The notes beneath the pieces are model-generated. The model had not been told where the DNA came from. It saw only the letters and a program-made list of their open reading frames with translations, and searched no databases. Positions 1-64,000 of a stretch of 64,000 nucleotides of DNA are shown in pieces (positions within the stretch are counted from its first letter, which is position 1; every line of letters begins with the position of its first letter). Made by a program: the position numbers and the translations under genes. Location: NCBI RefSeq assembly GCF_000003815.2, contig NC_049985.1:3926157-3990156 (forward strand), given 5' to 3'. Source of the stretch: Branchiostoma floridae (taxonomy: Eukaryota; Chordata; Leptocardii; Amphioxiformes; Branchiostomatidae).

Positions 1-2
1 AA

Positions 3-407
3 GATTGTTGGATCAGTTGCACCCCACCGATGGTACAGACTGACTTCTGGACAGCTGTTGCCATGGGAACAGAGATTTTCTGCGCAGGTATGCGCGTCAC
101 CCAAACGATGGTGTACGACACAGAGTCAGACAGCTGGCGGGAACTGCAAGGCTTGCCAGATCCAGAAAATTTTTATAACATTTGCATTTCTGCCCAGCTT
201 TTTGTACTGGAGAACCAGCTGCACATTTTGTTAAAAACTGATGATTTTGACATAGAAGACTCAACAGAGTATCTGGTATACGTGTATGACAGGTCTGCTG
301 ATGCCTGGAGAGAATTGGAGGCCACCCTGCCTGCTGAAGATTATACACAATACAGTCCATGGTGCCCTGCGGCACGTATGTACTTACCATATCTCAAGAG
401 AACATAA
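3..407 (+). CDS. Kelch-repeat protein, C-terminal end (5' partial)
   Basis: The reading frame is open from base 3, so the Met at 30 is probably internal and the gene begins before the window. The translation has the rhythm of Kelch blades: a W near the start, then AVAMGTEIFCAG, then VYDTESDSWRELQGLP, and a second VYDRSADAWRELEATLP about 65 residues later. Each blade ends in the usual Y-D-x-x-x-x-x-W pattern. Kelch repeats form a beta-propeller; with BTB-BACK domains upstream they act as substrate adaptors for cullin-3 ubiquitin ligases. No BTB domain can be seen here, so a KLHL assignment is inference. The frame stops at TAA 405-407 after YLPYLKRT. The last ~15 residues no longer look like a blade and could be intron read-through. 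Confidence 0.75.
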   Translation, partial: DCWISCTPPMVQTDFWTAVAMGTEIFCAGMRVTQTMVYDTESDSWRELQGLPDPENFYNICISAQLFVLENQLHILLKTDDFDIEDSTEYLVYVYDRSADAWRELEATLPAEDYTQYSPWCPAARMYLPYLKRT

Positions 408-1014
408 AATGCCTCACAGTGTGTGACATGTTCAAACGACACACTCGTCAGTCTCTAGCCAAATTGAATTCTACAGGACTCAATGTAATCTGTACCACTG
501 TTATACTCCTATCTGACCCTTGCCTTCCGCATGACCTCAGTGAAAAGTGGCCTGCAGGTCGATTGAGTTTCTCATGAATAAGTAAAAGTTCAAACAATCA
601 ATGCACCCAAAAAAGAAACGTCCCATGTAGAGAACTTTAGGCCTCAAATGCACAACCACGGACATGTTCCTCAGGCAATAGCCGCCTTATTGAGTTAGCT
701 GAGTTATGATGACTGTTTATGTCAATATGTTCCACATGCCGACCTTTACAAGGCAGGTGAAGATCGTGGCTCTGATGTGGGCATGCACGGCTGACATTTG
801 ACAGAAACCACTTTCTATTCACCCCCAACAACTTCTGAGTCTTTCACTCTGTTGTCATGTCCTGATTTATAGTTCATTAGCATTTCTGATTTATAGTTAG
901 TCTTCATCACAACATTCTATGTCTCATATATTTGCTTAATCATTTAGATTAAGGATTGACATTTTCCAATCGTTACTATTCTTTGATTTATCTTATATTT
1001 TCAACATTTGTGTA
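408..1014. other. Intergenic DNA with a retroelement 3' tail (about 505-598)
   Basis: No coding exon is apparent. The stretch from about 505 to 598 (ATGACCTCAGTGAAAAG, then TCATGAATAAGTAAAAG and TTCAAACAATCAA) closely matches 39096-39191 and more weakly 11243-11330. Three dispersed copies with an A/C-rich end suggest the 3' tail of a non-LTR retroelement. No other structure was recognised. Confidence 0.45.
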
Positions 1015-2071
1015 TAACGGCACTGAACTTTAATCCAACACAACTTTAATCCAACACTTTTCAGAACCCATCTGTCAGTCAAAAACTAGCTCCGGTTTGC
1101 AAATTCTTTTGAGTGCTTTACAAGACCAGTAAGTTATACGACTTAAAACCTTGTAAGTTTGAGCTCACAAAGATCGCATGTTGCAGCGACAAGTTAATCA
1201 ATCTTCTGGTATGTTTTCATGCTGTTAATCAAGCCGTGGGAGGAGGGCAGCGATTATAATTTCAAGCAACCCTACTCTTCGTCCTCACATTACACATTAA
1301 TCATCACAGTAAATATAGCGAAATTTTAATAAAATCCATCCAACACAACCAACATGCCTTGAAGTGTCCCTCTTTAAAGTACAGGGCCAGGCTTTGTTAC
1401 ACAAATTCAGTGGAAATCCGAACACGCGCCATTTTGAATCATATTTCAGCACGTCCCTTCACCCCTATTTTTGAAAGTGATCACATCCAAAGGCCAGTAG
1501 GACGGATCTCACTGGCGATACCATTACAGCCCCACATGGGGGACGTGCTGTAGGGAGTTTGTACTGTGTTTTGCGGGTATATTTTTGGGGAACCATTCAC
1601 AAACAACGTATTTTGCCACCATTTGCTAACCAAACAACGGATGAAAAGTTTCATAGAACGTCATAACTGTGTAGTAGAATAGCAGAACGGATTTGCCGCT
1701 GGTTGATGCATTTTGGGGCCGTGTTTTGATTTGCCAATTTAACCTTGAGTAAGTGCCTGCCGATCGATACAAATTTGTCGTTGTAAATATGAAATCCATA
1801 GATAAACAGCCTTGTTATATTATTGTGTTGGATTAAAGTTCCACTGGGAATAGAATCCCAAAGGACTTGCTATCAGTTACACTGTCTTTGAAATGTTATT
1901 TTCTCGCGACACAACAGAAAGTGGCAGACCAATGCATGTGTAGCAATGGCCGGGGAAACATAGTAAACCAATGCACTAAACAGTTTCCAGAATGCGCTAA
2001 AGCCCGCTTGTTTATTCATGGTTCAGTTTGGAATTTGCTGGAATGTGTTGGATTAAAGTTCAGTGCCGTTA
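1015..2071. mobile_element. Non-autonomous DNA transposon with 25-bp terminal inverted repeats
   Basis: ACGGCACTGAACTTTAATCC begins at 1017 and its exact reverse complement ends at 2069; the perfect inverted repeat is 25 bp (1017-1041 and 2045-2069). The dinucleotide TA flanks both ends (1015-1016 and 2070-2071), as expected for a TA target duplication. Extra copies of the GTTGGATTAAAGTT core lie near 1043-1056 and 1827-1841. No transposase frame is seen, so this is a MITE-like element or an internal-deletion derivative. Superfamily is uncertain; the TA duplication fits Tc1/mariner-like elements. Confidence 0.7.
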
Positions 2072-3903
2072 GATTAGTTAATTTTTAGTTAAGCGGAGGA
2101 GGGCACTGTACAAGCTAAGTAGGCTTCTTCCCTCCTCCAGCACTTTTAATTACTTTCTATACTTTATTGTTATTGATTTTTTATATGTGCGAAATGATAA
2201 ACAATGCTATTGTAATAGCGAAATGTGAAGCAACATTTCAATTTGGCCATGCTAACTTTGAACTCCAGGAATTTTACTACACAACAATAAATTTACACTT
2301 GCTTTAGTAATAATTATAGACTACTCGATCAATAGTTGACAAACAGATGAGGTTTTTTTTAACCCTTTTTAGTATTTCCTTAATAATTATGCAAGTCAGT
2401 AATCCATTGTAGTGTGTAAATGATATATACATACATTATCACCCGGAGGTGGGGACCAGGCTGGTGGATATTTCACTCCATAGAGCCCTATCTAACATTC
2501 CTTTTTCTAAGTTCTCAAAATCAATACCACAGTCTCTCTATAAAGTGTCTGTAAAAAGTCAAACTTCTGCAATGCACGTTTCCACAGAAATGGCGGTATA
2601 ATTGATATCTAACAATTATAACATCTCTCTTTTTTTTAAGTTACAGGTGCCACATATTTGGGAGGGCCTTTCATGCAATGTGATGCATTTACATTCACAA
2701 TATGAAAGAAATATCCCGATTTGAACAATGAGCATCCACGTTTTCTATGTCAGATGAGTGGATGAATTTACGTGAAGTCATTTTGCCTCAAGCAATATGA
2801 AGACAGGTTAACCGGTTAGACAACAGGTACATACTGTGACTCGAACAGGTCAGCAGTGCAAGCTTGAATGTTGTCTGACAGGTAGGAGTACATGTATTTA
2901 GATTACTACAGATTCTAGGTGAAGGATTGAAGCTGTTTTCTGTCACTGTGAACAGGGTTTGAAAATCTACATAACAAGTTATTGCACGTACAAGTAGCTA
3001 TCATTTTACAAAGCATGTACTTGTGTTTTCTCTTAATTGTACTGTACATAAAACGACCAGTATTTTGCCATCGGGGAATTCTTCTGGTTTTCGAAATGGC
3101 AATACGCTCGAAAGTTGCTAAAATGTACGAGTCAATGTGAGGTATGAATTAAAGGAGTATGCTATATATATATATATATATTTATATATAACAGTGCAGA
3201 TATATATATATAAATTTTATATACCACAGTGCAGCTATGTCGTATTTTGGCTTACTCCGAGCCTTTCGGAAAACCACATGAAACATGAGGCCAACATTTC
3301 TCTCCGTCTGCTTTGTCCATGTCTCAATGATCTGTTTTAAACCGGTCTGCTAAACACGACATAGACCTCACATAATGTGTAGAATGGATATGATTGTCTC
3401 ATTTTAGAAATAATTTGCACTTTAATCAGTCTCTATTGAACCTTCTTTCAATACAAATTATTACGCTGTCTTCTTAAAGCACCTCTTAATCAAGCTATCA
3501 CACACGTGATACTTACGTACAAACCCACCTAAAACACGTACACAGACACACACACACATACACACACACACACACATACACAGCAACAGATGCAGCACTG
3601 TAACATGCACGCACACATACACAGACGCACACATACACACACGGTGCGTACTTGCCGCGTACACACACATATTAATTAAATACACACACACACACATGCA
3701 AACGCATGCAGATACACGAATACACACATAAGGACATTCCTATAGCTACTAGTATGATACACGTACACACTCATACACACACGTAGAGACAGGCTAGGGT
3801 GAATCGTAGATAATTCCATTTCACATGACAGGAAACTTACTTATTGATAAATGTATGATTGTGCAAAAATGCAGACCTTTCTCAATAGTCTTGTTTTTTT
3901 TAG
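2072..3903. other. Gene-free stretch with simple repeats
   Basis: No convincing exon was found. A (TA)-rich tract lies at about 3163-3215. CA-rich microsatellite sequence covers about 3536-3780, and short frames there are artefacts of it. The N-terminal exons of the following acyltransferase-like gene might lie here but could not be recognised. Confidence 0.4.
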
Positions 3904-6900
3904 CTGCAATATCACCAATGACGCCAGGAGAAATGGACTGTGAAATGGGGATGTATGAATGGATATCGCCAGACTTGTACATCGTTCCAGCGTAAGTTTA
4001 CAAATGAAATACATCAAACATAAGGAAATGCATGTATTTAAACACTAGAATGAAGTCTTATTCTTACTGGACAACTAATCAAAAAAATCATTAGAATGTA
4101 ATTTGATTATTTTTTCTTATCAATCTTAGATTCTGTTACATATAAGTACAGGAGAAGATTCAGATATCGTCGGATAGTCTCGACTTCTCGGTTTTTGAAA
4201 CTGGAAAAATTTAGAACAACAGGCAATCTCTTTGTTGTAAGCACTTTAGTTGGGAAGTATATTTGTAACGCCTGTGTGTTTCCTTTGTAGGGTAGCAGCT
4301 TCTCTTGTCTGTCTGTTTGTCAGTGCTGGCACACTTTATGAGCTCATCGTCAACACGTGCTTCACATCGGAGAGGAAGAACTCTTTCTCTGCCTGTATGT
4401 AAACGTACTCCTTTCAGTTCCTTCAGCAGCACATAGGCACGACATGCATAGGTGTGCGAAAATGCAGACAAATACTATTTTCTATATACCTAGAGTCGAT
4501 ACTTTTGTGCATATACAATGACTAGGAATAAGAAGTACCAACGTTAGCTGTATACTATATTATTATTCCCCTCGTTGAGCAACAGGGCGACTGGCCAGTA
4601 TCTGACATGTATAATTAACTCTTAACATGCCACAGTTGATGTCGTTGTATTTTCTTCTTTACAAACTATTCATGATCTTTTGTTCTCCCTATAGCCAAGA
4701 TCGGTCGTTTGCTTCAGTGTTTTTCGGCATACTCCAACACAAAGAAAGTGCTTGACACTCATCAGCTGCCCGGCCAACTCTACATGCTTGACGGTCTTCG
4801 AGTGTTGAGCGCTCTTTGGATCATTTTCGGGCATATGGATTTGTACGCTGACGCAGCAGCCAACATAGGTAATTTGTTTCACAACTTGCTGCATGGAGCT
4901 GGCTTACAGTATGTGCAGATTTGGTTAAGAGATCGATTTTCCTGATTTGTTCTTATAGGTGGTTGGTTTTGCTTCAGCATTCCCCATCGATATCGACAAT
5001 GTCGTAATGTGTCCAATGAATTATGGCACCGTATACACCGAAGGAAAGAGGGTTACTAACCCTTGATTAGTTATATATCAAATAGATTGATATATGATGT
5101 AAGATAAAGTGTTCAACACATTTATGTATACCAACTGCATACTCGTGTCACCTTCACTTTGGTTGTTAATATGTCGTGTTTTGAAGTACATAAATAATGC
5201 TTGATTTGCATGATAAAAACAAAGTAGATGACTCTTTAATCCATTTAAATCTACAATAGAACACTAGTATCACAACATCAGCGATTTATAAGGTCACAAA
5301 ACGGACACTCTTCGTAATAACCCCATAATTTATTTGACGAAGATATGTGTTCGTGAGTCTCTGATTAGGGGAGGATAGCAAGTTGTTTTAAATATTACAA
5401 TAATGTTTTTCACAGGCAACAGATCCGAATTTGACGTTCGTAGCCGGGAGCGGTGGTTCGCTGTCCTGGAAGCCTACGATCTGTCTGTAGATGCCTTTCT
5501 CGTTCTCGGGTATGTACAGCTAGCTATAGGGTCTCCATCCTCTCACACAAGGCCCGACGCACAGTGAACTGGTATGTGATCTGTCCTTCTGGCTGCGATG
5601 GCATACTCTCCAAGCAGAGGTTAGGCTCCGGTTATTTTTTGACGTTTTTTTAGTCGTTTTTATCTTTTATCGGGCTTTCTCTTTTGTGCTCTTTCTTGAT
5701 GTCTCACAAGACATTGAGAAAGAGTAAACAGTCGGAGCCTAACCTCTGCTTGGAGAGTAGCGATGGCATGGCAATCTGTCACCGAATCAGATCCACCCCC
5801 TCCTCTTGTTGGAAGCTATCAGCCGATTACGTAGCAGCGTACGACCAAGAGGGTTGATAACTTTGTCCTACAGTAGAAGTCAGTTAATTGCTCAGCGATT
5901 ACCCACACTTCTATCAATTGCACGGGATCCCTAGAAACCAAACCAGTGCGGTCCAGCTGGATAACTTCGCATCATTGCACCACCCAGATTATTGCACGAA
6001 ATGCGTTGGTAAATGGGGTGTGCAATCAAACTGATTCTACTATACCAACAGTAGGACGGGGTGTATTTGAATGCTCGCTGATATCTCACCAAGACCACGC
6101 CCTGACCGCTGCATGAAGTGCGCCGGGTATAAGGGGACCTTTAAGGCTCTAGTGAATTAATGACGATAAAGATCTTCGATACAACGCAAAGTTTGTTAAC
6201 GTTCTAATTTCTGTACAGGCGAAGACACTGATCTTTCATTTAAAACCCCAACTGCTTATCTAAGAGTTATACTGTGGATACGGTAGAAAACTTTACCTTA
6301 ACAGGTAATTTAGACAAATTTTAACTGTCTAAAACTGCGTTTCTTGACCAGTGGTTTCTTAGCATCACACGTTTTCCTGGAGAAGCTGAAGAAAAGAGGC
6401 GGTGAGTACACCTGGCAGGACCTTGGTCTTCACTATCTACACCGCTACTGGAGGTAGGACTCTATGATCATCTTTATGCAGATGTATCCCTACAGTAATA
6501 TATGTGTTTTGTTGTAGAGTATACGGCCTTAACAGATTGACGAGATGGCTGGTGCTATAGGAGCAGGGTGAATGAGAAACATAGTGGCAAGATCTTTCTT
6601 GTAAGACTGTGTAATGTAATATTTTTGAAGACATTTACTACTACAGCTAACACGGGCATATGTATAAAGAAAATGTACACATTTCATTAGATTGTTATGA
6701 CCTTAGCAAATGTATTAGGTATTTTGAGGGGTACACTCAGTGGTGAGAATGCCATGGTAACATAGGGTGTACACGTTGATTTAACAAAGGAAGTGACATT
6801 TTTGTGTTGATGGTGTTCTTTTCTCCTTTTCAGACTGACCCCAGTATACCTCTTCGTTCTGCTGGTTTATCTACCGTTTGACAAAGGTTGCCGAAGTTAC

Positions 6901-7368
6901 TGGTGGACAAACCTGCTCTACATCAACAATCATTTCATGGAGCCGGAAAAACAGGTGCAGATTTGGTACAGTAAAAGCTGGTTAATTGCACAAGGGACAA
7001 CTGTACACTTATATCTATCAATTGCACGGAATCCCAAACCGGTGCGGTCTAGCTGGATAACTTCGCCTTGTTGCACCACCCTGTTGATTGCGCGAGATAC
7101 GTTGGTAAATGGGGAGTGCAATTAAACGGATTCTACTGTATATATTCAAGATACGTACCGTTGTACAATTTGACCTTTGTTTTACTACAAATTTAAGTGT
7201 GCATATTCGGGCAACCGGGATATTCTGTAGTGCACTAGATATCACCTGGGACAAATGAAATGACTGATGATGATGATATTCGTTTCAGTGCACAGGTTCA
7301 TCGTGGTATCTCAGCATGGACATGCAGATGTACATCATAGCCCCTGTCCTTATCCTGGCACTGTACAA
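3904..7368 (+). CDS. NRF-6-like (nose resistant to fluoxetine) membrane acyltransferase, partial
   Basis: Seven exons with GT-AG borders and compatible phases: 3904-3991, 4291-4394, 4695-4868, 5416-5509, 6352-6453, 6834-6954 and 7289-7368. Key segments are GQLYMLDGLRVLSALWIIFG, with the L-x-G-x-R-x-x-x-x-x-W-I-x-x-G-H pattern typical of the NRF-6/acyltransferase-3 family, then AYDLSVDAFLVLGGFLASH, YLHRYWRLTPVYLFVLLVY and SSWYLSMDMQMYIIAPVLIL. These are the first transmembrane segments of that fold, which is thought to move acyl groups across or at a membrane. The region is probably extended upstream by a cysteine-rich NRF domain that I cannot see. After 7368 a donor site is present, but none of the remaining transmembrane exons was recognised before lysozyme A. 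The gene is therefore either truncated or has far-diverged 3' exons. Confidence 0.8.
5605..5760. mobile_element. MULE-like MITE (TCTCCAAGCAGA family), copy 1
   Basis: ACTCTCCAAGCAGAGGTTAG opens the element and its inverted partner CTAACCTCTGCTTGGAGAGT closes it. The 9-bp sequence CGATGGCAT lies on both sides, consistent with a target duplication. It sits in the intron after exon 5416-5509 of the acyltransferase-like gene. Relatives are at 45391-45547, 55138-55285 and 62354-62483. Confidence 0.7.
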
Positions 7369-7439
7369 GTAGGTACATCGCAATTTTGATGACGTGGTTG
7401 TGTACCCCGCGATGTTTACCTGCATGTATGCAGGTATGG

Positions 7440-8050
7440 TTTTCACGGGCGTGGGAACTTTTGGAAGCTGGGGATATAGGGCGCTGTATCTCGAGAACGT
7501 ACGATTTTTGGTACGTGGGTTGGGGGTGGTGGCCTGACACTCAGGTGTGATTTGGGGCCTCCTGGCGCTTGACCTTGACATTGAAGGTGACATTTTTTGT
7601 GTTTTTTGGGCACTTTTGGCGCTGTGTGTCCGGACCGATACGCGCGATTGCGACGATTTTTGGTGCATGGGTGGGGGGTTGTTGCCTGTTGCCTAGGATT
7701 GACTTTGGGCCTTGTCGCGTTTGAACTTGACCCGGCAGGTCGAATTTTGTGTCCGGGAGGGGTGTTTCCGGAGTTATATCTTCTGAACGGCTGGTGCTGG
7801 CGCGATGATATTTGGCACATGTGTCGGCGGTGGCTGAATAATGCTCAATTTTGATTTTGGCGCCCTTGGTGCTTGAACTTGACATTTTAGGTTACCTTTT
7901 GTGCGGGCACGGGGCGTGCGCTGTATCTCCGGAATGCAAGGTGCCATTGTGTTGCCATTTGGTACGTGAGTTGTTTGTGGTGTCCTGGTGGTCAGGTTTG
8001 ATTTTGGGCCTCCTAGTGCTTGAACTTGATACTGTATAGGTTGACCCTGT
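7440..8050. repeat. Degenerate tandem repeat, unit about 140-150 bp
   Basis: Four diverged units are recognisable from recurrent landmarks: GCGCTGTATCTC or a variant (7480, 7619, ~7767, 7917), then TTTTTGGTACGTGGGTTG, then TTGGGCCTCCTGGCGCTTGA and TTGACATT. The landmarks recur about every 140-150 bases. Many short frames on the minus strand are by-products. No coding role is visible. Confidence 0.6.
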
Positions 8051-8321
8051 TTTAGTGTGGTTGGGGCATCCTCCCAATATCTGCTTGGTTTTAAAAACAG
8101 ATTATGGTTGGGTGTAGAACCATCATCTGGCCTGGGCCACCTTCAATGTATCAGGTTACTTAGTGGCACTGACAGTTTGCCAGATGACGGGAGTGTGCCA
8201 GATTATATATCTGTTGGTCAGGTATAATTGGAGTTTGCTTATTACTCTTTGTGGTGTTTCTAGAGCTGTATAGTACTGAGTTTTAAGTTCCGGTACAAGT
8301 TCCTTTACCCTGTTGGCAATC

Positions 8322-8405
8322 ATGGTTGAACTTGAACTTAAACAGAAGAAGATGCAATTTTCTAATGTGGAGGAGAACTGTATAGAGTGTGGGCATAAGA
8401 GAAAG
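8322..8405 (+). CDS. Possible small coding exon
   Basis: ATG at 8322 opens a 28-codon frame rich in E and K, with C-I-E-C-G-H near its end, that runs straight into a good donor (AAAG|GTATGT). The rest of the 8.05-9.1 kb interval holds no matching exon that I could place. It may be a fragment of a transposon gene or chance. Function is not recognised. Confidence 0.25.
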
Positions 8406-9135
8406 GTATGTGTATGATTTGTCCTGTGTTTCTTTTTGTTTCTTTGGTAATGCTATTTCCATACTGTATACAGGTAATTTGTTGTTTTGGGCTAGTCATA
8501 TTCGCTTGGTTTTTGGGCCTGCTTAATCTATGGTACAGGCAGGGTTAAGTGGTGGAGGCTTAGCTTTGTTCTGTTTTGAATTCAGTATCGTTTGTTGCAT
8601 TTTGTCGCGGCAAATATATGATGAAATTCCCCTTCTAAGCAACTGCTCATTGGTTTGCGGGGATGTTTGCTGGGTGTTTGCTCTGACTACAACAGCTTCT
8701 GAACTTTTCAAAGCTTCCATTGCCAGCAGCTTGCCATCTATAAATGGGATTGACAAGGACATTTTTCATAGTAAATTGTGCTGTTAAATTTGGCTTAGAT
8801 ACTACAGGAGATTTAGGTTTGGGTTGGATGGATTGAATGAAAATATCATACCACCCTGGGGACTAACTGTTGCTGCTGCATGGGGGCTACCACTATTCAT
8901 ATTGTCTAATGTCTATGGAACTACAGATAAAAGTATCATTGGTCAAATTATGCGAGTAACATTCCGATGTCAAGTGAATAACACCCCAGAAATAAATCTT
9001 TAATGAATATCATTGGAAGAACACAAACCAAGGAGACTTAGCAGCTGCATTAGGTCAGTACATTGAAATAGGAAGATATTAGTATATCATGTGACAGAGT
9101 AACTACATGTGCATGGGCCATCTGAGACAAAAAAA

Positions 9136-9745
9136 GGTAGCGTCTCAACAACTTCAAAGTACTGTGGTTGGTTACATACTTAAGAAATCCAAAATAAGTA
9201 ATGTTCATCCATGTCCAAACTTACAAATTCAGAAAATGGAATTTCAGAGTCAGACTTTTGCATGGTGCACAACCAACACGGTAAAAAGCTCATTTTTCCA
9301 ACCACGTACCACAGACAAAAAGGCAAAAATACACAATAGGTCTACAGAAACCCAATACATTTCATGCAGGCCTGAGGTCTACGAACTCTTGTTGTTTCTT
9401 TGGTAATGCCATTTCCAATTCCATACTGTATACAGGTAATTTGTAGTTTTGGGCTAGTCACATTCGCTTGGTTTTTGGTTGCGTCTCAACAACTTCAAGG
9501 TACTGTGGTTGGTTACATACTTAAGAAATCCAAAATAAGTAATGTTCATCCATGTCCAAACTTACAAATTCAGAAAATGGAATTTCAGACTTTTGCATGG
9601 TGCACAACCAACAGGGTAAAAAGCTCATTTTTCCAACCACGTACCACAGACAAAAAGGCAAAAATACACAATAGGTCTACAGAAACCCAATACATTTCAT
9701 GCAGGCCTGAGGTCTACGAACTCTTGTTTGTTCTGTTATCACACT
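9136..9745 (+). repeat. Direct duplication carrying a conserved 85-codon open frame
   Basis: The block 9138-9388 (GCGTCTCAACAACTTCAA onward) recurs almost unchanged at 9480-9725. Both copies keep the same frame open, with SKISNVHPCPNLQIQKMEF, TTDKKAKIHNRSTETQYI and CRPEVYEL. The only length change is a 6-base in-frame difference (QSQTF versus QTF). The spacer sequence before each copy is also repeated (8430-8515 and 9395-9477). The product is unknown; this could be a transposon-derived ORF. Confidence 0.55.
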
Positions 9746-9792
9746 CTTTTTTTGTCTCACTTTCTCTAGATTTGTCTCACTCTCTGTCTTAA

Positions 9793-10110
9793 TGATCAGT
9801 AAATAGTAAATCATTATATTCACAATTTGGGGAAACCAGAAACAATGGTTTGTCCCTGGTTGTTTGAATCATTTGTAATGAGAGGTTGCCAGGGTTGTCT
9901 GCTACTCAATAGACAGTTTAAAAAATTAATTGAGATAATAAATAGACACATACACATATGTTTATGAAAAGTCTCTCAATATACCTCGAAGTTCTGACCT
10001 AGATGAGGGAGAATTTCATAGAAGTTTTCGACATTTCATGCCAGTGTTGTCGGCAGGCTTAATCATTAACTACGGGGAGACACATCCTCCCGCGGCGGCG
10101 CGACGGGAAA
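9793..10110. other. Unassigned intergenic DNA
   Basis: No coding, RNA or repeat structure was recognised in this A/T-rich stretch. Confidence 0.4.
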
Positions 10111-10375
10111 CCCGAGAACGGGAAGGCACCCCAACCAACCTGCGCCGAAAAACCGCAAAATGGAGAGCTGCCACTCAAATGTCATGGTCAATAACCCAAG
10201 CGGCTGCCAGAGGCTTAGCTACACCGTTTGGAGTAGGCCACATTACAGTATTAGACTGCCTATGCTTATATAATGACAATCATGGCAGTCAAAAGGCACC
10301 CCAACCAACTGGCGCCGAAAAACCGCAAAATGACTCAAAGGTCATGGTCAATAACCCAAACTTTCATACAGTGCA
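10111..10375. repeat. Two-copy imperfect direct repeat
   Basis: The segment around 10120-10195 (GGCACCCCAACCAACCTGCG, then GTCATGGTCAATAACCCA) recurs at about 10287-10362. Between the copies is unrelated sequence. Origin is unknown; it may be part of a larger degraded mobile element. Confidence 0.5.
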
Positions 10376-10379
10376 CTGA

Positions 10380-12050
10380 GCATTTCTTAACTACATACCA
10401 TTATCATGGTATTTTTTATACTACATACCATTTGAAATTCTTTTAATTAATATCTATGAATCTATGTCATGTCCTTTTAGTTTTTCTCTCTTTTTTACAA
10501 TTTTTGAATAATTCTGTAATTTCAATTGTGTGTTGAAATTTAAAGAATAACTAGGATCTAAGAATAAATATTTTCTGGAGCACGTTATACTGCGGCTTTT
10601 GTACCATTAGTCCGGGACATAGGGTACCTTCCGACGGCGTATTGTAGTTGGGTGATGTGAGACCTTAGCATACCTTAGCGGGCTCGAGCTTAGTATACCT
10701 TTTGCCAGATATGATAGGTACAAAAACAGTGATATTCCATACTTGTCCACACTCCGAAATACCGGTTTACTGTCTGTTTTTAATTTCACAATATTACTAC
10801 ATGGGAACGTTGATAACGGCTAATTTTAGCCTTGGTGTGTATCGATTGTTGATAGGTATATTATGTTGTATATGTGAAGGTTGTTATTTCTAAGACTAAA
10901 ACTAACTTGATTCAGCCAGTTTTACATCAAGGAATAACAGGCTGCAATGTTGTTTTTAGTATGTCCATGTATATAAGTATATGTGCATGTATATGTATAT
11001 GTATGTATATGTATATGTATGAATAAACCATGTACAAGACCTGTTCGAAGCTGTATCTCTATGTTTCCATTGCTGCATTCGTGTGCAGTTTTGGCATATC
11101 GTCTACTCGTAGTTGGGAGACGATGCACTTTGTTCATTCAAGCCTAAAGTAGATGTTTGTATAAATAATGTAATATCTTCAAAAATCATGCCTAAGTTAT
11201 CGGTATTGTGGACCAGGTTATCGCTCTCTGTTATATTTTATCAGAACCTACCTCCCCCAAGACCTCAACGAAAAGCGGCCTGTAGGCCCGATTTGAGCTT
11301 ATCCTGAATTTATAAAGTTTCCAACAAATATCGCCCTGTAGTTTGGGCGAAATATCTCCAAGCAGATGTTGGGTTATGTGTATCGACAGATTGACTAAAC
11401 AGCTGAAACTCCAAGCAGATGTTGGTATTTGACTATCCTTTACTGCATCGGTCTCTATACCAAGTGTTATGATAGACAACTACGGAAACTACTGTTAGTT
11501 ACAAAAAACCTGGATATAATTAGGGCTAATCAAAGGGCGATAAATTACTGATGTGTCAGTACTTCCTCTGCCTAAAGAGAAAAAGTCAAACCCAACAAAA
11601 CTAGCATTAATTATGTACACTTGAGTGGCACAACATAGAATGTAGTTCTTAGCACCATTGCACTTTTCTTTATCTTATGTGATTTTTGTACGCGCAATTA
11701 TTGCAATTGATAGGCGTGACATGAGGGCGTCCCAACCTTGACACGCGATTATATTTATTTGGCTTTTGTTATCCCAACGCGTCACGCGTCCCAACCTATA
11801 TATATATATGTGCACGCTGACACGCGACTATATTCGACTGTTGCCAGCGTCCTCCGACCAACATCAAACATAGGGTGGAGGTTCACGTGAGAATGGGTCT
11901 GAAGATGACGTCAGTATGAAACGTCAACAACAAGCAAAAATGACACAAACCATTAGTTGAAGTTTATTTTCATTCCATATATATATATATATATATATCT
12001 ATACAAACCTACTTTTTAAAGCACAGAAAGATTCCATCGCTTGTTGTTAT
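10380..12050. other. Gene-free stretch upstream of lysozyme A
   Basis: No exon is recognised. A degraded copy of the retroelement tail found at 505-598 lies around 11243-11330 (GACCTCAACGAAAAGCGGCC). Two partial copies of the CTCCAAGCAGATGTTG end of the MULE-like family are at about 11348 and 11408. TA-rich tracts occur at about 10970-11025, 11795-11810 and 11976-12000. Confidence 0.4.
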
Positions 12051-12089
12051 CGAATAAAAATGTTCAAAGGTATAACGTGTACGTGTGGA

Positions 12090-12271
12090 TCTGCAATTTT
12101 GTTATTTGCGAAGCGGCATATCCGATGATAATGCCAGGTTTATCGTGGGAAGCTTCCGGAGTTGTGCAGATGTCGGGCGGTTATAAGTACTGACGATATC
12201 ACGGGACCAGCAGGAGTTAGTGAGCCTCTCTACCTGAAGCATCACAGAACGCGAGCAAGTCCATAGACAAG
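12090..12271 (+). promoter_or_regulatory. Lysozyme A promoter and noncoding exon 1
   Basis: This block is strongly similar to the reverse complement of 27832-28030 in front of lysozyme B, which argues for a conserved promoter. It holds the motif GGGAAGCTTCC (12147-12157), a TATA-like GTTATAAGT (12180-12188), and a stretch CCTCTCTACCTGAAGCATCA that is probably in the transcript. A donor CAAG|GTACTG follows at 12271. The next acceptor is directly before the start codon (ATCAG|ATG at 12706), so exon 1 is inferred to be noncoding. The transcription start, about 12210, is an estimate from the TATA position. Confidence 0.65.
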
Positions 12272-12705
12272 GTACTGTACCAGTCATTACCTTTTTGTTG
12301 CATGACGGCATTCTTTGGATAGTCGTCATTCATAGGTTCATGTCGGTGGTTGGTTCCGTACAAACCACGCGTACGACAAACATGGCCGCGCCGTAGTTAA
12401 GATTAAACTCGACCGAAAGAAGTGAAAACTGCGAACTGTTTTTGAGTCTAACTCTCCCTTGCCAACTTAATACATTTTACCAAGCAAAGGATCTACCTTC
12501 AGCCACTAATTTTTCAGACATTTAGACCTTTTTTTTTATGTCTTATTTTATCATAAAAAAGGTCCTTGTCAGCTTTCCCTCATAAATCGCCCTGGCAATA
12601 ACGTTTACGGTTGTATTTGTCAACCTCAAGTATAGAATCACGATTTGTTCATACAGTCTTTGCTTTGATAGGTTAGTGTTTTCATTTATATATTTTATTA
12701 ATCAG

Positions 12706-15700
12706 ATGCTGTTCCTCGTCATTTTGGCCGTTGCGGGAGTCGCTACTGCAGGTGAGTAAATTTTGTTGCTACTGTTTTTCTTCAGAGTGTATTTCTCAAT
12801 TTAGTAAGAACGGCGGTGTGAATCAGGGCTTTTGATTGGTCAACTGGTGAAGTGATTGACTAATCAATTGATTGACAATATCTGTGAAGGGCCTAGTAGT
12901 TCACGGGAAGTTCATTCAGTGTGCACAAGTTGACAAATGTCCATACGTCGTCTCTGGCAAGTTTCTTAAGGTAGTATCTCACTGCACTTGGGGCACCGGT
13001 GCGGCACTGCGGGGTTCGTGCACTAGGGCACTGGCGTGTTATTTTCGCCTTTTTGTAATTAAGCTATTGCGTAATATGTAAAAGTACGACTTAGAAGACA
13101 ACAGAATGCACAAAACGTAAGAAAATTCGTTCTTTATCTCTGAAATTCATTCAGTAATCTTGAGTAAACCCCGCAGTGCTGTACCGGTGCTCAAAGTGCA
13201 GTGAGATACCACCTTTACTATCAATAAAGCCGTTTGATAAGTTGAATAAACTCGAATTGTTAATTGATTGACTTGTTGATTGACAGATGACTGGCAGTGC
13301 ACTACCAGTCTCGGGGGTAACCAACAGTTCGGCCAGTGCGCGCACGTGGACAGCTGTCCGTACAGCTACTACGTCTCGAACAAGTGCCCCAGCTACGGAA
13401 ATGACATCAAGTGCTGCTACAACTGTCACCTGGGCGGATGTTCTACCTCCGGTGGCGGTTCAACAGGAGGTGGGCGTGGCTCTTATATATGTTTAGGTCA
13501 CATACGCTTCTGGGGTAGCCTGGTATCCAGCCGTATCGTGCAGATAGATGTGCAAAAGTTAGGTGTGACGGGTCCTTCGGTGTAATATAGCCAGCTGCTG
13601 CCGCGCCGCGTGCCTGCGAAGCTGGTGTGTTACGCCGAAGGGCGGTTATACTGGCTATATTGATACAGATATACAGCATTATGGCTCCAAATTTTCCCCA
13701 GTCCTCTCTGCAAATAGCCTGGTATTCAGCCGTATCATAGCTCCCGAGTTTCTTCGTCCTTTCCGCAAATAGCCTGGTATTCAGCCGTATTATAGCTCCC
13801 GCGTCTCCTCAGTCCTGTCTGCAAATTAACCTGGTATCCAGTCGTATTATAGCTCGCGAGTCTCTTCTGTCCTCTCCGCAAATACGTACAGAAGGGATTC
13901 GGGAGCTATAACAAGGCTGGTTACCAGCCTATTTCTGGGGCTTTTTTTAGTAAATTTAGACTTTCGGGCGTCATCCTTTCGGCTAACGGGCTACATTTGG
14001 GCTCGGCTGGGATCGAATTTGTTTTAGCCCCAAATTAAAATCAACCGGGGACGCGGCTACAAATAGACACCGTAACCTATAACTAGCCACAAGAACTGGA
14101 ATAAACGAATGCGTCAATTTGCGTCAATCAATACGTCAGTACATTTGTTATGCATTTCGAAACACGATTCTTACGCCTCCCATTCTCCTACGCAGAGTTC
14201 AACGGCGCTAGCAAACCGACAACAGGCGGTTTGCTAGCGTCGTTGGACTCTCCTGTCTCATGCGTAGGAGAATGACTCCTCCCAACCAGTTTCAATCCCT
14301 TCAGGACATCATTCAGGTCTTTTGAACTCCCACTGTAACATTTAAGTTCCCTTAACTACAGACTGCATCTACTGTAGCTAGTAGATATTTCAAATGCTAG
14401 GTGGAAGTTACAATTGATAGTCAACAGATGTAAACCGTAACATTGCTGTGGCTGTCTGCTAGGAGGCGCTCATACATTTTTCTTTGTGCCATTTCCCTAC
14501 AGGTACCTCTGGAACTGGAAGCGGTAAGTAACAATTTTTTTTGTAAATAAAGCGAAACCCATGACCATAAAACTATGGTTGACATTTCACCTTTTACAAT
14601 TATACCTTCGTTCATGGATATGATGCTAGACTAGCCTCCACCAGGCCTTCCTACGGGGGCACGAGGATCGTAGAATTCGGCAAATAAACTTGTGAAATCC
14701 TCGCTTAGATTCATGTTTCCCCTCCGCTGACCGGCTAGTTCACACCTAGGCCACTGTTTACTCAAATAGGCTTTTATTTCTTAGACTCCGTTGCAGTCTT
14801 CGAACGGTTTTTATTGGGGGGTAGCGTTGGTTCGCGCTATTCTCCGTTGGCTGGGTTCTCTTGTGCCGGNNNNNNNNNNNNNNNNNNNNNNNNNNNNNNN
14901 NNNNNNNNNNNNNNNNNNNNNNNNNNNNNNNNNNNNNNNNNNNNNNNNNNNNNNNNNNNNNNNNNNNNNTTATGACATCCAGACCTCTGGCTGGTGCCGA
15001 GGAAGGGAGTATGCTGTGAAAGGGAATTTGCCGTGATAGCGATTTTGCTCCGTCGCTATCACGGCAAACTCCCTTTCCCGGCAGAAGAGAACCCAGCCAA
15101 CGTTGAAAAGCGCGAACCAACGCCCCCCCCCCCCAATAAAAACCAGCCCGTTCGAAGACTGCAACGGAGTCTATTTATTTCTAACTTGGCCAAAGTCCCC
15201 TATTACCATTCCGCCAGGCGGGAGTCTGGTAGCGACTAACTAAGACTAGTCACTCGTCCGAGCCAACAATTGCTATTGTGCCTCTGGCTACAGGAAGCTA
15301 CGGAAACGTTATGGAAATAGACACTACCGGAGCCAGCTCGCAGACAGCCAGCCAGGACAACATCTGGTACTCTGGTAAGTCATCTAGGAACTCAATCTGA
15401 AGCTTGCTTTTGTGATAACGCGGTTGTGATAACTTCGCCTTATTTGAATCAAAACACTTTTGAGTAACGCAGGCGCAAGTATGTGAGAAATCGATCGCTT
15501 TTTCACGCAATGCACTCTTAAACAACGCATCATCATCATCATCACCTTTCTTAGCAGCGACCTAGTTGCTGGCCAATCAACTCCTAGCTTAGGCCTGGGT
15601 CACAATTCCCAACCCGGGGCCCGGCCGGGTAGCTTTCTGGAATAAAAAATATTATAAGAAAGACAACAAAACACACATAACATAGAAAAAAATAGTCAGG

Positions 15701-17809
15701 AGCATAATTTCTATATATTCCTGGGTAGATACTTTTATTTTTCGTTTTCACAAACAGCCCGGCCGGGCCCCGGTTTGGAAATGTGACCCTAGCCTAACAG
15801 GGGAAGGGATATTTGAAGGTCATTCAGAATAAATCCATATAATCTGCATACATGTACATGAATACATGTTACCTCATACAGTCAGTGCAACTGAAAACAA
15901 GACGTAAAAGTTTAAAAGCTGATTTTTTCTGATCCCGTGTTCAGGTACCAGTGCCTCCCACCAGTTGGCCAGTAACGACCTGTCCCGCCTGAACAACTAC
16001 AAGACCCAGATTTTTGAGGCCGCCAACGCCAGGAACATGGACGCCGCCGTCATCGCCGCCATCATCAGCCGCGAGTCTCGCGCAGGCGCAGCACTGGCCT
16101 CCGACGGAACAGGGGATCATGGGAACGGCTACGGGCTCATGCAGGTGGGGAGGGGGGCGTGATTGTGTTAGAAAAGTTGGGAAAACTTACATTAGCATTT
16201 CGGTAGATCGTAAAATTAGCAATTTCCTTTCATACAACCTGTACTGTCTTCTTTTGGAGCAGAACCCGAGGAAAAGGCAGAAAACCTCCCGTCGTAAACT
16301 GATTTCATGGTCAGCGCCGCCATTTTTAAAATTTGTACCTCGCTATCCAAACGAAAACGAGGATCCACTCAAAAACGAGGCTTCTGTGGAACCAGGCAGC
16401 CACTATCGTGGCAGCATGGTTTTACAATGTACTGTATCGGAAAGTGCAGACTGCTCTTCTGTAAAAACGCAGCCTACCGAGTCTTTGAAGAAAGGCAGCC
16501 TACTCTTTACCGTTGCGTTGATAAAGTCCCTCCCCAGACCTCAAACTAGTAGCAGTAACAACTTTGCTGACTTATAACATTTTTTTAAATATGTATTACC
16601 TTATCTCCTGTTTTAAATGGGCAGGTTCCCAGAACTATCGTAGAGTGGAATTTGTTATCATCAAGCACATCATCTTCTCTGGGTAGTTTTAAGGAACGCT
16701 TGCAGATAGATATGCAAAAGTTTTGTGTGTCACGGTCGTTCACTGTAATATAACCAGCTGCTGCCGCGCCGCGTGCCTGCGAAGCTGGTGTGTTGCGCCG
16801 GAGGGCGGTTATACCGGCTATATAGATACAGATACAGATGCCTTCAAGTACAGAGTTTATCAACCTGGGATTGAGGTGTTCGAAAATTCGTACTTTCCCA
16901 GGTGGACATCCGTTACCACACCCCTCAGGGCGGTCCCTACAGCACGACTCACATGAAGCAGGGAACCCAGATCCTCATCGACACCATCAACTGCGTCAAG
17001 CGCAACCACCCTGACTGGACCCTCAACATGGCCCTCAAGGGTAACCGTCTTTTTTTGAGTTTCGTTTTTAAGAAAATGATCGTATTAATTATCGTCTTCT
17101 TCGGTAATATTATTTTATCAAGAACGGAATGTTTAATCGCCGAAGTCATTGACATAACTTAGGGAGGAGCACAATGAAAGAGAGGTACGAGTATTGTAAT
17201 CAGATTCTTTTTCATTTATTCATTTTGATGTGCGGCAGACTGCCTGACTTCAAAGCAGAAATGGATCCACGGAGCAATATGATACATGTACTGTACATGT
17301 ACTTGGAGAATTCCCAGTCAGTGGTTTGGCTCTGGCCCAATGTTGTAGATAAGTAGAGATAAGTAGGATGACTCATTGCAAAGCCCACATAAGCTGTCAG
17401 GGTACCCATTTATAGCCTCCACAGATCCACCATGGAAAAATAGTAGAAATTGGCCAAATAAGACAGAAAACACGCCAGCGGAGCACAGTTTGCGACGTGT
17501 TTAAAAGGACTAAGTTTCCACCAGGCCAGCCAACACTCCTTAATCAATCAATTAACTTATACTAGGCTTTTATTACTAACTTGGACAAAGTGTCCTATTG
17601 GGCCAGGCGGGAGTCTGGTAGAGACTACTCATTTAGGGCTTGTTTCATAGATTTTTTTCCTCTTTGTATTTCCAGGCGGAATTTCCGGATACAATGCCGG
17701 GTGCGGTAACGTGCAGACGTACGCCGGGATGGACGGTGGCACCACCGGAGAAGATTACGCCAACGACGTCGTCGCGCGCGCCCAGTGGCTGAAGGGACAA
17801 GGCTTCTAG
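12706..17809 (+). CDS. Goose-type (g-type) lysozyme A, secreted, with one eight-cysteine module
   Basis: Seven coding exons with exact GT-AG borders give 267 residues: 12706-12751, 13287-13469, 14503-14523, 15294-15374, 15945-16144, 16902-17040 and 17676-17809. The protein begins with a signal peptide ([15 protein letters not shown]). A module with eight cysteines follows (C20, 33, 39, 49, 58, 59, 62, 67), then a short Gly/Ser/Thr linker. The GH23 lysozyme domain runs from about 85 to the end. By alignment with goose lysozyme, SRES carries the catalytic Glu (154), and the aspartates of GDHG (168) and QVD (179) are the usual helpers. [17 protein letters not shown] and [13 protein letters not shown] are family signatures. 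It should cleave peptidoglycan in extracellular defence or digestion. The first introns are phase 1, which permits module shuffling. AATAAA lies at 17874. Confidence 0.95.
13515..13935. mobile_element. Inverted-repeat element (AGCCTGGTATCCAGCCGTAT family)
   Basis: AGCCTGGTATCCAGCCGTAT recurs at 13516, about 13717, 13771 and 13829, with TCTTCTGTCCTCTCCGCAAA. An inverted copy closes the block (GGGAGCTATAACAAGGCTGG, then TTACCAGCCT). A related hairpin is at 42970-43105. It lies in intron 2 of lysozyme A. Confidence 0.55.
13555..13662. mobile_element. Short hairpin MITE (TAATATAGCCAGCTGCTGCC family), copy 1
   Basis: TATAGCCAGCTGCTGCCGCG opens it, and TTATACTGGCTATA closes it in inverted form. 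A near-identical copy is at 16720-16826 in intron 5 of the same gene. Both are roughly 100 bp, and this one appears nested in the surrounding element. Confidence 0.55.
14166..14280. repeat. Imperfect palindrome
   Basis: CATTCTCCTACGCAGAG and GCTAGCAAACCG are repeated in inverted order (CGGTTTGCTAGC, then ATGCGTAGGAGAATG), forming a ~110-bp hairpin in intron 2 of lysozyme A. This is typical of a MITE. Confidence 0.6.
14782..15171. repeat. Large palindrome containing a 100-N assembly gap
   Basis: GACTCCGTTGCAGTCTTCGA (14784) and the following ~85 bases reappear in inverted form at about 15079-15171. Between the arms are 100 Ns (14870-14969) and a smaller inner hairpin (CCGTGATAGCGA / TCGCTATCACGG). 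The gap probably reflects assembly failure at the hairpin. Its true length is unknown. It lies in intron 3 of lysozyme A. Confidence 0.8.
16720..16826. mobile_element. Short hairpin MITE (TAATATAGCCAGCTGCTGCC family), copy 2
   Basis: Nearly identical over ~100 bp to 13555-13662, with the same inverted ends. It is in the intron between exons 15945-16144 and 16902-17040 of lysozyme A. Confidence 0.6.
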
Positions 17810-17873
17810 CTTTTAGGCGTCAAGAACATCAAATAGACCGGCAACTCATGAAAGGGAGATGATTGAATGATGA

Positions 17874-17879
17874 AATAAA
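17874..17879 (+). terminator. Polyadenylation signal of lysozyme A
   Basis: AATAAA occurs 65 bases after the stop codon, at the usual position for cleavage and polyadenylation shortly downstream. Confidence 0.6.
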
Positions 17880-18299
17880 TTCATTATCTGAAGATGATTT
17901 AAGATGTCTTGCCATGCGTTGTTTTCGCTAAGTTGTTATTGAGTAACATATATATTGTACTTACAAAAAAAGCAAAATGTGAAGAACTTGATACCTCCGG
18001 GAGACCCCCGGTATCAACTGTTTATTTCCAGGGCCAGTCCGGTATCTAGAATTATTACTACAATTATTACTTTTTCTAAGGACAAAGGGCAACAGACAGT
18101 ACATTTAGGTAAATACAAGTTAGACTAAGAAATACTCCGTAAGTGAAATGCGCATAGTTCATGTAAGCAATATGCAGTACTTTGATTTTCGGGACTACAT
18201 ATCCTAACCCGGTAAATTAGGGTTAATAAGGCAAAGGTTAAATGTGGGGTATATTTGCATACTAGTATTTACCAAGGAGGAATGTAATGTTACCTTAAT

Positions 18300-19400
18300 T
18301 CATCTTTACCCCACGTTACCCTTTTGTGGCCAACATGCCCTACTTAATCATTTTCGTGCAGGCCGCGGATTGGATATTTGGCGTGGGCGGAATGAGGTTA
18401 ATTGAGTGCCGAAGCTCATAAGCACAGAAAGGAGGATGAAGTCTTGCAAAGTTAATGGAGATGGCGTCATTACTTGGCATTAATAGCCACTTTGAGGCTT
18501 CAGATGCACTCTTTTCCGCTTCAGCTCTCTTCTGTGCATTCGTACTTTGTAAACGAAATTGGCTATTTGGCTGATCAATTCAGCACACTTTCATGAAGTC
18601 ACGTATCACGATGTTACAATTTGTTTGCAAAATAAGTCATGGAAAAAATCAAGTAATGACGCTTGAAGTTTGGTTTCAAAGTAGATATTCCCACTGGTTC
18701 AATTACTACTCTCACTGTACAATATTATGTCATATTAATACTTCATTGATTTTGCTGTGTGTGCTACGGTGTGCATGACACAAACATTGTCAATTTTGAT
18801 TCTTTATGATTGGGGTATGAATGTCCCGAGAGGGTTAATAAGATAAAAGTTGTTGCTGGTTCCGTAAGCCAACTGGGTAGGGTCTTTTGAAAGTACGCAA
18901 AGCGGAGGCGAATGCGAACAAAATTATTCAGGTAAAAGCATAATTATAAAGCCACTGTCCGTAAATGTGAGAAAATTTCCGCATGCAAGTAAGGGAAATC
19001 GATTGCTAGATGCATATCCTAGACGTTATCCGATAAATGCTGGCAAATGTGGGTAATATCGGACATAAACCTAGTAGCAAATGTAATAATCTACGATAAA
19101 ATGTGTTTACGATAAATGTGACTTTTACTCGGCTTTGTAGTACATTTACCCCATGTGGCCAACATATCCCAACTAAACCCGTGCGTGTGCGTCGTGACTA
19201 GGCAATTAGGCGTGGGTGGAAGGAGATGAAATGTACGCCGAAGCTTTTAAGTACATCAAGGAGGGGGAAGCCTAGCAGCGTTAATATAATTAAAGGGTGT
19301 CTTATGACATCACAAGCCGCTGGGTTCAGCTTTATTTGCGCTTGATAAAACACTCTACTGCGCCTCGGGAGCTCTCTCCAGAGCACTCCTCTCCTTGCAG
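18300..19400. repeat. Duplicated block upstream of the GPCR gene
   Basis: Sequence near 18303-18545 (TTTACCCCACGTTACC, TGTGGCCAACATGCCC, ATTTGGCGTGGGCGGAATGA, GCCGAAGCTCATAAGCAC) recurs in the same order at about 19145-19400 (TTTACCCCATGTGGCC, AGGCGTGGGTGGAAGGAGAT, GCCGAAGCTTTTAAGTAC). The copies are ~840 bp apart and diverged. They could be duplicated promoter sequence or a repeat family. The second copy ends ~220 bp before the GPCR start codon. Confidence 0.5.
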
Positions 19401-20096
19401 TATTGCGCAGAGGAATCTGGAAAAATCAAAACAGCATGTTAACTTCTCCTCCTCTTACATAAAGAAGCTGGGTACAGATTGGCCAGATTGTAAGCCTCAC
19501 CGTCTAAAACTTGGCCTTCTCCTCCAACCTGTTAACAGACCAGAAGGGACTTGTGTTGTTTGTGTGGACCTTGTCAGTAAAGCGGTCTTCAACTGGAAAC
19601 ATACTGCGGATCAGAGATATGGATATGTGGAACGAATCCTTTACGAGCAACGAGACCGCTCCGGTGCTCTCTCGGTCTCCTGCGGAGCCGGCCTTCATCA
19701 TCACCGTAGCCGTGCTGGCCATTGCCGGTAACCTCCTCGTGGTTGTAGTAACCTGCAGACGACAGACGTTCCCCTCCGCCAGCCGGCTCTTCATCGCCTC
19801 CATGGCGTGTTCGGACCTGCTGCTCGGCTCGACGTTCCCGGCGATGGTGGCGCCTGCCGAGGCCGGGCAGTGGGTGTTCTCGGACACAGCCGCTCAGGCC
19901 AGTGCCGTGATCGTGATGTCATCCATGGGGATAACGTACTCAGCTCTAGCAGGTAACATTTCCGTTTACATCTGACTGAGAACACCGAAGAGAGAGTAGA
20001 GCAACTAGGACTTCGCCTAGAAGAAATTGAACTCCGACTGTTTTTGCCATGCTTTTAGGCATTTTATCTATTGGTCTTTCTAATTTGGTGGTCATA

Positions 20097-20330
20097 ATAC
20101 CCCTGTCACATTTGGCGAAAATCGATCGGACGACGATTCTGCGGCAATCGCCCGTGCCTCGATTATAATAATAACTTTATTGTACAACAATTGTACAAGG
20201 TACAAAGTATAGCTTTTATGTGACAGGGACGGTTTTTAGGTGAAAAATACGCGCAACCCACTGTCGATCTTAAATATGGCCGATCTTCTATCGATACGCC
20301 CGAAGATCGTGGATAATGTGACAGGGGTAT
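20097..20330. mobile_element. MITE with ACCCCTGTCACAT ends, copy 1
   Basis: ATACCCCTGTCACAT opens and ATGTGACAGGGGTAT closes the ~234-bp element. It shares its body (GATCGGACGACGATTCTGCG, ACAAGGTACAAAGTAT) with 41227-41452, and its GATCGGACGACGA motif with 59526-59722. It lies in the GPCR intron. Confidence 0.7.
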
Positions 20331-20436
20331 AAAGAATTCGTCATAAAATAGAACGTGCGGCCAAAATGCCCCAAACACGTCTAAAACAGCCGGAGCTGAA
20401 CCTCTGCTTAGAGCTCTAGAGAGTAGCATTGGGGAG

Positions 20437-21325
20437 CTACGAGGGGGGTTCAATAAGTTCTTTGCCTCACCAAGAAATAACAAGCACAACTCAGATTTTC
20501 AGGCACAACTTCATAGTATGAAGTCTTTTATCAATATCCTCCAAATTTCAAATCATTGGAGTCATTACTTTCCAGGCATTCGTTTTTTCTAAATTAGAAG
20601 GTAAGTGGCGAGAAAAAAAGTTGTGTGAATTGTGATCAGACATGTGTTGGTCTAGTTTCCCATGCCATAAATTAACAAAAGACGTTGTCAAAATGTTTGA
20701 TAATGATTCTCTTCCTATTTCAAGCAAAAAGAATTGGGTTTCTAACTTCCAGCAGCGCAAATTGACCCACACACTCAGGTCAGGTCAATTGTCCACGTTT
20801 TTTTCCTTCTCCCTCACCTAACGTTACTGGGTGTCGCCTGCAAAGTAATGATCACACTAATTTGAATTTTGGTACATATTTATATAAGACTTTATACTTG
20901 ACATCTATGCTTCGAAATCTGAGCTGTGCTTATTTTTTCTCGGTAAAGTCGGGGACTTATTGATAACCCCACGTACATGTATAAAGTCTTATATAAATGT
21001 GTACCAAAATTCAAATTATTGTGATCATCATGTTGCAGGCGACACCCAGTAACGTTAGGTAAGGGATAACGAAAAAAAAAGGTGGACAATTGATCTGCAA
21101 CCTGAGGTGTGAGGTCAAATTGTCTGATCACACTTCACCCTTCTTTTTCTCCCCACTTACCTTCTAATTTAGAAAAAACGAATGCCTGGAAAGTAATGAC
21201 TCCAATGATTTGTAATTTGGAGGATATTGATAAAAGACTTCATACTATGAAGTTGTGCCTGAAAATCTGAGTTGTGCTTGTTATTTCTTGGTGAGGCAAA
21301 GAACTTATTGAACCCCCCTCGTAAG
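20437..21325. mobile_element. Mariner-like composite inverted-repeat element, copy A
   Basis: TACGAGGGGGGTTCAATAAG opens the element and its exact inverse closes it, with TA at both borders. A second inverted pair sits inside (TTATTGATAACCCCACGTAC; CTCACCTAACGTTACTGGGT). The whole ~885 bp is repeated in reverse orientation at 37068-37948. No transposase frame is present. The style of the ends fits mariner-type elements; this is inference. Confidence 0.75.
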
Positions 21326-21958
21326 TAAAAGTGAACCACCGTCCATCTACAATGTGGGGAAAAGCTAAAATAACCTCTTTGCTTATATAAGATTTTCATA
21401 TAGTGAATAATTTGTTTGCTGAGTAAGGCTATGCTGATTTGATTATATGAATGACACACTCTGGGAACCCCAAAAGTGATGTAACATTTGATCCATGTCA
21501 ACATATCTTAACCAGGAAGGAAAGAATATGGTACTGTAATCTCCATATTGATCATATCATCATATTCTACAACGTTTTCTCATAGTTTTTGATTTGGACA
21601 CCGTCATACAAAATACATCCATAGATCTCTTTCTTTCTCTGTATTCAGATTTTGCTATCCAGATATTATAATAAACTATAATGTAATGTCGTTGTCATTA
21701 GGTCTGAACCTGGACCGGTACTACGCTCTGATGAACAGTGGGGAGGGCATCTCTCGCAAGAAGGCGTGGATCTTTCTGATCTCAGCCTGGGTTGGGATTT
21801 ACGCCTGGTATATCTTCTCTACAGTCTATGGGGTTCCGGTGTATTACGATCCAGTCATGGCCATGGCTACATATGATCTAAAGGCCCACGTATGGTTCAC
21901 AACAGGCACGATTGTGCTATCATGTATTCCTCTTGTTGTTACCATGTATTGTGTTGAA

Positions 21959-22391
21959 TAGGGCTGGGTACCGGTACAGAAAATTCACCACCAGGTCCGG
22001 TTCAGGTCCAAAGGATCAGGTCCAGGTCCGGACCTGAACCTGGACCTGATTCAGCATGACTCATACCAATGGTCCATTTCACTACATAGAAATTTGTTTG
22101 GTGGAGTATGAGGCTTACACTAACGTTTTAAAATCCTACAACGCTAACTGCACCTGTAAGATTGGCTGTAAAACTTGGTAGAAATTACTATAAACTCTAC
22201 TCTACTTCACTCTTGTTATTTTCTTCCACCTGCAAGCGCCAAAACGAGTGAATGGCTGATAGAATAATCTGTTAATTTTCTAATCGGTCCAACATCCGGT
22301 CCACCTAATTTTTTTAGGTCCGGTTTTTCTGGACCGGTCCAATAAGAAAAACCGGTTTTGCACCGGTACGCTGTACCGATACCCAGCCCTA
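21959..22391. mobile_element. hAT-like MITE inserted in the GPCR exon
   Basis: The ends are inverted: TAGGGCTGGGTACCGGTACA at the left and, read in reverse, TAGGGCTGGGTATCGGTACA at the right, with one mismatch over 20 bases. GTGTTGAA is present on both sides (21951-21958 and 22392-22399), an 8-bp target duplication as made by hAT transposases. The interior is built of GGTCCGG repeats with no coding frame. Confidence 0.85.
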
Positions 22392-23175
22392 GTGTTGAAC
22401 GAATCTTACGAGCACTGTGTGCTCTTCACGAGCCGCCGGCTGCTGCAGTTTTCTACATCAGCGTGAATGGTCCCGGTGTTGCATCTCAGAACTCCACTCC
22501 TCAACAACAACAACCAGCACCTCAAAACTACAACAGTGACCGCTCGCTTGCTAAGATTGTACTAATCTTAACCATAGTGCAAACTGCGATAACCTTGCCG
22601 TGCTTCTGTGCAATGCTGGCACGTCTGTTGGGTTATGATCTACCAACCTTCCTGTTCTGGTCCGTCTGGGTATCAACGGCCAACACTTTCCTGGACGTTG
22701 TGGTGTACAGTCTGTGTCAGCAATCATTCCGTACGGCTATGGCTGAGACAATGATGTTTGTCGCCTCCTCTCTGTACAACGTGTACCGCAGCAGAAACCG
22801 CGTACACGTGGACCAACAGAATATAGAAATGAGCACTCTGTAAGATTGGCAAGAGATTGTATTTTTTTGCAGATGTACATATATACCATGATTGATTATG
22901 TAATAAAATGTATGATTATTGATTTTTAATGTCGTCTTTCGGACTTTCGGATTAGTGCAGCGAGTCATTTCATCTGAAGAAGGTCGGAGTGTTCGGCCGA
23001 ATTTATGGTGAGTCCCTTTTAGTGTTGGAACAAAGTTTAAACTTTTTCAATATGGCATTTACCAACACAGATAAGCTTTCATTCGAACTCGTTTGATTTT
23101 TACATCAACGACTAGTTCTACCACCTTTGAACACCTGCTACTCTGGCATTTGCAACCATCTTTCCATCCGGCGTC

Positions 23176-23362
23176 TTGTGTGGTGTAACTGTTAGAGCGT
23201 TCGGCTCGGAACCTAGAGGTCCCGAGTTCGATCCCCGCCGTGCCCCCGGCGTTGGGCCTCTGGGAAAGGTACTAGTACTTTACACGACCTTTCTCACTTC
23301 ACCCAGGTGTATAAATAGGTACCTGACTTTGGTCGGGGAGGTAAAATAAAAGGTCTACCTTT
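23176..23362 (+). mobile_element. tRNA-derived SINE
   Basis: The head resembles a tRNA: TGGTGTAACTGTTAGAGC approximates an A box, and GAGTTCGATCCCC matches a B box ~35 bases on. The body after it (GTACTTTACACGACCTTTCT, TAAATAGGTACCTGACTT) extends beyond tRNA length and recurs in altered form near 35750. There is no intact 3' half of a tRNA, so this is a SINE rather than a tRNA gene. Confidence 0.65.
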
Positions 23363-23399
23363 ACTTTCTGTCTGTGTATGGACACTGTTAATATAAGTT

Positions 23400-24058
23400 A
23401 CTAGCTTGAGCGCAGTGCCACATCAAAAGGAAAATAGAAGAAAAACATTTTGCGGGCTGTTACCGGGGATAGAACAGATGTCGCCGGAATGAGGAGATCA
23501 TAGACTAACATCATCGCTGCGAACAGCCGACTTATTTCTGCCTTATAATTATGTAATCAGTACAGAGGCCCGAAGCATTTGATCAGCTCATGACAAGGTA
23601 CTCCAAGTTAATTGTTTGCAAGTCCCCTTGATTACTTGAAATGAGTAATAATGACTCTCTGACGTACGAGGCACCGGATTCTGGTTAGCAAATTATGCAA
23701 TTCTGCTGAGCACAATATCGCATTTCTGATAATGTTTTGCTTGCTTTGGCGTTGTTTTCCAACGCTTGGAATGTGAGAAAATGACGCAGATATGTTGGAA
23801 ATTACAAATGTCAACCTAACTTGAGATCTTAACGTTCAGAAAGGTCACTGTAGCGCAGCTATCTTCACGACATACGGATACGAATACATATGTCGCACCA
23901 GGAGAATGTCTACCGTCATTGCGTCAAACTATTCTAAAATAAAAAAAAAGGACTCCAAACACTTGAAACAATATTTATCATCTTATTCAAATCTCATAAT
24001 CAATCATCCAATTTTTTTCAGCAGACTCTTCGTCATGCTTGACTGGCAGATAGAGTGC
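23400..24058. other. Intergenic DNA between the GPCR and lysozyme B
   Basis: No coding or RNA feature recognised. The two convergent genes end on either side. Confidence 0.4.
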
Positions 24059-25623
24059 TCAGTTGTAGCCGTTCCTCTTCAGCCACTGCGCGCGCGCGAC
24101 CACGTCATTCCCGTAGTCATCCCCGGTAGTACCGATGTCCATCCCGTTGTAGGTCTGCACGTTACCGCACCCGGCGTTGTACCCGGAGATTCCGCCTGAA
24201 AATACAAACAAGTGCGGAGCATTTACCACTGAATATCAATCAAGAGCCCAAGTCTGAAAGTCTAGTACCAAAATGATTTTTTTTTCAGTAATTAGTAGTT
24301 TCGACTTATTCTTTTACTTTCGCGAAGATTTTTAAAAAAATCAAGGATCCAAAATTGACAAGGTAATCTACAATTCTATTTTACCTTGAACTAAAATTCG
24401 TAGTACACGTGTTTTTTGTCAATGCTTATAAGTATTTAAAAAGGGAGTGCCAGAATCCAAGGACAAGGAATATACGGGGTTTGTGAGATCCCGAGACGGG
24501 GGCCGATACCGACTGCCGGACATTGTTGATCCGTCACTTCCGGTCAGGTCACGTGACATAACTTTCGGTCATTTCAACATGACAAGAGACAGAGGAAAGT
24601 CCGAAAGCTTGTTGGTAAGCGCCTTGCTTTGAGTACGGATACGCCTATAAGTGTTGATTTAAATGTTTGCTAGACTCGAGGAACAATCTGAGCTTTTAAG
24701 ATACTTCGGCCCTGGTGACGTGGATGCTGCAACAGCAACATTGCCACGCCACTATCACGGGCGGGCCACGTGCAGGGTGACCAACCAGAAACCAGGAAAT
24801 ACGCGTGCATTAAAAACTGCGTGTGTTCCCGCCAAAACTTTTTCTTTGTCGGTTGATGATGTGTCGGATCACTAATGAATAGGTGAGCTAAGCTAGTATA
24901 GTAACAACTATGCATTTCTTCACGGTAAATGTGGAATCTAGACCAACCTTTGAGGGCCATCTCGGTGCTCCAGCCAGGGTGGTTGCGCTTGACGCAGTTG
25001 ATGGTATCGATGAGGATCTGGGTTCCCTGCTTGATGTGAGTCGTGGTGTACGGACCGCCCTGGGGGGTGTGGTAACGGATGTCCACCTACAGAGGGGGGG
25101 GGGGGGGCGGAAAGAAAGAAGGTCGGCAGAAGTTTACTTATTGTCCTGCTTTTGCAACTGAGTGGGAGGTATGATAAAGTATCTTGAATATACACACACA
25201 CGCAAGCACACGGACGCCCACATACACATACACAAGCGCGCGCACACACACACACACAGAAATACACACACATGCACACACATAAAACACACACTCACAC
25301 ACACAAGTACACACACAAGTACACACACAAGCACACACACACACACACACAAGTTCACAAACACACACACATGCACACACACACACACACACACAAGCAA
25401 GCGTGCTGCACTCCTTGCTCTAGCAGAACATGCAGGAACTGCACTGTTTCCTCTGTTACCTAAACCAACGAGGTTTAAAATAGACACAGACACACAGGCC
25501 ATTAACAATACTTTATTCTTTATTCTAGGCTAAAAGAAAAGTTACAAAATGAATTTCGGTCTCAAAAACAACCGCTCCACCGCCACTCCCCCACCACACG
25601 ATGGTGAGCAATTGATACCATGA

Positions 25624-25697
<74 letters not shown>

Positions 25698-27654
25698 GCA
25701 TGAGCCCGTATCCGTTCCCATTATCCCCTGTTCCGTCCGAGGCCAGTGCTGCGCCTGCGCGGGACTCACGGCTGATGATGGCGGCGATGACGGCGGGGTC
25801 CATGTTCTTGGCGCTGGCGGCGTTATAGATCTTCGATTTGTAGGTGTTCAGGCGGTTGAGGTCTGTCCTGGCCATCTGCTGGGAGGCACTGGTACCTGAA
25901 CAGGATCAGGATCAAAGAAAAACAGCCTTTGAAACTATGGTAAGAATTTCTAATGTCCTCCTCTGCAGAGGAGGACATCAGGCATAAGCAAATTCACGGT
26001 TTTGAGTATGCATGTGTAGCGATAAGAATTGTGGGGGATATGTCAAAGGTGAAGGTGTGTTGGTGGTTTGTTTTGGAGCCTTCACCTTTGACATATTACC
26101 CACAATTCCTGTCGACGCACATGCGTACTCGGAAGTGCGAAAGTGCTTATTCTGATTGCCCTAATTTGAAATGCCTTCTCCTGTAAGCTAGATGCTGATT
26201 GGCCAGTCCTTACTGGTACTAGGTACCTAAGGCAGGTTCATTTGTTATTGACCAGTTAGCTTGTAACCTGTTGGTGTTGAAGTTTTGTCTTTTGTCTGTT
26301 GCGTGCTGTCTGTTTTAAAGCAATCTTCCACAGCTCACACTGGTACATGTACTATTTTTTAAAAGTTTACCTAGTACTTGTATATTTTGTCATACAGTAC
26401 TTATAGATAGACGGGAAATTACTACAATTCTATGGGACTTGGATTTAATCATTTTCTTCTTAATGTGCAATAAATTCTTTGTCATTGTTATAGTTATTGT
26501 TATAGTCATTTATCTGAGACAGAAATCACTCTAACCTCCGTAGCCGATGCCGTCCTGGCTGGCGGTCTGTGCGCTGGCACCGGTAGTGTCCACCGCCATG
26601 ATGTTTCCATAGTTTCCTGCAATAAGTGGCACAACAGCATTCAGGTGATGTAGAGATTATTCTTAGCCTCTACCAGGCTCTTAGCCTCTACCAGGCTCTT
26701 AGCCTCTACCAGGCTCTTAGCCCCTACCAGGCTCTTAGCCTCTACCAGGCTCTTAGCCTCTACCAGGCTCTTAGCCCCTACCAGGCACTTAGCCTCTATC
26801 AGACTATTAGCTTCTACCAGGCTCTTTAATAGCCTCTATCAGGCTCTTAGCCCCTACCAGGGTCTTAGCCTCTACCAGGCTTTTAGCCTCTACCAGGCTC
26901 TTAGCCCCTACCAGGCTCTTAGCCCCTACCAGGCTCTTAGCCTCTATCAGACTATTAGCTTCTACCAGGCTCTTTAATAGCCTCTATCAGGGTCTTAGCC
27001 TCTACCAGGCTCTTAGCCCCTACCAAGCTCTTAGCCTCTACCAGGCTTTTAGCCTCTACCAGGCTCTTAGCCCCTACCAGGCTCTTAGCCTCTACCAGGC
27101 TCTTAGCCTCTACCAGGCTTTTAGCCTCTACAAGGTTCTTAGCCTCTACCAGGCTCTTAGCCTCTACCAGGGTCTTAGCCTCTACAAGGTCCTTAGCCTC
27201 TACCAGGCTCTTAGCCTCTACCAGGCTCTTAGCCTCTACCAGGCTCTTAGCCCCTACCAAGCTCTTAGCCTCTACCAGGCTTTTAGCCTCTACCAGGCTC
27301 TTAGCCTCTACCAGGCTAGGATTCCCGAGCGTACTGACTCTGTGTGTCCACTTTCTACTGTTAGACCACCGATCGGTGGAGCCTGGTAGAGGCTAATTAT
27401 CCTATCATCAAGCCTTGAATGAGCACTAAACTCCGGAAAGGGGTGCTTACGTGCACATGATGACTGAACAGTCGGTGTTAGCTGATAAACTGGTAGTGCA
27501 CTGTCAACCAACCAAACAATCAACCAAACAGCCAGCAAATTCATCAATTAAACACATTGTTTCATACTTATAGTAGTAGTAAATTGTATGAAAAAAATCG
27601 CTCACCTGATGCGGCAGCGACTGCCACAAAGGCCGAGAGCACAACGAACAGCAT
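24059..27654 (-). CDS. Goose-type lysozyme B, secreted, without cysteine module
   Basis: Five coding exons on the minus strand give 201 residues: 27654-27606 (signal peptide [15 protein letters not shown]), 26616-26536, 25895-25696, 25086-24948 and 24195-24059. Exons 2 to 4 have exactly the same lengths (81, 200, 139) and phases as the matching exons of lysozymes A and C. The GH23 domain is complete, with catalytic Glu 87 in SRES and aspartates 101 and 112. The protein goes directly from the signal peptide to the lysozyme domain, with no eight-cysteine module. The first intron instead carries a large minisatellite. The donor after exon 3 is CAG|GTGTGTGTG, the start of a (TG)n run. It lies opposite in direction to lysozymes A and C. 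Role: secreted peptidoglycan hydrolase. Confidence 0.93.
24440..24660 (+). mobile_element. Fragment of the AAGCTTGTTGGTAAGCGC repeat family
   Basis: The segment shares GAAAGCTTGTTGGTAAGCGC and GGGGCCGATACCGACT-like sequence with the arm and body at 58270-58490, and core motifs with 46150-46325. It lies in the last intron of lysozyme B. It is a dispersed element of unknown class. Confidence 0.5.
25186..25396. repeat. CA-rich microsatellite in a lysozyme B intron
   Basis: Interrupted (CA)n with periodic ACAAGT insertions. It generates long spurious frames on both strands. Confidence 0.85.
25621..25695. repeat. (CA)n / (TG)n microsatellite abutting a splice donor
   Basis: About 35 uninterrupted CA units end exactly at the exon-intron border of lysozyme B exon 3. 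On the coding strand the exon ends in ATGCAG and the intron begins GTGTGTGTGT, so the repeat itself supplies the donor GT. The corresponding intron of lysozyme C begins GTGTGTGAG; that of lysozyme A begins GTGGGGAGG. Confidence 0.9.
26660..27318. repeat. 18-bp minisatellite with higher-order variants
   Basis: About 36 units of TTAGCCTCTACCAGGCTC with point variants (CCCC for CTCT, TTTT for CTCT). A longer variant containing CTATCAGACTATTAGCTTC and CTTTAATAGCCTCTATCAGG occurs twice (about 26788-26845 and 26938-26995), evidence of block duplication. One inverted unit lies just outside at about 27382-27396. It fills intron 1 of lysozyme B. The 18-base unit keeps frames open on both strands, which is not evidence of coding. 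Confidence 0.9.
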
Positions 27655-27831
27655 CTAAAGAAGAAAAAAAATACCGCGAGACATGATCAAAGCTAAATAA
27701 AACAAGACAGCTTAGTTTTGCACGACACATGCGCGAAGAATGCAACCAGTTTGAACTCTTACGACACAATCGTACGACGCATGTGGCTGCCCATTTATTG
27801 AGAAAGAAAAAAAGATCGTGGGTGGCACGGT

Positions 27832-28030
27832 ACCTTGTCTCTGTAGTCTCGCTCGCGTTCTGTGATACTTCAGGTAGAGAGGGGTACTGACTGGACGTCC
27901 CGTGTCACCAGGTACTACTTATAACCACCAGACATCTGCACAACTCCGGAAACTTCCCACGATAAACACGGAATTTGCTGATGCCCCGTAAGATACTCCG
28001 CTTCGCAAATAACAAAATTGCAGATCGTTC
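27832..28030 (-). promoter_or_regulatory. Lysozyme B promoter and noncoding exon 1
   Basis: Read on the minus strand this matches the lysozyme A promoter over ~190 bp, including GCAATTTTGTTATTTGCGAA, GGGAAGTTTCC (plus-strand 27948-27958), TATA-like GTTATAAG (27918-27925), CTCTCTACCTGAAG and TATCACAGAACGCGAGC. A donor CAAG|GTACC follows at 27834. The acceptor is TTTAG|ATG at 27654. Such long similarity in noncoding DNA between the two genes suggests conserved control or recent duplication. Confidence 0.65.
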
Positions 28031-29040
28031 TAATTAAAACTCTAAACATTTTGACCCACTGAAAAGAAGCTATAAAAGATTTTGACATAATAGATTTCTA
28101 CTTTGGACAAGTCATGTTTTGTATCTCATGCCTTGGTCATTCTTTCTTTCTTTTTCACGTTGGCGTTATAATCATACTTGTCATCATATTTTTATAATGA
28201 CCTTTGGTAGCAGTCACCTTCAACCTACATGTAGGTGTAATACATCATGACATGTGACAATCCCTGCATGACAGATATAGGAAATATATCAAAGAAAGGT
28301 TTAGACATTAGAAATTCCTCCATTGATTGTAAAAGCCTCCAATAACTGTAAGAAATTTATCCCATACTACAACTTCTGTATTAGCTAGATAATCGTTAAG
28401 TAATAGAACTGTAGTTATGTAGATGCCATACTTTGTACCCCGTACAATTGTTGTGCAATAAAAATATTCTATGTAATGTGTCAAGGACACTGCCACAGGT
28501 GGCATACAGTCGCGTGTCAAGCAGAAGCCACGGTATGTAAATTTTGTGGATGACGTACTTTGCATGCCCCCAATCTACTATGGGATCGATAGTGCAAAAG
28601 ACAAAATGGGTACTACATTTTGTTATGAAGAAATATTCATTTTTCATATATTTTGAGAGGATTTAGTTTATAATTCATGTTAATTCGACAGCGAATTCTG
28701 GAAAAAGAAATGCACTACAAATGGTAACAAAAAGGGTCCTACCCTACATATTGGAACAGTCACGTCTAAAGGGTCTCTTATGTAATACGGGGTATTCCGT
28801 TTCGCCAGTAACGTTACGGCTCGACCACGGGTAGGATCTTGGATTAAAATTTTGGATTAAAATTCAATACGAAACTTCCTATGTACCAAAGAACAAATGT
28901 GAATTGTTGGAAATTCTACAAAGGAATTCACACGTATAGTATCAAGGGGTCTATGCGTCATGAAGGAATTTCCAAGTTTGTGTGGGCTATTAAGAAGTTT
29001 TTTTCCAGTATTATTCGTTACGTTTATCTGAGTAATAGTA
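28031..29040. other. Intergenic DNA between divergent promoters
   Basis: No exon recognised. This is the spacer between lysozyme B (leftward) and the EB-like gene (rightward). Confidence 0.4.
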
Positions 29041-29049
29041 ATAGAATAA

Positions 29050-29230
29050 TGTCGATGATGATGTTTATCATCCTCAGCAAACAATGACACGCGTATTACA
29101 GTGTTTGCAGTACACATACACATATCTAATAGCTGACATATTCAAATATCAGAAACATTCCAAAATACAGATATCGTGGGACGTTTCCGGAAACGGGCAG
29201 GTGTGAGGTCAAAGGTCTGCTTTTATGTCA
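29050..29230 (+). promoter_or_regulatory. Upstream block of the EB-like gene (shared with lysozyme C)
   Basis: Contains CAGCAAACAATGACACGCGT, TTACAGTGTTTGCAGT, TATTCAAATATCAGAAACAT and GGGACGTTTCC (29178-29188). The same order of elements is found at 35410-35590 upstream of lysozyme C and again at 39685-39830 in a lysozyme C intron. The inner motif resembles an NF-kB-type site, and TTCCGGAA overlapping it resembles a STAT site; both are inference. Confidence 0.5.
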
Positions 29231-29379
29231 ACTGAGATTAACCCTGGATGTCAATCACGAGTTGGTCAACCAATGACGGTACAGCATTTATCGGTTTGAC
29301 CAATGAAAGAGAGGCTGCATGTCCTTCAAGAATATTTTATCTGTGTGCGCTTCGTACGTTCTTATCTATTTATATAATA

Positions 29380-29833
29380 CAACAACAAAAATGTACCACT
29401 GCCTATCTGATAAGGCGCTACTTCAGACTTGTCTCTAACAGACTCCTGCCTGGCCGAATAGAAATAGGGGACGTTGGCCAGGTTAGGAATTAAAAAAAAG
29501 CTTTAGCAGTAGCAGTTAATTGGCCTTGGAGTAAACTGACCGGCCGGCGATGACTGGTAGCTGAATAGACTGCACAAGACCGAATGAAATCCCATGGCAA
29601 CTTATTGGTCCCTATTCAGCCAAATTCTCCTCTTTTTTCATCCAGCTGACACGTCTGCTTGGAGACTAAATTCAGACATTGAAGACGTGATGTGGCAATC
29701 AATTTTTGTGGGACACCAACAGATGTAGCCAACTGATCGATAAAGCTACTTTATAACGTTATGTAACGTGAACACACAATAAGCCCCCTAACACTCGCGC
29801 AAGCAGCAAGGTAACCGATAGGCAATCTACAAG
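29380..29833 (+). promoter_or_regulatory. Core promoter and noncoding exon 1 of the EB-like gene
   Basis: ACCACTGCCTATCTGATAAG (near 29395), AAAGCTACTTTATAACG (TATA at 29750-29756) and GGCAATCTACAAG|GTAACC (donor at 29833) have counterparts in the same order in front of lysozyme C. Exon 1 is inferred to be noncoding because the next acceptor is immediately before the start codon at 30216. Confidence 0.55.
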
Positions 29834-30215
29834 GTAACCTATCTCTAATGTTCTGAGTACTGGTTTATGTTACCCGTTCCTTGTCTCAAAATTATCAATG
29901 TGATTGAAACATGTATGCTGCAGGGTAATAATTTACAGAATTACCTAAAATTCAATAGTCCCATGTCCTGAACGCCTTAATATTGTGTCCAGCAGAAAAG
30001 TACTTTACAAGAATTTTCTCATTTCACACAAAATGAGTACGTCCCTCTGATAGTACTTTATTTTTCAAAACGATGTAAATATCTGGAGAAAAGAATTTAC
30101 TTTCAACATAGTTGAGAACTAATTATGAAAATGTGCATGTAATAGTGTGGTTACTATATAGGCATTTCTATTCATACATATTCTTTCAACACTCACCGTT
30201 TATCATTTTCACCAG

Positions 30216-32579
30216 ATGCTGTTTCTGGTGATGTTAGTGTTGGCCGGAGGCGCCTTTGCCCGTAAGTGGACCCGTTCCTTTTTGCACAAAGCCTGAATAT
30301 TAAATTGGGGGCGGACATTTTGGAGACGTAACAAAAACATTATTTCAGTAGATACATTCGCTCATTCGCTAGCAGATGAAGAAATGGCTAACGTCTATCT
30401 TGACAGGCTGCGTCTGACTCATCGTTGTGAAGAACTTTGTGGTTTCCGTATGTAATGTTGCCTATGTGTTGGCCAATATGTTGTCAGCAGCCCGCCGCTG
30501 TAACAACACACGATGTTGACTTTACTTCTTTCACTTATATGATAACGAACAGGCTATAGCTGCTTATATTTTAATAATTTATAACGAAACACATTTTATG
30601 TCAAACTGTTCCCTCTATAATCACGAAAGAAAAGAGCTGTTCAAACTTCCTCACATTCATTGACAAAAAGAAAACAGTTCTCCTTCTAACATCACAAAAC
30701 CCACACATAGTAGAAAAGGTGGGATCTTTCGTATCCCACTGTCTTCGAAAAAGGAGTCAAACCTAATAAACTAGGATCTATCTAGAGTTAGCTTTTAGTT
30801 TTTACTAGCTTTAGACTAGAGTAGACACTTGTGATATTGTTCTGTACATGTACACTGTTTGAATATTTTATGTTACCTGCAATTAGCCCACGGGCAAGAA
30901 TTTGCAATAAACTTGATTTATCACGGTGTTAACTTTACTTTGATTTCTGTCACTGTTACTGTTAGTTCCTGTCACTGTGGACGATATCGCTCCGCCGGTA
31001 GACAGGAGCCCCTGCATCGGCAATGGGTACTGCCCGGGGTCTCACTACACAGGGGCCAGCTGTGTGGAGGGGTACTGCGAGTGCTCCAGCAGCGAGAACT
31101 ACCAGCAGTACACGTGTCTGCGTGAGTAAACATCATGCCTGTATGATACCATGCAAAAGTTTTTCAAAGGGGAATCTATTCTAGCCGAGAATTTGGTAAG
31201 ATTCGCCAAGAACAAAGTTTAAAATGCATGGTAAAAATTGAAGATACGTTATCACCTCGATGCCGGATTGGTTTCAATTGCATTATTCGCAGATTGAGAA
31301 AAAGGTCAGTCTTTTACATTAATTCAACAAACTGTACAGCCATATTTGGGCTTTTATTACACGCTTTGAATCAATGCTTGTTTTGTACCAATCCGCCTTT
31401 CCCAACCAAATGTAGGCTTTACAAAATCAGGTCCACATTTATCACAAATAGTTACCTGCAACGTTCACGTTTATCCGCGGGGTAACCTTAACACGTTATT
31501 TGGGTATATCAAGTCAACGGACGGTGGTTTTACACAACAACATTTCGAAAATGTTGCAACAACGGATATATGTCACCCCGTGGATAAAGGTGAACTACCT
31601 TTACTTATTGTGTCTGTTTCTCACAAACAGCGGTTGTCGGGAGCTGTGCGATACGTCGCAGCTCTCCCACAGCTCAAGCCGCAGCGTTCCAGAGTTCCCT
31701 GCCCAGAGAGACCTACAGCTGCGTGGCCGATGACAACAGCCTGTATGACGTACACGTGCTGGGGGTGTACGAGGGAGTCGGGCAGACATGGTAGGGAGAA
31801 ACAAAATATTTTCCGATTTTCCTGGGCTGACCCATTTTCTCATTCTACCATGGATTCGACTCTGTGTCGTGTGTGCAAATTTGATACAAGCAGAGAGTAG
31901 AGTGAGCAAATATGTAGCCATTGTTTTCAAAACTTTGCTTTATTCAGTATCACTAAAATCGACCAGGTTCAGTTGAAAACATTCTGACATAACAAGACAT
32001 GGAATTCAGCTCAAGTTGGTCAAAACCAAGGCAAAGACTAAAGCAAAACTGCATGACAAATGGCAATGCTTAGTTGGTCCACCCAAACAACCAATAACCA
32101 ATAGTTAGCAAATCTTAAACAGTAACGACCCTAGGTTATTTTTCAACCGGAAGTCTTTGTAATTCAACTACTGCCATTACCTGACATATGGAAATTGTAA
32201 CATGCGTTACCAATAACGAAGCAGACGAAGGCCAAAGACAGACAGGTAGTACCGTTGTCTTTTAGCTAATATGGCGTCACCGTCGTACTAGACATTGACA
32301 TCGGAAAGTAACCACATGTTTGTCAAATTCTAGGCCATTCCAACAGGACCCCGTAGCGGCGGCTGAGATGGACGTTCACGTCAGCGCAGGGAAAGACTAC
32401 GGCAAACCTCTGGTCCTGGTGTTGAGCTCGTACGAGCCGGTCAACTGGGTGCTCCATCTACCGGCTGACGTGGAAGTGCAGGAAGTTCTTCTGGTAGGAA
32501 ACAATTTTTAAGGGAATTTTGAGGACCAGTTGCTTGTCTCCTTGCTATAGCTGAGCATGTAAGATCGGTGTACGTAGAG

Positions 32580-32611
<32 letters not shown>

Positions 32612-33865
32612 CTCTCTAGGTTCCGATCCCAACGCCATACACGAAGCCAATGGTATACATACATACATGTACACACGTATATACACACACAATGCCCCCA
32701 TGCGGCTTTGTAAAGTAATGCAGCAGAATTTCTGGTTTTGATATCTCGTGTTCTGGACATGCTATGTTCGTAATTTTATGGTGTTATATAGCTCTTGGTA
32801 CAGGGTAAGTGGTGTAGGTTTGGGTGCGCGAGTGGCTTTCTTTCAACAGGAGGGGCCATTTGTATCTAATACTAATAAGTTGAGACATTTTTATTCTAGA
32901 TAAGACTTTAATAGTCCATTGAATAACTTGTTGAAAACGAAACAGCACTGGTCAAATGACGCTTTGGTCAACATATTTTTCTCACAATACATAAAAGAAA
33001 TATTACAATAAAACTGAGTGTGTAAACGATATCGTTGGCAGGTTGCTTATCATCTCGACCAGAGTAACGTGACTGTGCGGAGTGGTTCTGTGAACAACGT
33101 GCAGCGCCTGTCAGTTCACACAGGGGGCGCTCCTGCGTGTGCGTACGGCATTGACGACGGCGGGTGTAACACTGTCGGGATGCTGACGTACGTCGGGGGA
33201 CTGTTTGGGCCCGTCTCGTCATTCACGGGCACATACAGTGCAGAACGATGGGACTTAAACATAGGTATGTAACGTTACACGTGTAATGCTAATTAATGGT
33301 TTCCCTTCCAAATGGATAATGTTGTACAACGTAGAGCGAAGCGTGCAAGATTCAGTGAGATGTTTAGAGGTTTTGTAAATGTCTTGATGGATCGGGAGAT
33401 TCATATTGGTTATTTCTCTTTCATAATGGGGATGATTTAGACGATGATGACCACCTGTAATCAATAACATGTGTCTTAATTAAGGTTATCGTCTTAACCA
33501 GCCTTACTTCACTCACAAGAAACCCAAAGGTGCATGTTACTTGGCAGGTATGGTATTAAATTCTACAATCGTACTTGACAGTGGAAAAGCAGTTATCAAC
33601 ATAGAGCAATAGACTTTGCGACAGGCAAACTGGTCGTTATCTATTTTTTTTTTCATCCCAAAATATCAATTATCAATAAGAGTATAAGCCTGAGGATAAG
33701 CCGGAACTGGAAGGACAATACTCAACTTACAGAGAGAATACCTGCAGTTTGTGCATGCTCTTGCAAGGCTAGCAAATGTTTCGTTCTTTTTTGCATCTTG
33801 TATCATCAGGGATGCACGTGCACGGAGATGAGAACGGAAATGTCGTCGCTGTCGTCAGTGGCTGA
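30216..33865 (+). CDS. Secreted EB-like cysteine-rich protein
   Basis: Six exons with GT-AG borders and consistent phases give 266 residues: 30216-30261, 30966-31121, 31631-31790, 32334-32493, 33042-33264 and 33810-33865. The signal peptide is MLFLVMLVLAGGAFA. Next is a cysteine-rich segment with C-x5-Y-C-P and C-V-E-G-Y-C-E-C-S-S, like an EB module. The C-terminal ~190 residues contain VHVLGVYEG, LVLVLSSYEPVNWVLHLPAD and TYSAERWDL. From memory these resemble a secreted domain found in scattered animal and bacterial proteins, which I cannot name. The signal-peptide exon and upstream DNA are closely related to those of lysozyme C, and the gene sits between two lysozymes, so a defence role is plausible but unproven. 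Poly(A)-signal candidates occur from 33965. Confidence 0.8.
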
Positions 33866-33964
33866 AGAGATGTGGTATCCATATCTAGTCTCTCTGGGAT
33901 CAAGTAAAACGTAAAATCGTCATTTGTAATGACGACAAAATTAATGATGATACATGAGCTTTGA

Positions 33965-33975
33965 ATAAAATAAAT
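33965..33975 (+). terminator. Polyadenylation signal of the EB-like gene
   Basis: Overlapping AATAAA hexamers occur about 100 bases after the TGA at 33863-33865. Confidence 0.5.
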
Positions 33976-34327
33976 ATTCAATACTTTCTCGAGCGCCTCT
34001 GTGTTTATCTGTCTTGGTTCATTTGTATACAAACATAAGAACAGCCAGATAGTTTTCACAGATTGTATTACGCAAACTGACTATACATTTTGTATTGACT
34101 TATCATATAAAGTGCTGTTGCCTAAAGTTTAGTGACACAGTCAAACTTTCGAAACTTTAATACAAACGAAGGTATTGTCAATGGAGGTGCGAGAAATTAC
34201 TAGGATTTCATAGAGATGATTACAGGAATTTGGAAGTTAATTTAAGATAAATACAGGAATTTGGAAGTTGATTTAAGATAAACAATGAAAGTTTCTATTG
34301 CACTATTTCTAAATTGATGTACTACTA

Positions 34328-35395
34328 GAGTTCGGCGACCTCATACCTCCATGAAAATTTAGAGCTTTCGTAAATTTCATGCAATTGACCAACACATTAA
34401 CATAATTTATGCATGGTGTTGTTCATCATTGACTAACGTACACATGTCACAATTATAAAATTCCCATTATTGATCATAAAGCAGTTTTGAATTTTTACAT
34501 AAATTATGCAAATAAGTTCCTCATTACCATCTTTGGTATCTGCTTATATTCCACCTATCATAATTAACATGTGTTACATGTATTGAGGTTCAGTCATTGA
34601 AAACAATGGAACTATACAATTTCTTCATTAATTATGCAGATGAAGTCCTCATTTGCATAACATGTATATCATTATGAACATCTTTGCCTAAGCTACCTGC
34701 ATGCCTAAAATGCAGGCAATCCGTCGTTCCTTTCTGCAGTTATCCTCTTTGGAGTGTCTTGACAAAAACGCCCCTGCAGTTCCACAATTAAATGTTAGGG
34801 GACTGAAACTCGCCCCACTTTTTCATGACGCTAAAAGCTATCTACCACTTAAATGTCACGACCATATCACGTTCGTGACAAGAGATACATTGAAAAAACT
34901 GCTATGATAGAATATTCTCATTAATTATGCAAATGTACTCCTATTTTGCATAATTAGTATTTTATCTTGTACAACATTGTCTAAGGTACCTACATACCAA
35001 AAATCATGAAAATCCGTTGTTCCCTTCTTGAGTTATCCTCGTCAGAAGTTTTTGACAAAAATGCCCCTCCTATCCCAAAACTAGACGCTAGGGGGCCCAA
35101 ACTTCTGTCATTTCTTTCTGAGCACAAGAGCTGTCTAATACTAAAAAATCGTGACCATAGCATGTTCAGAACACCGAGATAGCAAAACCGGAAGTTGCGC
35201 TGCAGTACCAAGGAGAGCCGCTAGGGGGCCCAAAATCTAATCATTTCCAGCTTTCATCACACACTACCAACACACCAAATATGAGACCAATCCACCCAAC
35301 CGTTCTTGAGTTATCTTGTTTACACACACACAGACACACACACACACACACAAACGCGGGGTAAAATATAACCTCCATGACATTTCATGGAGGTA
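34328..35395. mobile_element. Interspersed element with CCTCCATGAAAT ends
   Basis: It begins AGAGTTCGGCGACCTCATAC followed by CTCCATGAAA and ends ACCTCCATGACATTTCATGG after an ACACACAC tract. Several internal segments repeat AATTATGCAAATGAAGTCCT and GTTCCTTTCTGCAGTTATCC-like motifs. The composition resembles dispersed repeats of marine invertebrates. It is possibly a non-LTR tail array; class is uncertain. Confidence 0.5.
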
Positions 35396-35404
35396 AAAAT
35401 GATG

Positions 35405-35590
35405 CTAAGGATAGCTAATGCATATCATCTGCAGCAAACAATGACATGCATATTGCAGTGTTTGCAGTCCATATATACATATCTGATATCTGTCATAACG
35501 AGCTGCGTATTCAAACATCACAAACACTCCAAAATAAAATTGCCGTGGAACGTTTCCAAAATAGACAGATGTTCTGTTTAAGTTCTACTT
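35405..35590 (+). promoter_or_regulatory. Upstream block of lysozyme C (shared with the EB-like gene)
   Basis: CAGCAAACAATGACATGCAT, TTGCAGTGTTTGCAGTC, TATTCAAACATCACAAACAC and GGAACGTTTCC (35547-35557) match the block at 29050-29230 in order and spacing. This copy has drifted in the GGGAC half of the motif. Confidence 0.5.
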
Positions 35591-35639
35591 CTCTGTGTTT
35601 AGTCAAGGAAACTGGTTATCTTATCTATTCATTCAGTAA

Positions 35640-35990
35640 ACAGTGCTGGTGGCTTGGTGGCCTTGTGCACGTGGATAGGGTTGTTGACTCAGAATCTAAA
35701 GATACTACGTTTTGACCCCTGACATGTCCCAATGTTCTGCACTCAGGTCAGGAACTTTACACCAATTTCCTCACTCAACTCAGGTGAAAATATGAGTGCC
35801 TAGCCTCGACTAGGGGCGTCCCTAGGATAGGAAGTTAAATGGAGGCCCTTTGTTTCAATAGAGTAAGTTAAAGAACCCCACCGCACTTATCGAAAAGAGT
35901 AGGCGTCCTTCCCGGTGTGAGTGGATCATATTAACCTGTCCGAAAATGTACTCATCAGTGCACACTACACCATCGGGTGAGTAACCGGGA
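35640..35990 (+). mobile_element. SINE-like repeat
   Basis: The head GTGGATAGGGTTGTTGACTC looks like a degraded tRNA A-box region. The body (GGAACTTTACACCAATTTCC, AACTCAGGTGAAAATATGAG) parallels the SINE at 23176-23362. A longer body than that copy suggests a different subfamily. It separates the two promoter blocks of lysozyme C. Confidence 0.45.
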
Positions 35991-36004
35991 ATGCCATATT
36001 TACA

Positions 36005-36213
36005 AACAGAAATGCACCACTGCTATCTGATAATGCGCTTCTTCAGATAATAGGAGAAGTTGACAATAAAGAAGTATTGTGAGAAATAAGCAGATGTGAC
36101 CGGATGAAAAGCTACTATATAACACGAGGTGGGTGAACTCGAGACAAGCCTCTCACATGAAGGCTCCTTCAAGCAACACGGAGTAAAGGACTAGCAGATT
36201 GGCAACTTACAAG
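36005..36213 (+). promoter_or_regulatory. Core promoter and noncoding exon 1 of lysozyme C
   Basis: CACCACTGCTATCTGATAAT, AAAAGCTACTATATAACACG (TATA near 36117-36124) and GGCAACTTACAAG|GTAATT (donor at 36213) correspond to the EB-like gene. The acceptor TTTTAG|ATG follows at 36522, so exon 1 is inferred to be noncoding. Confidence 0.55.
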
Positions 36214-36521
36214 GTAATTTTACCTCCTACATACACATTGTTTCTCTGCAATCTTTACTTGTTTATAACGAGGGTATTATATTATAAGTCAATTGCATTC
36301 GCCACTTTATTCTAATGTTCTTCAATGCGACTTTGCTCTCTCTCTATATATCTATACAAGAGGAAATTTGTTTTTCCTGAAAGCACCTTGCGACAAATAC
36401 AATTGAAACTTTCGAGAAGAAATTGCATGCATCTAGAATCATGTTTTTTGACATTAGCATACAATTCTTTAAAACAATCTTCTGCTTTAGTCCGTTGCTA
36501 AAATCTTTTTCTTTCTTTTAG

Positions 36522-36701
36522 ATGATGTTTCTGGTGATTTTGGCTCTGACAGGAGGTGCCCTTGCTAGTAAGTAGATTCTATTTTGCTTGAAGCTCGAAT
36601 GTGTGCGTGTGTGTACGCGCGCACATACTAGTATTACTTCTCTCTGTTTGTTTGTGTGTGTGTTTGTGTGTGTGTGTATGTGTGTGTGCGTGCGTGCGCG
36701 A

Positions 36702-36742
<41 letters not shown>

Positions 36743-39700
36743 TGTGTCAATATACACATGTAGTATTGCAAGTCATCCTCGGTGCTGCTACTTTTCCCGT
36801 GAGACTGGATGCAAAGCATAACGGGTAAATGTATGAAGCCTGCCATCTCTGATTGCCCATGTTCTGACCTCCCGTAGCTGACCCTGAGTGCACGGGAACT
36901 GTCGCCGCTAACGGTCAGTCCGGTCGGTGCGTGTACGCAAGCAGCTGTCCATACACCTACTACATCTCACACAGGTGGGTAATGTACCATGTATGTCAAT
37001 ATTTATTTATTTATTTATTGGTTTGGCTGTTCAGAACACACAGCCAGGGCTGCCCAACTAGCCTATGGCTACGAGGGGGGTTCAATAAGTTCTTGGCCTC
37101 ACCAAGAAATAACAAGCACAACTCAGATTTTCAGGCACAACTTCATAGTATGAAGTCTTTTATCAATATCCTCCAAATTACAAATCATTGGAGTCATTAC
37201 TTTCCAGGCATTCGTTTTTTCTAAATTAGAAGGTAAGTGGGGAGAAAAAGAAGGGTGAAGTGTGATCAGACAATTTGACCTCACACCTCAGGTTGCAGAT
37301 CCCCCTTTTTTTTCGTTATCCCTTACCTAACGTTACTGGGTGTCGCCTGCAACATGATGATCACAATAATTTGAATTTTGGTACACATTTATATAAGACT
37401 TTATACATGTACGTGGGGTTATCAATAAGTCCCCGACTTTACCGAGAAAAAATAAGCACAGCTCAGATTTCGAAGCATAGATGTCAAGTATAAAGTCTTA
37501 TATAAATATGTACCAAAATTCAAATTAGTGTGATCATTACTTTGCAGGCGACACCCAGTAACGTTAGGTGAGGGAGAAGGAAAAAAACGTGGACAATTGA
37601 CCTGACCTGAGTGTGTGGGTCAATTTGCGCTGCTGGAAGTTAGAAACCCAATTCTTTTTGCTTGAAATAGGAAGAGAATCATTATCAAACATTTTGACAA
37701 CGTCTTTTGTTAATTTATGGCATGGGAAACTAGACCCACACATGTCTGATCACAATTCACACAACTTTTTTCTCGCCACTTACCTTCTAATTTAGGAAAA
37801 ACGAATGCCTGGAAAGTAATGACTCCAATGATTTGAAATTTGGAGGATATTGATAAAAGACTTCATACTATGAAGTTGTGCCTGAAAATCTGAGTTGTGC
37901 TTGTTATTTCTTGGTGAGGCCAAGAACTTATTGAACCCCCCTCGTATTACAGAGGGCTAGCCCTGCTGACAAAAACAGAGACAATACAGGTGGATTTGGA
38001 CAGGATACTTATGTATGTCAATATTTGTGTATATATACTTATGAGAGTCACAAATCACTTTAAATGGTGTAAACTTTATCTCTGTTATATACTTTATATA
38101 TATCAGAGTCTGTTATATACTTTGTATCTCTGTTATATACTTTATATCTCTGTTATGTACTTTGTATCACTGTTATATACTTTACATAACTGTTATATAC
38201 TTTATATCTCTGTTATATACTTTATATCTCTGTTATATACTTTATATCTCTGTTATGTATTTTATATCTCTGTTATGTATTCTATATCTCTGTTATGTAT
38301 TCTATATCTCTGTTATATATTCTATATCTCTGTTATGTATTCTATATCTCTGTTATGTATTCTATATCTCTGTTATGTATTTTATATCTCTGTTATGTAT
38401 TCTATATCTCTGTTATGTATTTTATATCTCTGTTATGTATTCTATATCTCTGTTATGTATTTTATATCTCTGTTATATATTCTATATCTCTGTTATGTAT
38501 TTTATATCCCTGTTATGTATTCTATATCTCTGTTATGTATTTTATATCTCTGTTATGTATTCTATATCTCTGTTATGTATTCTATATCTCTGTTATGTAT
38601 TTTATATCTCTGTTATATATTCTATATCTCTGTTATGTATTTTATATCCCTGTTATGTATTCTATATCTCTGTTATGTATTTTATATCTCTGTTATGTAT
38701 TCTATATCTCTGTTATGTATTCTATATCTCTGTTATGTATTCTATATCTCTGTTATGTATTCTATATCTCTGTTATGTATTCTATATCTCTGTTATGTAT
38801 TCTATATCTCTGTTATGTATTCTATATCTCAGTTATGTATTCTATATCTCTGTTATGTATTTTGTATCTCTGTTATGTATTCTATATCTCTGTTATGTAT
38901 TCTATATCTCTGTTATGTATTTTATATCTCTGTTATGTATTCTATATCTCTGTTATGTATTTTATATTTCTGTTATGCATTCTATATCTCTGTTATGTAT
39001 TTTATATCTCTGTTATGTATTCTATATCTCTATTTTATATCTCTGTTATGTATTCTATATCTCTGTTATGTATTTTATATCTCTGTTATATACTTTGTCC
39101 CTTGCCTCCTCCTTCATGACCTCAGTGAAAAGCGGCATACAGGCTGATTTTCGAGCTTTCATGAATAAACAAAGTTCAAACAAACAAACAAACAGGTGCC
39201 CCAGCTACGGAAATAGCGTCAAGTGCTGCTACAACTGCCACCTGGGCGGATGTTCCTACCCTCCTCCTCCTCCTGTCACACCGGAAACTACGTCACAAGG
39301 TGGGCGTGGTCTCTTCTGTTTAATGCATAATATACGAGCATTTCGACATCTTGGTTTTTTGTCCAAGCTCATATTAAAAAGTAGTAAGGTATTTTGTGTA
39401 AAGGATGCATATTATCTACAGCAAAAAATAACACGCATATTATAACTGTTAGTGTTTGCAGTGAATATATGCATATGGTGCATACTGTAAATGCATTTAA
39501 GTTCACCGGGATTTAATTTCGCGGTAGCGGACAAAGGACTGTTCGCGGTTGGCTTAATTTGGCGATAGCATCATGCACTGTAGTCTCTTACTGCCATGAA
39601 AAAATGTTTAGTTTGCGGTAATTTTGCAACGCGAAAACCATGAACATAAAACCACCGCGAACATTTCTGCATTTACAGTATCATCTACAGCAAACAATGA

Positions 39701-42700
39701 CATGCACATTACAGTGTTTGCGCATCTGATAAGTGCCATACCGACCTGCGTATTCAAATATCACAAACATTACAAAATATAGTTGTCGTGGGACGTTTCC
39801 GGACATAGGCTGGTGCGCTGTTTAGGTTAGAGACAGAGTTTTATCTCTATTTAGTCAGATTGATATAATTTGATCTAAATGCAATATATCACATTTATCA
39901 TTTTTACCTATTTTACGCACAGCAACAGCTACAACAACCACAACCCCGACAACCACTACACCGACAACCACAATCCCTACAACCACAATCCCTCCAACCA
40001 CAATCCCTACAACCACAATCCCTACAACCACGACTCCGGCAACCACAACCGACATCAGCACTACAACTAGTAAGTATGGCTCAAAATCTATCATAAAATG
40101 TACTTTCAACATAATGAACAAGTGACTGGGCATGTGCTTCATTTCGACGCTTCAATTTTTTTAATAAGCTTACACGTAAATCTTAATGCAACATGTTTCC
40201 TTACATTTCAATTAGAAAGAGGCTTTATCATTTATGACGTGAGAAATGAATGAATGAGACATAAATGTATGCTGGTTCACAGTTCAAAATGCGCATGAGC
40301 AAGGTCAAGGGTCAAGGCCCCTAAGGGGAGGGACCCGTTTTCGAGTTGGGCAGAAAAATTTTATCGTGTATACTCTCATTTAATTGTTCACTTTTTCTTT
40401 ACGAAAGACGAGTTTTGTTACAAAATGTCCAGTTTTCTGTCCAGAGGACGTGCGACAAAGTTTTTTTTTATTGCTGGATATGAAAAAGAAGACGTTTTGA
40501 CATTTTGTCTTTTTGTGTGTTTCAGTCCCAATTACAAAAACTACACCTGAAGATGGTAAGTTTGACGCATACAAAATGAACATACGTTATAGACATGTCT
40601 GTTTCAACATGTTTAGCAATAACTATTAATAGAAAGGGAAATAAATGGAATTCATGACTTTTATCTATCTCACATGTATAAATACACGCACACTGAATGT
40701 TATAGAAAATTGTATAATAGGTTAAGTTTTAGTCATGAGTGGGTGATGTGGTTTTACATTTGAGAGAGTACGGAGAAATGAACTAATTAATAAACTTTCT
40801 CGACAGTACTGACAAATGTATGTGTGTGTATGTGTTTTTTGCTTGTATGTGCGTATGTGTGTCTGTGTCTGTGTGTGTGTATGTATGTGCGTGTTTGTGC
40901 GTTTGTGTGTGTGTGTGTTTGTGTGTATGTGTGTGCATGTGCGTATGCGTGTTTGTGTGTGTATGTATTTGTGTGTCTACTTGTCCAACCACGTGTCCAT
41001 ACGCAGACCCCGACTGTGCGGACACCCAGGCAGCTAACGGTCAGTCCGGTCAGTGCGCGCACGTGGACAGCTGTCCCTTCGGCTTCTACGTCACCAACAA
41101 GTGTCCCGACTACGGAAGCGACATCAAGTGTTGCTACAACTGTCACCTGGGAGGATGTTCCCTCTCTGCTCCCACCACCACCTTAAGTACGCCATCGGTT
41201 AGGCACTGGGCCTCCCGTGTACGTTTTACCCCTGTCACATTTGGCGAAAATCGGTCGGACGACGATTCTGCGGCAATCGCCCGAGCTCGAGCCTCGCTTA
41301 TAAATATAACATTATTGCACAACTTGTACAAGGTACAAAGTATGGCTTATATGTGACAGGGATGTTTTTCAGGTGAAAAATACGCCTCTGTAGATCTTAA
41401 ATATGGCCGATCTTCCATATGCCCGACGATCGTAGATAATGTGACAGGGGTATTTCTGTTGTTTGGATTGATCAGTTTTTTTATCTGCTCCATTTTGCCA
41501 TTTGATGTTGATTATCGCCATGTTTCCTTCAAGTTATCGTCTGACGGCATTACAGAAGATAAAACAAAATGAAGAAAAAAGTATGACGTATATGCTACCT
41601 CCACCGAAAAGACAACAACTTAATCTAAACTTAGTATCAAATTTATTATTACCTTTTTTTTACACACAGCTCCGGCAACAACCACAACAACCACAACCCC
41701 GACAACCACAACTGATAAAACTACAACTAGTAAGTATGGCTCAATGTCTCTCATGAAATGTACTTTTAACGTATCAAACAACACTACACTAAACCATGAC
41801 AAGTTGTTAGATTTATGTCATAGAAATCTATATTTGCTTTGTATTTTCCTTCTTAATTATTTGTTTGTATTATTGTTGACAGTATTATTATGTGTTGTTT
41901 TAACTTGGGCGGGAGACGCGTTAAAAGATGTAATATCCTGTTTCTCTTGTGCCATGTAGTGAGGAAATTGAAATAGATTAATTTACAGAACATTTTACAG
42001 AACAACTTTGTTCCAACACAAAAAAGTTTCAAAGGAAAAACTCATCATGAGTTTTCGGTCATCTCACTAACGTTCGTCAGATATCTGATTCACTGTGCTG
42101 ACGTCAGGAGTCAGCGCAGTAAATCAGAAATCTGACGAAGGTTGACGAGACCGACCGAAAATTCATTGTGAGTGTCTTCCCTCTGTTGGAAGAAAGTTCA
42201 AACTTTTCAACTATGAATTCTACTACCATACTCGTAGATCAGTCCTCTTTCGAAAACCGACCATTTGTCCATTCTCAGTTGAACCCGAATGTGCGGACAC
42301 CCAGGCAGCTAACGGTCAGTCCGGTCAGTGCGCGCATGTGGACAGCTGTCCCTTCGGCTTTTACGTCACCAACAAGTGTCCCGACTACGGAAGCGACATC
42401 AAGTGTTGCTACAACTGTCACCTGGGCGGGTGTTCCCTGTCAGCTCCCACCACTACCTTAAGTACGCCGTTTCTGTTGTTTTAATGGATCAGTTCAATAT
42501 TTTCAATTCTGATATTTGGTCTGTGTAATCGCCATTTCCCTGTGCTATATATACATCTATCAAGCATGAATCTTTCAATCAGTGCTGGGACCTATTTTCC
42601 CGTTCCTAACAGTACGAATGACTGGCTGACTGACTAACTGGCTGAATGAATGATTGAATGAATAAATGAATGAATAAATGAATGATTCAGAATGAATAAA

Positions 42701-45700
42701 TGAATGAGTCCGCAATATCATTTTACCTGTCACGTGTTGAAAATCGCGAATCAGCGCTTCCCTGAAAATTAAACTCCGGTGCTCCTAAAAGAAGGAGAGT
42801 AACCAAGACCACATGAACTTCTAAAACACCAGAAATCATTATTCCTTTATGCACAGCTCCCACAACAACCTCTACAGCCAGCACCGCCAGTACTACCGCA
42901 GATAGTAAGTATGGCCCCAGATCTCTTATGAATCTGACGTTTATAAGTGAAGGTATCGGTATCTGTAATAGCCTGCAGCTGGTATCCAGCCGTATTATAC
43001 ATGTAGCTCCGATCCCGAGTCTCTTCTGTCCTCGCCGCAAATATTTGTTGAGAGGACAGAAGAGACTCGGGAGCTATAATGCGACTGGGTACCTGGCTAT
43101 ATCCTTAAATGATATGCACAAAAATTAATTTGGATACAAAACATTAATGGTTTCCGGCACGAGTCAACTTTAAACTACCCGTTCAACCGTTTGTCCGGCA
43201 TTCGCAGCCCCCGACTGTGCGGCCAGCCAGGGTGCTAACGGTCAGTCCGGTCAGTGCGCGCACGTGGACAGCTGTCCCTTCGGCTTCTACGTCACCGACA
43301 AGTGTCCCGGCTACGGAAGCGACATCAAGTGTTGCTACAACTGTCACCTGGGCGGATGTTCTCTCACTGCTCCAAGTAGTACGTCAGCAGGTAGGGCTGC
43401 TCTTCCGAGTTCCTTTCTGTGGTTTGGATGTACATGTATCAGCTAACGACATAATTTGCAGAAGATGTAAGAAGTAGAGGAAGACGTAATGACTCAACGT
43501 CTCTTCTGAGCAACTAGTATTAATTACCAGTACGAAACGTTGAAAGGTTGTTAGGTTTATGCAATATGAAGGTCTTTAGATTCGTAAATTTTAAAGTACA
43601 GTTGGCCATATCATATGATTTGTGCGTTACGTTTACAACAGTGCAGTTCCGATATTATATATAGGAGAAAGCACTCCTCTAGAACAACGAATATGTAGAT
43701 ACTGCAGTCTAGATAAGTTAGAAGACGAACATCATTTTGTAGTAGAATGTAGTTTGTACAAGAAAGAGAGAGCTGAACTCTACAGACTAATAGAATCCAT
43801 GTTCCCCCACTTCATACAACTAAGTAATATAGACAAATTTATATTCCTTATGAATCTAGACAAGCCTTTACTTATAAAGCATATCGTTCTTACATTTTCA
43901 ATATCACAAAGAAACGAGAAGAAGCCGAATGTACGCAGTAGAATACGATCCTTGAGTAGTGTAGATTCATTGTATCATTATATCATGTTGTATCATTTGT
44001 TGTGACCTGTACTAAACCCAGTGGGTATGAATGTACAATAAAGGTCTTCATTCATTCATTAAATAATATTGGGCATCTCTTTGCAGCAACAGTGACGACC
44101 ACAACGGCGAGCACTGCCCACACCCATGGAACAAGTGGTAGGTATATATAACGATCATATAGTAAGGTTCTTTTAGCACAACCAGAAAATAACTTACTTC
44201 CGACGTTTCGGTGTCTGTCAGACACCATCATCAGGGTGGAATGACGGGAACTACTTCTTGCTGCTACTTATAGCCGATGTAGGTGGCGTTGCAGCAGCAA
44301 GAATGCCATCCCCAGACGTGGCTCAGCTTGTATCCCCCCTCGTCTCTGTTCATGACTGGCACGGATTTTCTGATCCAAACTGCTTCTTTAATCCATTTTC
44401 TTGCTGCTGCAACGCCACCTACATCGGCTATAAGTAGCAGCAAGAAGTAGTTCCCGTCATTCCACCCTGATGATGGTGTCTGACAGACACCGAAACGTCG
44501 GAAGTAAGTTATTTTCTGGTTGTGCTAAAAGAACCTTACTATATGAATAATTGCCAACCTGATGAAGTTATTCACGGATATATATAACGATATCCGTCAT
44601 TTCCTTCTGAACTTACAGCATGGGGATGAATCATTACATTGCTAGGACCTTCCTAATCAACAGTAAGAAAAAAGTAGATAGCATTCCAAACGGAGAAAAA
44701 GTGGAAGTTTAATCCATCATTATGTCGCCCTTAAGGCTCCACTAACCCAGACCTTGTGACCTTAAAACCACGAGACATCGCCATTGGCAATTGGTCATGC
44801 GCACCCGAAGAAGACTGTAGTAAATACATCCATCATCATCATCATCGGTCGACGTGATCAAATGTAGACATGTTCGCACATGTCTACACACGACGGGGTT
44901 ATACCGCCCCTTACGGGGTGACATACCCTTTCGTAGGCTAATTACAAGACGGGGATGCGCCAGGTCTCCCGTCAAATACATCCATGTGCATTATTTGATT
45001 AATATACGATCTGAATGATGGAAACACATCCCGTAGCTGCCTGTAATGCAAACCGCCAAAACAGATAAGTTATAAAATGCCTTGTTGCTATTAAGATGTA
45101 CATAAATTCCCGTGACATTCTACAGGAAACTATGGAAACATCCTGGCGGTGGACACAACAGGAGCCAGTGCGGACACCGCCAGTCAAGACGGCCTGGGAT
45201 ATACAGGTAAGAGCAACATCGTGATGGCTTGACAGATAGTACAACAAAGATTTTTCCCTAAAACATTGATACACTCTTGCTATTACATGAAAAATGTTTA
45301 ACTTTCTGACATTTAAAAACTTGTGAGTGGACCTGGTCCGGGCAAGCCGCCTGTGATGATGATGATGATGAAGACCATTAAGTCATCTATATCTCCAAGC
45401 AGATCCTACGGTAGCATAAGATACGTAGTATCAAAAGTTGACAGAGGAGTGAAGCCGGCGTAGGAGTGTGTATGGCTACCGGTAGTATTGGCCTTACTCC
45501 TCTGCCACATTTTGGTGTTATCTTATGCTTAGGATCTGTTTAGAGATTACAAGTCATTGAAAAATGCAGATATTACAGAAATTGCCTTGTTTGTTATGGG
45601 GCTTTATTTAAGTAACTTGTCTTGTTATTAATTGTGTTTGATGATCTGTTTCTTTATTTATAGGCGTTGCTGCTTCTCACCAGATGGCCAGTACGGACCT

Positions 45701-47116
45701 GTCGCGCCTAAACAACTACAAGTCACAGATACTTCAGGCCGCCAGCGCCAAGAACATGGACCCTGCCGTCATCGCCGCCATCATCAGCCGCGAGACGCGC
45801 GCAGGCGCAGCACTGGCCCCCGACGGAACAGGGGATAATGGGAACGGATTCGGGCTCATGCAGGTGTGTGAGAGGTGTAGTGTGCACTTAGCTTGGGTCT
45901 TGTTTGGAAGAGTAGTTCACATTGTTTGACCTCTGAACATATTATAGCAATGAGATATAGGGGATAACAGGACAAACTCCACAGAAATTGGGGAGTTGAA
46001 CACACAGTTTCAGCTCTGGCGGTAAGATGACTTCATATAGCCGTCATGACGTCATATCTGATTGGCCGAATACTGACTTCTTTCACTGGCATATTTGACT
46101 ACATTTTTGACTGTCGGATTGCTGACGATCCGCTTGCTCAGAACACGTGACCTTACAGACGTGTGATGTGAGCAAGGGGTCAAAAGTGGCTGGAAGTCGG
46201 CATCGACCCCCGTCTTATTTTTGTTTTTACACGTCCAGGTGGATCATTGTTACCTCGTGTGATGTGAACAACGGGTCAAAGGTGGTTCGGAGTCGGTGTT
46301 GACCCCCGTCTTATTTTTGTTTTGTTTTTACTCTGCTTTCAGGTGGACTACCGCTACCACACCCCAGCAGGCGGCCCGTACAGCACCGAGCACATGATGC
46401 AGGGAACTCAGATCCTCATCGACACCATCAACTGCGTCAGGCAGAGACATCCTGGCTGGACCGCCGAGATGGCCCTCAAGGGTCCGTCTTACTTGTTTTG
46501 TTTTTATCAAAATGACATAGCACGAGCGATAGTCTGATTTGCATAGAGGACTCGTATAACGCTGTAACATTGTACAGCGTGCTTAGATATCGATGTTACA
46601 AAGTTTTAAAGATCGACCAACGCTGATTTATTTGATTGAAATTAGTACTTACGACAGAAGACAGTCAAACACCTTTGCCGAAAAGACAAAAATGCTCAGC
46701 TGGGAGTAGCTATGATCATATTACATGGAGAAAAACCAATTACGATGAGAGGAATTACTGCAAGTACTGTTATCTTTTCAGCTATTTGCAGCAAATATAC
46801 AAAAGTAGCGGTCTCCTCTCTCAGCACTGGGCGCCAGTGCTGAAGAATTTTCAGCACTGGAAGTCCAGTGCTGAGGGAGCTTCAGCACTGGAACAAGGCC
46901 GTTCAGCACTGGAAAACCAATGCGGAACCCGCTACTTTTGTACACTTGCCTATTTGCAAATATTACTCCTTCGTATTTTCAGGCGGAATTTCCGGGTACA
47001 ACGCCGGGTGCGGTAACGTGCAGACGTACGCCGGGATGGACGTGAACACCACAGGCGACGACTACGCCAATGACGTCGTCGCGCGCGCCCAGTGGCTGAA
47101 AGCACATGGATTTTAG
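36522..47116 (+). CDS. Goose-type lysozyme C with four eight-cysteine modules and mucin-like linkers
   Basis: Fifteen coding exons give 560 residues: 36522-36567, 36878-36974, 39196-39299, 39923-40069, 40526-40555, 41007-41186, 41670-41729, 42279-42461, 42857-42904, 43208-43390, 44087-44137, 45126-45206, 45664-45863, 46343-46481 and 46983-47116. The signal peptide is [15 protein letters not shown]. Cysteine modules are coded by exons 2+3, 6, 8 and 10, each with the pattern C-x(12)-C-x5-C-x9-C-x8-CC-x2-C-x4-C. Exons 4, 5, 7, 9 and 11 are Thr/Pro-rich linkers expected to be O-glycosylated. The last four exons code a complete GH23 lysozyme domain with Glu 447 and Asp 461 and 472. Nearly all module borders are phase 1. 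Only module 1 is split by an intron. Inferred role: mucin-like secreted lysozyme that holds peptidoglycan or mucus through its repeated modules. AATAAA lies near 47175. Confidence 0.9.
36600..36752. repeat. (TG)n microsatellite in intron 1 of lysozyme C
   Basis: Interrupted TG/GTGC repeats. Frames here are artefacts. Confidence 0.85.
37068..37948. mobile_element. Mariner-like composite inverted-repeat element, copy B
   Basis: It is the reverse-orientation twin of 20437-21325, with the same TACGAGGGGGGTTCAATAAG ends and nested inner pair. It lies in the gained intron of lysozyme C. Confidence 0.75.
38067..39095 (+). repeat. 20-bp minisatellite, about 50 units
   Basis: Unit TCTATATCTCTGTTATGTAT with variants (TTTATATC, ATATAC, ATCCC). 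Because 20 is not a multiple of 3, each frame reads the same 20-residue cycle, and all three forward frames are open over hundreds of codons. This explains the 385-, 427- and 274-residue frames here; they are not genes. The unit resembles CCACTGTTATACTCCTATCT of the retroelement tail copy near 500, so it may have grown out of that sequence. Confidence 0.9.
39096..39193 (+). mobile_element. Retroelement 3' tail ending in (CAAA)n
   Basis: CATGACCTCAGTGAAAAGCG, TTTCATGAATAAAC and AAAGTTCAAACAAACAAAC match the copy at 505-598. The tail runs into the acceptor of lysozyme C exon 3. Confidence 0.6.
39405..39830 (+). promoter_or_regulatory. Two promoter-block copies inside a lysozyme C intron, split by a MITE
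   Basis: A partial copy (ATTATCTACAGCAAAAAATA to TGTTTGCAGTGAATATATG, 39409-39475) and a fuller one (CAGCAAACAATGACATGCAC to GGGACGTTTCC, 39690-39800) resemble the upstream blocks at 29050 and 35410. Whether they act as an alternative promoter for the downstream exons is unknown. Confidence 0.45.
39484..39688. mobile_element. MITE with TACTGTAAATGC ends
   Basis: TACTGTAAATGCATTTAAG at the left is matched by GCATTTACAGTA at the right. Inner arms CGCGGTTGGCTTAAT and AAACCACCGCGAAC are partly inverted. About 200 bp. Confidence 0.55.
40815..40982. repeat. (TG)n microsatellite before a lysozyme C module exon
   Basis: Interrupted TG/TGC repeats end ~25 bases before the acceptor of exon 41007-41186. 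Long frames through it are artefacts. Confidence 0.8.
41227..41452. mobile_element. MITE with ACCCCTGTCACAT ends, copy 2
   Basis: TACCCCTGTCACATTTGGCG opens and ATAATGTGACAGGGGTA closes. Same body as 20097-20330. It sits in the intron after module exon 41007-41186 and is absent from the paralogous intron after 42461. Confidence 0.7.
41995..42215. mobile_element. Palindromic MITE
   Basis: AACTTTGTTCCAACACAAAA, GTTTTCGGTCATCTCACTAA and CGTCAGATATCTGATT are mirrored by AAATCAGAAATCTGACG, GACGAGACCGACCGAAAA and TCTGTTGGAAGAAAGTT. Related ends appear near 22990-23050. Confidence 0.6.
42970..43105. mobile_element. Hairpin MITE (GCTGGTATCCAGCCGTATTA family)
   Basis: CCCGAGTCTCTTCTGTCCTC is followed by its inverted match GAGGACAGAAGAGACTCGGG, and the outer ends are also inverted. 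Related to 13515-13935. Confidence 0.65.
43605..44065 (+). pseudogene. LINE remnant: C-terminal zinc-binding tail of a reverse-transcriptase protein
   Basis: The 126-codon frame 43622-44005 carries [20 protein letters not shown], the C-x2-C-x8-H-x4-C arrangement commonly found after reverse transcriptase in LINE proteins. It is followed by AATAAAGGTCTTCATTCATT, a simple-repeat tail. No RT core precedes it, so this is a 5'-truncated copy in an intron of lysozyme C. Confidence 0.65.
44155..44546. mobile_element. MITE with ~148-bp terminal inverted repeats
   Basis: TCATATAGTAAGGTTCTTTT at the left and its inverse at the right begin arms that stay nearly perfectly complementary through CTTATAGCCGATGTAGGTGG and GCAGCAGCAAG. 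The loop is ~95 bp. Intron of lysozyme C. Confidence 0.8.
45391..45547. mobile_element. MULE-like MITE (TCTCCAAGCAGA family), copy 2
   Basis: ATCTCCAAGCAGATCCTACG opens and CTTAGGATCTGTTTAGAGAT closes with decay. AAGTCAT is present near both borders. Confidence 0.6.
46145..46330 (+). repeat. Tandem pair of the GGGTCAAAGGTGG repeat
   Basis: GTGATGTGAGCAAGGGGTCA and GTGATGTGAACAACGGGTCA start two ~65-bp copies, both ending in GACCCCCGTCTTATTTTTG. A third relative is at 58300-58365, and a reverse-orientation one near 24490-24545. Confidence 0.6.
46785..46975 (+). repeat. Short hairpin array of CAGCACTGG / CCAGTGCTG, copy 1
   Basis: At least six alternating CAGCACTGG and CCAGTGCTG words lie within ~120 bp and are flanked by AAAAGTAGCGG and CCCGCTACTTTTGT. 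A longer copy in reverse orientation is at 51165-51400. Confidence 0.65.
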
Positions 47117-47311
47117 GTTCCACGGGGTCAAATATATTTTGGAGGTCCACGTTATCTATGGCGGAAAGAAAAGATCAAATAAATCTCTTGAACTAAATTG
47201 TTCTCGGTAGTCTTCTTAAGTTGTCATGAAGTCCTTGCAATGTGGCGGCGTAACCGCGAAACTAACGTGATCTCAACTAATGTGGTACATTCTATTACTT
47301 ATCTGGTCCAT

Positions 47312-47798
47312 TTAAGGTCTCATTGATGAGTTTCTTCTTCCCATAGACTTCTATGTATTAATTCGTGGTTTAAATGGGCGCGTTCATAATGAAGCTACGT
47401 GAAATTTCAGCAGATTTTTCATTCTATGTCGAGCACATTTACCCTATATCGTGGGAAAAAATTGCCAATGTAAACTATACGTAGGAACTTTTTTTATAGC
47501 AATTACAAACTACGATTAGTCAATCCCCACAAAAGGCATTTTTTCGCTGCTATTGTACAACCGCACCACTCAGAACCCACGACTGTGTACCTCCGACCTA
47601 GCGCGCGGCTGCAAAACTTTACCTGCCAATTTCTTCAGTTACAAATAAGATTTCACCAATCTAACTTTTGAGATCAGTTCCGCTGGCTAAAAGGGAATTT
47701 CTCACCGCTAAAAACATGCGTCCTTGCAGCCGTTCATTTTTGGCTTGGATCTCTTTTAGGGTCCCCACTAGCGGAGTAATACATCAATGAGACCTTAA
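47312..47798. mobile_element. TTAA-flanked inverted-repeat element
   Basis: TTAAGGTCTCATTGATG at the left and CATCAATGAGACCTTAA at the right. TTAA borders fit a piggyBac-type target duplication. No coding frame inside. It lies just downstream of lysozyme C. Confidence 0.55.
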
Positions 47799-47999
47799 GG
47801 ACGCCTTATAATATGTTTTGACATTGAAATCTTAAGGCTACTACTTTTAAGGCTGTGTGGGCAGTGGGCTGTTGTCAAATGTGTCTACTGCGCACAGCAT
47901 TGGAGGCGGAGCCCATTTCCCTCTCTTTCCGCCGCCTTTAACCCCCCCCCCCCCCAAACTGAAGTCCTTTAGCATTTACACCAGTCTGGAAAATTGTGT

Positions 48000-48110
48000 A
48001 AATTGCCTTTCCCAAGGTAAAACATCGATGGCATGTCAGGGGATATGAACCCAGGACCTCTGGATTCTGGGTCAAACGCCTTAACCGTGATACTGACACG
48101 AAGCAAATGC
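48000..48110 (-). mobile_element. SINE fragment, reverse orientation
   Basis: In reverse, GTTAAGGCGTTTGACCCAGA and CTGGGTTCATATCCCCTGA resemble tRNA A- and B-box regions. It is short and decayed. Confidence 0.4.
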
Positions 48111-48392
48111 GTTGTCGATATGATTCAGTTTACAGAGGAATTAGTATTTTAATAACTTACATTTCCTGCTCAGTATACTTTTTTTGATAAAGCGACACAA
48201 AATTTGCAATGCTGCACACCATAACACGATATTTTGCCCCCTTTTCTTTGCCTAGTGACCATCCTTGCTCAGAAGTTACGGGCATTAAACATATACATTA
48301 GGTTAACAAAATGAAGAGGGCTACAACTGCACTCTTACAACAGGTTGGAAACAGTTTCCAACCCAAATGAAACAAACGTATAAAGAACATTG

Positions 48393-49748
48393 TCATCCGC
48401 GGAAGAACTTGACAGACTGAAGACAATCAGAAACGACCAGATGTCCGTCGTGAGACAGCGCCAGGCCCCCTGGATGAAGCAGTCCGTGTTCGTCCCGTGT
48501 CAGCACGTGCCTGATAAACGCGCCGTCCGGACTGAACAGGGAAACGCGATGGTTGTAGGTTTCAGCCACGATGATGTTATCGTCACTGTCCGTGATTACA
48601 CCGGAGGGGTAGTTCAGCTGACCAGGTTCGAACCCAAATGACCCGGATGTAAAGAGATGACGACCGGCGGGGTCAAATATCTTCACGTCATGGTTGTCAT
48701 GGTCACTGACGATGATTTGGTTACTGCTGTTAACGACGACATGGAGGAACGGTCCCAGCTGCTGCTGAACTTGACCTTTGTCCCCAAACTTCAGCATGAC
48801 GTCACCACTGCGACTGAGTACGAAAACCTGGTACCCGATAGTGACGATGATGCGTCCCAAACCGTCAACAGCGATACCTTTCGTAGTTTTATCTGTCTCT
48901 GCAGCCCCTGTCACCTGGATGATACGTAACTCCCTCCCCTGTTTGTCCAGTACGTGAATCCTGTGTCCGTCTCCTGTCACCAACAGCTCACCGTTTGTCA
49001 GTGCAGCCACACACTCTGGCATGAACCACAGATCGACCTTCTTCCTGAAGGAACCATCTTTGTCAAGAATTTTCAGCCCCGAGTTGTTGATTTCAGTCAC
49101 CACAATGTCTCCCTCCGCGGTAACAGCAAGCGGGTACGGAGTGCTAAACTGTACATCTCCACTGCCCCCCTCTCTAACGGTTTTGATGTGTTTTAGATTC
49201 GCACCTGCGATCCGTACGTTCGATCGCACCTGCCTGATTTGGGATGAGCGTAAAGATGTTCTAACCCGGGCGTCGTCCGTGGCAACTTGGTCAGCTTGCG
49301 AGTCTTGGATGTTTACAACTATGTGGGACCTCGTCGCCTTGAACCGACCGTGGGTGTCGTTACACGTCTGACACAGGTAGTCGGTACACTCCACACAGTA
49401 AAAGCTGGCCAAGTTCGCAGCCTCGCAAGCCGTACAACTACTAAAGGGGATTCCATCCTCCCTCGCCTCGGGCTTCTCCTCCTTCGGCTGTTGTTGTAGA
49501 ATGTCGCGCAGTTTGCCAACGAGGAAGTTGGACTTCAGCCCCTGGACGCCATTCTCCGTGAGGGGCACGTCCTGTCGGCATGTCGGACAGTCCAGTTTCC
49601 CTACCGGCTCTGTGGCCAGGAGCCTCTCCAAACACGGCTGGCAGAAGGTGTGAAGACACGGCAGCATCTTAGGCTGCTTTAAGTCTTCCAAACACTCATG
49701 GCAGACGAGAAATTCGTCTTTGATATCGCTGATTACGTTGGACACCAT
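48393..49748 (-). CDS. TRIM-NHL protein (RING, B-box, NHL propeller), single exon
   Basis: The start is placed at Met 49748 (MVSNVISDIKDEF); the longer frame begins with a GTG codon, which is not an animal start. The protein has 451 residues. A C3HC4 RING (C16, C19, C31, H33, C36, C39, C54, C57) is followed by a B-box-like segment at about 105-140 (CTACEAANLASFYCVEC). A short linker leads to NHL repeats from ~190 to the end (PYPLAVTAEGDIVVTEINN, GLDPAGRHLF-like blades, NYPSGVITDSDDNIIVAETY). RING proteins of this class are E3 ubiquitin ligases, and the NHL propeller binds RNA or protein. No clear coiled coil is seen. Intronless TRIM genes are common in lancelets. A frameshifted fragment of a related 5' end lies upstream at 49985-50101. 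Confidence 0.92.
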   Translation of the reverse strand: MVSNVISDIKDEFLVCHECLEDLKQPKMLPCLHTFCQPCLERLLATEPVGKLDCPTCRQDVPLTENGVQGLKSNFLVGKLRDILQQQPKEEKPEAREDGIPFSSCTACEAANLASFYCVECTDYLCQTCNDTHGRFKATRSHIVVNIQDSQADQVATDDARVRTSLRSSQIRQVRSNVRIAGANLKHIKTVREGGSGDVQFSTPYPLAVTAEGDIVVTEINNSGLKILDKDGSFRKKVDLWFMPECVAALTNGELLVTGDGHRIHVLDKQGRELRIIQVTGAAETDKTTKGIAVDGLGRIIVTIGYQVFVLSRSGDVMLKFGDKGQVQQQLGPFLHVVVNSSNQIIVSDHDNHDVKIFDPAGRHLFTSGSFGFEPGQLNYPSGVITDSDDNIIVAETYNHRVSLFSPDGAFIRHVLTRDEHGLLHPGGLALSHDGHLVVSDCLQSVKFFRG

Positions 49749-49984
49749 GTTCAGTACCAAGTACTCGTGAAAATACGGACTTTGACACACCCATTAAAGC
49801 CTCAGAAGTGGACACCGTGAAAAGCCTTGAGGTGTCCTTGAGCGTTTGTATTGATGTTTACCATTTAACACTGGTGTTTACACAATCCCACGCTGACTGG
49901 GGTCAATCAAGGAGAATGAACCTTTTTCAACCTCCTTGGAATAATGACCCCCCTCCCCTACCTAATATATACACAGGTGTGACC

Positions 49985-50101
49985 CCATCTTATACATGGA
50001 CGACGTCCATGGGAACCCCGAACTGCTCGAAGTCCCCAAAGCACACCCGGCAGACGAGAAATTCGTCTTTAATATATCGTTGATTGCGTTGGTCGCCATG
50101 T
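49985..50101 (-). pseudogene. Frameshifted fragment of a second TRIM RING start
   Basis: The minus strand from 50101 reads MATNAIND, then, after a two-base shift, KDEFLVCRVCFGDFEQ. This parallels MVSNVISD and KDEFLVCHECLEDLKQ of the TRIM-NHL gene. The flanking 5' sequence (TTTGACACATCCACTGAAGC) also matches that of the intact gene. The frame ends soon after the first zinc pair. Confidence 0.65.
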
Positions 50102-50170
50102 TTACCAGGTACTAAGTATGCACTTTGACACATCCACTGAAGCTTCCGAAGCGGTCAAAGTGAAAATGTT

Positions 50171-50594
50171 TACCATGTTACATCGCTTTAGAACGTCCCA
50201 TTCTAGGTGTTTGTAGGGCGTTTAGACCCATTGTTAATAGGACGCTTCACTGATGGTATGGGGTCATGGAACTGGTTTTCGGACAACTGGGTGGCGCATT
50301 CAATTTTGCCGAATGCATTTTCGAGCGCCTCGTTCACGAAAGGATAAAATCATCAATATCAAAAAGAAAAAAAAAACTGAAAACAGAGAAAAATATACAT
50401 TTAGAAATCAAATCGTAATCATTAGACATGTTTATTACCAGTCATGTCTAAATTTTAATGACTGGGATATTTTTGGAGATCGGAGGTCTTATATAATCAC
50501 AATTCTGAAATTATGGAGCAAAAAAAATATTACAACAGGACAAAAACCATGGTGTATGGTATATAAACGACACGTGCATGTTTTAAAGGCCGGT
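50171..50594. other. Spacer with a ~65-bp repeat shared with the ENaC intron
   Basis: ACAATTCTGAAATTATGGAG onward (50500-50562) recurs at about 51588-51650. No other feature recognised. Confidence 0.45.
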
Positions 50595-53500
50595 CTAAAA
50601 TTCTTCAGTGTTGGGATTTAATGTCTTGACTCGGTTTTTGCAGCAGCACGAAGTTCCCTTCTTCAGCAGAAACTCAAGGAACTCGATAATAGTGATGACG
50701 CTCGCGCCCAGGAACAGCCCCAACTGGCCACCAAGGTCACCTAGGGGTGGGGGGAACGAGTAAAAGAGACACAAATCAATCAATTAATCTATAGACGATC
50801 ATAGGCACTTTTTTTTACTTTTATGTAATCATGCTGATGATCCTTACTTGTTTCAATACGCTGTTCATCTTGACAATGAATCTAATACGTACAAGAAGCA
50901 AGAATGAAGAAAATTAAGACAAATGTCTTGAGTTATCTGATACAAAACACGAGTAGAGAGGCATAGCAGAATGAATCGAGGCAAAATCAGGTAATGATAA
51001 GTTTAGAGTTAGAACGATGCATGGCGCTAGCGACAGCCTAAGTCGAAATAGAGGGACATAAGAGCAATGTAGATAAAAGTGATCGATGAGAAGAGAGAAA
51101 TTAGATGACAAAAAGTATTAGCCAAAATGTCATCTAGTATTACATTAAAAAAGAAAATTAAAGAAGGACCAAAAGTAGCAAGTATGCAAAAGTAACGGGT
51201 TCCGCACTGGTGTTTCAGTGCTGAATCAATGGTTCGAATCAGCCTCAGCACTGGGTTTTCCCAGTGCTGAAGAAACGTCAGCACTGGTTTTCCCGTGCTG
51301 AATGGCCTTGTTCCAGTGCTGAATCCAATGCGAGCACTGGTTTTCCAGTGCTGAACTGTCGTCAGCACTCAACTACCAGTGCTGAACTCCCGGCATATAA
51401 TACGGACTAACCAAGAAGTGCATTGGTGCTGATGGCTCTTCTCTGCTGCACAGTCTGCAGGTTCAGCTGCTGGTAGTAAATATCCAGCAGCACGATGTTA
51501 TCTCTGAAGGGGCAAAGGTCATGAGTAAGAGGTCAAAGGTCACAAGTGGGACAAACGTCATGGAGACATACAAGGAAAATCATGTTGCACAATTCTGGAA
51601 TTATGGAGCAAAAAAATATTATAACAGGACAGAAACCATGGTGTATGGTAAACTTTGAGAATAAAGAGAGGTCAGAGTTAACAGGGTAGAGGTCAAAGGG
51701 GCAGAACAAAGAGCACGACCAGCTACACATCATCATATACACTGCAGGACTAATACTTTAGTTGTTCTTCGGTCATGTTGAAGTATTCTGTGTAGAATTC
51801 CTTGGTGCTGGAGCTGGGCCAGCCTCCGTACGACACGGTGGCGGGATAGGCGGTGGCGCTGCAGGGGGTCGGGCAGTCACAGGTCTGCTTCCCGGACTTC
51901 AGCTCAGCTGGAAGAACAGGCCAACACAACAGAAAGTATCGACAAGAGCGTCTAAATTTGAGAGCTAACTGGTAAACCGTGACACAACGTGTTGTACATT
52001 TACGGTGCTCAATCTTAGCTCTACGAGGCCCAAAAACATATACGTTTTAGCTTATAAAAGACTCTAGACTCAGGTGTATCCTAATACTTTGTGGTGAGTT
52101 CTTCTCAAGCTCAAGGTTTGACTTTCTTCTAACAAATGCGTCATCAGGCAAAAATAAAAATAAAGCTTTTGTGTCGCCTTAGTTGTACATGCTGGACCTA
52201 TTCGATATAATATGGCTGCATTTGCAATATGACAAGCTAGTCTCAAGGCGGGGCTCCGTTCTACAGCAAACTACTATTCTATGCAAGCTCCCTTCCAGAA
52301 GTCTGTGAAGGATGCTAGCCTCACCCATGGTTGTTTTGACACACCCGGTGACGACAGACGGTTGGCAGTAGTCCAGCGTTCCCGGCATGCTCACGGTTCT
52401 ACAGCCGCACGCGTCGGCCACGTGACCAGCCCGGCACTCCAGCAGGCACCCCGTCTTGGTGTACCCGGAGTAGTACCGCAGGGTCCGCCCGGGCTCGCAC
52501 TTCCCCCACGGTGGAACCTCGTTTGTGTACTGCAGAAAGAGAAAATAGCACGTCTTCACAAATATATTTGAATACGATGCAATGGAAGGAAAGCGGATTG
52601 ATCTAAGGGCAGTGGGTACTCCAGCCCGCGTCAAGTTTGAATGACCAATTACGAAGAACACGTGACCTCATAGAAAAGAAAGACTAGGAGAAGTTAACAG
52701 AGAATGAAGGAACAGGCGAAGGAAGGGGGAAACGAGTTAAGGAACGATAGAAGGAAGGAAGGAAGGAAGGAAGGAAGGAAGGAAGGAAGGAAGGAAGGAA
52801 GGAAGGAAGGAAGGAAGGAAGGAAGGAAGGAAGGAAGGAAGGAAGGAAGGAAAGAAAGAAGGAAAGAAGGAAGGAAGGAAAAAGGAAAGGGAGGAAGTCA
52901 CGAAGAAAGAAAAAAAGGTACCTAGCCCCAACATCTGTCCCTACCTGTATCTTGCTAATGCTGGCGTAGGCGTGAGTTCCGGGCCCGACGGAGATGCCCT
53001 GGGTGTCCACAGTGGGCGGCTCGTTGGGGGAGTGGACTACGAACCTGATCCCGGCGTCCAGGTTACCCGTCAGGGCGTTCTCAGTGTACTCGTCCTGTGG
53101 CCACAACAACCGGCTTTGCTATCAATCATTCGATCGATCAATCAATGAATAAATTAATCAATCACCAAATAGCAATTACTCAAGCTACTGGACATTCTTT
53201 AATGATTTTGAAAACGGTCAAACGTTTCGGTGTCACTGTCAAAATGTAGCGAATGCAACCTGAAACGTCTATCCGTTTCCAAAATCATATCTCAGTATTT
53301 GCTTGAGTTACTGCACTGGTGTAGATGCTGAGATATTCATCGCACCTGTTGGATATTTATGGCCACCCGCAGGCCGTTCCCCACCCCCGCGATGGTCTGA
53401 TTTAGCGTCCCGCCTTCGTTGAACACCCAACAGATTCCAAACGACGTAAAAACGAGCGTGAAGTTCTGGAAATAAAGACAAATATTTCAAATTTTAAAAC

Positions 53501-56346
53501 TTTTTTGCAATTATATTTTCTCAATGGACCGATCCTGTCAACGCCATGTCGAACAGATAGAACCCTCTATTCTATTTCGAACACCTCCGTCAAAAGGACA
53601 GAAATGGCTATTTTTGACGGAGGTGTTCGAAATAGAACCATGATCGAACAGGGGGCGGGAATTTGAGATCAGTCCATTGCAATTATTGACTCCATCTTTT
53701 TATCATCAATGACACCTGTTGCTGTTTCTGCTGTAACCAACAGAATGAGCCAAAGGGGTAAAGAATACACCAATCGGCAACGTCCCTAAGACGTCGCCAA
53801 AAAATCTGGGTACAGTCAAATCTGCCCAAGTGACCACCTCTTCTCAGCGACCACCCGGCCATTACGACCGCTTTTTCTCGGTCACGAAAATGTTTTCCAT
53901 TGACATAAGCATTAAGCGACCTTTTCTCAACGGCCACCTGGCCAACGCGGCCGCCAAAAATTGGGACCGCACAGGACCAAATACCTGCCCATAACAACCG
54001 CGTCATTTTCAACGATTTTCGATGTTAACTAGCGCGATTTTGTCAGTTTGATTGTCATTACGATGTTATGTTTAGAATAAAGACGGCAGCGGTCAATTGG
54101 TGGGGTGGGTCAATCGGGCAGTCCACTGTAATATGGGATAAAATTTCGTTGTAAGAAAATCTGAATTTAGTTGTTACAGAATAAAAAAAACAAAACAACA
54201 ACACTGGTCCATCTAACGATTGTAGACGCAGGAATGCAACTTCTACTTCTTTGTATGGTAGAAATTCGATTCATAAGAAGTAACGTTATATCTTTTTTTA
54301 GAGTAGAGTTCCTCTGGCGCAGGTAGGAACGTCCTGTTCCAATTTTTGTTCATTTAGAAAATTCACCAGGCTTACTTACATTTTTGCGTGCGTGTTGTAT
54401 TAGACATTAAACACCCAGCTTACTTACTTCTTTGCGTGTGTGTGCTTTGCCATTAAACACAACGGAAACAATTTATACTATACATCGGGCATGATGTGAG
54501 TCGATACTCTTCTCATCGACCACCTGTCCAAATTGACCGCTTTTTCCCGGTCCCGCAGTTGGTCGTCTTGGGCAGGTTTGACTGTACTAAAAAGTAACTC
54601 ACATCCTTCGAGCACGCCTGGCCCCTCCAGGTGCAGCCAATCAGAGAGACATCCATGTCGAAGCCTGCTCTTAGCGTGAACTCCGCTAGGTTGAATCCGT
54701 CAGGGATGCCGGTGCTGTTCCAGTCGAAGTTGTACTGGTCGCTGTCCTCGTAGTCGCTGTCGTAGTCGTAGTCGTTAAAGCCTGTAGAGCCCTCTAGCAG
54801 AGTGGAAACGTACTGAAGTTCCTGTGCAGTGATCTTGGAGAAGCGGTATCTGCCAATCGCAGACATACATTTGATAACAAATTGTAATCCTAATTCTTTC
54901 GTATCAAGCTTTAAAAAGACACTTCGATGGGTACAGAGGAGGTCATCAAGCACCCAAACACCATCAGCAACGAAGAACTATGGCAACGCACCGGATATGG
55001 ACCAGTGGGGACAGAAATAGTACGCAAGCGGTGGACCTGGGTTGGTCACACCCTGTATAGTGAGGGAAGCCTTTACATGGACCCACCTCCCCCAGGAAAG
55101 TGCAAAGACCCAAAACACCTGGATACGCAGATGTGAGTTATCTCCAAGCAGATCCTACAATGGCATAAAATAGTACCAAACTGACCAGTGTAGTCAGCCA
55201 AGAAGTGTCCATTTGCCATGTAGGCTTCACTCCTCTGTCAGCTTTTAATATTATCTTATGCTACCGTAGGATCTGCTTGGAGATTAGATGTGAGGGCGTC
55301 TGACTATACATGGGAACAGCTGGCGGAAGATGGAGGGAGTTAGTTGTGGCATATGCCCAAGGGTGGGCAGTAGGCCTCCAAGACAAACAACACGTAAAAA
55401 TAGACACAAATCATGTCCACGACTATTCTCTTTACGTCTTATGTAGTTTGGTGTTTTTTTATATCACGCTTTTCGCTCCCGAACGTTGGTTTGGAAACGT
55501 GACGTATGCCTTACTTGTTGAAGTTACAGATGGTGACTGTGGGAAAGTCCAGGACGTCTCGGAACTCCACCTTCATGTTCGTCACCGTGTCGAACTGGAA
55601 GTACGCCACAAACCTAGCAGAGAACATTAGCGATAATATATGTCTCTATCAGACTGACAATGCTGGCTGTCACAGGGAGAATAATCCAGTACGTCTCGGA
55701 ACTCCACCTTCATGTTTGTCACCGTGTCGAACTGGAAATACGCCACAAACCTACGGAGGGGACCAAGCGGGAACCAGCTCAGATACTTTGTCTTTGTCTC
55801 AATTCCTTTCTTCCTTACTCCAATTCTTCCCTTCTTTCAGTCTGTCTTTCTCCGGGCTGTCGTTCTTTTCGGTGTTTTTATTTTCTTAGACAAATTGAGA
55901 TACTAGTACTACTAGCCTTCACTTCCGGCAGTGGTATACGAAGAGCATAATAAGGATAAATAAATCTTCAGGTAGATCGGTCAGAGGCCACCAGCATCCG
56001 CATGTTGTGCTTTACTTAACTGATGTCCATGTGTGCTAATGTCTTCTTTAATGCAAAAGCGTGAAAGTCATATAATCGATAATGCAAATCGATGTAATTA
56101 TGGGCCTAACGATTTTATGGTGTACACATTTTTTGTGTTTGTCATCTTTTATCATCACTTTTTTCTCCTTTTTTCTCACCTCTCAGTGATCTGCCAGGCG
56201 GCGACCCCGAACATGGTGAGGAAGAGCAGCGACCAGGCCAGGCGGGCGCCCCCGTGCCTCGCCCCGACGATCTTCCCCAGCCCGTGCAGGGACGTCCCCT
56301 CTGCGTACTCCCTCTCCGCGCTGTCCGCACCGCAGCAGCTCGCCAT
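50595..56346 (-). CDS. ENaC/ASIC/degenerin-family sodium channel, with apparent frameshift
   Basis: Nine exons on the minus strand: 56346-56180, 55613-55515, 54849-54603, 53466-53346, 53094-52945, 52529-52325, 51907-51757, 51503-51412 and 50740-50595. The N-terminus has the His-Gly gating motif (LHGLGKIVG, residues 21-22) and TM1. Then come FPTVTICNFNKYRFS after TM1, FTSFGICWVFN, the cysteine-rich domain (GCLLECRAGHVADACGCR, CDCPTPC) and TM2 with the selectivity-filter triplet G-A-S (GLFLGASVITIIEFLEFLL). Trimeric channels of this family conduct Na+ at the plasma membrane. Exon lengths sum to 1378, one more than a multiple of three. The extra base appears to be a C near 53460, at the start of the fourth exon. 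Without it the channel would be 458 residues. This may be a sequence error, an allele or a true lesion. The stimulus is not predictable from sequence. Confidence 0.88.
51165..51400 (-). repeat. Short hairpin array of CAGCACTGG / CCAGTGCTG, copy 2
   Basis: About ten alternating CAGCACTGG and CCAGTGCTG words in an ENaC intron, bordered by AAAAGTAACGGGTTCCGCAC. Reverse-orientation relative of 46785-46975. Confidence 0.65.
52752..52885. repeat. (GGAA)n microsatellite
   Basis: About 30 GGAA units in an ENaC intron. Lys/Gly/Arg/Glu frames on plus and Pro/Ser/Phe/Leu frames on minus are artefacts. Confidence 0.9.
53535..53655. repeat. Inverted repeat (CTATTTCGAACACCTCCGTC)
   Basis: CTATTTCGAACACCTCCGTC with TATTTTTGACGGAGGTGTTC downstream forms a hairpin with ~25-bp arms. 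Likely a MITE in an ENaC intron. Confidence 0.6.
53811..54588. mobile_element. DNA transposon fragment with TACAGTCAAATCTGCCCAAG ends
   Basis: TACAGTCAAATCTGCCCAAG (53811) and CTTGGGCAGGTTTGACTGTA (ending ~54587) are inverted. The GACCACCTCTTCTCAGCGAC motif also recurs with variation near the right end. ~780 bp and no transposase; inside an ENaC intron. Confidence 0.7.
55138..55285. mobile_element. MULE-like MITE (TCTCCAAGCAGA family), copy 3
   Basis: TTATCTCCAAGCAGATCCTA opens, and TAGGATCTGCTTGGAGATT closes. AGATGTGAG flanks both sides (55129-55137 and 55286-55294), a 9-bp target duplication. Confidence 0.8.
55640..55750 (-). pseudogene. Duplicate of ENaC exon 2, lacking its donor
   Basis: Minus strand from 55750, right after a good acceptor (CCGTAG|G), reads the same VAYFQFDTVTNMKVEFRDVL as the functional exon at 55613-55515, with only silent-type changes. 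It then diverges at DYSPCDS and meets a stop without a matching donor. It lies between exon 1 and exon 2 in the right orientation to compete for splicing. Confidence 0.75.
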
Positions 56347-56379
56347 GGAGGAGGAACTGGAGAAAAATCAAATGATAAT

Positions 56380-58490
56380 TCTAAACTTTATATCCGTACA
56401 CAAAATAAAGGGCTTACCAGCAAGCTTTCGATCAGTCCTCTGATCCTTATCAGGAAGACCCACGTAAGTGGTGGGGCGCTGTTAACCGTGAGCTTGGCAG
56501 AGCACAAGAGAGATCTAATAGTACCACCATTGAGGACGTGCCAGACCACGAGGTGGCCGAGGTCCTAAATCAGTACTTTTCCTCAGCGTGGTGTCCTGGA
56601 ACGTCTTTGCACCTGTGCCCCCTGCAGTGCCCGACTCCATGCGTTGACTTGTGTTCGATTGGCGAGGTGAAGACTCTTCTTAAGGGCTTAAACCCTCACA
56701 AGGCAAGCGGTCCTGATGATCTCCCGACATGGACTCTCAAGCATTACGCTGACGACTTGGCGCCAGTCATCACCCACCTGTTTAACGCTTCGTATGAGGA
56801 GGGGGTTGTTCCTAGCATATGGAAGGCGGCAAACGTTGTCCCTGTGCCAAAATCTAAGGGTGCAGCTAACGCCAGTGAGATGAGGCCCGTGTCCCTCTTA
56901 CCCGTAGCGGCCAAGCTCATGGAACGGTGTATTCTGAAAAGACTATTGCCCTCTATTACACCTGCCATTAGAAACCAGAACGCTTACCTGAAGGCTTCTT
57001 CCACTGTCTTAGCGGCCATAAGGATGGTACACACGTGGCTGTCAGCCTTAGACTCAAGACGTCACGCTGCAGTCCTTGCTTTGTTCGCAGACATGAGCAA
57101 AGCATTTGATAGAGCGAACCATTCAATTCTCCTCCAACGAGTGAACGACGTGGTGACCAATCCACGCATGGTAGCCTGGATACAGAACCATCTGCAGGGC
57201 CGTACCCAGAGAGTGGTTGCTAACGGTAAAGTCAGCGAGTGGAGAGTACTCACTTCGGGGGTACCTCAGGGAGGTGTACTGTCACCCTACCTTTTCCTCC
57301 TGTTCATGAGTACTCGAGACGTAGTCTACAGCGACACTCTTGATGTCGGCTACGCGGACGACGTGGGTTTGTCCAGGTCTATCTCCCTGGAGAAGGATCG
57401 CGTGGATAACAGTATGAGAGAGGAAGCGCTACAGCTTGATTCCTGGGCGGAGTGCAATGACATGCTGCTAAACGGCAAAAAAAGTCAGTCTCTGTTGATC
57501 TGCTTCAGCAGAAACATTCCACTTTTACCGCCACTCTCTCTCGGCGGTGAACCCGTACCATTCTCAAGGGTCGCAAAGGGCCTTGGGTTCATCTTCGACT
57601 GCAAGCTGTCATGGCACGACCATGTTCAATCCCTCGTTTCAAAAGCATCGAGCAGGCTGCACTATCTCAGACTACTGACTAAACAGGGGATGTGCGTGGC
57701 TGACCTGGTTCAGATTTACCTGTCACTTATTCGTAGCGTTCTTGAATACGGTCACGTTCTGCTGGTAGGTTGCAGCAAAGAACAATCGGACAGTATGGAA
57801 CGGGTACAGAAACGGGCCCTCCGTATCATCTCTCTCGGGGGTAGGCGATCAGTTCCCAACTTACCTTCCTTAAAAGAAAGGAGAGAAGCTGCTGCAGTAA
57901 AGCTCTTTAAGGACATGTTAAGACCCGAACATCCACTGCACGACCTTGTGCCTCCTCAGAGACGCACAGTTACTGGCAGGCAACTGAGGAACAAGAACGC
58001 GTTCACTCTCCCCAAGGCAAGAACTGACAGACTGAAACAGTCGTTCCTCCACACTGCAGTCAGACTTTATAATAACTCTATTTCCTAGCATTACCATCAG
58101 CCTGTGAGTTCGGATCTATGCTTAGTGTTTGTTAATATATTATGTATTTTTGTTTGTTGACATTCTGCACGTATAAGTTTCTTTGTAACAAACCTACGCA
58201 ATTCAGGGTATACCATGTGTGTATTTCCCTGCCTATGTACGTTTGAGGAAGAAATAAATAAATAAAAATAAATTATCAAGTTGAAATGACCGAAAGGAAG
58301 TGTGACGTCAGCAATGGGTCAAAGGTGTTTGGAAGTCGGTATCGGCCCTCGTCTCCGTTGAGGGAAGGTTGATAGGCTCTGATGTGACATAGGCTCTGGG
58401 TAATTTCAACTTGATAAGGATCAGAGGACTGCGCGAAAGCTTGTTGGTAAGCGCTTTATTTTGTGTACGAATATGAAGTTTAGAATTGTA
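56380..58490. mobile_element. Inverted-repeat element split by a LINE
   Basis: The ~75-bp arm at 56380-56455 (AATTCTAAACTTTATATCCG, CTTACCAGCAAGCTTTCG, CTGATCCTTATC) is inverted at 58410-58485 (GATAAGGATCAGAGGACTG, CGAAAGCTTGTTGGTAAGCG, AAGTTTAGAATT). The truncated LINE lies between, so it probably jumped into this older element. Relatives of the right arm and body are at 24440-24660 and 46145-46330. Confidence 0.65.
56440..58275 (+). mobile_element. 5'-truncated non-LTR retrotransposon with intact reverse-transcriptase frame
   Basis: The open frame runs from at least 56445 to 58088. Reverse-transcriptase blocks are visible in order: NPHKASGPDDLP, MRPVSLLPVAAKLMER, ALFADMSKAFDRA, TSGVPQGGVLSPYLF and GYADDVG, the last being the catalytic F/YADD box. 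A thumb and C-terminal region follow to RLYNNSIS. There is no endonuclease domain upstream, so the copy is truncated. The 3' end is an AAATAAATAAATAAA-type tail at 58249-58270. The RT is uninterrupted over ~545 codons, suggesting recent arrival. Clade is uncertain (CR1/L2-like by feel). It lies directly upstream of the ENaC start codon in opposite orientation. Confidence 0.88.
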
Positions 58491-58696
58491 ACATTATGTT
58501 TGATTACCGTCACAGATGGACTTGAATTCGAGCAAATAATGCGATGTTTTAGTCATGCTTGGGACCGCATTTTTCCTGCCGCAACGCCACCACCGTGGCA
58601 TAGAGCAGAAGAGTTCTGTTGACAAAACAGGCTGGTACAAAACCGTAGCTTCTACAAGGCTCCACATGTCACTAGTATCTATTTCATATTAAATGA
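58491..58696. other. Short unassigned spacer
   Basis: Nothing recognised. Confidence 0.3.
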
Positions 58697-59125
58697 CTTT
58701 TGTTGGCATCCTAAGCAATATTACAGGGTTAAAAGTGGAAATATCCTGAATAAGGCAGTCTGTATAATATTGACATCTAATGCACTATTTTAGCACATTT
58801 ACATCATCATTTCATAAATTAAGCCATTAAAACGGCGCATGAACGAGTCGCACGAGAATTCTTGATCAAGTCCTTATTTGGGGGGGGGGGGGGTCCAATA
58901 ATAAGGAGTATCCTCGTGCAACTTGTCTCTGGGCGAGCTATGTCCAGTATCAGGGTGAAGTGCATTTCACCCTGATACTGGACATGCTCTGGGCCGTTTT
59001 CAACCGCTCAAAGTATGACATGATGATGTAAATGTGAGAGTACAGTACAGTAGATCATGCAGATTGCCTTATTCAGAATATTTCCACTTTTAATGCTGTA
59101 ATGTTGCTTAGGATGCCTTTAAAAG
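58697..59125. mobile_element. Long palindromic MITE with inner hairpin
   Basis: Arms GTTGGCATCCTAAGCAATAT, AAAGTGGAAATATCCTGAAT, AAGGCAGTCT at the left are inverted at 59035-59120 (AGATTGCCTTATTCAGAATA, TTTCCACTTTTAATGCTGTA, TTGCTTAGGATGCC). Near the centre ATGTCCAGTATCAGGGTGAA (58940) is paired with its perfect inverse ending at 58985. Confidence 0.7.
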
Positions 59126-59339
59126 ATTATGCGTCATCTGTGTTGCAAATGATGACAACATTCCACAATTTTACTTCAACTAAAATGTCGTAATTCATGT
59201 AAGATTGCACCACCAGTCGATCTGTTGCCTTTCTGTGTGAAAACAGAACTGAAAATAATGCACACATGAGACAATCAAATATTCATAAGAAATCAACACA
59301 GTAACATATTTGTTTGAACGCACAGAAAATAAGGGCATG

Positions 59340-59380
59340 ACTACATAAATATATATACATGTATATATATATATAGATAG

Positions 59381-59460
<80 letters not shown>
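59340..59460. repeat. (TA)n followed by (GA)n microsatellite
   Basis: Adjacent pure TA and GA runs; the minus-strand Ser/Leu and Tyr/Ile frame is an artefact. Confidence 0.9.
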
Positions 59461-59463
<3 letters not shown>

Positions 59464-59525
59464 ACGTATTGGTTATGACAGTAACGTATAGGTCAAACAC
59501 AGCACGCCTGCATGAATCATGTCAT

Positions 59526-59725
59526 AATACCACCCTCATACTCACATTAGGCGCGATTCGATCGGACGACGAGTCTGCAAGCTCTAAATTACGAGGAGGC
59601 ATGACCCTGACGGGAAGGGGGAACTCTGCCATTTCTTCGCCGGCATCAGGGTCATGCCTCCTCGTAAACTAGAGCTCGCAGACTCGTCGTCCGATCTAAT
59701 CGCGCCTAATGTGAGGGGGTATAAA
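59526..59725. mobile_element. MITE with CTCACATTAGGCGCGATT ends
   Basis: CTCACATTAGGCGCGATTCG opens and TAATCGCGCCTAATGTGAG closes, and an inner pair ACGAGGAGGCATGACCCTGA / TCAGGGTCATGCCTCCTCGT also matches. It shares GATCGGACGACGA with the ACCCCTGTCACAT family. Confidence 0.75.
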
Positions 59726-61976
59726 GGTGCTCTTACATCCTTGTTGACGGTTGATTAAATCAACACACAGAGAAAGAGACAAACACACATACAGACAAAA
59801 CACCCCCTACCATACAACCTCCTTTTTCACGGAGGTGATGCGAATTCTGGGCCTCTAAGTAACCGTTCGACCATGTCCACATACTGGTTAGGTACCCCTT
59901 TTGTCTCTGCCCAGACTGCAGCTGGTATAATTCACATGGCGGGTGCCTCAGGCGACTGGGCGTGTACGACCAATGTTTACATTGTTTGGGCTGTATCCAA
60001 GGACTAAAAACCGCCACCGTGCATTAAAAAAAAACACAAAACCAGTAAATCTTCAGGCGGTTCTTAACCAAAGACGCAAAGAGAATACAGAAAATTTGGA
60101 GCTAACAAGACAGGATCAAAAGAAGACATTTTTTTATGTATAGTAACACCAAAAAAGTGACGTCGACGACTCTTTGATGAATTTTGTCTTTATCAAATCA
60201 AACCGTATTTGGGGTAATTGACCTCTAGCTCCACATACTTGAGTAATATGTACTTTGATTCAACCTTGAAACAATAAGAGCATTATTTTGGATTAACTTC
60301 AAATCGGATCTTCTCTTGGGTCCAGTATTTCATACGTCATATCTGAGGTGCGATAACTCACCTTGATACAGGTGTTTCAGACAGGGTAATAAGATGAAGA
60401 GTGTTTTGGGACTGCTCCACTTTACATAAGGAATGTACTGGGAGAGTCCATTCTTTCACTGGGAAAGTCCATTCTTTCATTGATGTGTTAATGAATCAAT
60501 TTGGGACTCGGGTGGTGATTCGGAATTCAATTTTTTTGACCGTATTTTGGACTTTTTACATGTGGGTATCACTGAAGTGGTTCATTCTCGCGGGGAGAAT
60601 TTTTCAAAATTCACTTTTGGACCGGGTGATTATGTAGGAAGTCCAGCTTTTTGTTGGATGTGTTTTTAGGTGGCCCATTTTATTAGTAGATGTGCCTCAC
60701 GAATAGTCCATTCTCGCACTGGGGTTGGCTGTTTTGATATTCACTTTTGGACAGTCCATTTTTGCATGGGTTGGGAGATGGTTGAAATATGCTGTCTTTG
60801 CTCGCAAATGTTGCCTGTCTAGTATGAGATTTATGTCCTTCAAAAGCAGAAAGCAGGTCGCTTGTGTGTGGCAGTTGTGTGAACACACGCTGACTGTAAG
60901 CAATTCACCAGTTCAACCAGTTTTCCAATCAGTGTTCGCTATTCTTGATTTTTGTTGAAAACTTCAAATCATAGATGCATTGTTATGGCGTTTGGTATTC
61001 CTTACATTACATACCCTTATTCCTGCTTAGAATCAATCAACCGCTCCTGGTATAGGTTTGAAGTTAAGTGGCCCTTATAAAACACCACATCTGCGTACCT
61101 TTACTGTTACTGTTAGCTTCTATGACATATTCGTCAGCACCATCTAGATCAGTGTTGCTTGCCGAGACAAAATGTGTATTTCAGACTGAGATTGATTTAA
61201 ACTGTAAGAATTTTGTCTAATACATTGGTTACCATATATTTAAGGTGAACATTTTCGGTGTAGTCGCTACATACGGCGCAGCAACTTTTATGACAGACCG
61301 TCGCGCGATTTTGTACCATAGAATTACTGTGGTGGAACCGAACGCCGTTAAGGATATAAGACTTCTCTTTCTGTCGCAGGGCATCTGAAATATTTTGCAG
61401 CCCACGAATGACTATATGTGACCGTACTACGTACATATATGTTAGCGGACTCATAGACATGTTTGACAGTATTGTTTTAAACATAACGTTATGATATGAT
61501 TATGTGTTCCTCCGTCGGCATCGACGATGACCAGTGACATCACGTTGTATGATTTGATACATATGATACGTATGATACGTACCGTCTTGCAGTGGTCGAA
61601 TCGTCAAAGGTCGTCTCAACGACGCGTCAGAGGCTGATCACGACCGCCACCCAAGCAGAGCACGATGCTTCAGTGGCGCACCAAGCTTGTGTGTTGGGTG
61701 ACTTCAAACGTGTGACGGACACAGCTAAAATGGAACAGTCCAGAACAGATCTCTTCTGAGAAACCAGTTGGCAAATCGGATCGATCCCACAAGGCCGGGT
61801 GCCCTGTAATTATCTGACCTCGGGTGTCACAGACCTACTAGGCAGACACAAAGGAAAGATGCCCCCTGCAGTTAAAAGCACTAGGCGACCCAGACCTATA
61901 CTCTCCGCCTCATAAACAAACACGGCTAAACCCTGTCCTGCACACGCACACGAACACATATACACGTAGACTCATA

Positions 61977-62056
<80 letters not shown>

Positions 62057-62340
62057 GTTACCGATTCTTGCATAACGTTAAAGCTGCACCATGTAATACA
62101 GGCCATAAAATTAGGACATACAAAAATAGATTTTCCTGCCATTTCTTAACATAGTAAGATTAATCTAACCTTCAACACCGCATGCCAATGCTCAAGTGAG
62201 TTGCAACATCATTACATAATACAAACATGATTAAAATATGTGATGCTCCGAGAGAAACACATGGCTTATCACTGGCTTATCACTGTATTGTGTGACTGCT
62301 CAGGGGTTTCCGAAATCGATGGGGTGGGCTAAGCTAGTGG
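59726..62340. other. Gene-free stretch with a long (CA)n tract
   Basis: No exon recognised. Uninterrupted (CA)n lies at about 61979-62054. A loosely repeated phrase AGTCCATTCTTTCACTGGGA with variants (GTCCATTCTCGCACTGGG, GTCCATTTTTGCATGG) occurs between 60440 and 60775. Confidence 0.5.
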
Positions 62341-62353
62341 GCTGAGATAGTGC

Positions 62354-62483
62354 TAATCTCCAAGCAGATCCACGGTGGTGTAATATAGTATCACCGGTGC
62401 CCATTTGACTCCATTTGGCCGGTTATGCTCCTTGGACAGCTTTGATACTATCTTATGGCACCGTAGGATCTGCTTGGAGATTA
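62354..62483. mobile_element. MULE-like MITE (TCTCCAAGCAGA family), copy 4
   Basis: TAATCTCCAAGCAGATCC opens and GGATCTGCTTGGAGATTA closes, a perfect pair. AGATAGTGC flanks both ends (62345-62353 and 62484-62492), a clear 9-bp target duplication. Confidence 0.85.
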
Positions 62484-62879
62484 AGATAGTGCCCCCTTTC
62501 AGGGCCCCACTTTTACTTCTAGCTGGTGCCCAGAGACCTCAGCGCTGAATGGATTTGTCCTCTAAATTCAGCTCAGATATGTATGAATATTTGAAAATTT
62601 ATGCAATTTATATACACTTGGATGTAATAATGTATACTTTCATGTCAAATATAAAGACAACAACTATTGGGATGAATCAAATGCAATTTTCAATTCAAAT
62701 TTCAGGCAACCGGGTGGCGCATTCAAATAGATTTTTGGAAGCCCAGTACGTACATACGCAAGACGATAAATGATGAATATTACAAAGAAAGTAAATAAAT
62801 GAATAGTTTATTGCAAATTCATGCCCGAGAGCTAATTGCAGGTGCAATGTAACATGTTAAAGGGGACTAGCCTGACTAA

Positions 62880-63060
62880 AATCGCGCCCCTAGCGGTCGC
62901 CCCATTTCAGTGCTGGTATTTGTATGTCTGGGTTGCTGCGGCAACAAGACGTTCCCTATCATTCTTCAGCAGGAACTCCAAGAACTCGATAATGGTTCAG
63001 TGTTCAGTGATGGCTGGAATGCCCCGATGTATATGGCGGCATCATGATATTCGTTACAAA
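62880..63060 (-). pseudogene. Decayed copy of an ENaC last exon (oldest)
   Basis: Minus strand reads IIEFLEFLLKN, then degenerates and stops. The downstream DNA (GTTCAGTGATGGCTGGAATG, CCCCGATGTATATGGC) matches that of the next copy at 63430-63470. Confidence 0.65.
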
Positions 63061-63299
63061 GTAGTATAAATGCATTAGACAGTTTTGCAAATGAGACCAT
63101 GGTTAATGAAAATGCTGCAATTCCTTGGTGGTAAATGGCGGTATAATTGATAATACGGTATTTCGAAGATACAAATCAGACCTTCATTTCCATAGCTGAT
63201 ACGATAAAGACATAACTGGGGATTTCTTTCGGAGATCAGTGGTCTTATGATAGAAGACACGTGCATGTTTAGAAGGCAGATTTAAAACTCTTCAGTGTT

Positions 63300-63480
63300 G
63301 GTATTTGTCTTGACTCATATTATAACTTTTCCATTTCAGTACTAGTGTTGATATTTTTCTTGTCTCGATCTTTGCGGCAGCACGAGGTTGTCTTCTTCAG
63401 CAGGAACTCGTTAACGATTCATAACGCCCACCGTCTCTAGCTCTGTTCAGTGATAGAATGCCCTGATGTATATGGCCTCT
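63300..63480 (-). pseudogene. Decayed copy of an ENaC last exon (younger)
   Basis: Minus strand keeps EFLLKK, then CCRKDRDKKNIN and EMEKL with a stop, nearly the same tail as the exon at 63565, but the TM2 part before it is lost. Confidence 0.7.
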
Positions 63481-63564
63481 TTATATTCCTTACAAAGTAC
63501 ATATAGTATAAATGCATGAAACAATTATGAAAATGAAAGCGTGATTACTAAAAATGCTGCAGAT

Positions 63565-63713
63565 TTATAACTTTTCCATTTCATTTTTGATATCTTTCTT
63601 GTCTCGGTCTTTGCGGCAGCACGAAGTTCCCTTCTTTACTAAGAACTCCAGGAACTCGATAATGGTGATGACGCTCGCGCCCAGGAACAGCCCCAGCTGG
63701 CCGCCAAGGTCAC
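63565..63713 (-). CDS. Last exon of a second ENaC-family channel (5' partial, continues beyond window)
   Basis: The minus strand after acceptor CCTAG|G reads GDLGGQLGLFLGASVITIIE and EFLVKKGTSCCRKDRDKKDI, and ends EMEKL-stop. TM2 and the G-A-S filter are the same as in the channel at 50595-56346, and the acceptor phase is identical, so this is a tandem paralogue. Earlier exons should lie to the right of the window. The C-terminal tail differs from the first gene (KDRDKKDIKN versus KNRVKTLNPN). Two older copies of this exon lie just downstream. Confidence 0.85.
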
Positions 63714-64000
63714 CTAGGGGTGGAGGGAACGAGTGAAAGAGACATGAACTTGTCAATTAAACAATAGAAAGACGACCACACGCACTTACTTTGTGATGTA
63801 AGATATAATTGGTACTCTGGTATCTCTACTTGTTTTATTAGCCAGTGTATTATCCAAACACACACACACACACATAGTCTTACGCTGCCTAATTGTATCA
63901 TTCTCCTCTGTGGTCTATTGTTCATAATTACAATCCACTCGAAAGTAGGGACGAAGAAAATAAGGATAAAGAGGTCTTAGCTAACACAAAAACACGAATT
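63714..64000. other. Start of an intron of the second ENaC gene
   Basis: Non-coding sequence with a short (CA)n at about 63860-63874; no further exon within the window. Confidence 0.5.

Follow-up and report, generated by a model that had tools for sequence, protein, structure and literature searches.

For many newly gained introns the source has gone untraced (PMC3296678; PMC4202315), and one study counts 187 gained introns without a definite mechanism (PMC3296678). In Drosophila sechellia, intron 3 of GM26034 is described as derived from the retrotransposon Doc1053; it is 98.4% similar to the element, its second repeat lies 15 nt past the intron end, and five residues were added to the protein (PMC3296678). 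According to the AGGT model, a target AGGT that comes to stand at both borders of an insert furnishes the donor AG/GT at one and the acceptor AG/G at the other, leaving the coding sequence unchanged (PMC3443670). Introners, which are introns derived from transposable elements (TEs) inserted into exons, are reported to be over-represented in aquatic lineages, with target-site duplications (TSDs) in 49/130 and terminal inverted repeats (TIRs) in 72/177 of the families (PMC9860276). In amphioxus itself, the "mirage" minisatellites of the globin and Adh genes are linked to introns and have been discussed as a route of intron gain (PMC3087553), and a study of amylase genes that included the lancelet is reported to have found no intron created by TE insertion (PMC3096672).

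A putative intron in the gene for an antibacterial, goose-type lysozyme of the lancelet Branchiostoma floridae appears to be a further case of this known, rarely caught route of intron birth. We document its structure, the homologies of its parts, the order in which they became nested and the intact gene model that surrounds them. We propose, with a probability of roughly 0.84, that the truncated 3′ end of a LINE inserted into an exon encoding a cysteine module of the lysozyme, became a spliced intron, and later grew. From this one genome it can be read which family the insert came from, where it landed, that the sister exons lack the intron, and how the intron later grew. Among the open-licence papers listed by our literature searches, none dealt with a LINE-derived lancelet intron.

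Like the Doc1053 intron (PMC3296678), the lancelet one interrupts an animal gene, would stem from a retrotransposon and keep the frame, and has repeats at its borders or close to them. In contrast to that case, the predicted join in the lancelet is residue-exact, and the founding insert would be a short truncated 3′ end whose tail provides the acceptor. Two more elements and a minisatellite have since enlarged the intron. The border pattern of the AGGT model (PMC3443670) recurs here, although the model presumes a duplicated AGGT and the LINE family concerned shows no duplication signal (see below). Introners constitute families of many similar introns, whereas the lancelet intron is a single case (PMC9860276). 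That the (CAAA)n-tailed LINE is itself a retrotransposon introner, its tail before a G acting as a ready-made 3′ splice site that has seeded several lancelet introns, strikes us as very improbable. Mirages have in common with the lysozyme intron a minisatellite tied to an intron in a lancelet gene, yet they are tandem copies of an intron–exon boundary (PMC3087553), while the 20-bp array of the lysozyme intron lies inside the LINE and did not create the splice sites.

The host gene lies on the + strand at 36522-47116 of the 64,000-nucleotide stretch analyzed here (the window), where a model built from splice signals and homology comprises 13 exons (Table 1). Its product is one intact open frame of 530 aa (1,593 nt), a goose-type lysozyme with four cysteine modules; from the N- to the C-terminus it consists of a signal peptide (recognized by eye), the four modules with their threonine-rich linkers, and a lysozyme-g domain. 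Among solved goose-type lysozymes, the best PDB match of the C-terminal domain is 3wyh (E 5e-50, query residues 2-150 of 150), and a Pfam search with the whole protein returned CLIP over four stretches, the cysteine modules (E 1.8e-9). Three single modules tried against Pfam gave no match. Two further candidates were discarded, namely TEP1_CUB2, which scored at chance level in the whole-protein Pfam search (E 0.74), and the PDB matches of one cysteine module (E 0.19-0.55). The exon of the fourth module ends in a cluster of three phase-1 donors (43376-43393, all within 16 bp), which could yield variants in linker length.

Table 1. Coordinates of the lysozyme gene, its LINE-containing intron, and candidate splice sites, numbered from the first base of the window
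Feature	Position	Strand	Basis
Exon 1, signal peptide, donor phase 1	36522..36567	+	gene model
Exon 2a, first cysteine module, 5′ part	36878..36974	+	joined frame, gene model, paralogue alignment
ACAGGTG, 5′ copy, carries donor	36971..36977	+	direct match
Junction bases GGTAA	36978..36982	+	alignment, by eye
First LINE, 5′ piece, continues at 38027	36983..37004	+	matches in family copies
16-bp duplication, 5′ copy	36989..37004	+	repeat search
Second LINE, 5′-truncated, (AAAT)n-type tail	37005..38010	-	genome matches, L091 comparison
MITE	37070..37946	.	inverted repeats, copy at 20437-21323
16-bp duplication, 3′ copy	38011..38026	+	repeat search
First LINE, middle piece	38027..38095	+	matches in family copies
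20-bp minisatellite	38109..39089	+	tandem array; LINE copies with about one unit
First LINE, 3′ end with (CAAA)n tail	39096..39194	+	genome matches
Competing LINE-internal acceptor, 14/17 pyrimidines; joined to 36974, stop at aa 54	39124..39125	+	70 bp upstream of 39195
Alternative frame-keeping acceptor, +21 codons, 9/17 pyrimidines	39131..39132	+	AG scan
Alternative frame-keeping acceptor, +7 codons, 8/17 pyrimidines	39173..39174	+	AG scan
ACAGGTG, 3′ copy, carries acceptor	39192..39198	+	direct match
Exon 2b, first cysteine module, 3′ part	39196..39299	+	joined frame, gene model, paralogue alignment
Exons 3-12 (pre-insertion numbering): Thr-rich linkers, three further modules, goose-type lysozyme domain	39923..47116	+	gene model, Pfam, PDB

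The intron in question occupies 36975-39195 on the + strand (2,221 bp) and splits the first module in phase 2, at the codon AG/G. Among the 12 introns of the gene it is the sole one in this phase, ten being in phase 1 and one in phase 0. Excising it joins 36878-36974 to 39196-39299 in frame within an arginine codon, in agreement with an earlier note on this DNA, which held that removing the insert and one border repeat rebuilds a continuous exon. The two halves retain all eight cysteines of the module, and neither bears a frame-breaking change. A six-frame search of the whole genome (513.4 Mb, 431 contigs) with the joined module as query produced 11 candidates, all of them scored: the two host-module halves, seven other modules, and two weak protein matches that were dropped (E 1.24 and 2.87). 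Each of the seven other modules (7/7), the host gene's own other three included, spans the site in one piece and free of stops; the four paralogues in the window that had been reported as intronless are thereby borne out and joined by three more elsewhere in the genome. The module at 13289, continuous across the site, is identical to the host module at 64/95 positions in the 5′ part and 54/58 in the 3′ part.

These empty sites are paralogous rather than orthologous and come from one lancelet genome, and none of the 11 protein matches represents a second allele without the intron. We infer that the intron was gained after the modules had duplicated. At the insertion site, five of six aligned paralogues read AAG-TGC against AG^G-TGC in the host, and L010 differs (the codon alignment covers six of the seven modules; the sequence of L016 was examined separately). 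Since five paralogues carry AAG where the host carries AGG, the target AGGT would most simply have arisen through an A-to-G change in the host lineage.

The two ends of the intron can be assigned to a single high-copy family of LINE-like repeats, in whose other genomic copies the matching pieces are contiguous and in order. To the last 99 bases of the intron (39096-39194), 39 other copies are 87-91% identical among the 40 scored of 998 first-look candidates, and within that scored set only the host locus extended into exon 2b. For the middle piece, 38027-38095, 43 candidates yielded 39 matches at other places in the genome (identity 79-97% over 35-72 bases), besides one to the minisatellite of the host intron itself. 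In most copies examined the counterpart of this piece lies directly upstream of the LINE 3′ end, L063 and L081 diverging soon after, and copies that extend further 5′ contain the sequence of the intron start, from 36983 on. The GTG at the very start of the intron is common to the target, and the GGTAA that follows (36978-36982) matches neither the repeat nor clearly the LINE. Because the family matches at the two ends are contiguous, the founding insert would have been a 5′-truncated 3′ end of about 215 bp with a (CAAA)n tail; with the later additions accounted for, it matches one family except for about 5 bp.

When a longer copy served as query, the genome yielded 2,554 first-look candidates, 40 of them scored. 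The 3′ block is present in 66 of the 74 candidate loci examined, most of which then continue into a (CAAA)n-type tail, and 41 copies were scored as 5′-truncated within the last 218 nt. Variable 5′ truncation combined with a common 3′ end and a simple-repeat tail is the pattern of a LINE, and these features support assignment of the family to the non-LTR retrotransposons. Doc is presumably a non-LTR element as well. In copy L031 an open reading frame (ORF) stops 237 nt short of where the 3′ block ends, which makes it probable that the founding insert consisted of 3′ untranslated sequence throughout. We take this ORF piece to resemble the C-termini of CR1/L2 elements; its C-terminal 162 aa matched no Pfam family, and the 3.4 kb upstream of the L031 copy (L094) contain no sense ORF of at least 110 aa. 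On these grounds, and because the L031 ORF piece is unlike the window's own reverse-transcriptase ORF, classification of the family by reverse transcriptase was abandoned. That ORF of the window, at 56409-58085 (+), is an open frame of 559 aa with an RVT_1 domain (E 1.1e-20).

Compared with each of its eight closest relatives among copies with more than 75 aligned sites, the 3′ block of the host LINE shows 5-6 substitutions over 77-85 aligned sites, along with 2-5 gaps; part of this divergence may predate the insertion. A majority comparison of the block (14/85) was set aside, being read as inflated by misalignment at the block ends. Three copies of the family, L005, L046, and L050, lie by eye near apparent exon ends with a donor, and are probably located within existing introns.

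That the LINE instead landed beside the acceptor of an older intron at this site, whose original sequence was later lost, we regard as extremely improbable: such a history would need exact replacement of the whole intron by the LINE, with only about 5 bp of non-LINE intron sequence remaining, at a phase unlike that of the module introns and at a position empty in all seven other modules (three of them the host's own), even though TE insertion into existing introns is common and LINE-family copies such as L005 adjoin apparent exon ends by eye. The membership of both ends in one family, the 7/7 intronless paralogous modules, and the intact frame on either side uphold the earlier proposal that a LINE insertion gave rise to this putative intron.

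On this preferred reading of direct insertion, a LINE copy cut to about its last 215 bp would have entered, in the orientation of the gene, an uninterrupted phase 1-1 cysteine-module exon. The landing site, CACAGGTG, would have become splice-like after a Lys-to-Arg codon change (AAG to AGG), if the direction of change suggested by the paralogues is correct. The target bases on the left would have yielded the strong donor CAG/GTGGGT, and the LINE tail together with the target bases on the right the acceptor (CAAA)nCAG/G. Splicing from 36974 to 39196 is predicted to restore the original frame with no residue added or lost. From about 0.22 kb at insertion, the intron would since have grown to 2.2 kb.

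Whether the borders also preserve a target-site duplication calls for separate consideration. The heptamer ACAGGTG does stand at both of them, as had been claimed, and is consistent with a target duplication of 4-7 bp; it is not diagnostic of one, because splicing itself imposes AG/GT and the family lacks an excess of duplications. ACAGGTG is not rare in itself, with 15 occurrences in the window against 8.98 expected and 15 reached in 7/100 shuffles. A third occurrence, at 37986-37992 inside the second LINE, where L092 and L093 read ACATATG, is probably a coincidence. Over the other 11 introns of the host gene, the runs of identity between donor and acceptor are 0, 2, 0, 0, 0, 0, 0, 2, 3, 6, and 2 bases, and among the 121 donor-by-acceptor combinations of these introns none reaches seven identical bases and three reach six. 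The donor of the LINE-containing intron matches 2/11 of the unrelated acceptors over 7 bases, and its acceptor 2/11 of the unrelated donors over 6. Since such matches occur among unrelated introns, the ACAGGTG repeat alone is weak evidence.

For the LINE family as a whole, no duplication signal was detected in 41 truncated copies compared with permuted flanks: the mean flank match is 1.93 bases against 1.66 permuted, a value attained in 61/400 permutations, and matches of at least 5 bases occur in 2/41 copies (1.95 expected by permutation) and of at least 7 bases in 1/41 (0.16 expected). This test was adopted in place of a looser one on 65 copies (65/66, with no significance computed), which had included copies whose 5′ end falls outside the reference, and in which the mean was 2.23 against 1.83 permuted, with at least 6 bases in 4/65 against about 3.9% permuted. 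Of the phrase "with target-site duplication" in the earlier note, the 7-bp repeat thus stands and is consistent, and the family-wide signal is absent. It is possible, at somewhat less than even odds, that the pair is not a duplication and that constraints of splicing, the CAAACA tail, and additional bases at the junction account for the match. The LINE tail itself can supply the ACA of the repeat, and the permutation result and the 7-base matches of the donor to unrelated acceptors point in the same direction; such an origin, however, needs about ten extra 5′ bases where LINE copies read otherwise, and matches of at least 7 bases are uncommon in unselected copies. More generally, a short border repeat is no proof of target-site duplication, as splice signals alone can mimic one.

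The two splice sites differ markedly in quality. The donor CAG/gtgggt agrees with MAG/GTRAGT at 8/9 positions and is joint best with two others of the 12, whereas the putative acceptor at 39195, which the (CAAA)n tail forms in sequence as previously described, has 5/17 pyrimidines and is the poorest of the 12, the other 11 having 9-14. A branch-point-like CTGAT places its A 48 nt before the acceptor end, and TTCAT occurs twice, at 79 and 34 nt. We would expect U2-type splicing, part of it lost to the non-productive acceptor at 39125. Competition between a productive and a non-productive site should be measurable. The A-rich tail of a LINE, these features suggest, may act as an acceptor without a polypyrimidine tract.

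Six AG dinucleotides occur in the last 140 bp of the intron, and three of them keep the frame (39132, 39174, and 39195). Splicing mainly to 39174 (+7 codons) or 39132 (+21) would make the gain other than residue-exact. We consider this unlikely, since CAG is the usual acceptor triplet, whereas both of these sites are AAG, and since the join to 39195 gives the exact length of the paralogues. The two sites do keep the frame with more pyrimidines (8/17 and 9/17 against 5/17), and the Drosophila Doc case, with its five gained residues, provides a precedent for such an outcome (PMC3296678).

Alternatively, the exon may simply be broken, the insert not being productively spliced and the module or the gene decaying, or being rescued by skipping of both halves. 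Intron retention would lead to a stop at aa 130. The very poor acceptor with a better non-productive one upstream would suit this reading, as would the clean skip over 2a and 2b, exon 1 to exon 3 being phase 1-1. Such in-frame skipping would spare the remainder of the gene while leaving 2a and 2b themselves unprotected, and these two halves keep their frame and all cysteines next to a LINE that has diverged from its closest relatives by about 6-8% substitutions and several gaps; the donor, moreover, is joint best of the 12. We judge a broken exon improbable. Productive splicing to 39195 is preferred because the 1,593-nt frame, both exon halves, and the cysteines are intact beside the diverged LINE block, and decay would be expected to show were the insert unspliced.

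The later growth of the intron had been ascribed to a MITE and a minisatellite. Both are present, but the account was incomplete in that a second LINE on the opposite strand came before the MITE, and, while right to regard the minisatellite as a later enlargement, it omitted that the array grew out of sequence belonging to the first LINE. The 16-bp duplication ATGTATGTCAATATTT flanks 37005-38010 on either side, and between its copies lies the second LINE, a 5′-truncated member of another family that sits inside the first LINE on the minus strand and bears an (AAAT)n-type tail. Among 896 candidates for this element, 39 other scored copies are 97-100% identical over 59-65 bp, and copy L091 is the same second LINE without the MITE. 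The MITE, which spans 37070-37946 with its TA duplication included, has long terminal inverted repeats and sits in the second LINE; an alignment of 877 bases with a copy at 20437-21323 shows 4 mismatches and 4 gaps (98.3% identity counting gaps). These two near-identical, young copies, about 16 kb apart, have 180-bp inverted arms and are each flanked by TA.

Because of this nesting, the order of events runs from the first LINE through the second to the MITE: the second LINE would have entered the first in opposite orientation, producing the 16-bp duplication, and the MITE would have entered the second LINE. The minisatellite (38109-39089) comprises 49.4 copies of a 20-bp unit built from the first LINE's own TATCTCTGTTATATACTTT, which occurs about once at the corresponding point in other LINE copies. 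On this comparison the array postdates the first LINE, a 20-bp stretch of which would have expanded in place.

Goose-type lysozyme domains occur three times within 35 kb, at 13289-17806 (+), 24065-25875 (-), and 36522-47116 (+). The first of these, a lysozyme domain at 15965-17806 (+), has the module at 13289 upstream, presumably in the same gene; for the second, at 25875-24065 on the minus strand, no module was found nearby. At 48396-49793 (-), a 466-aa open frame combines RING, B-box, and NHL repeats and is of the TRIM-NHL type.
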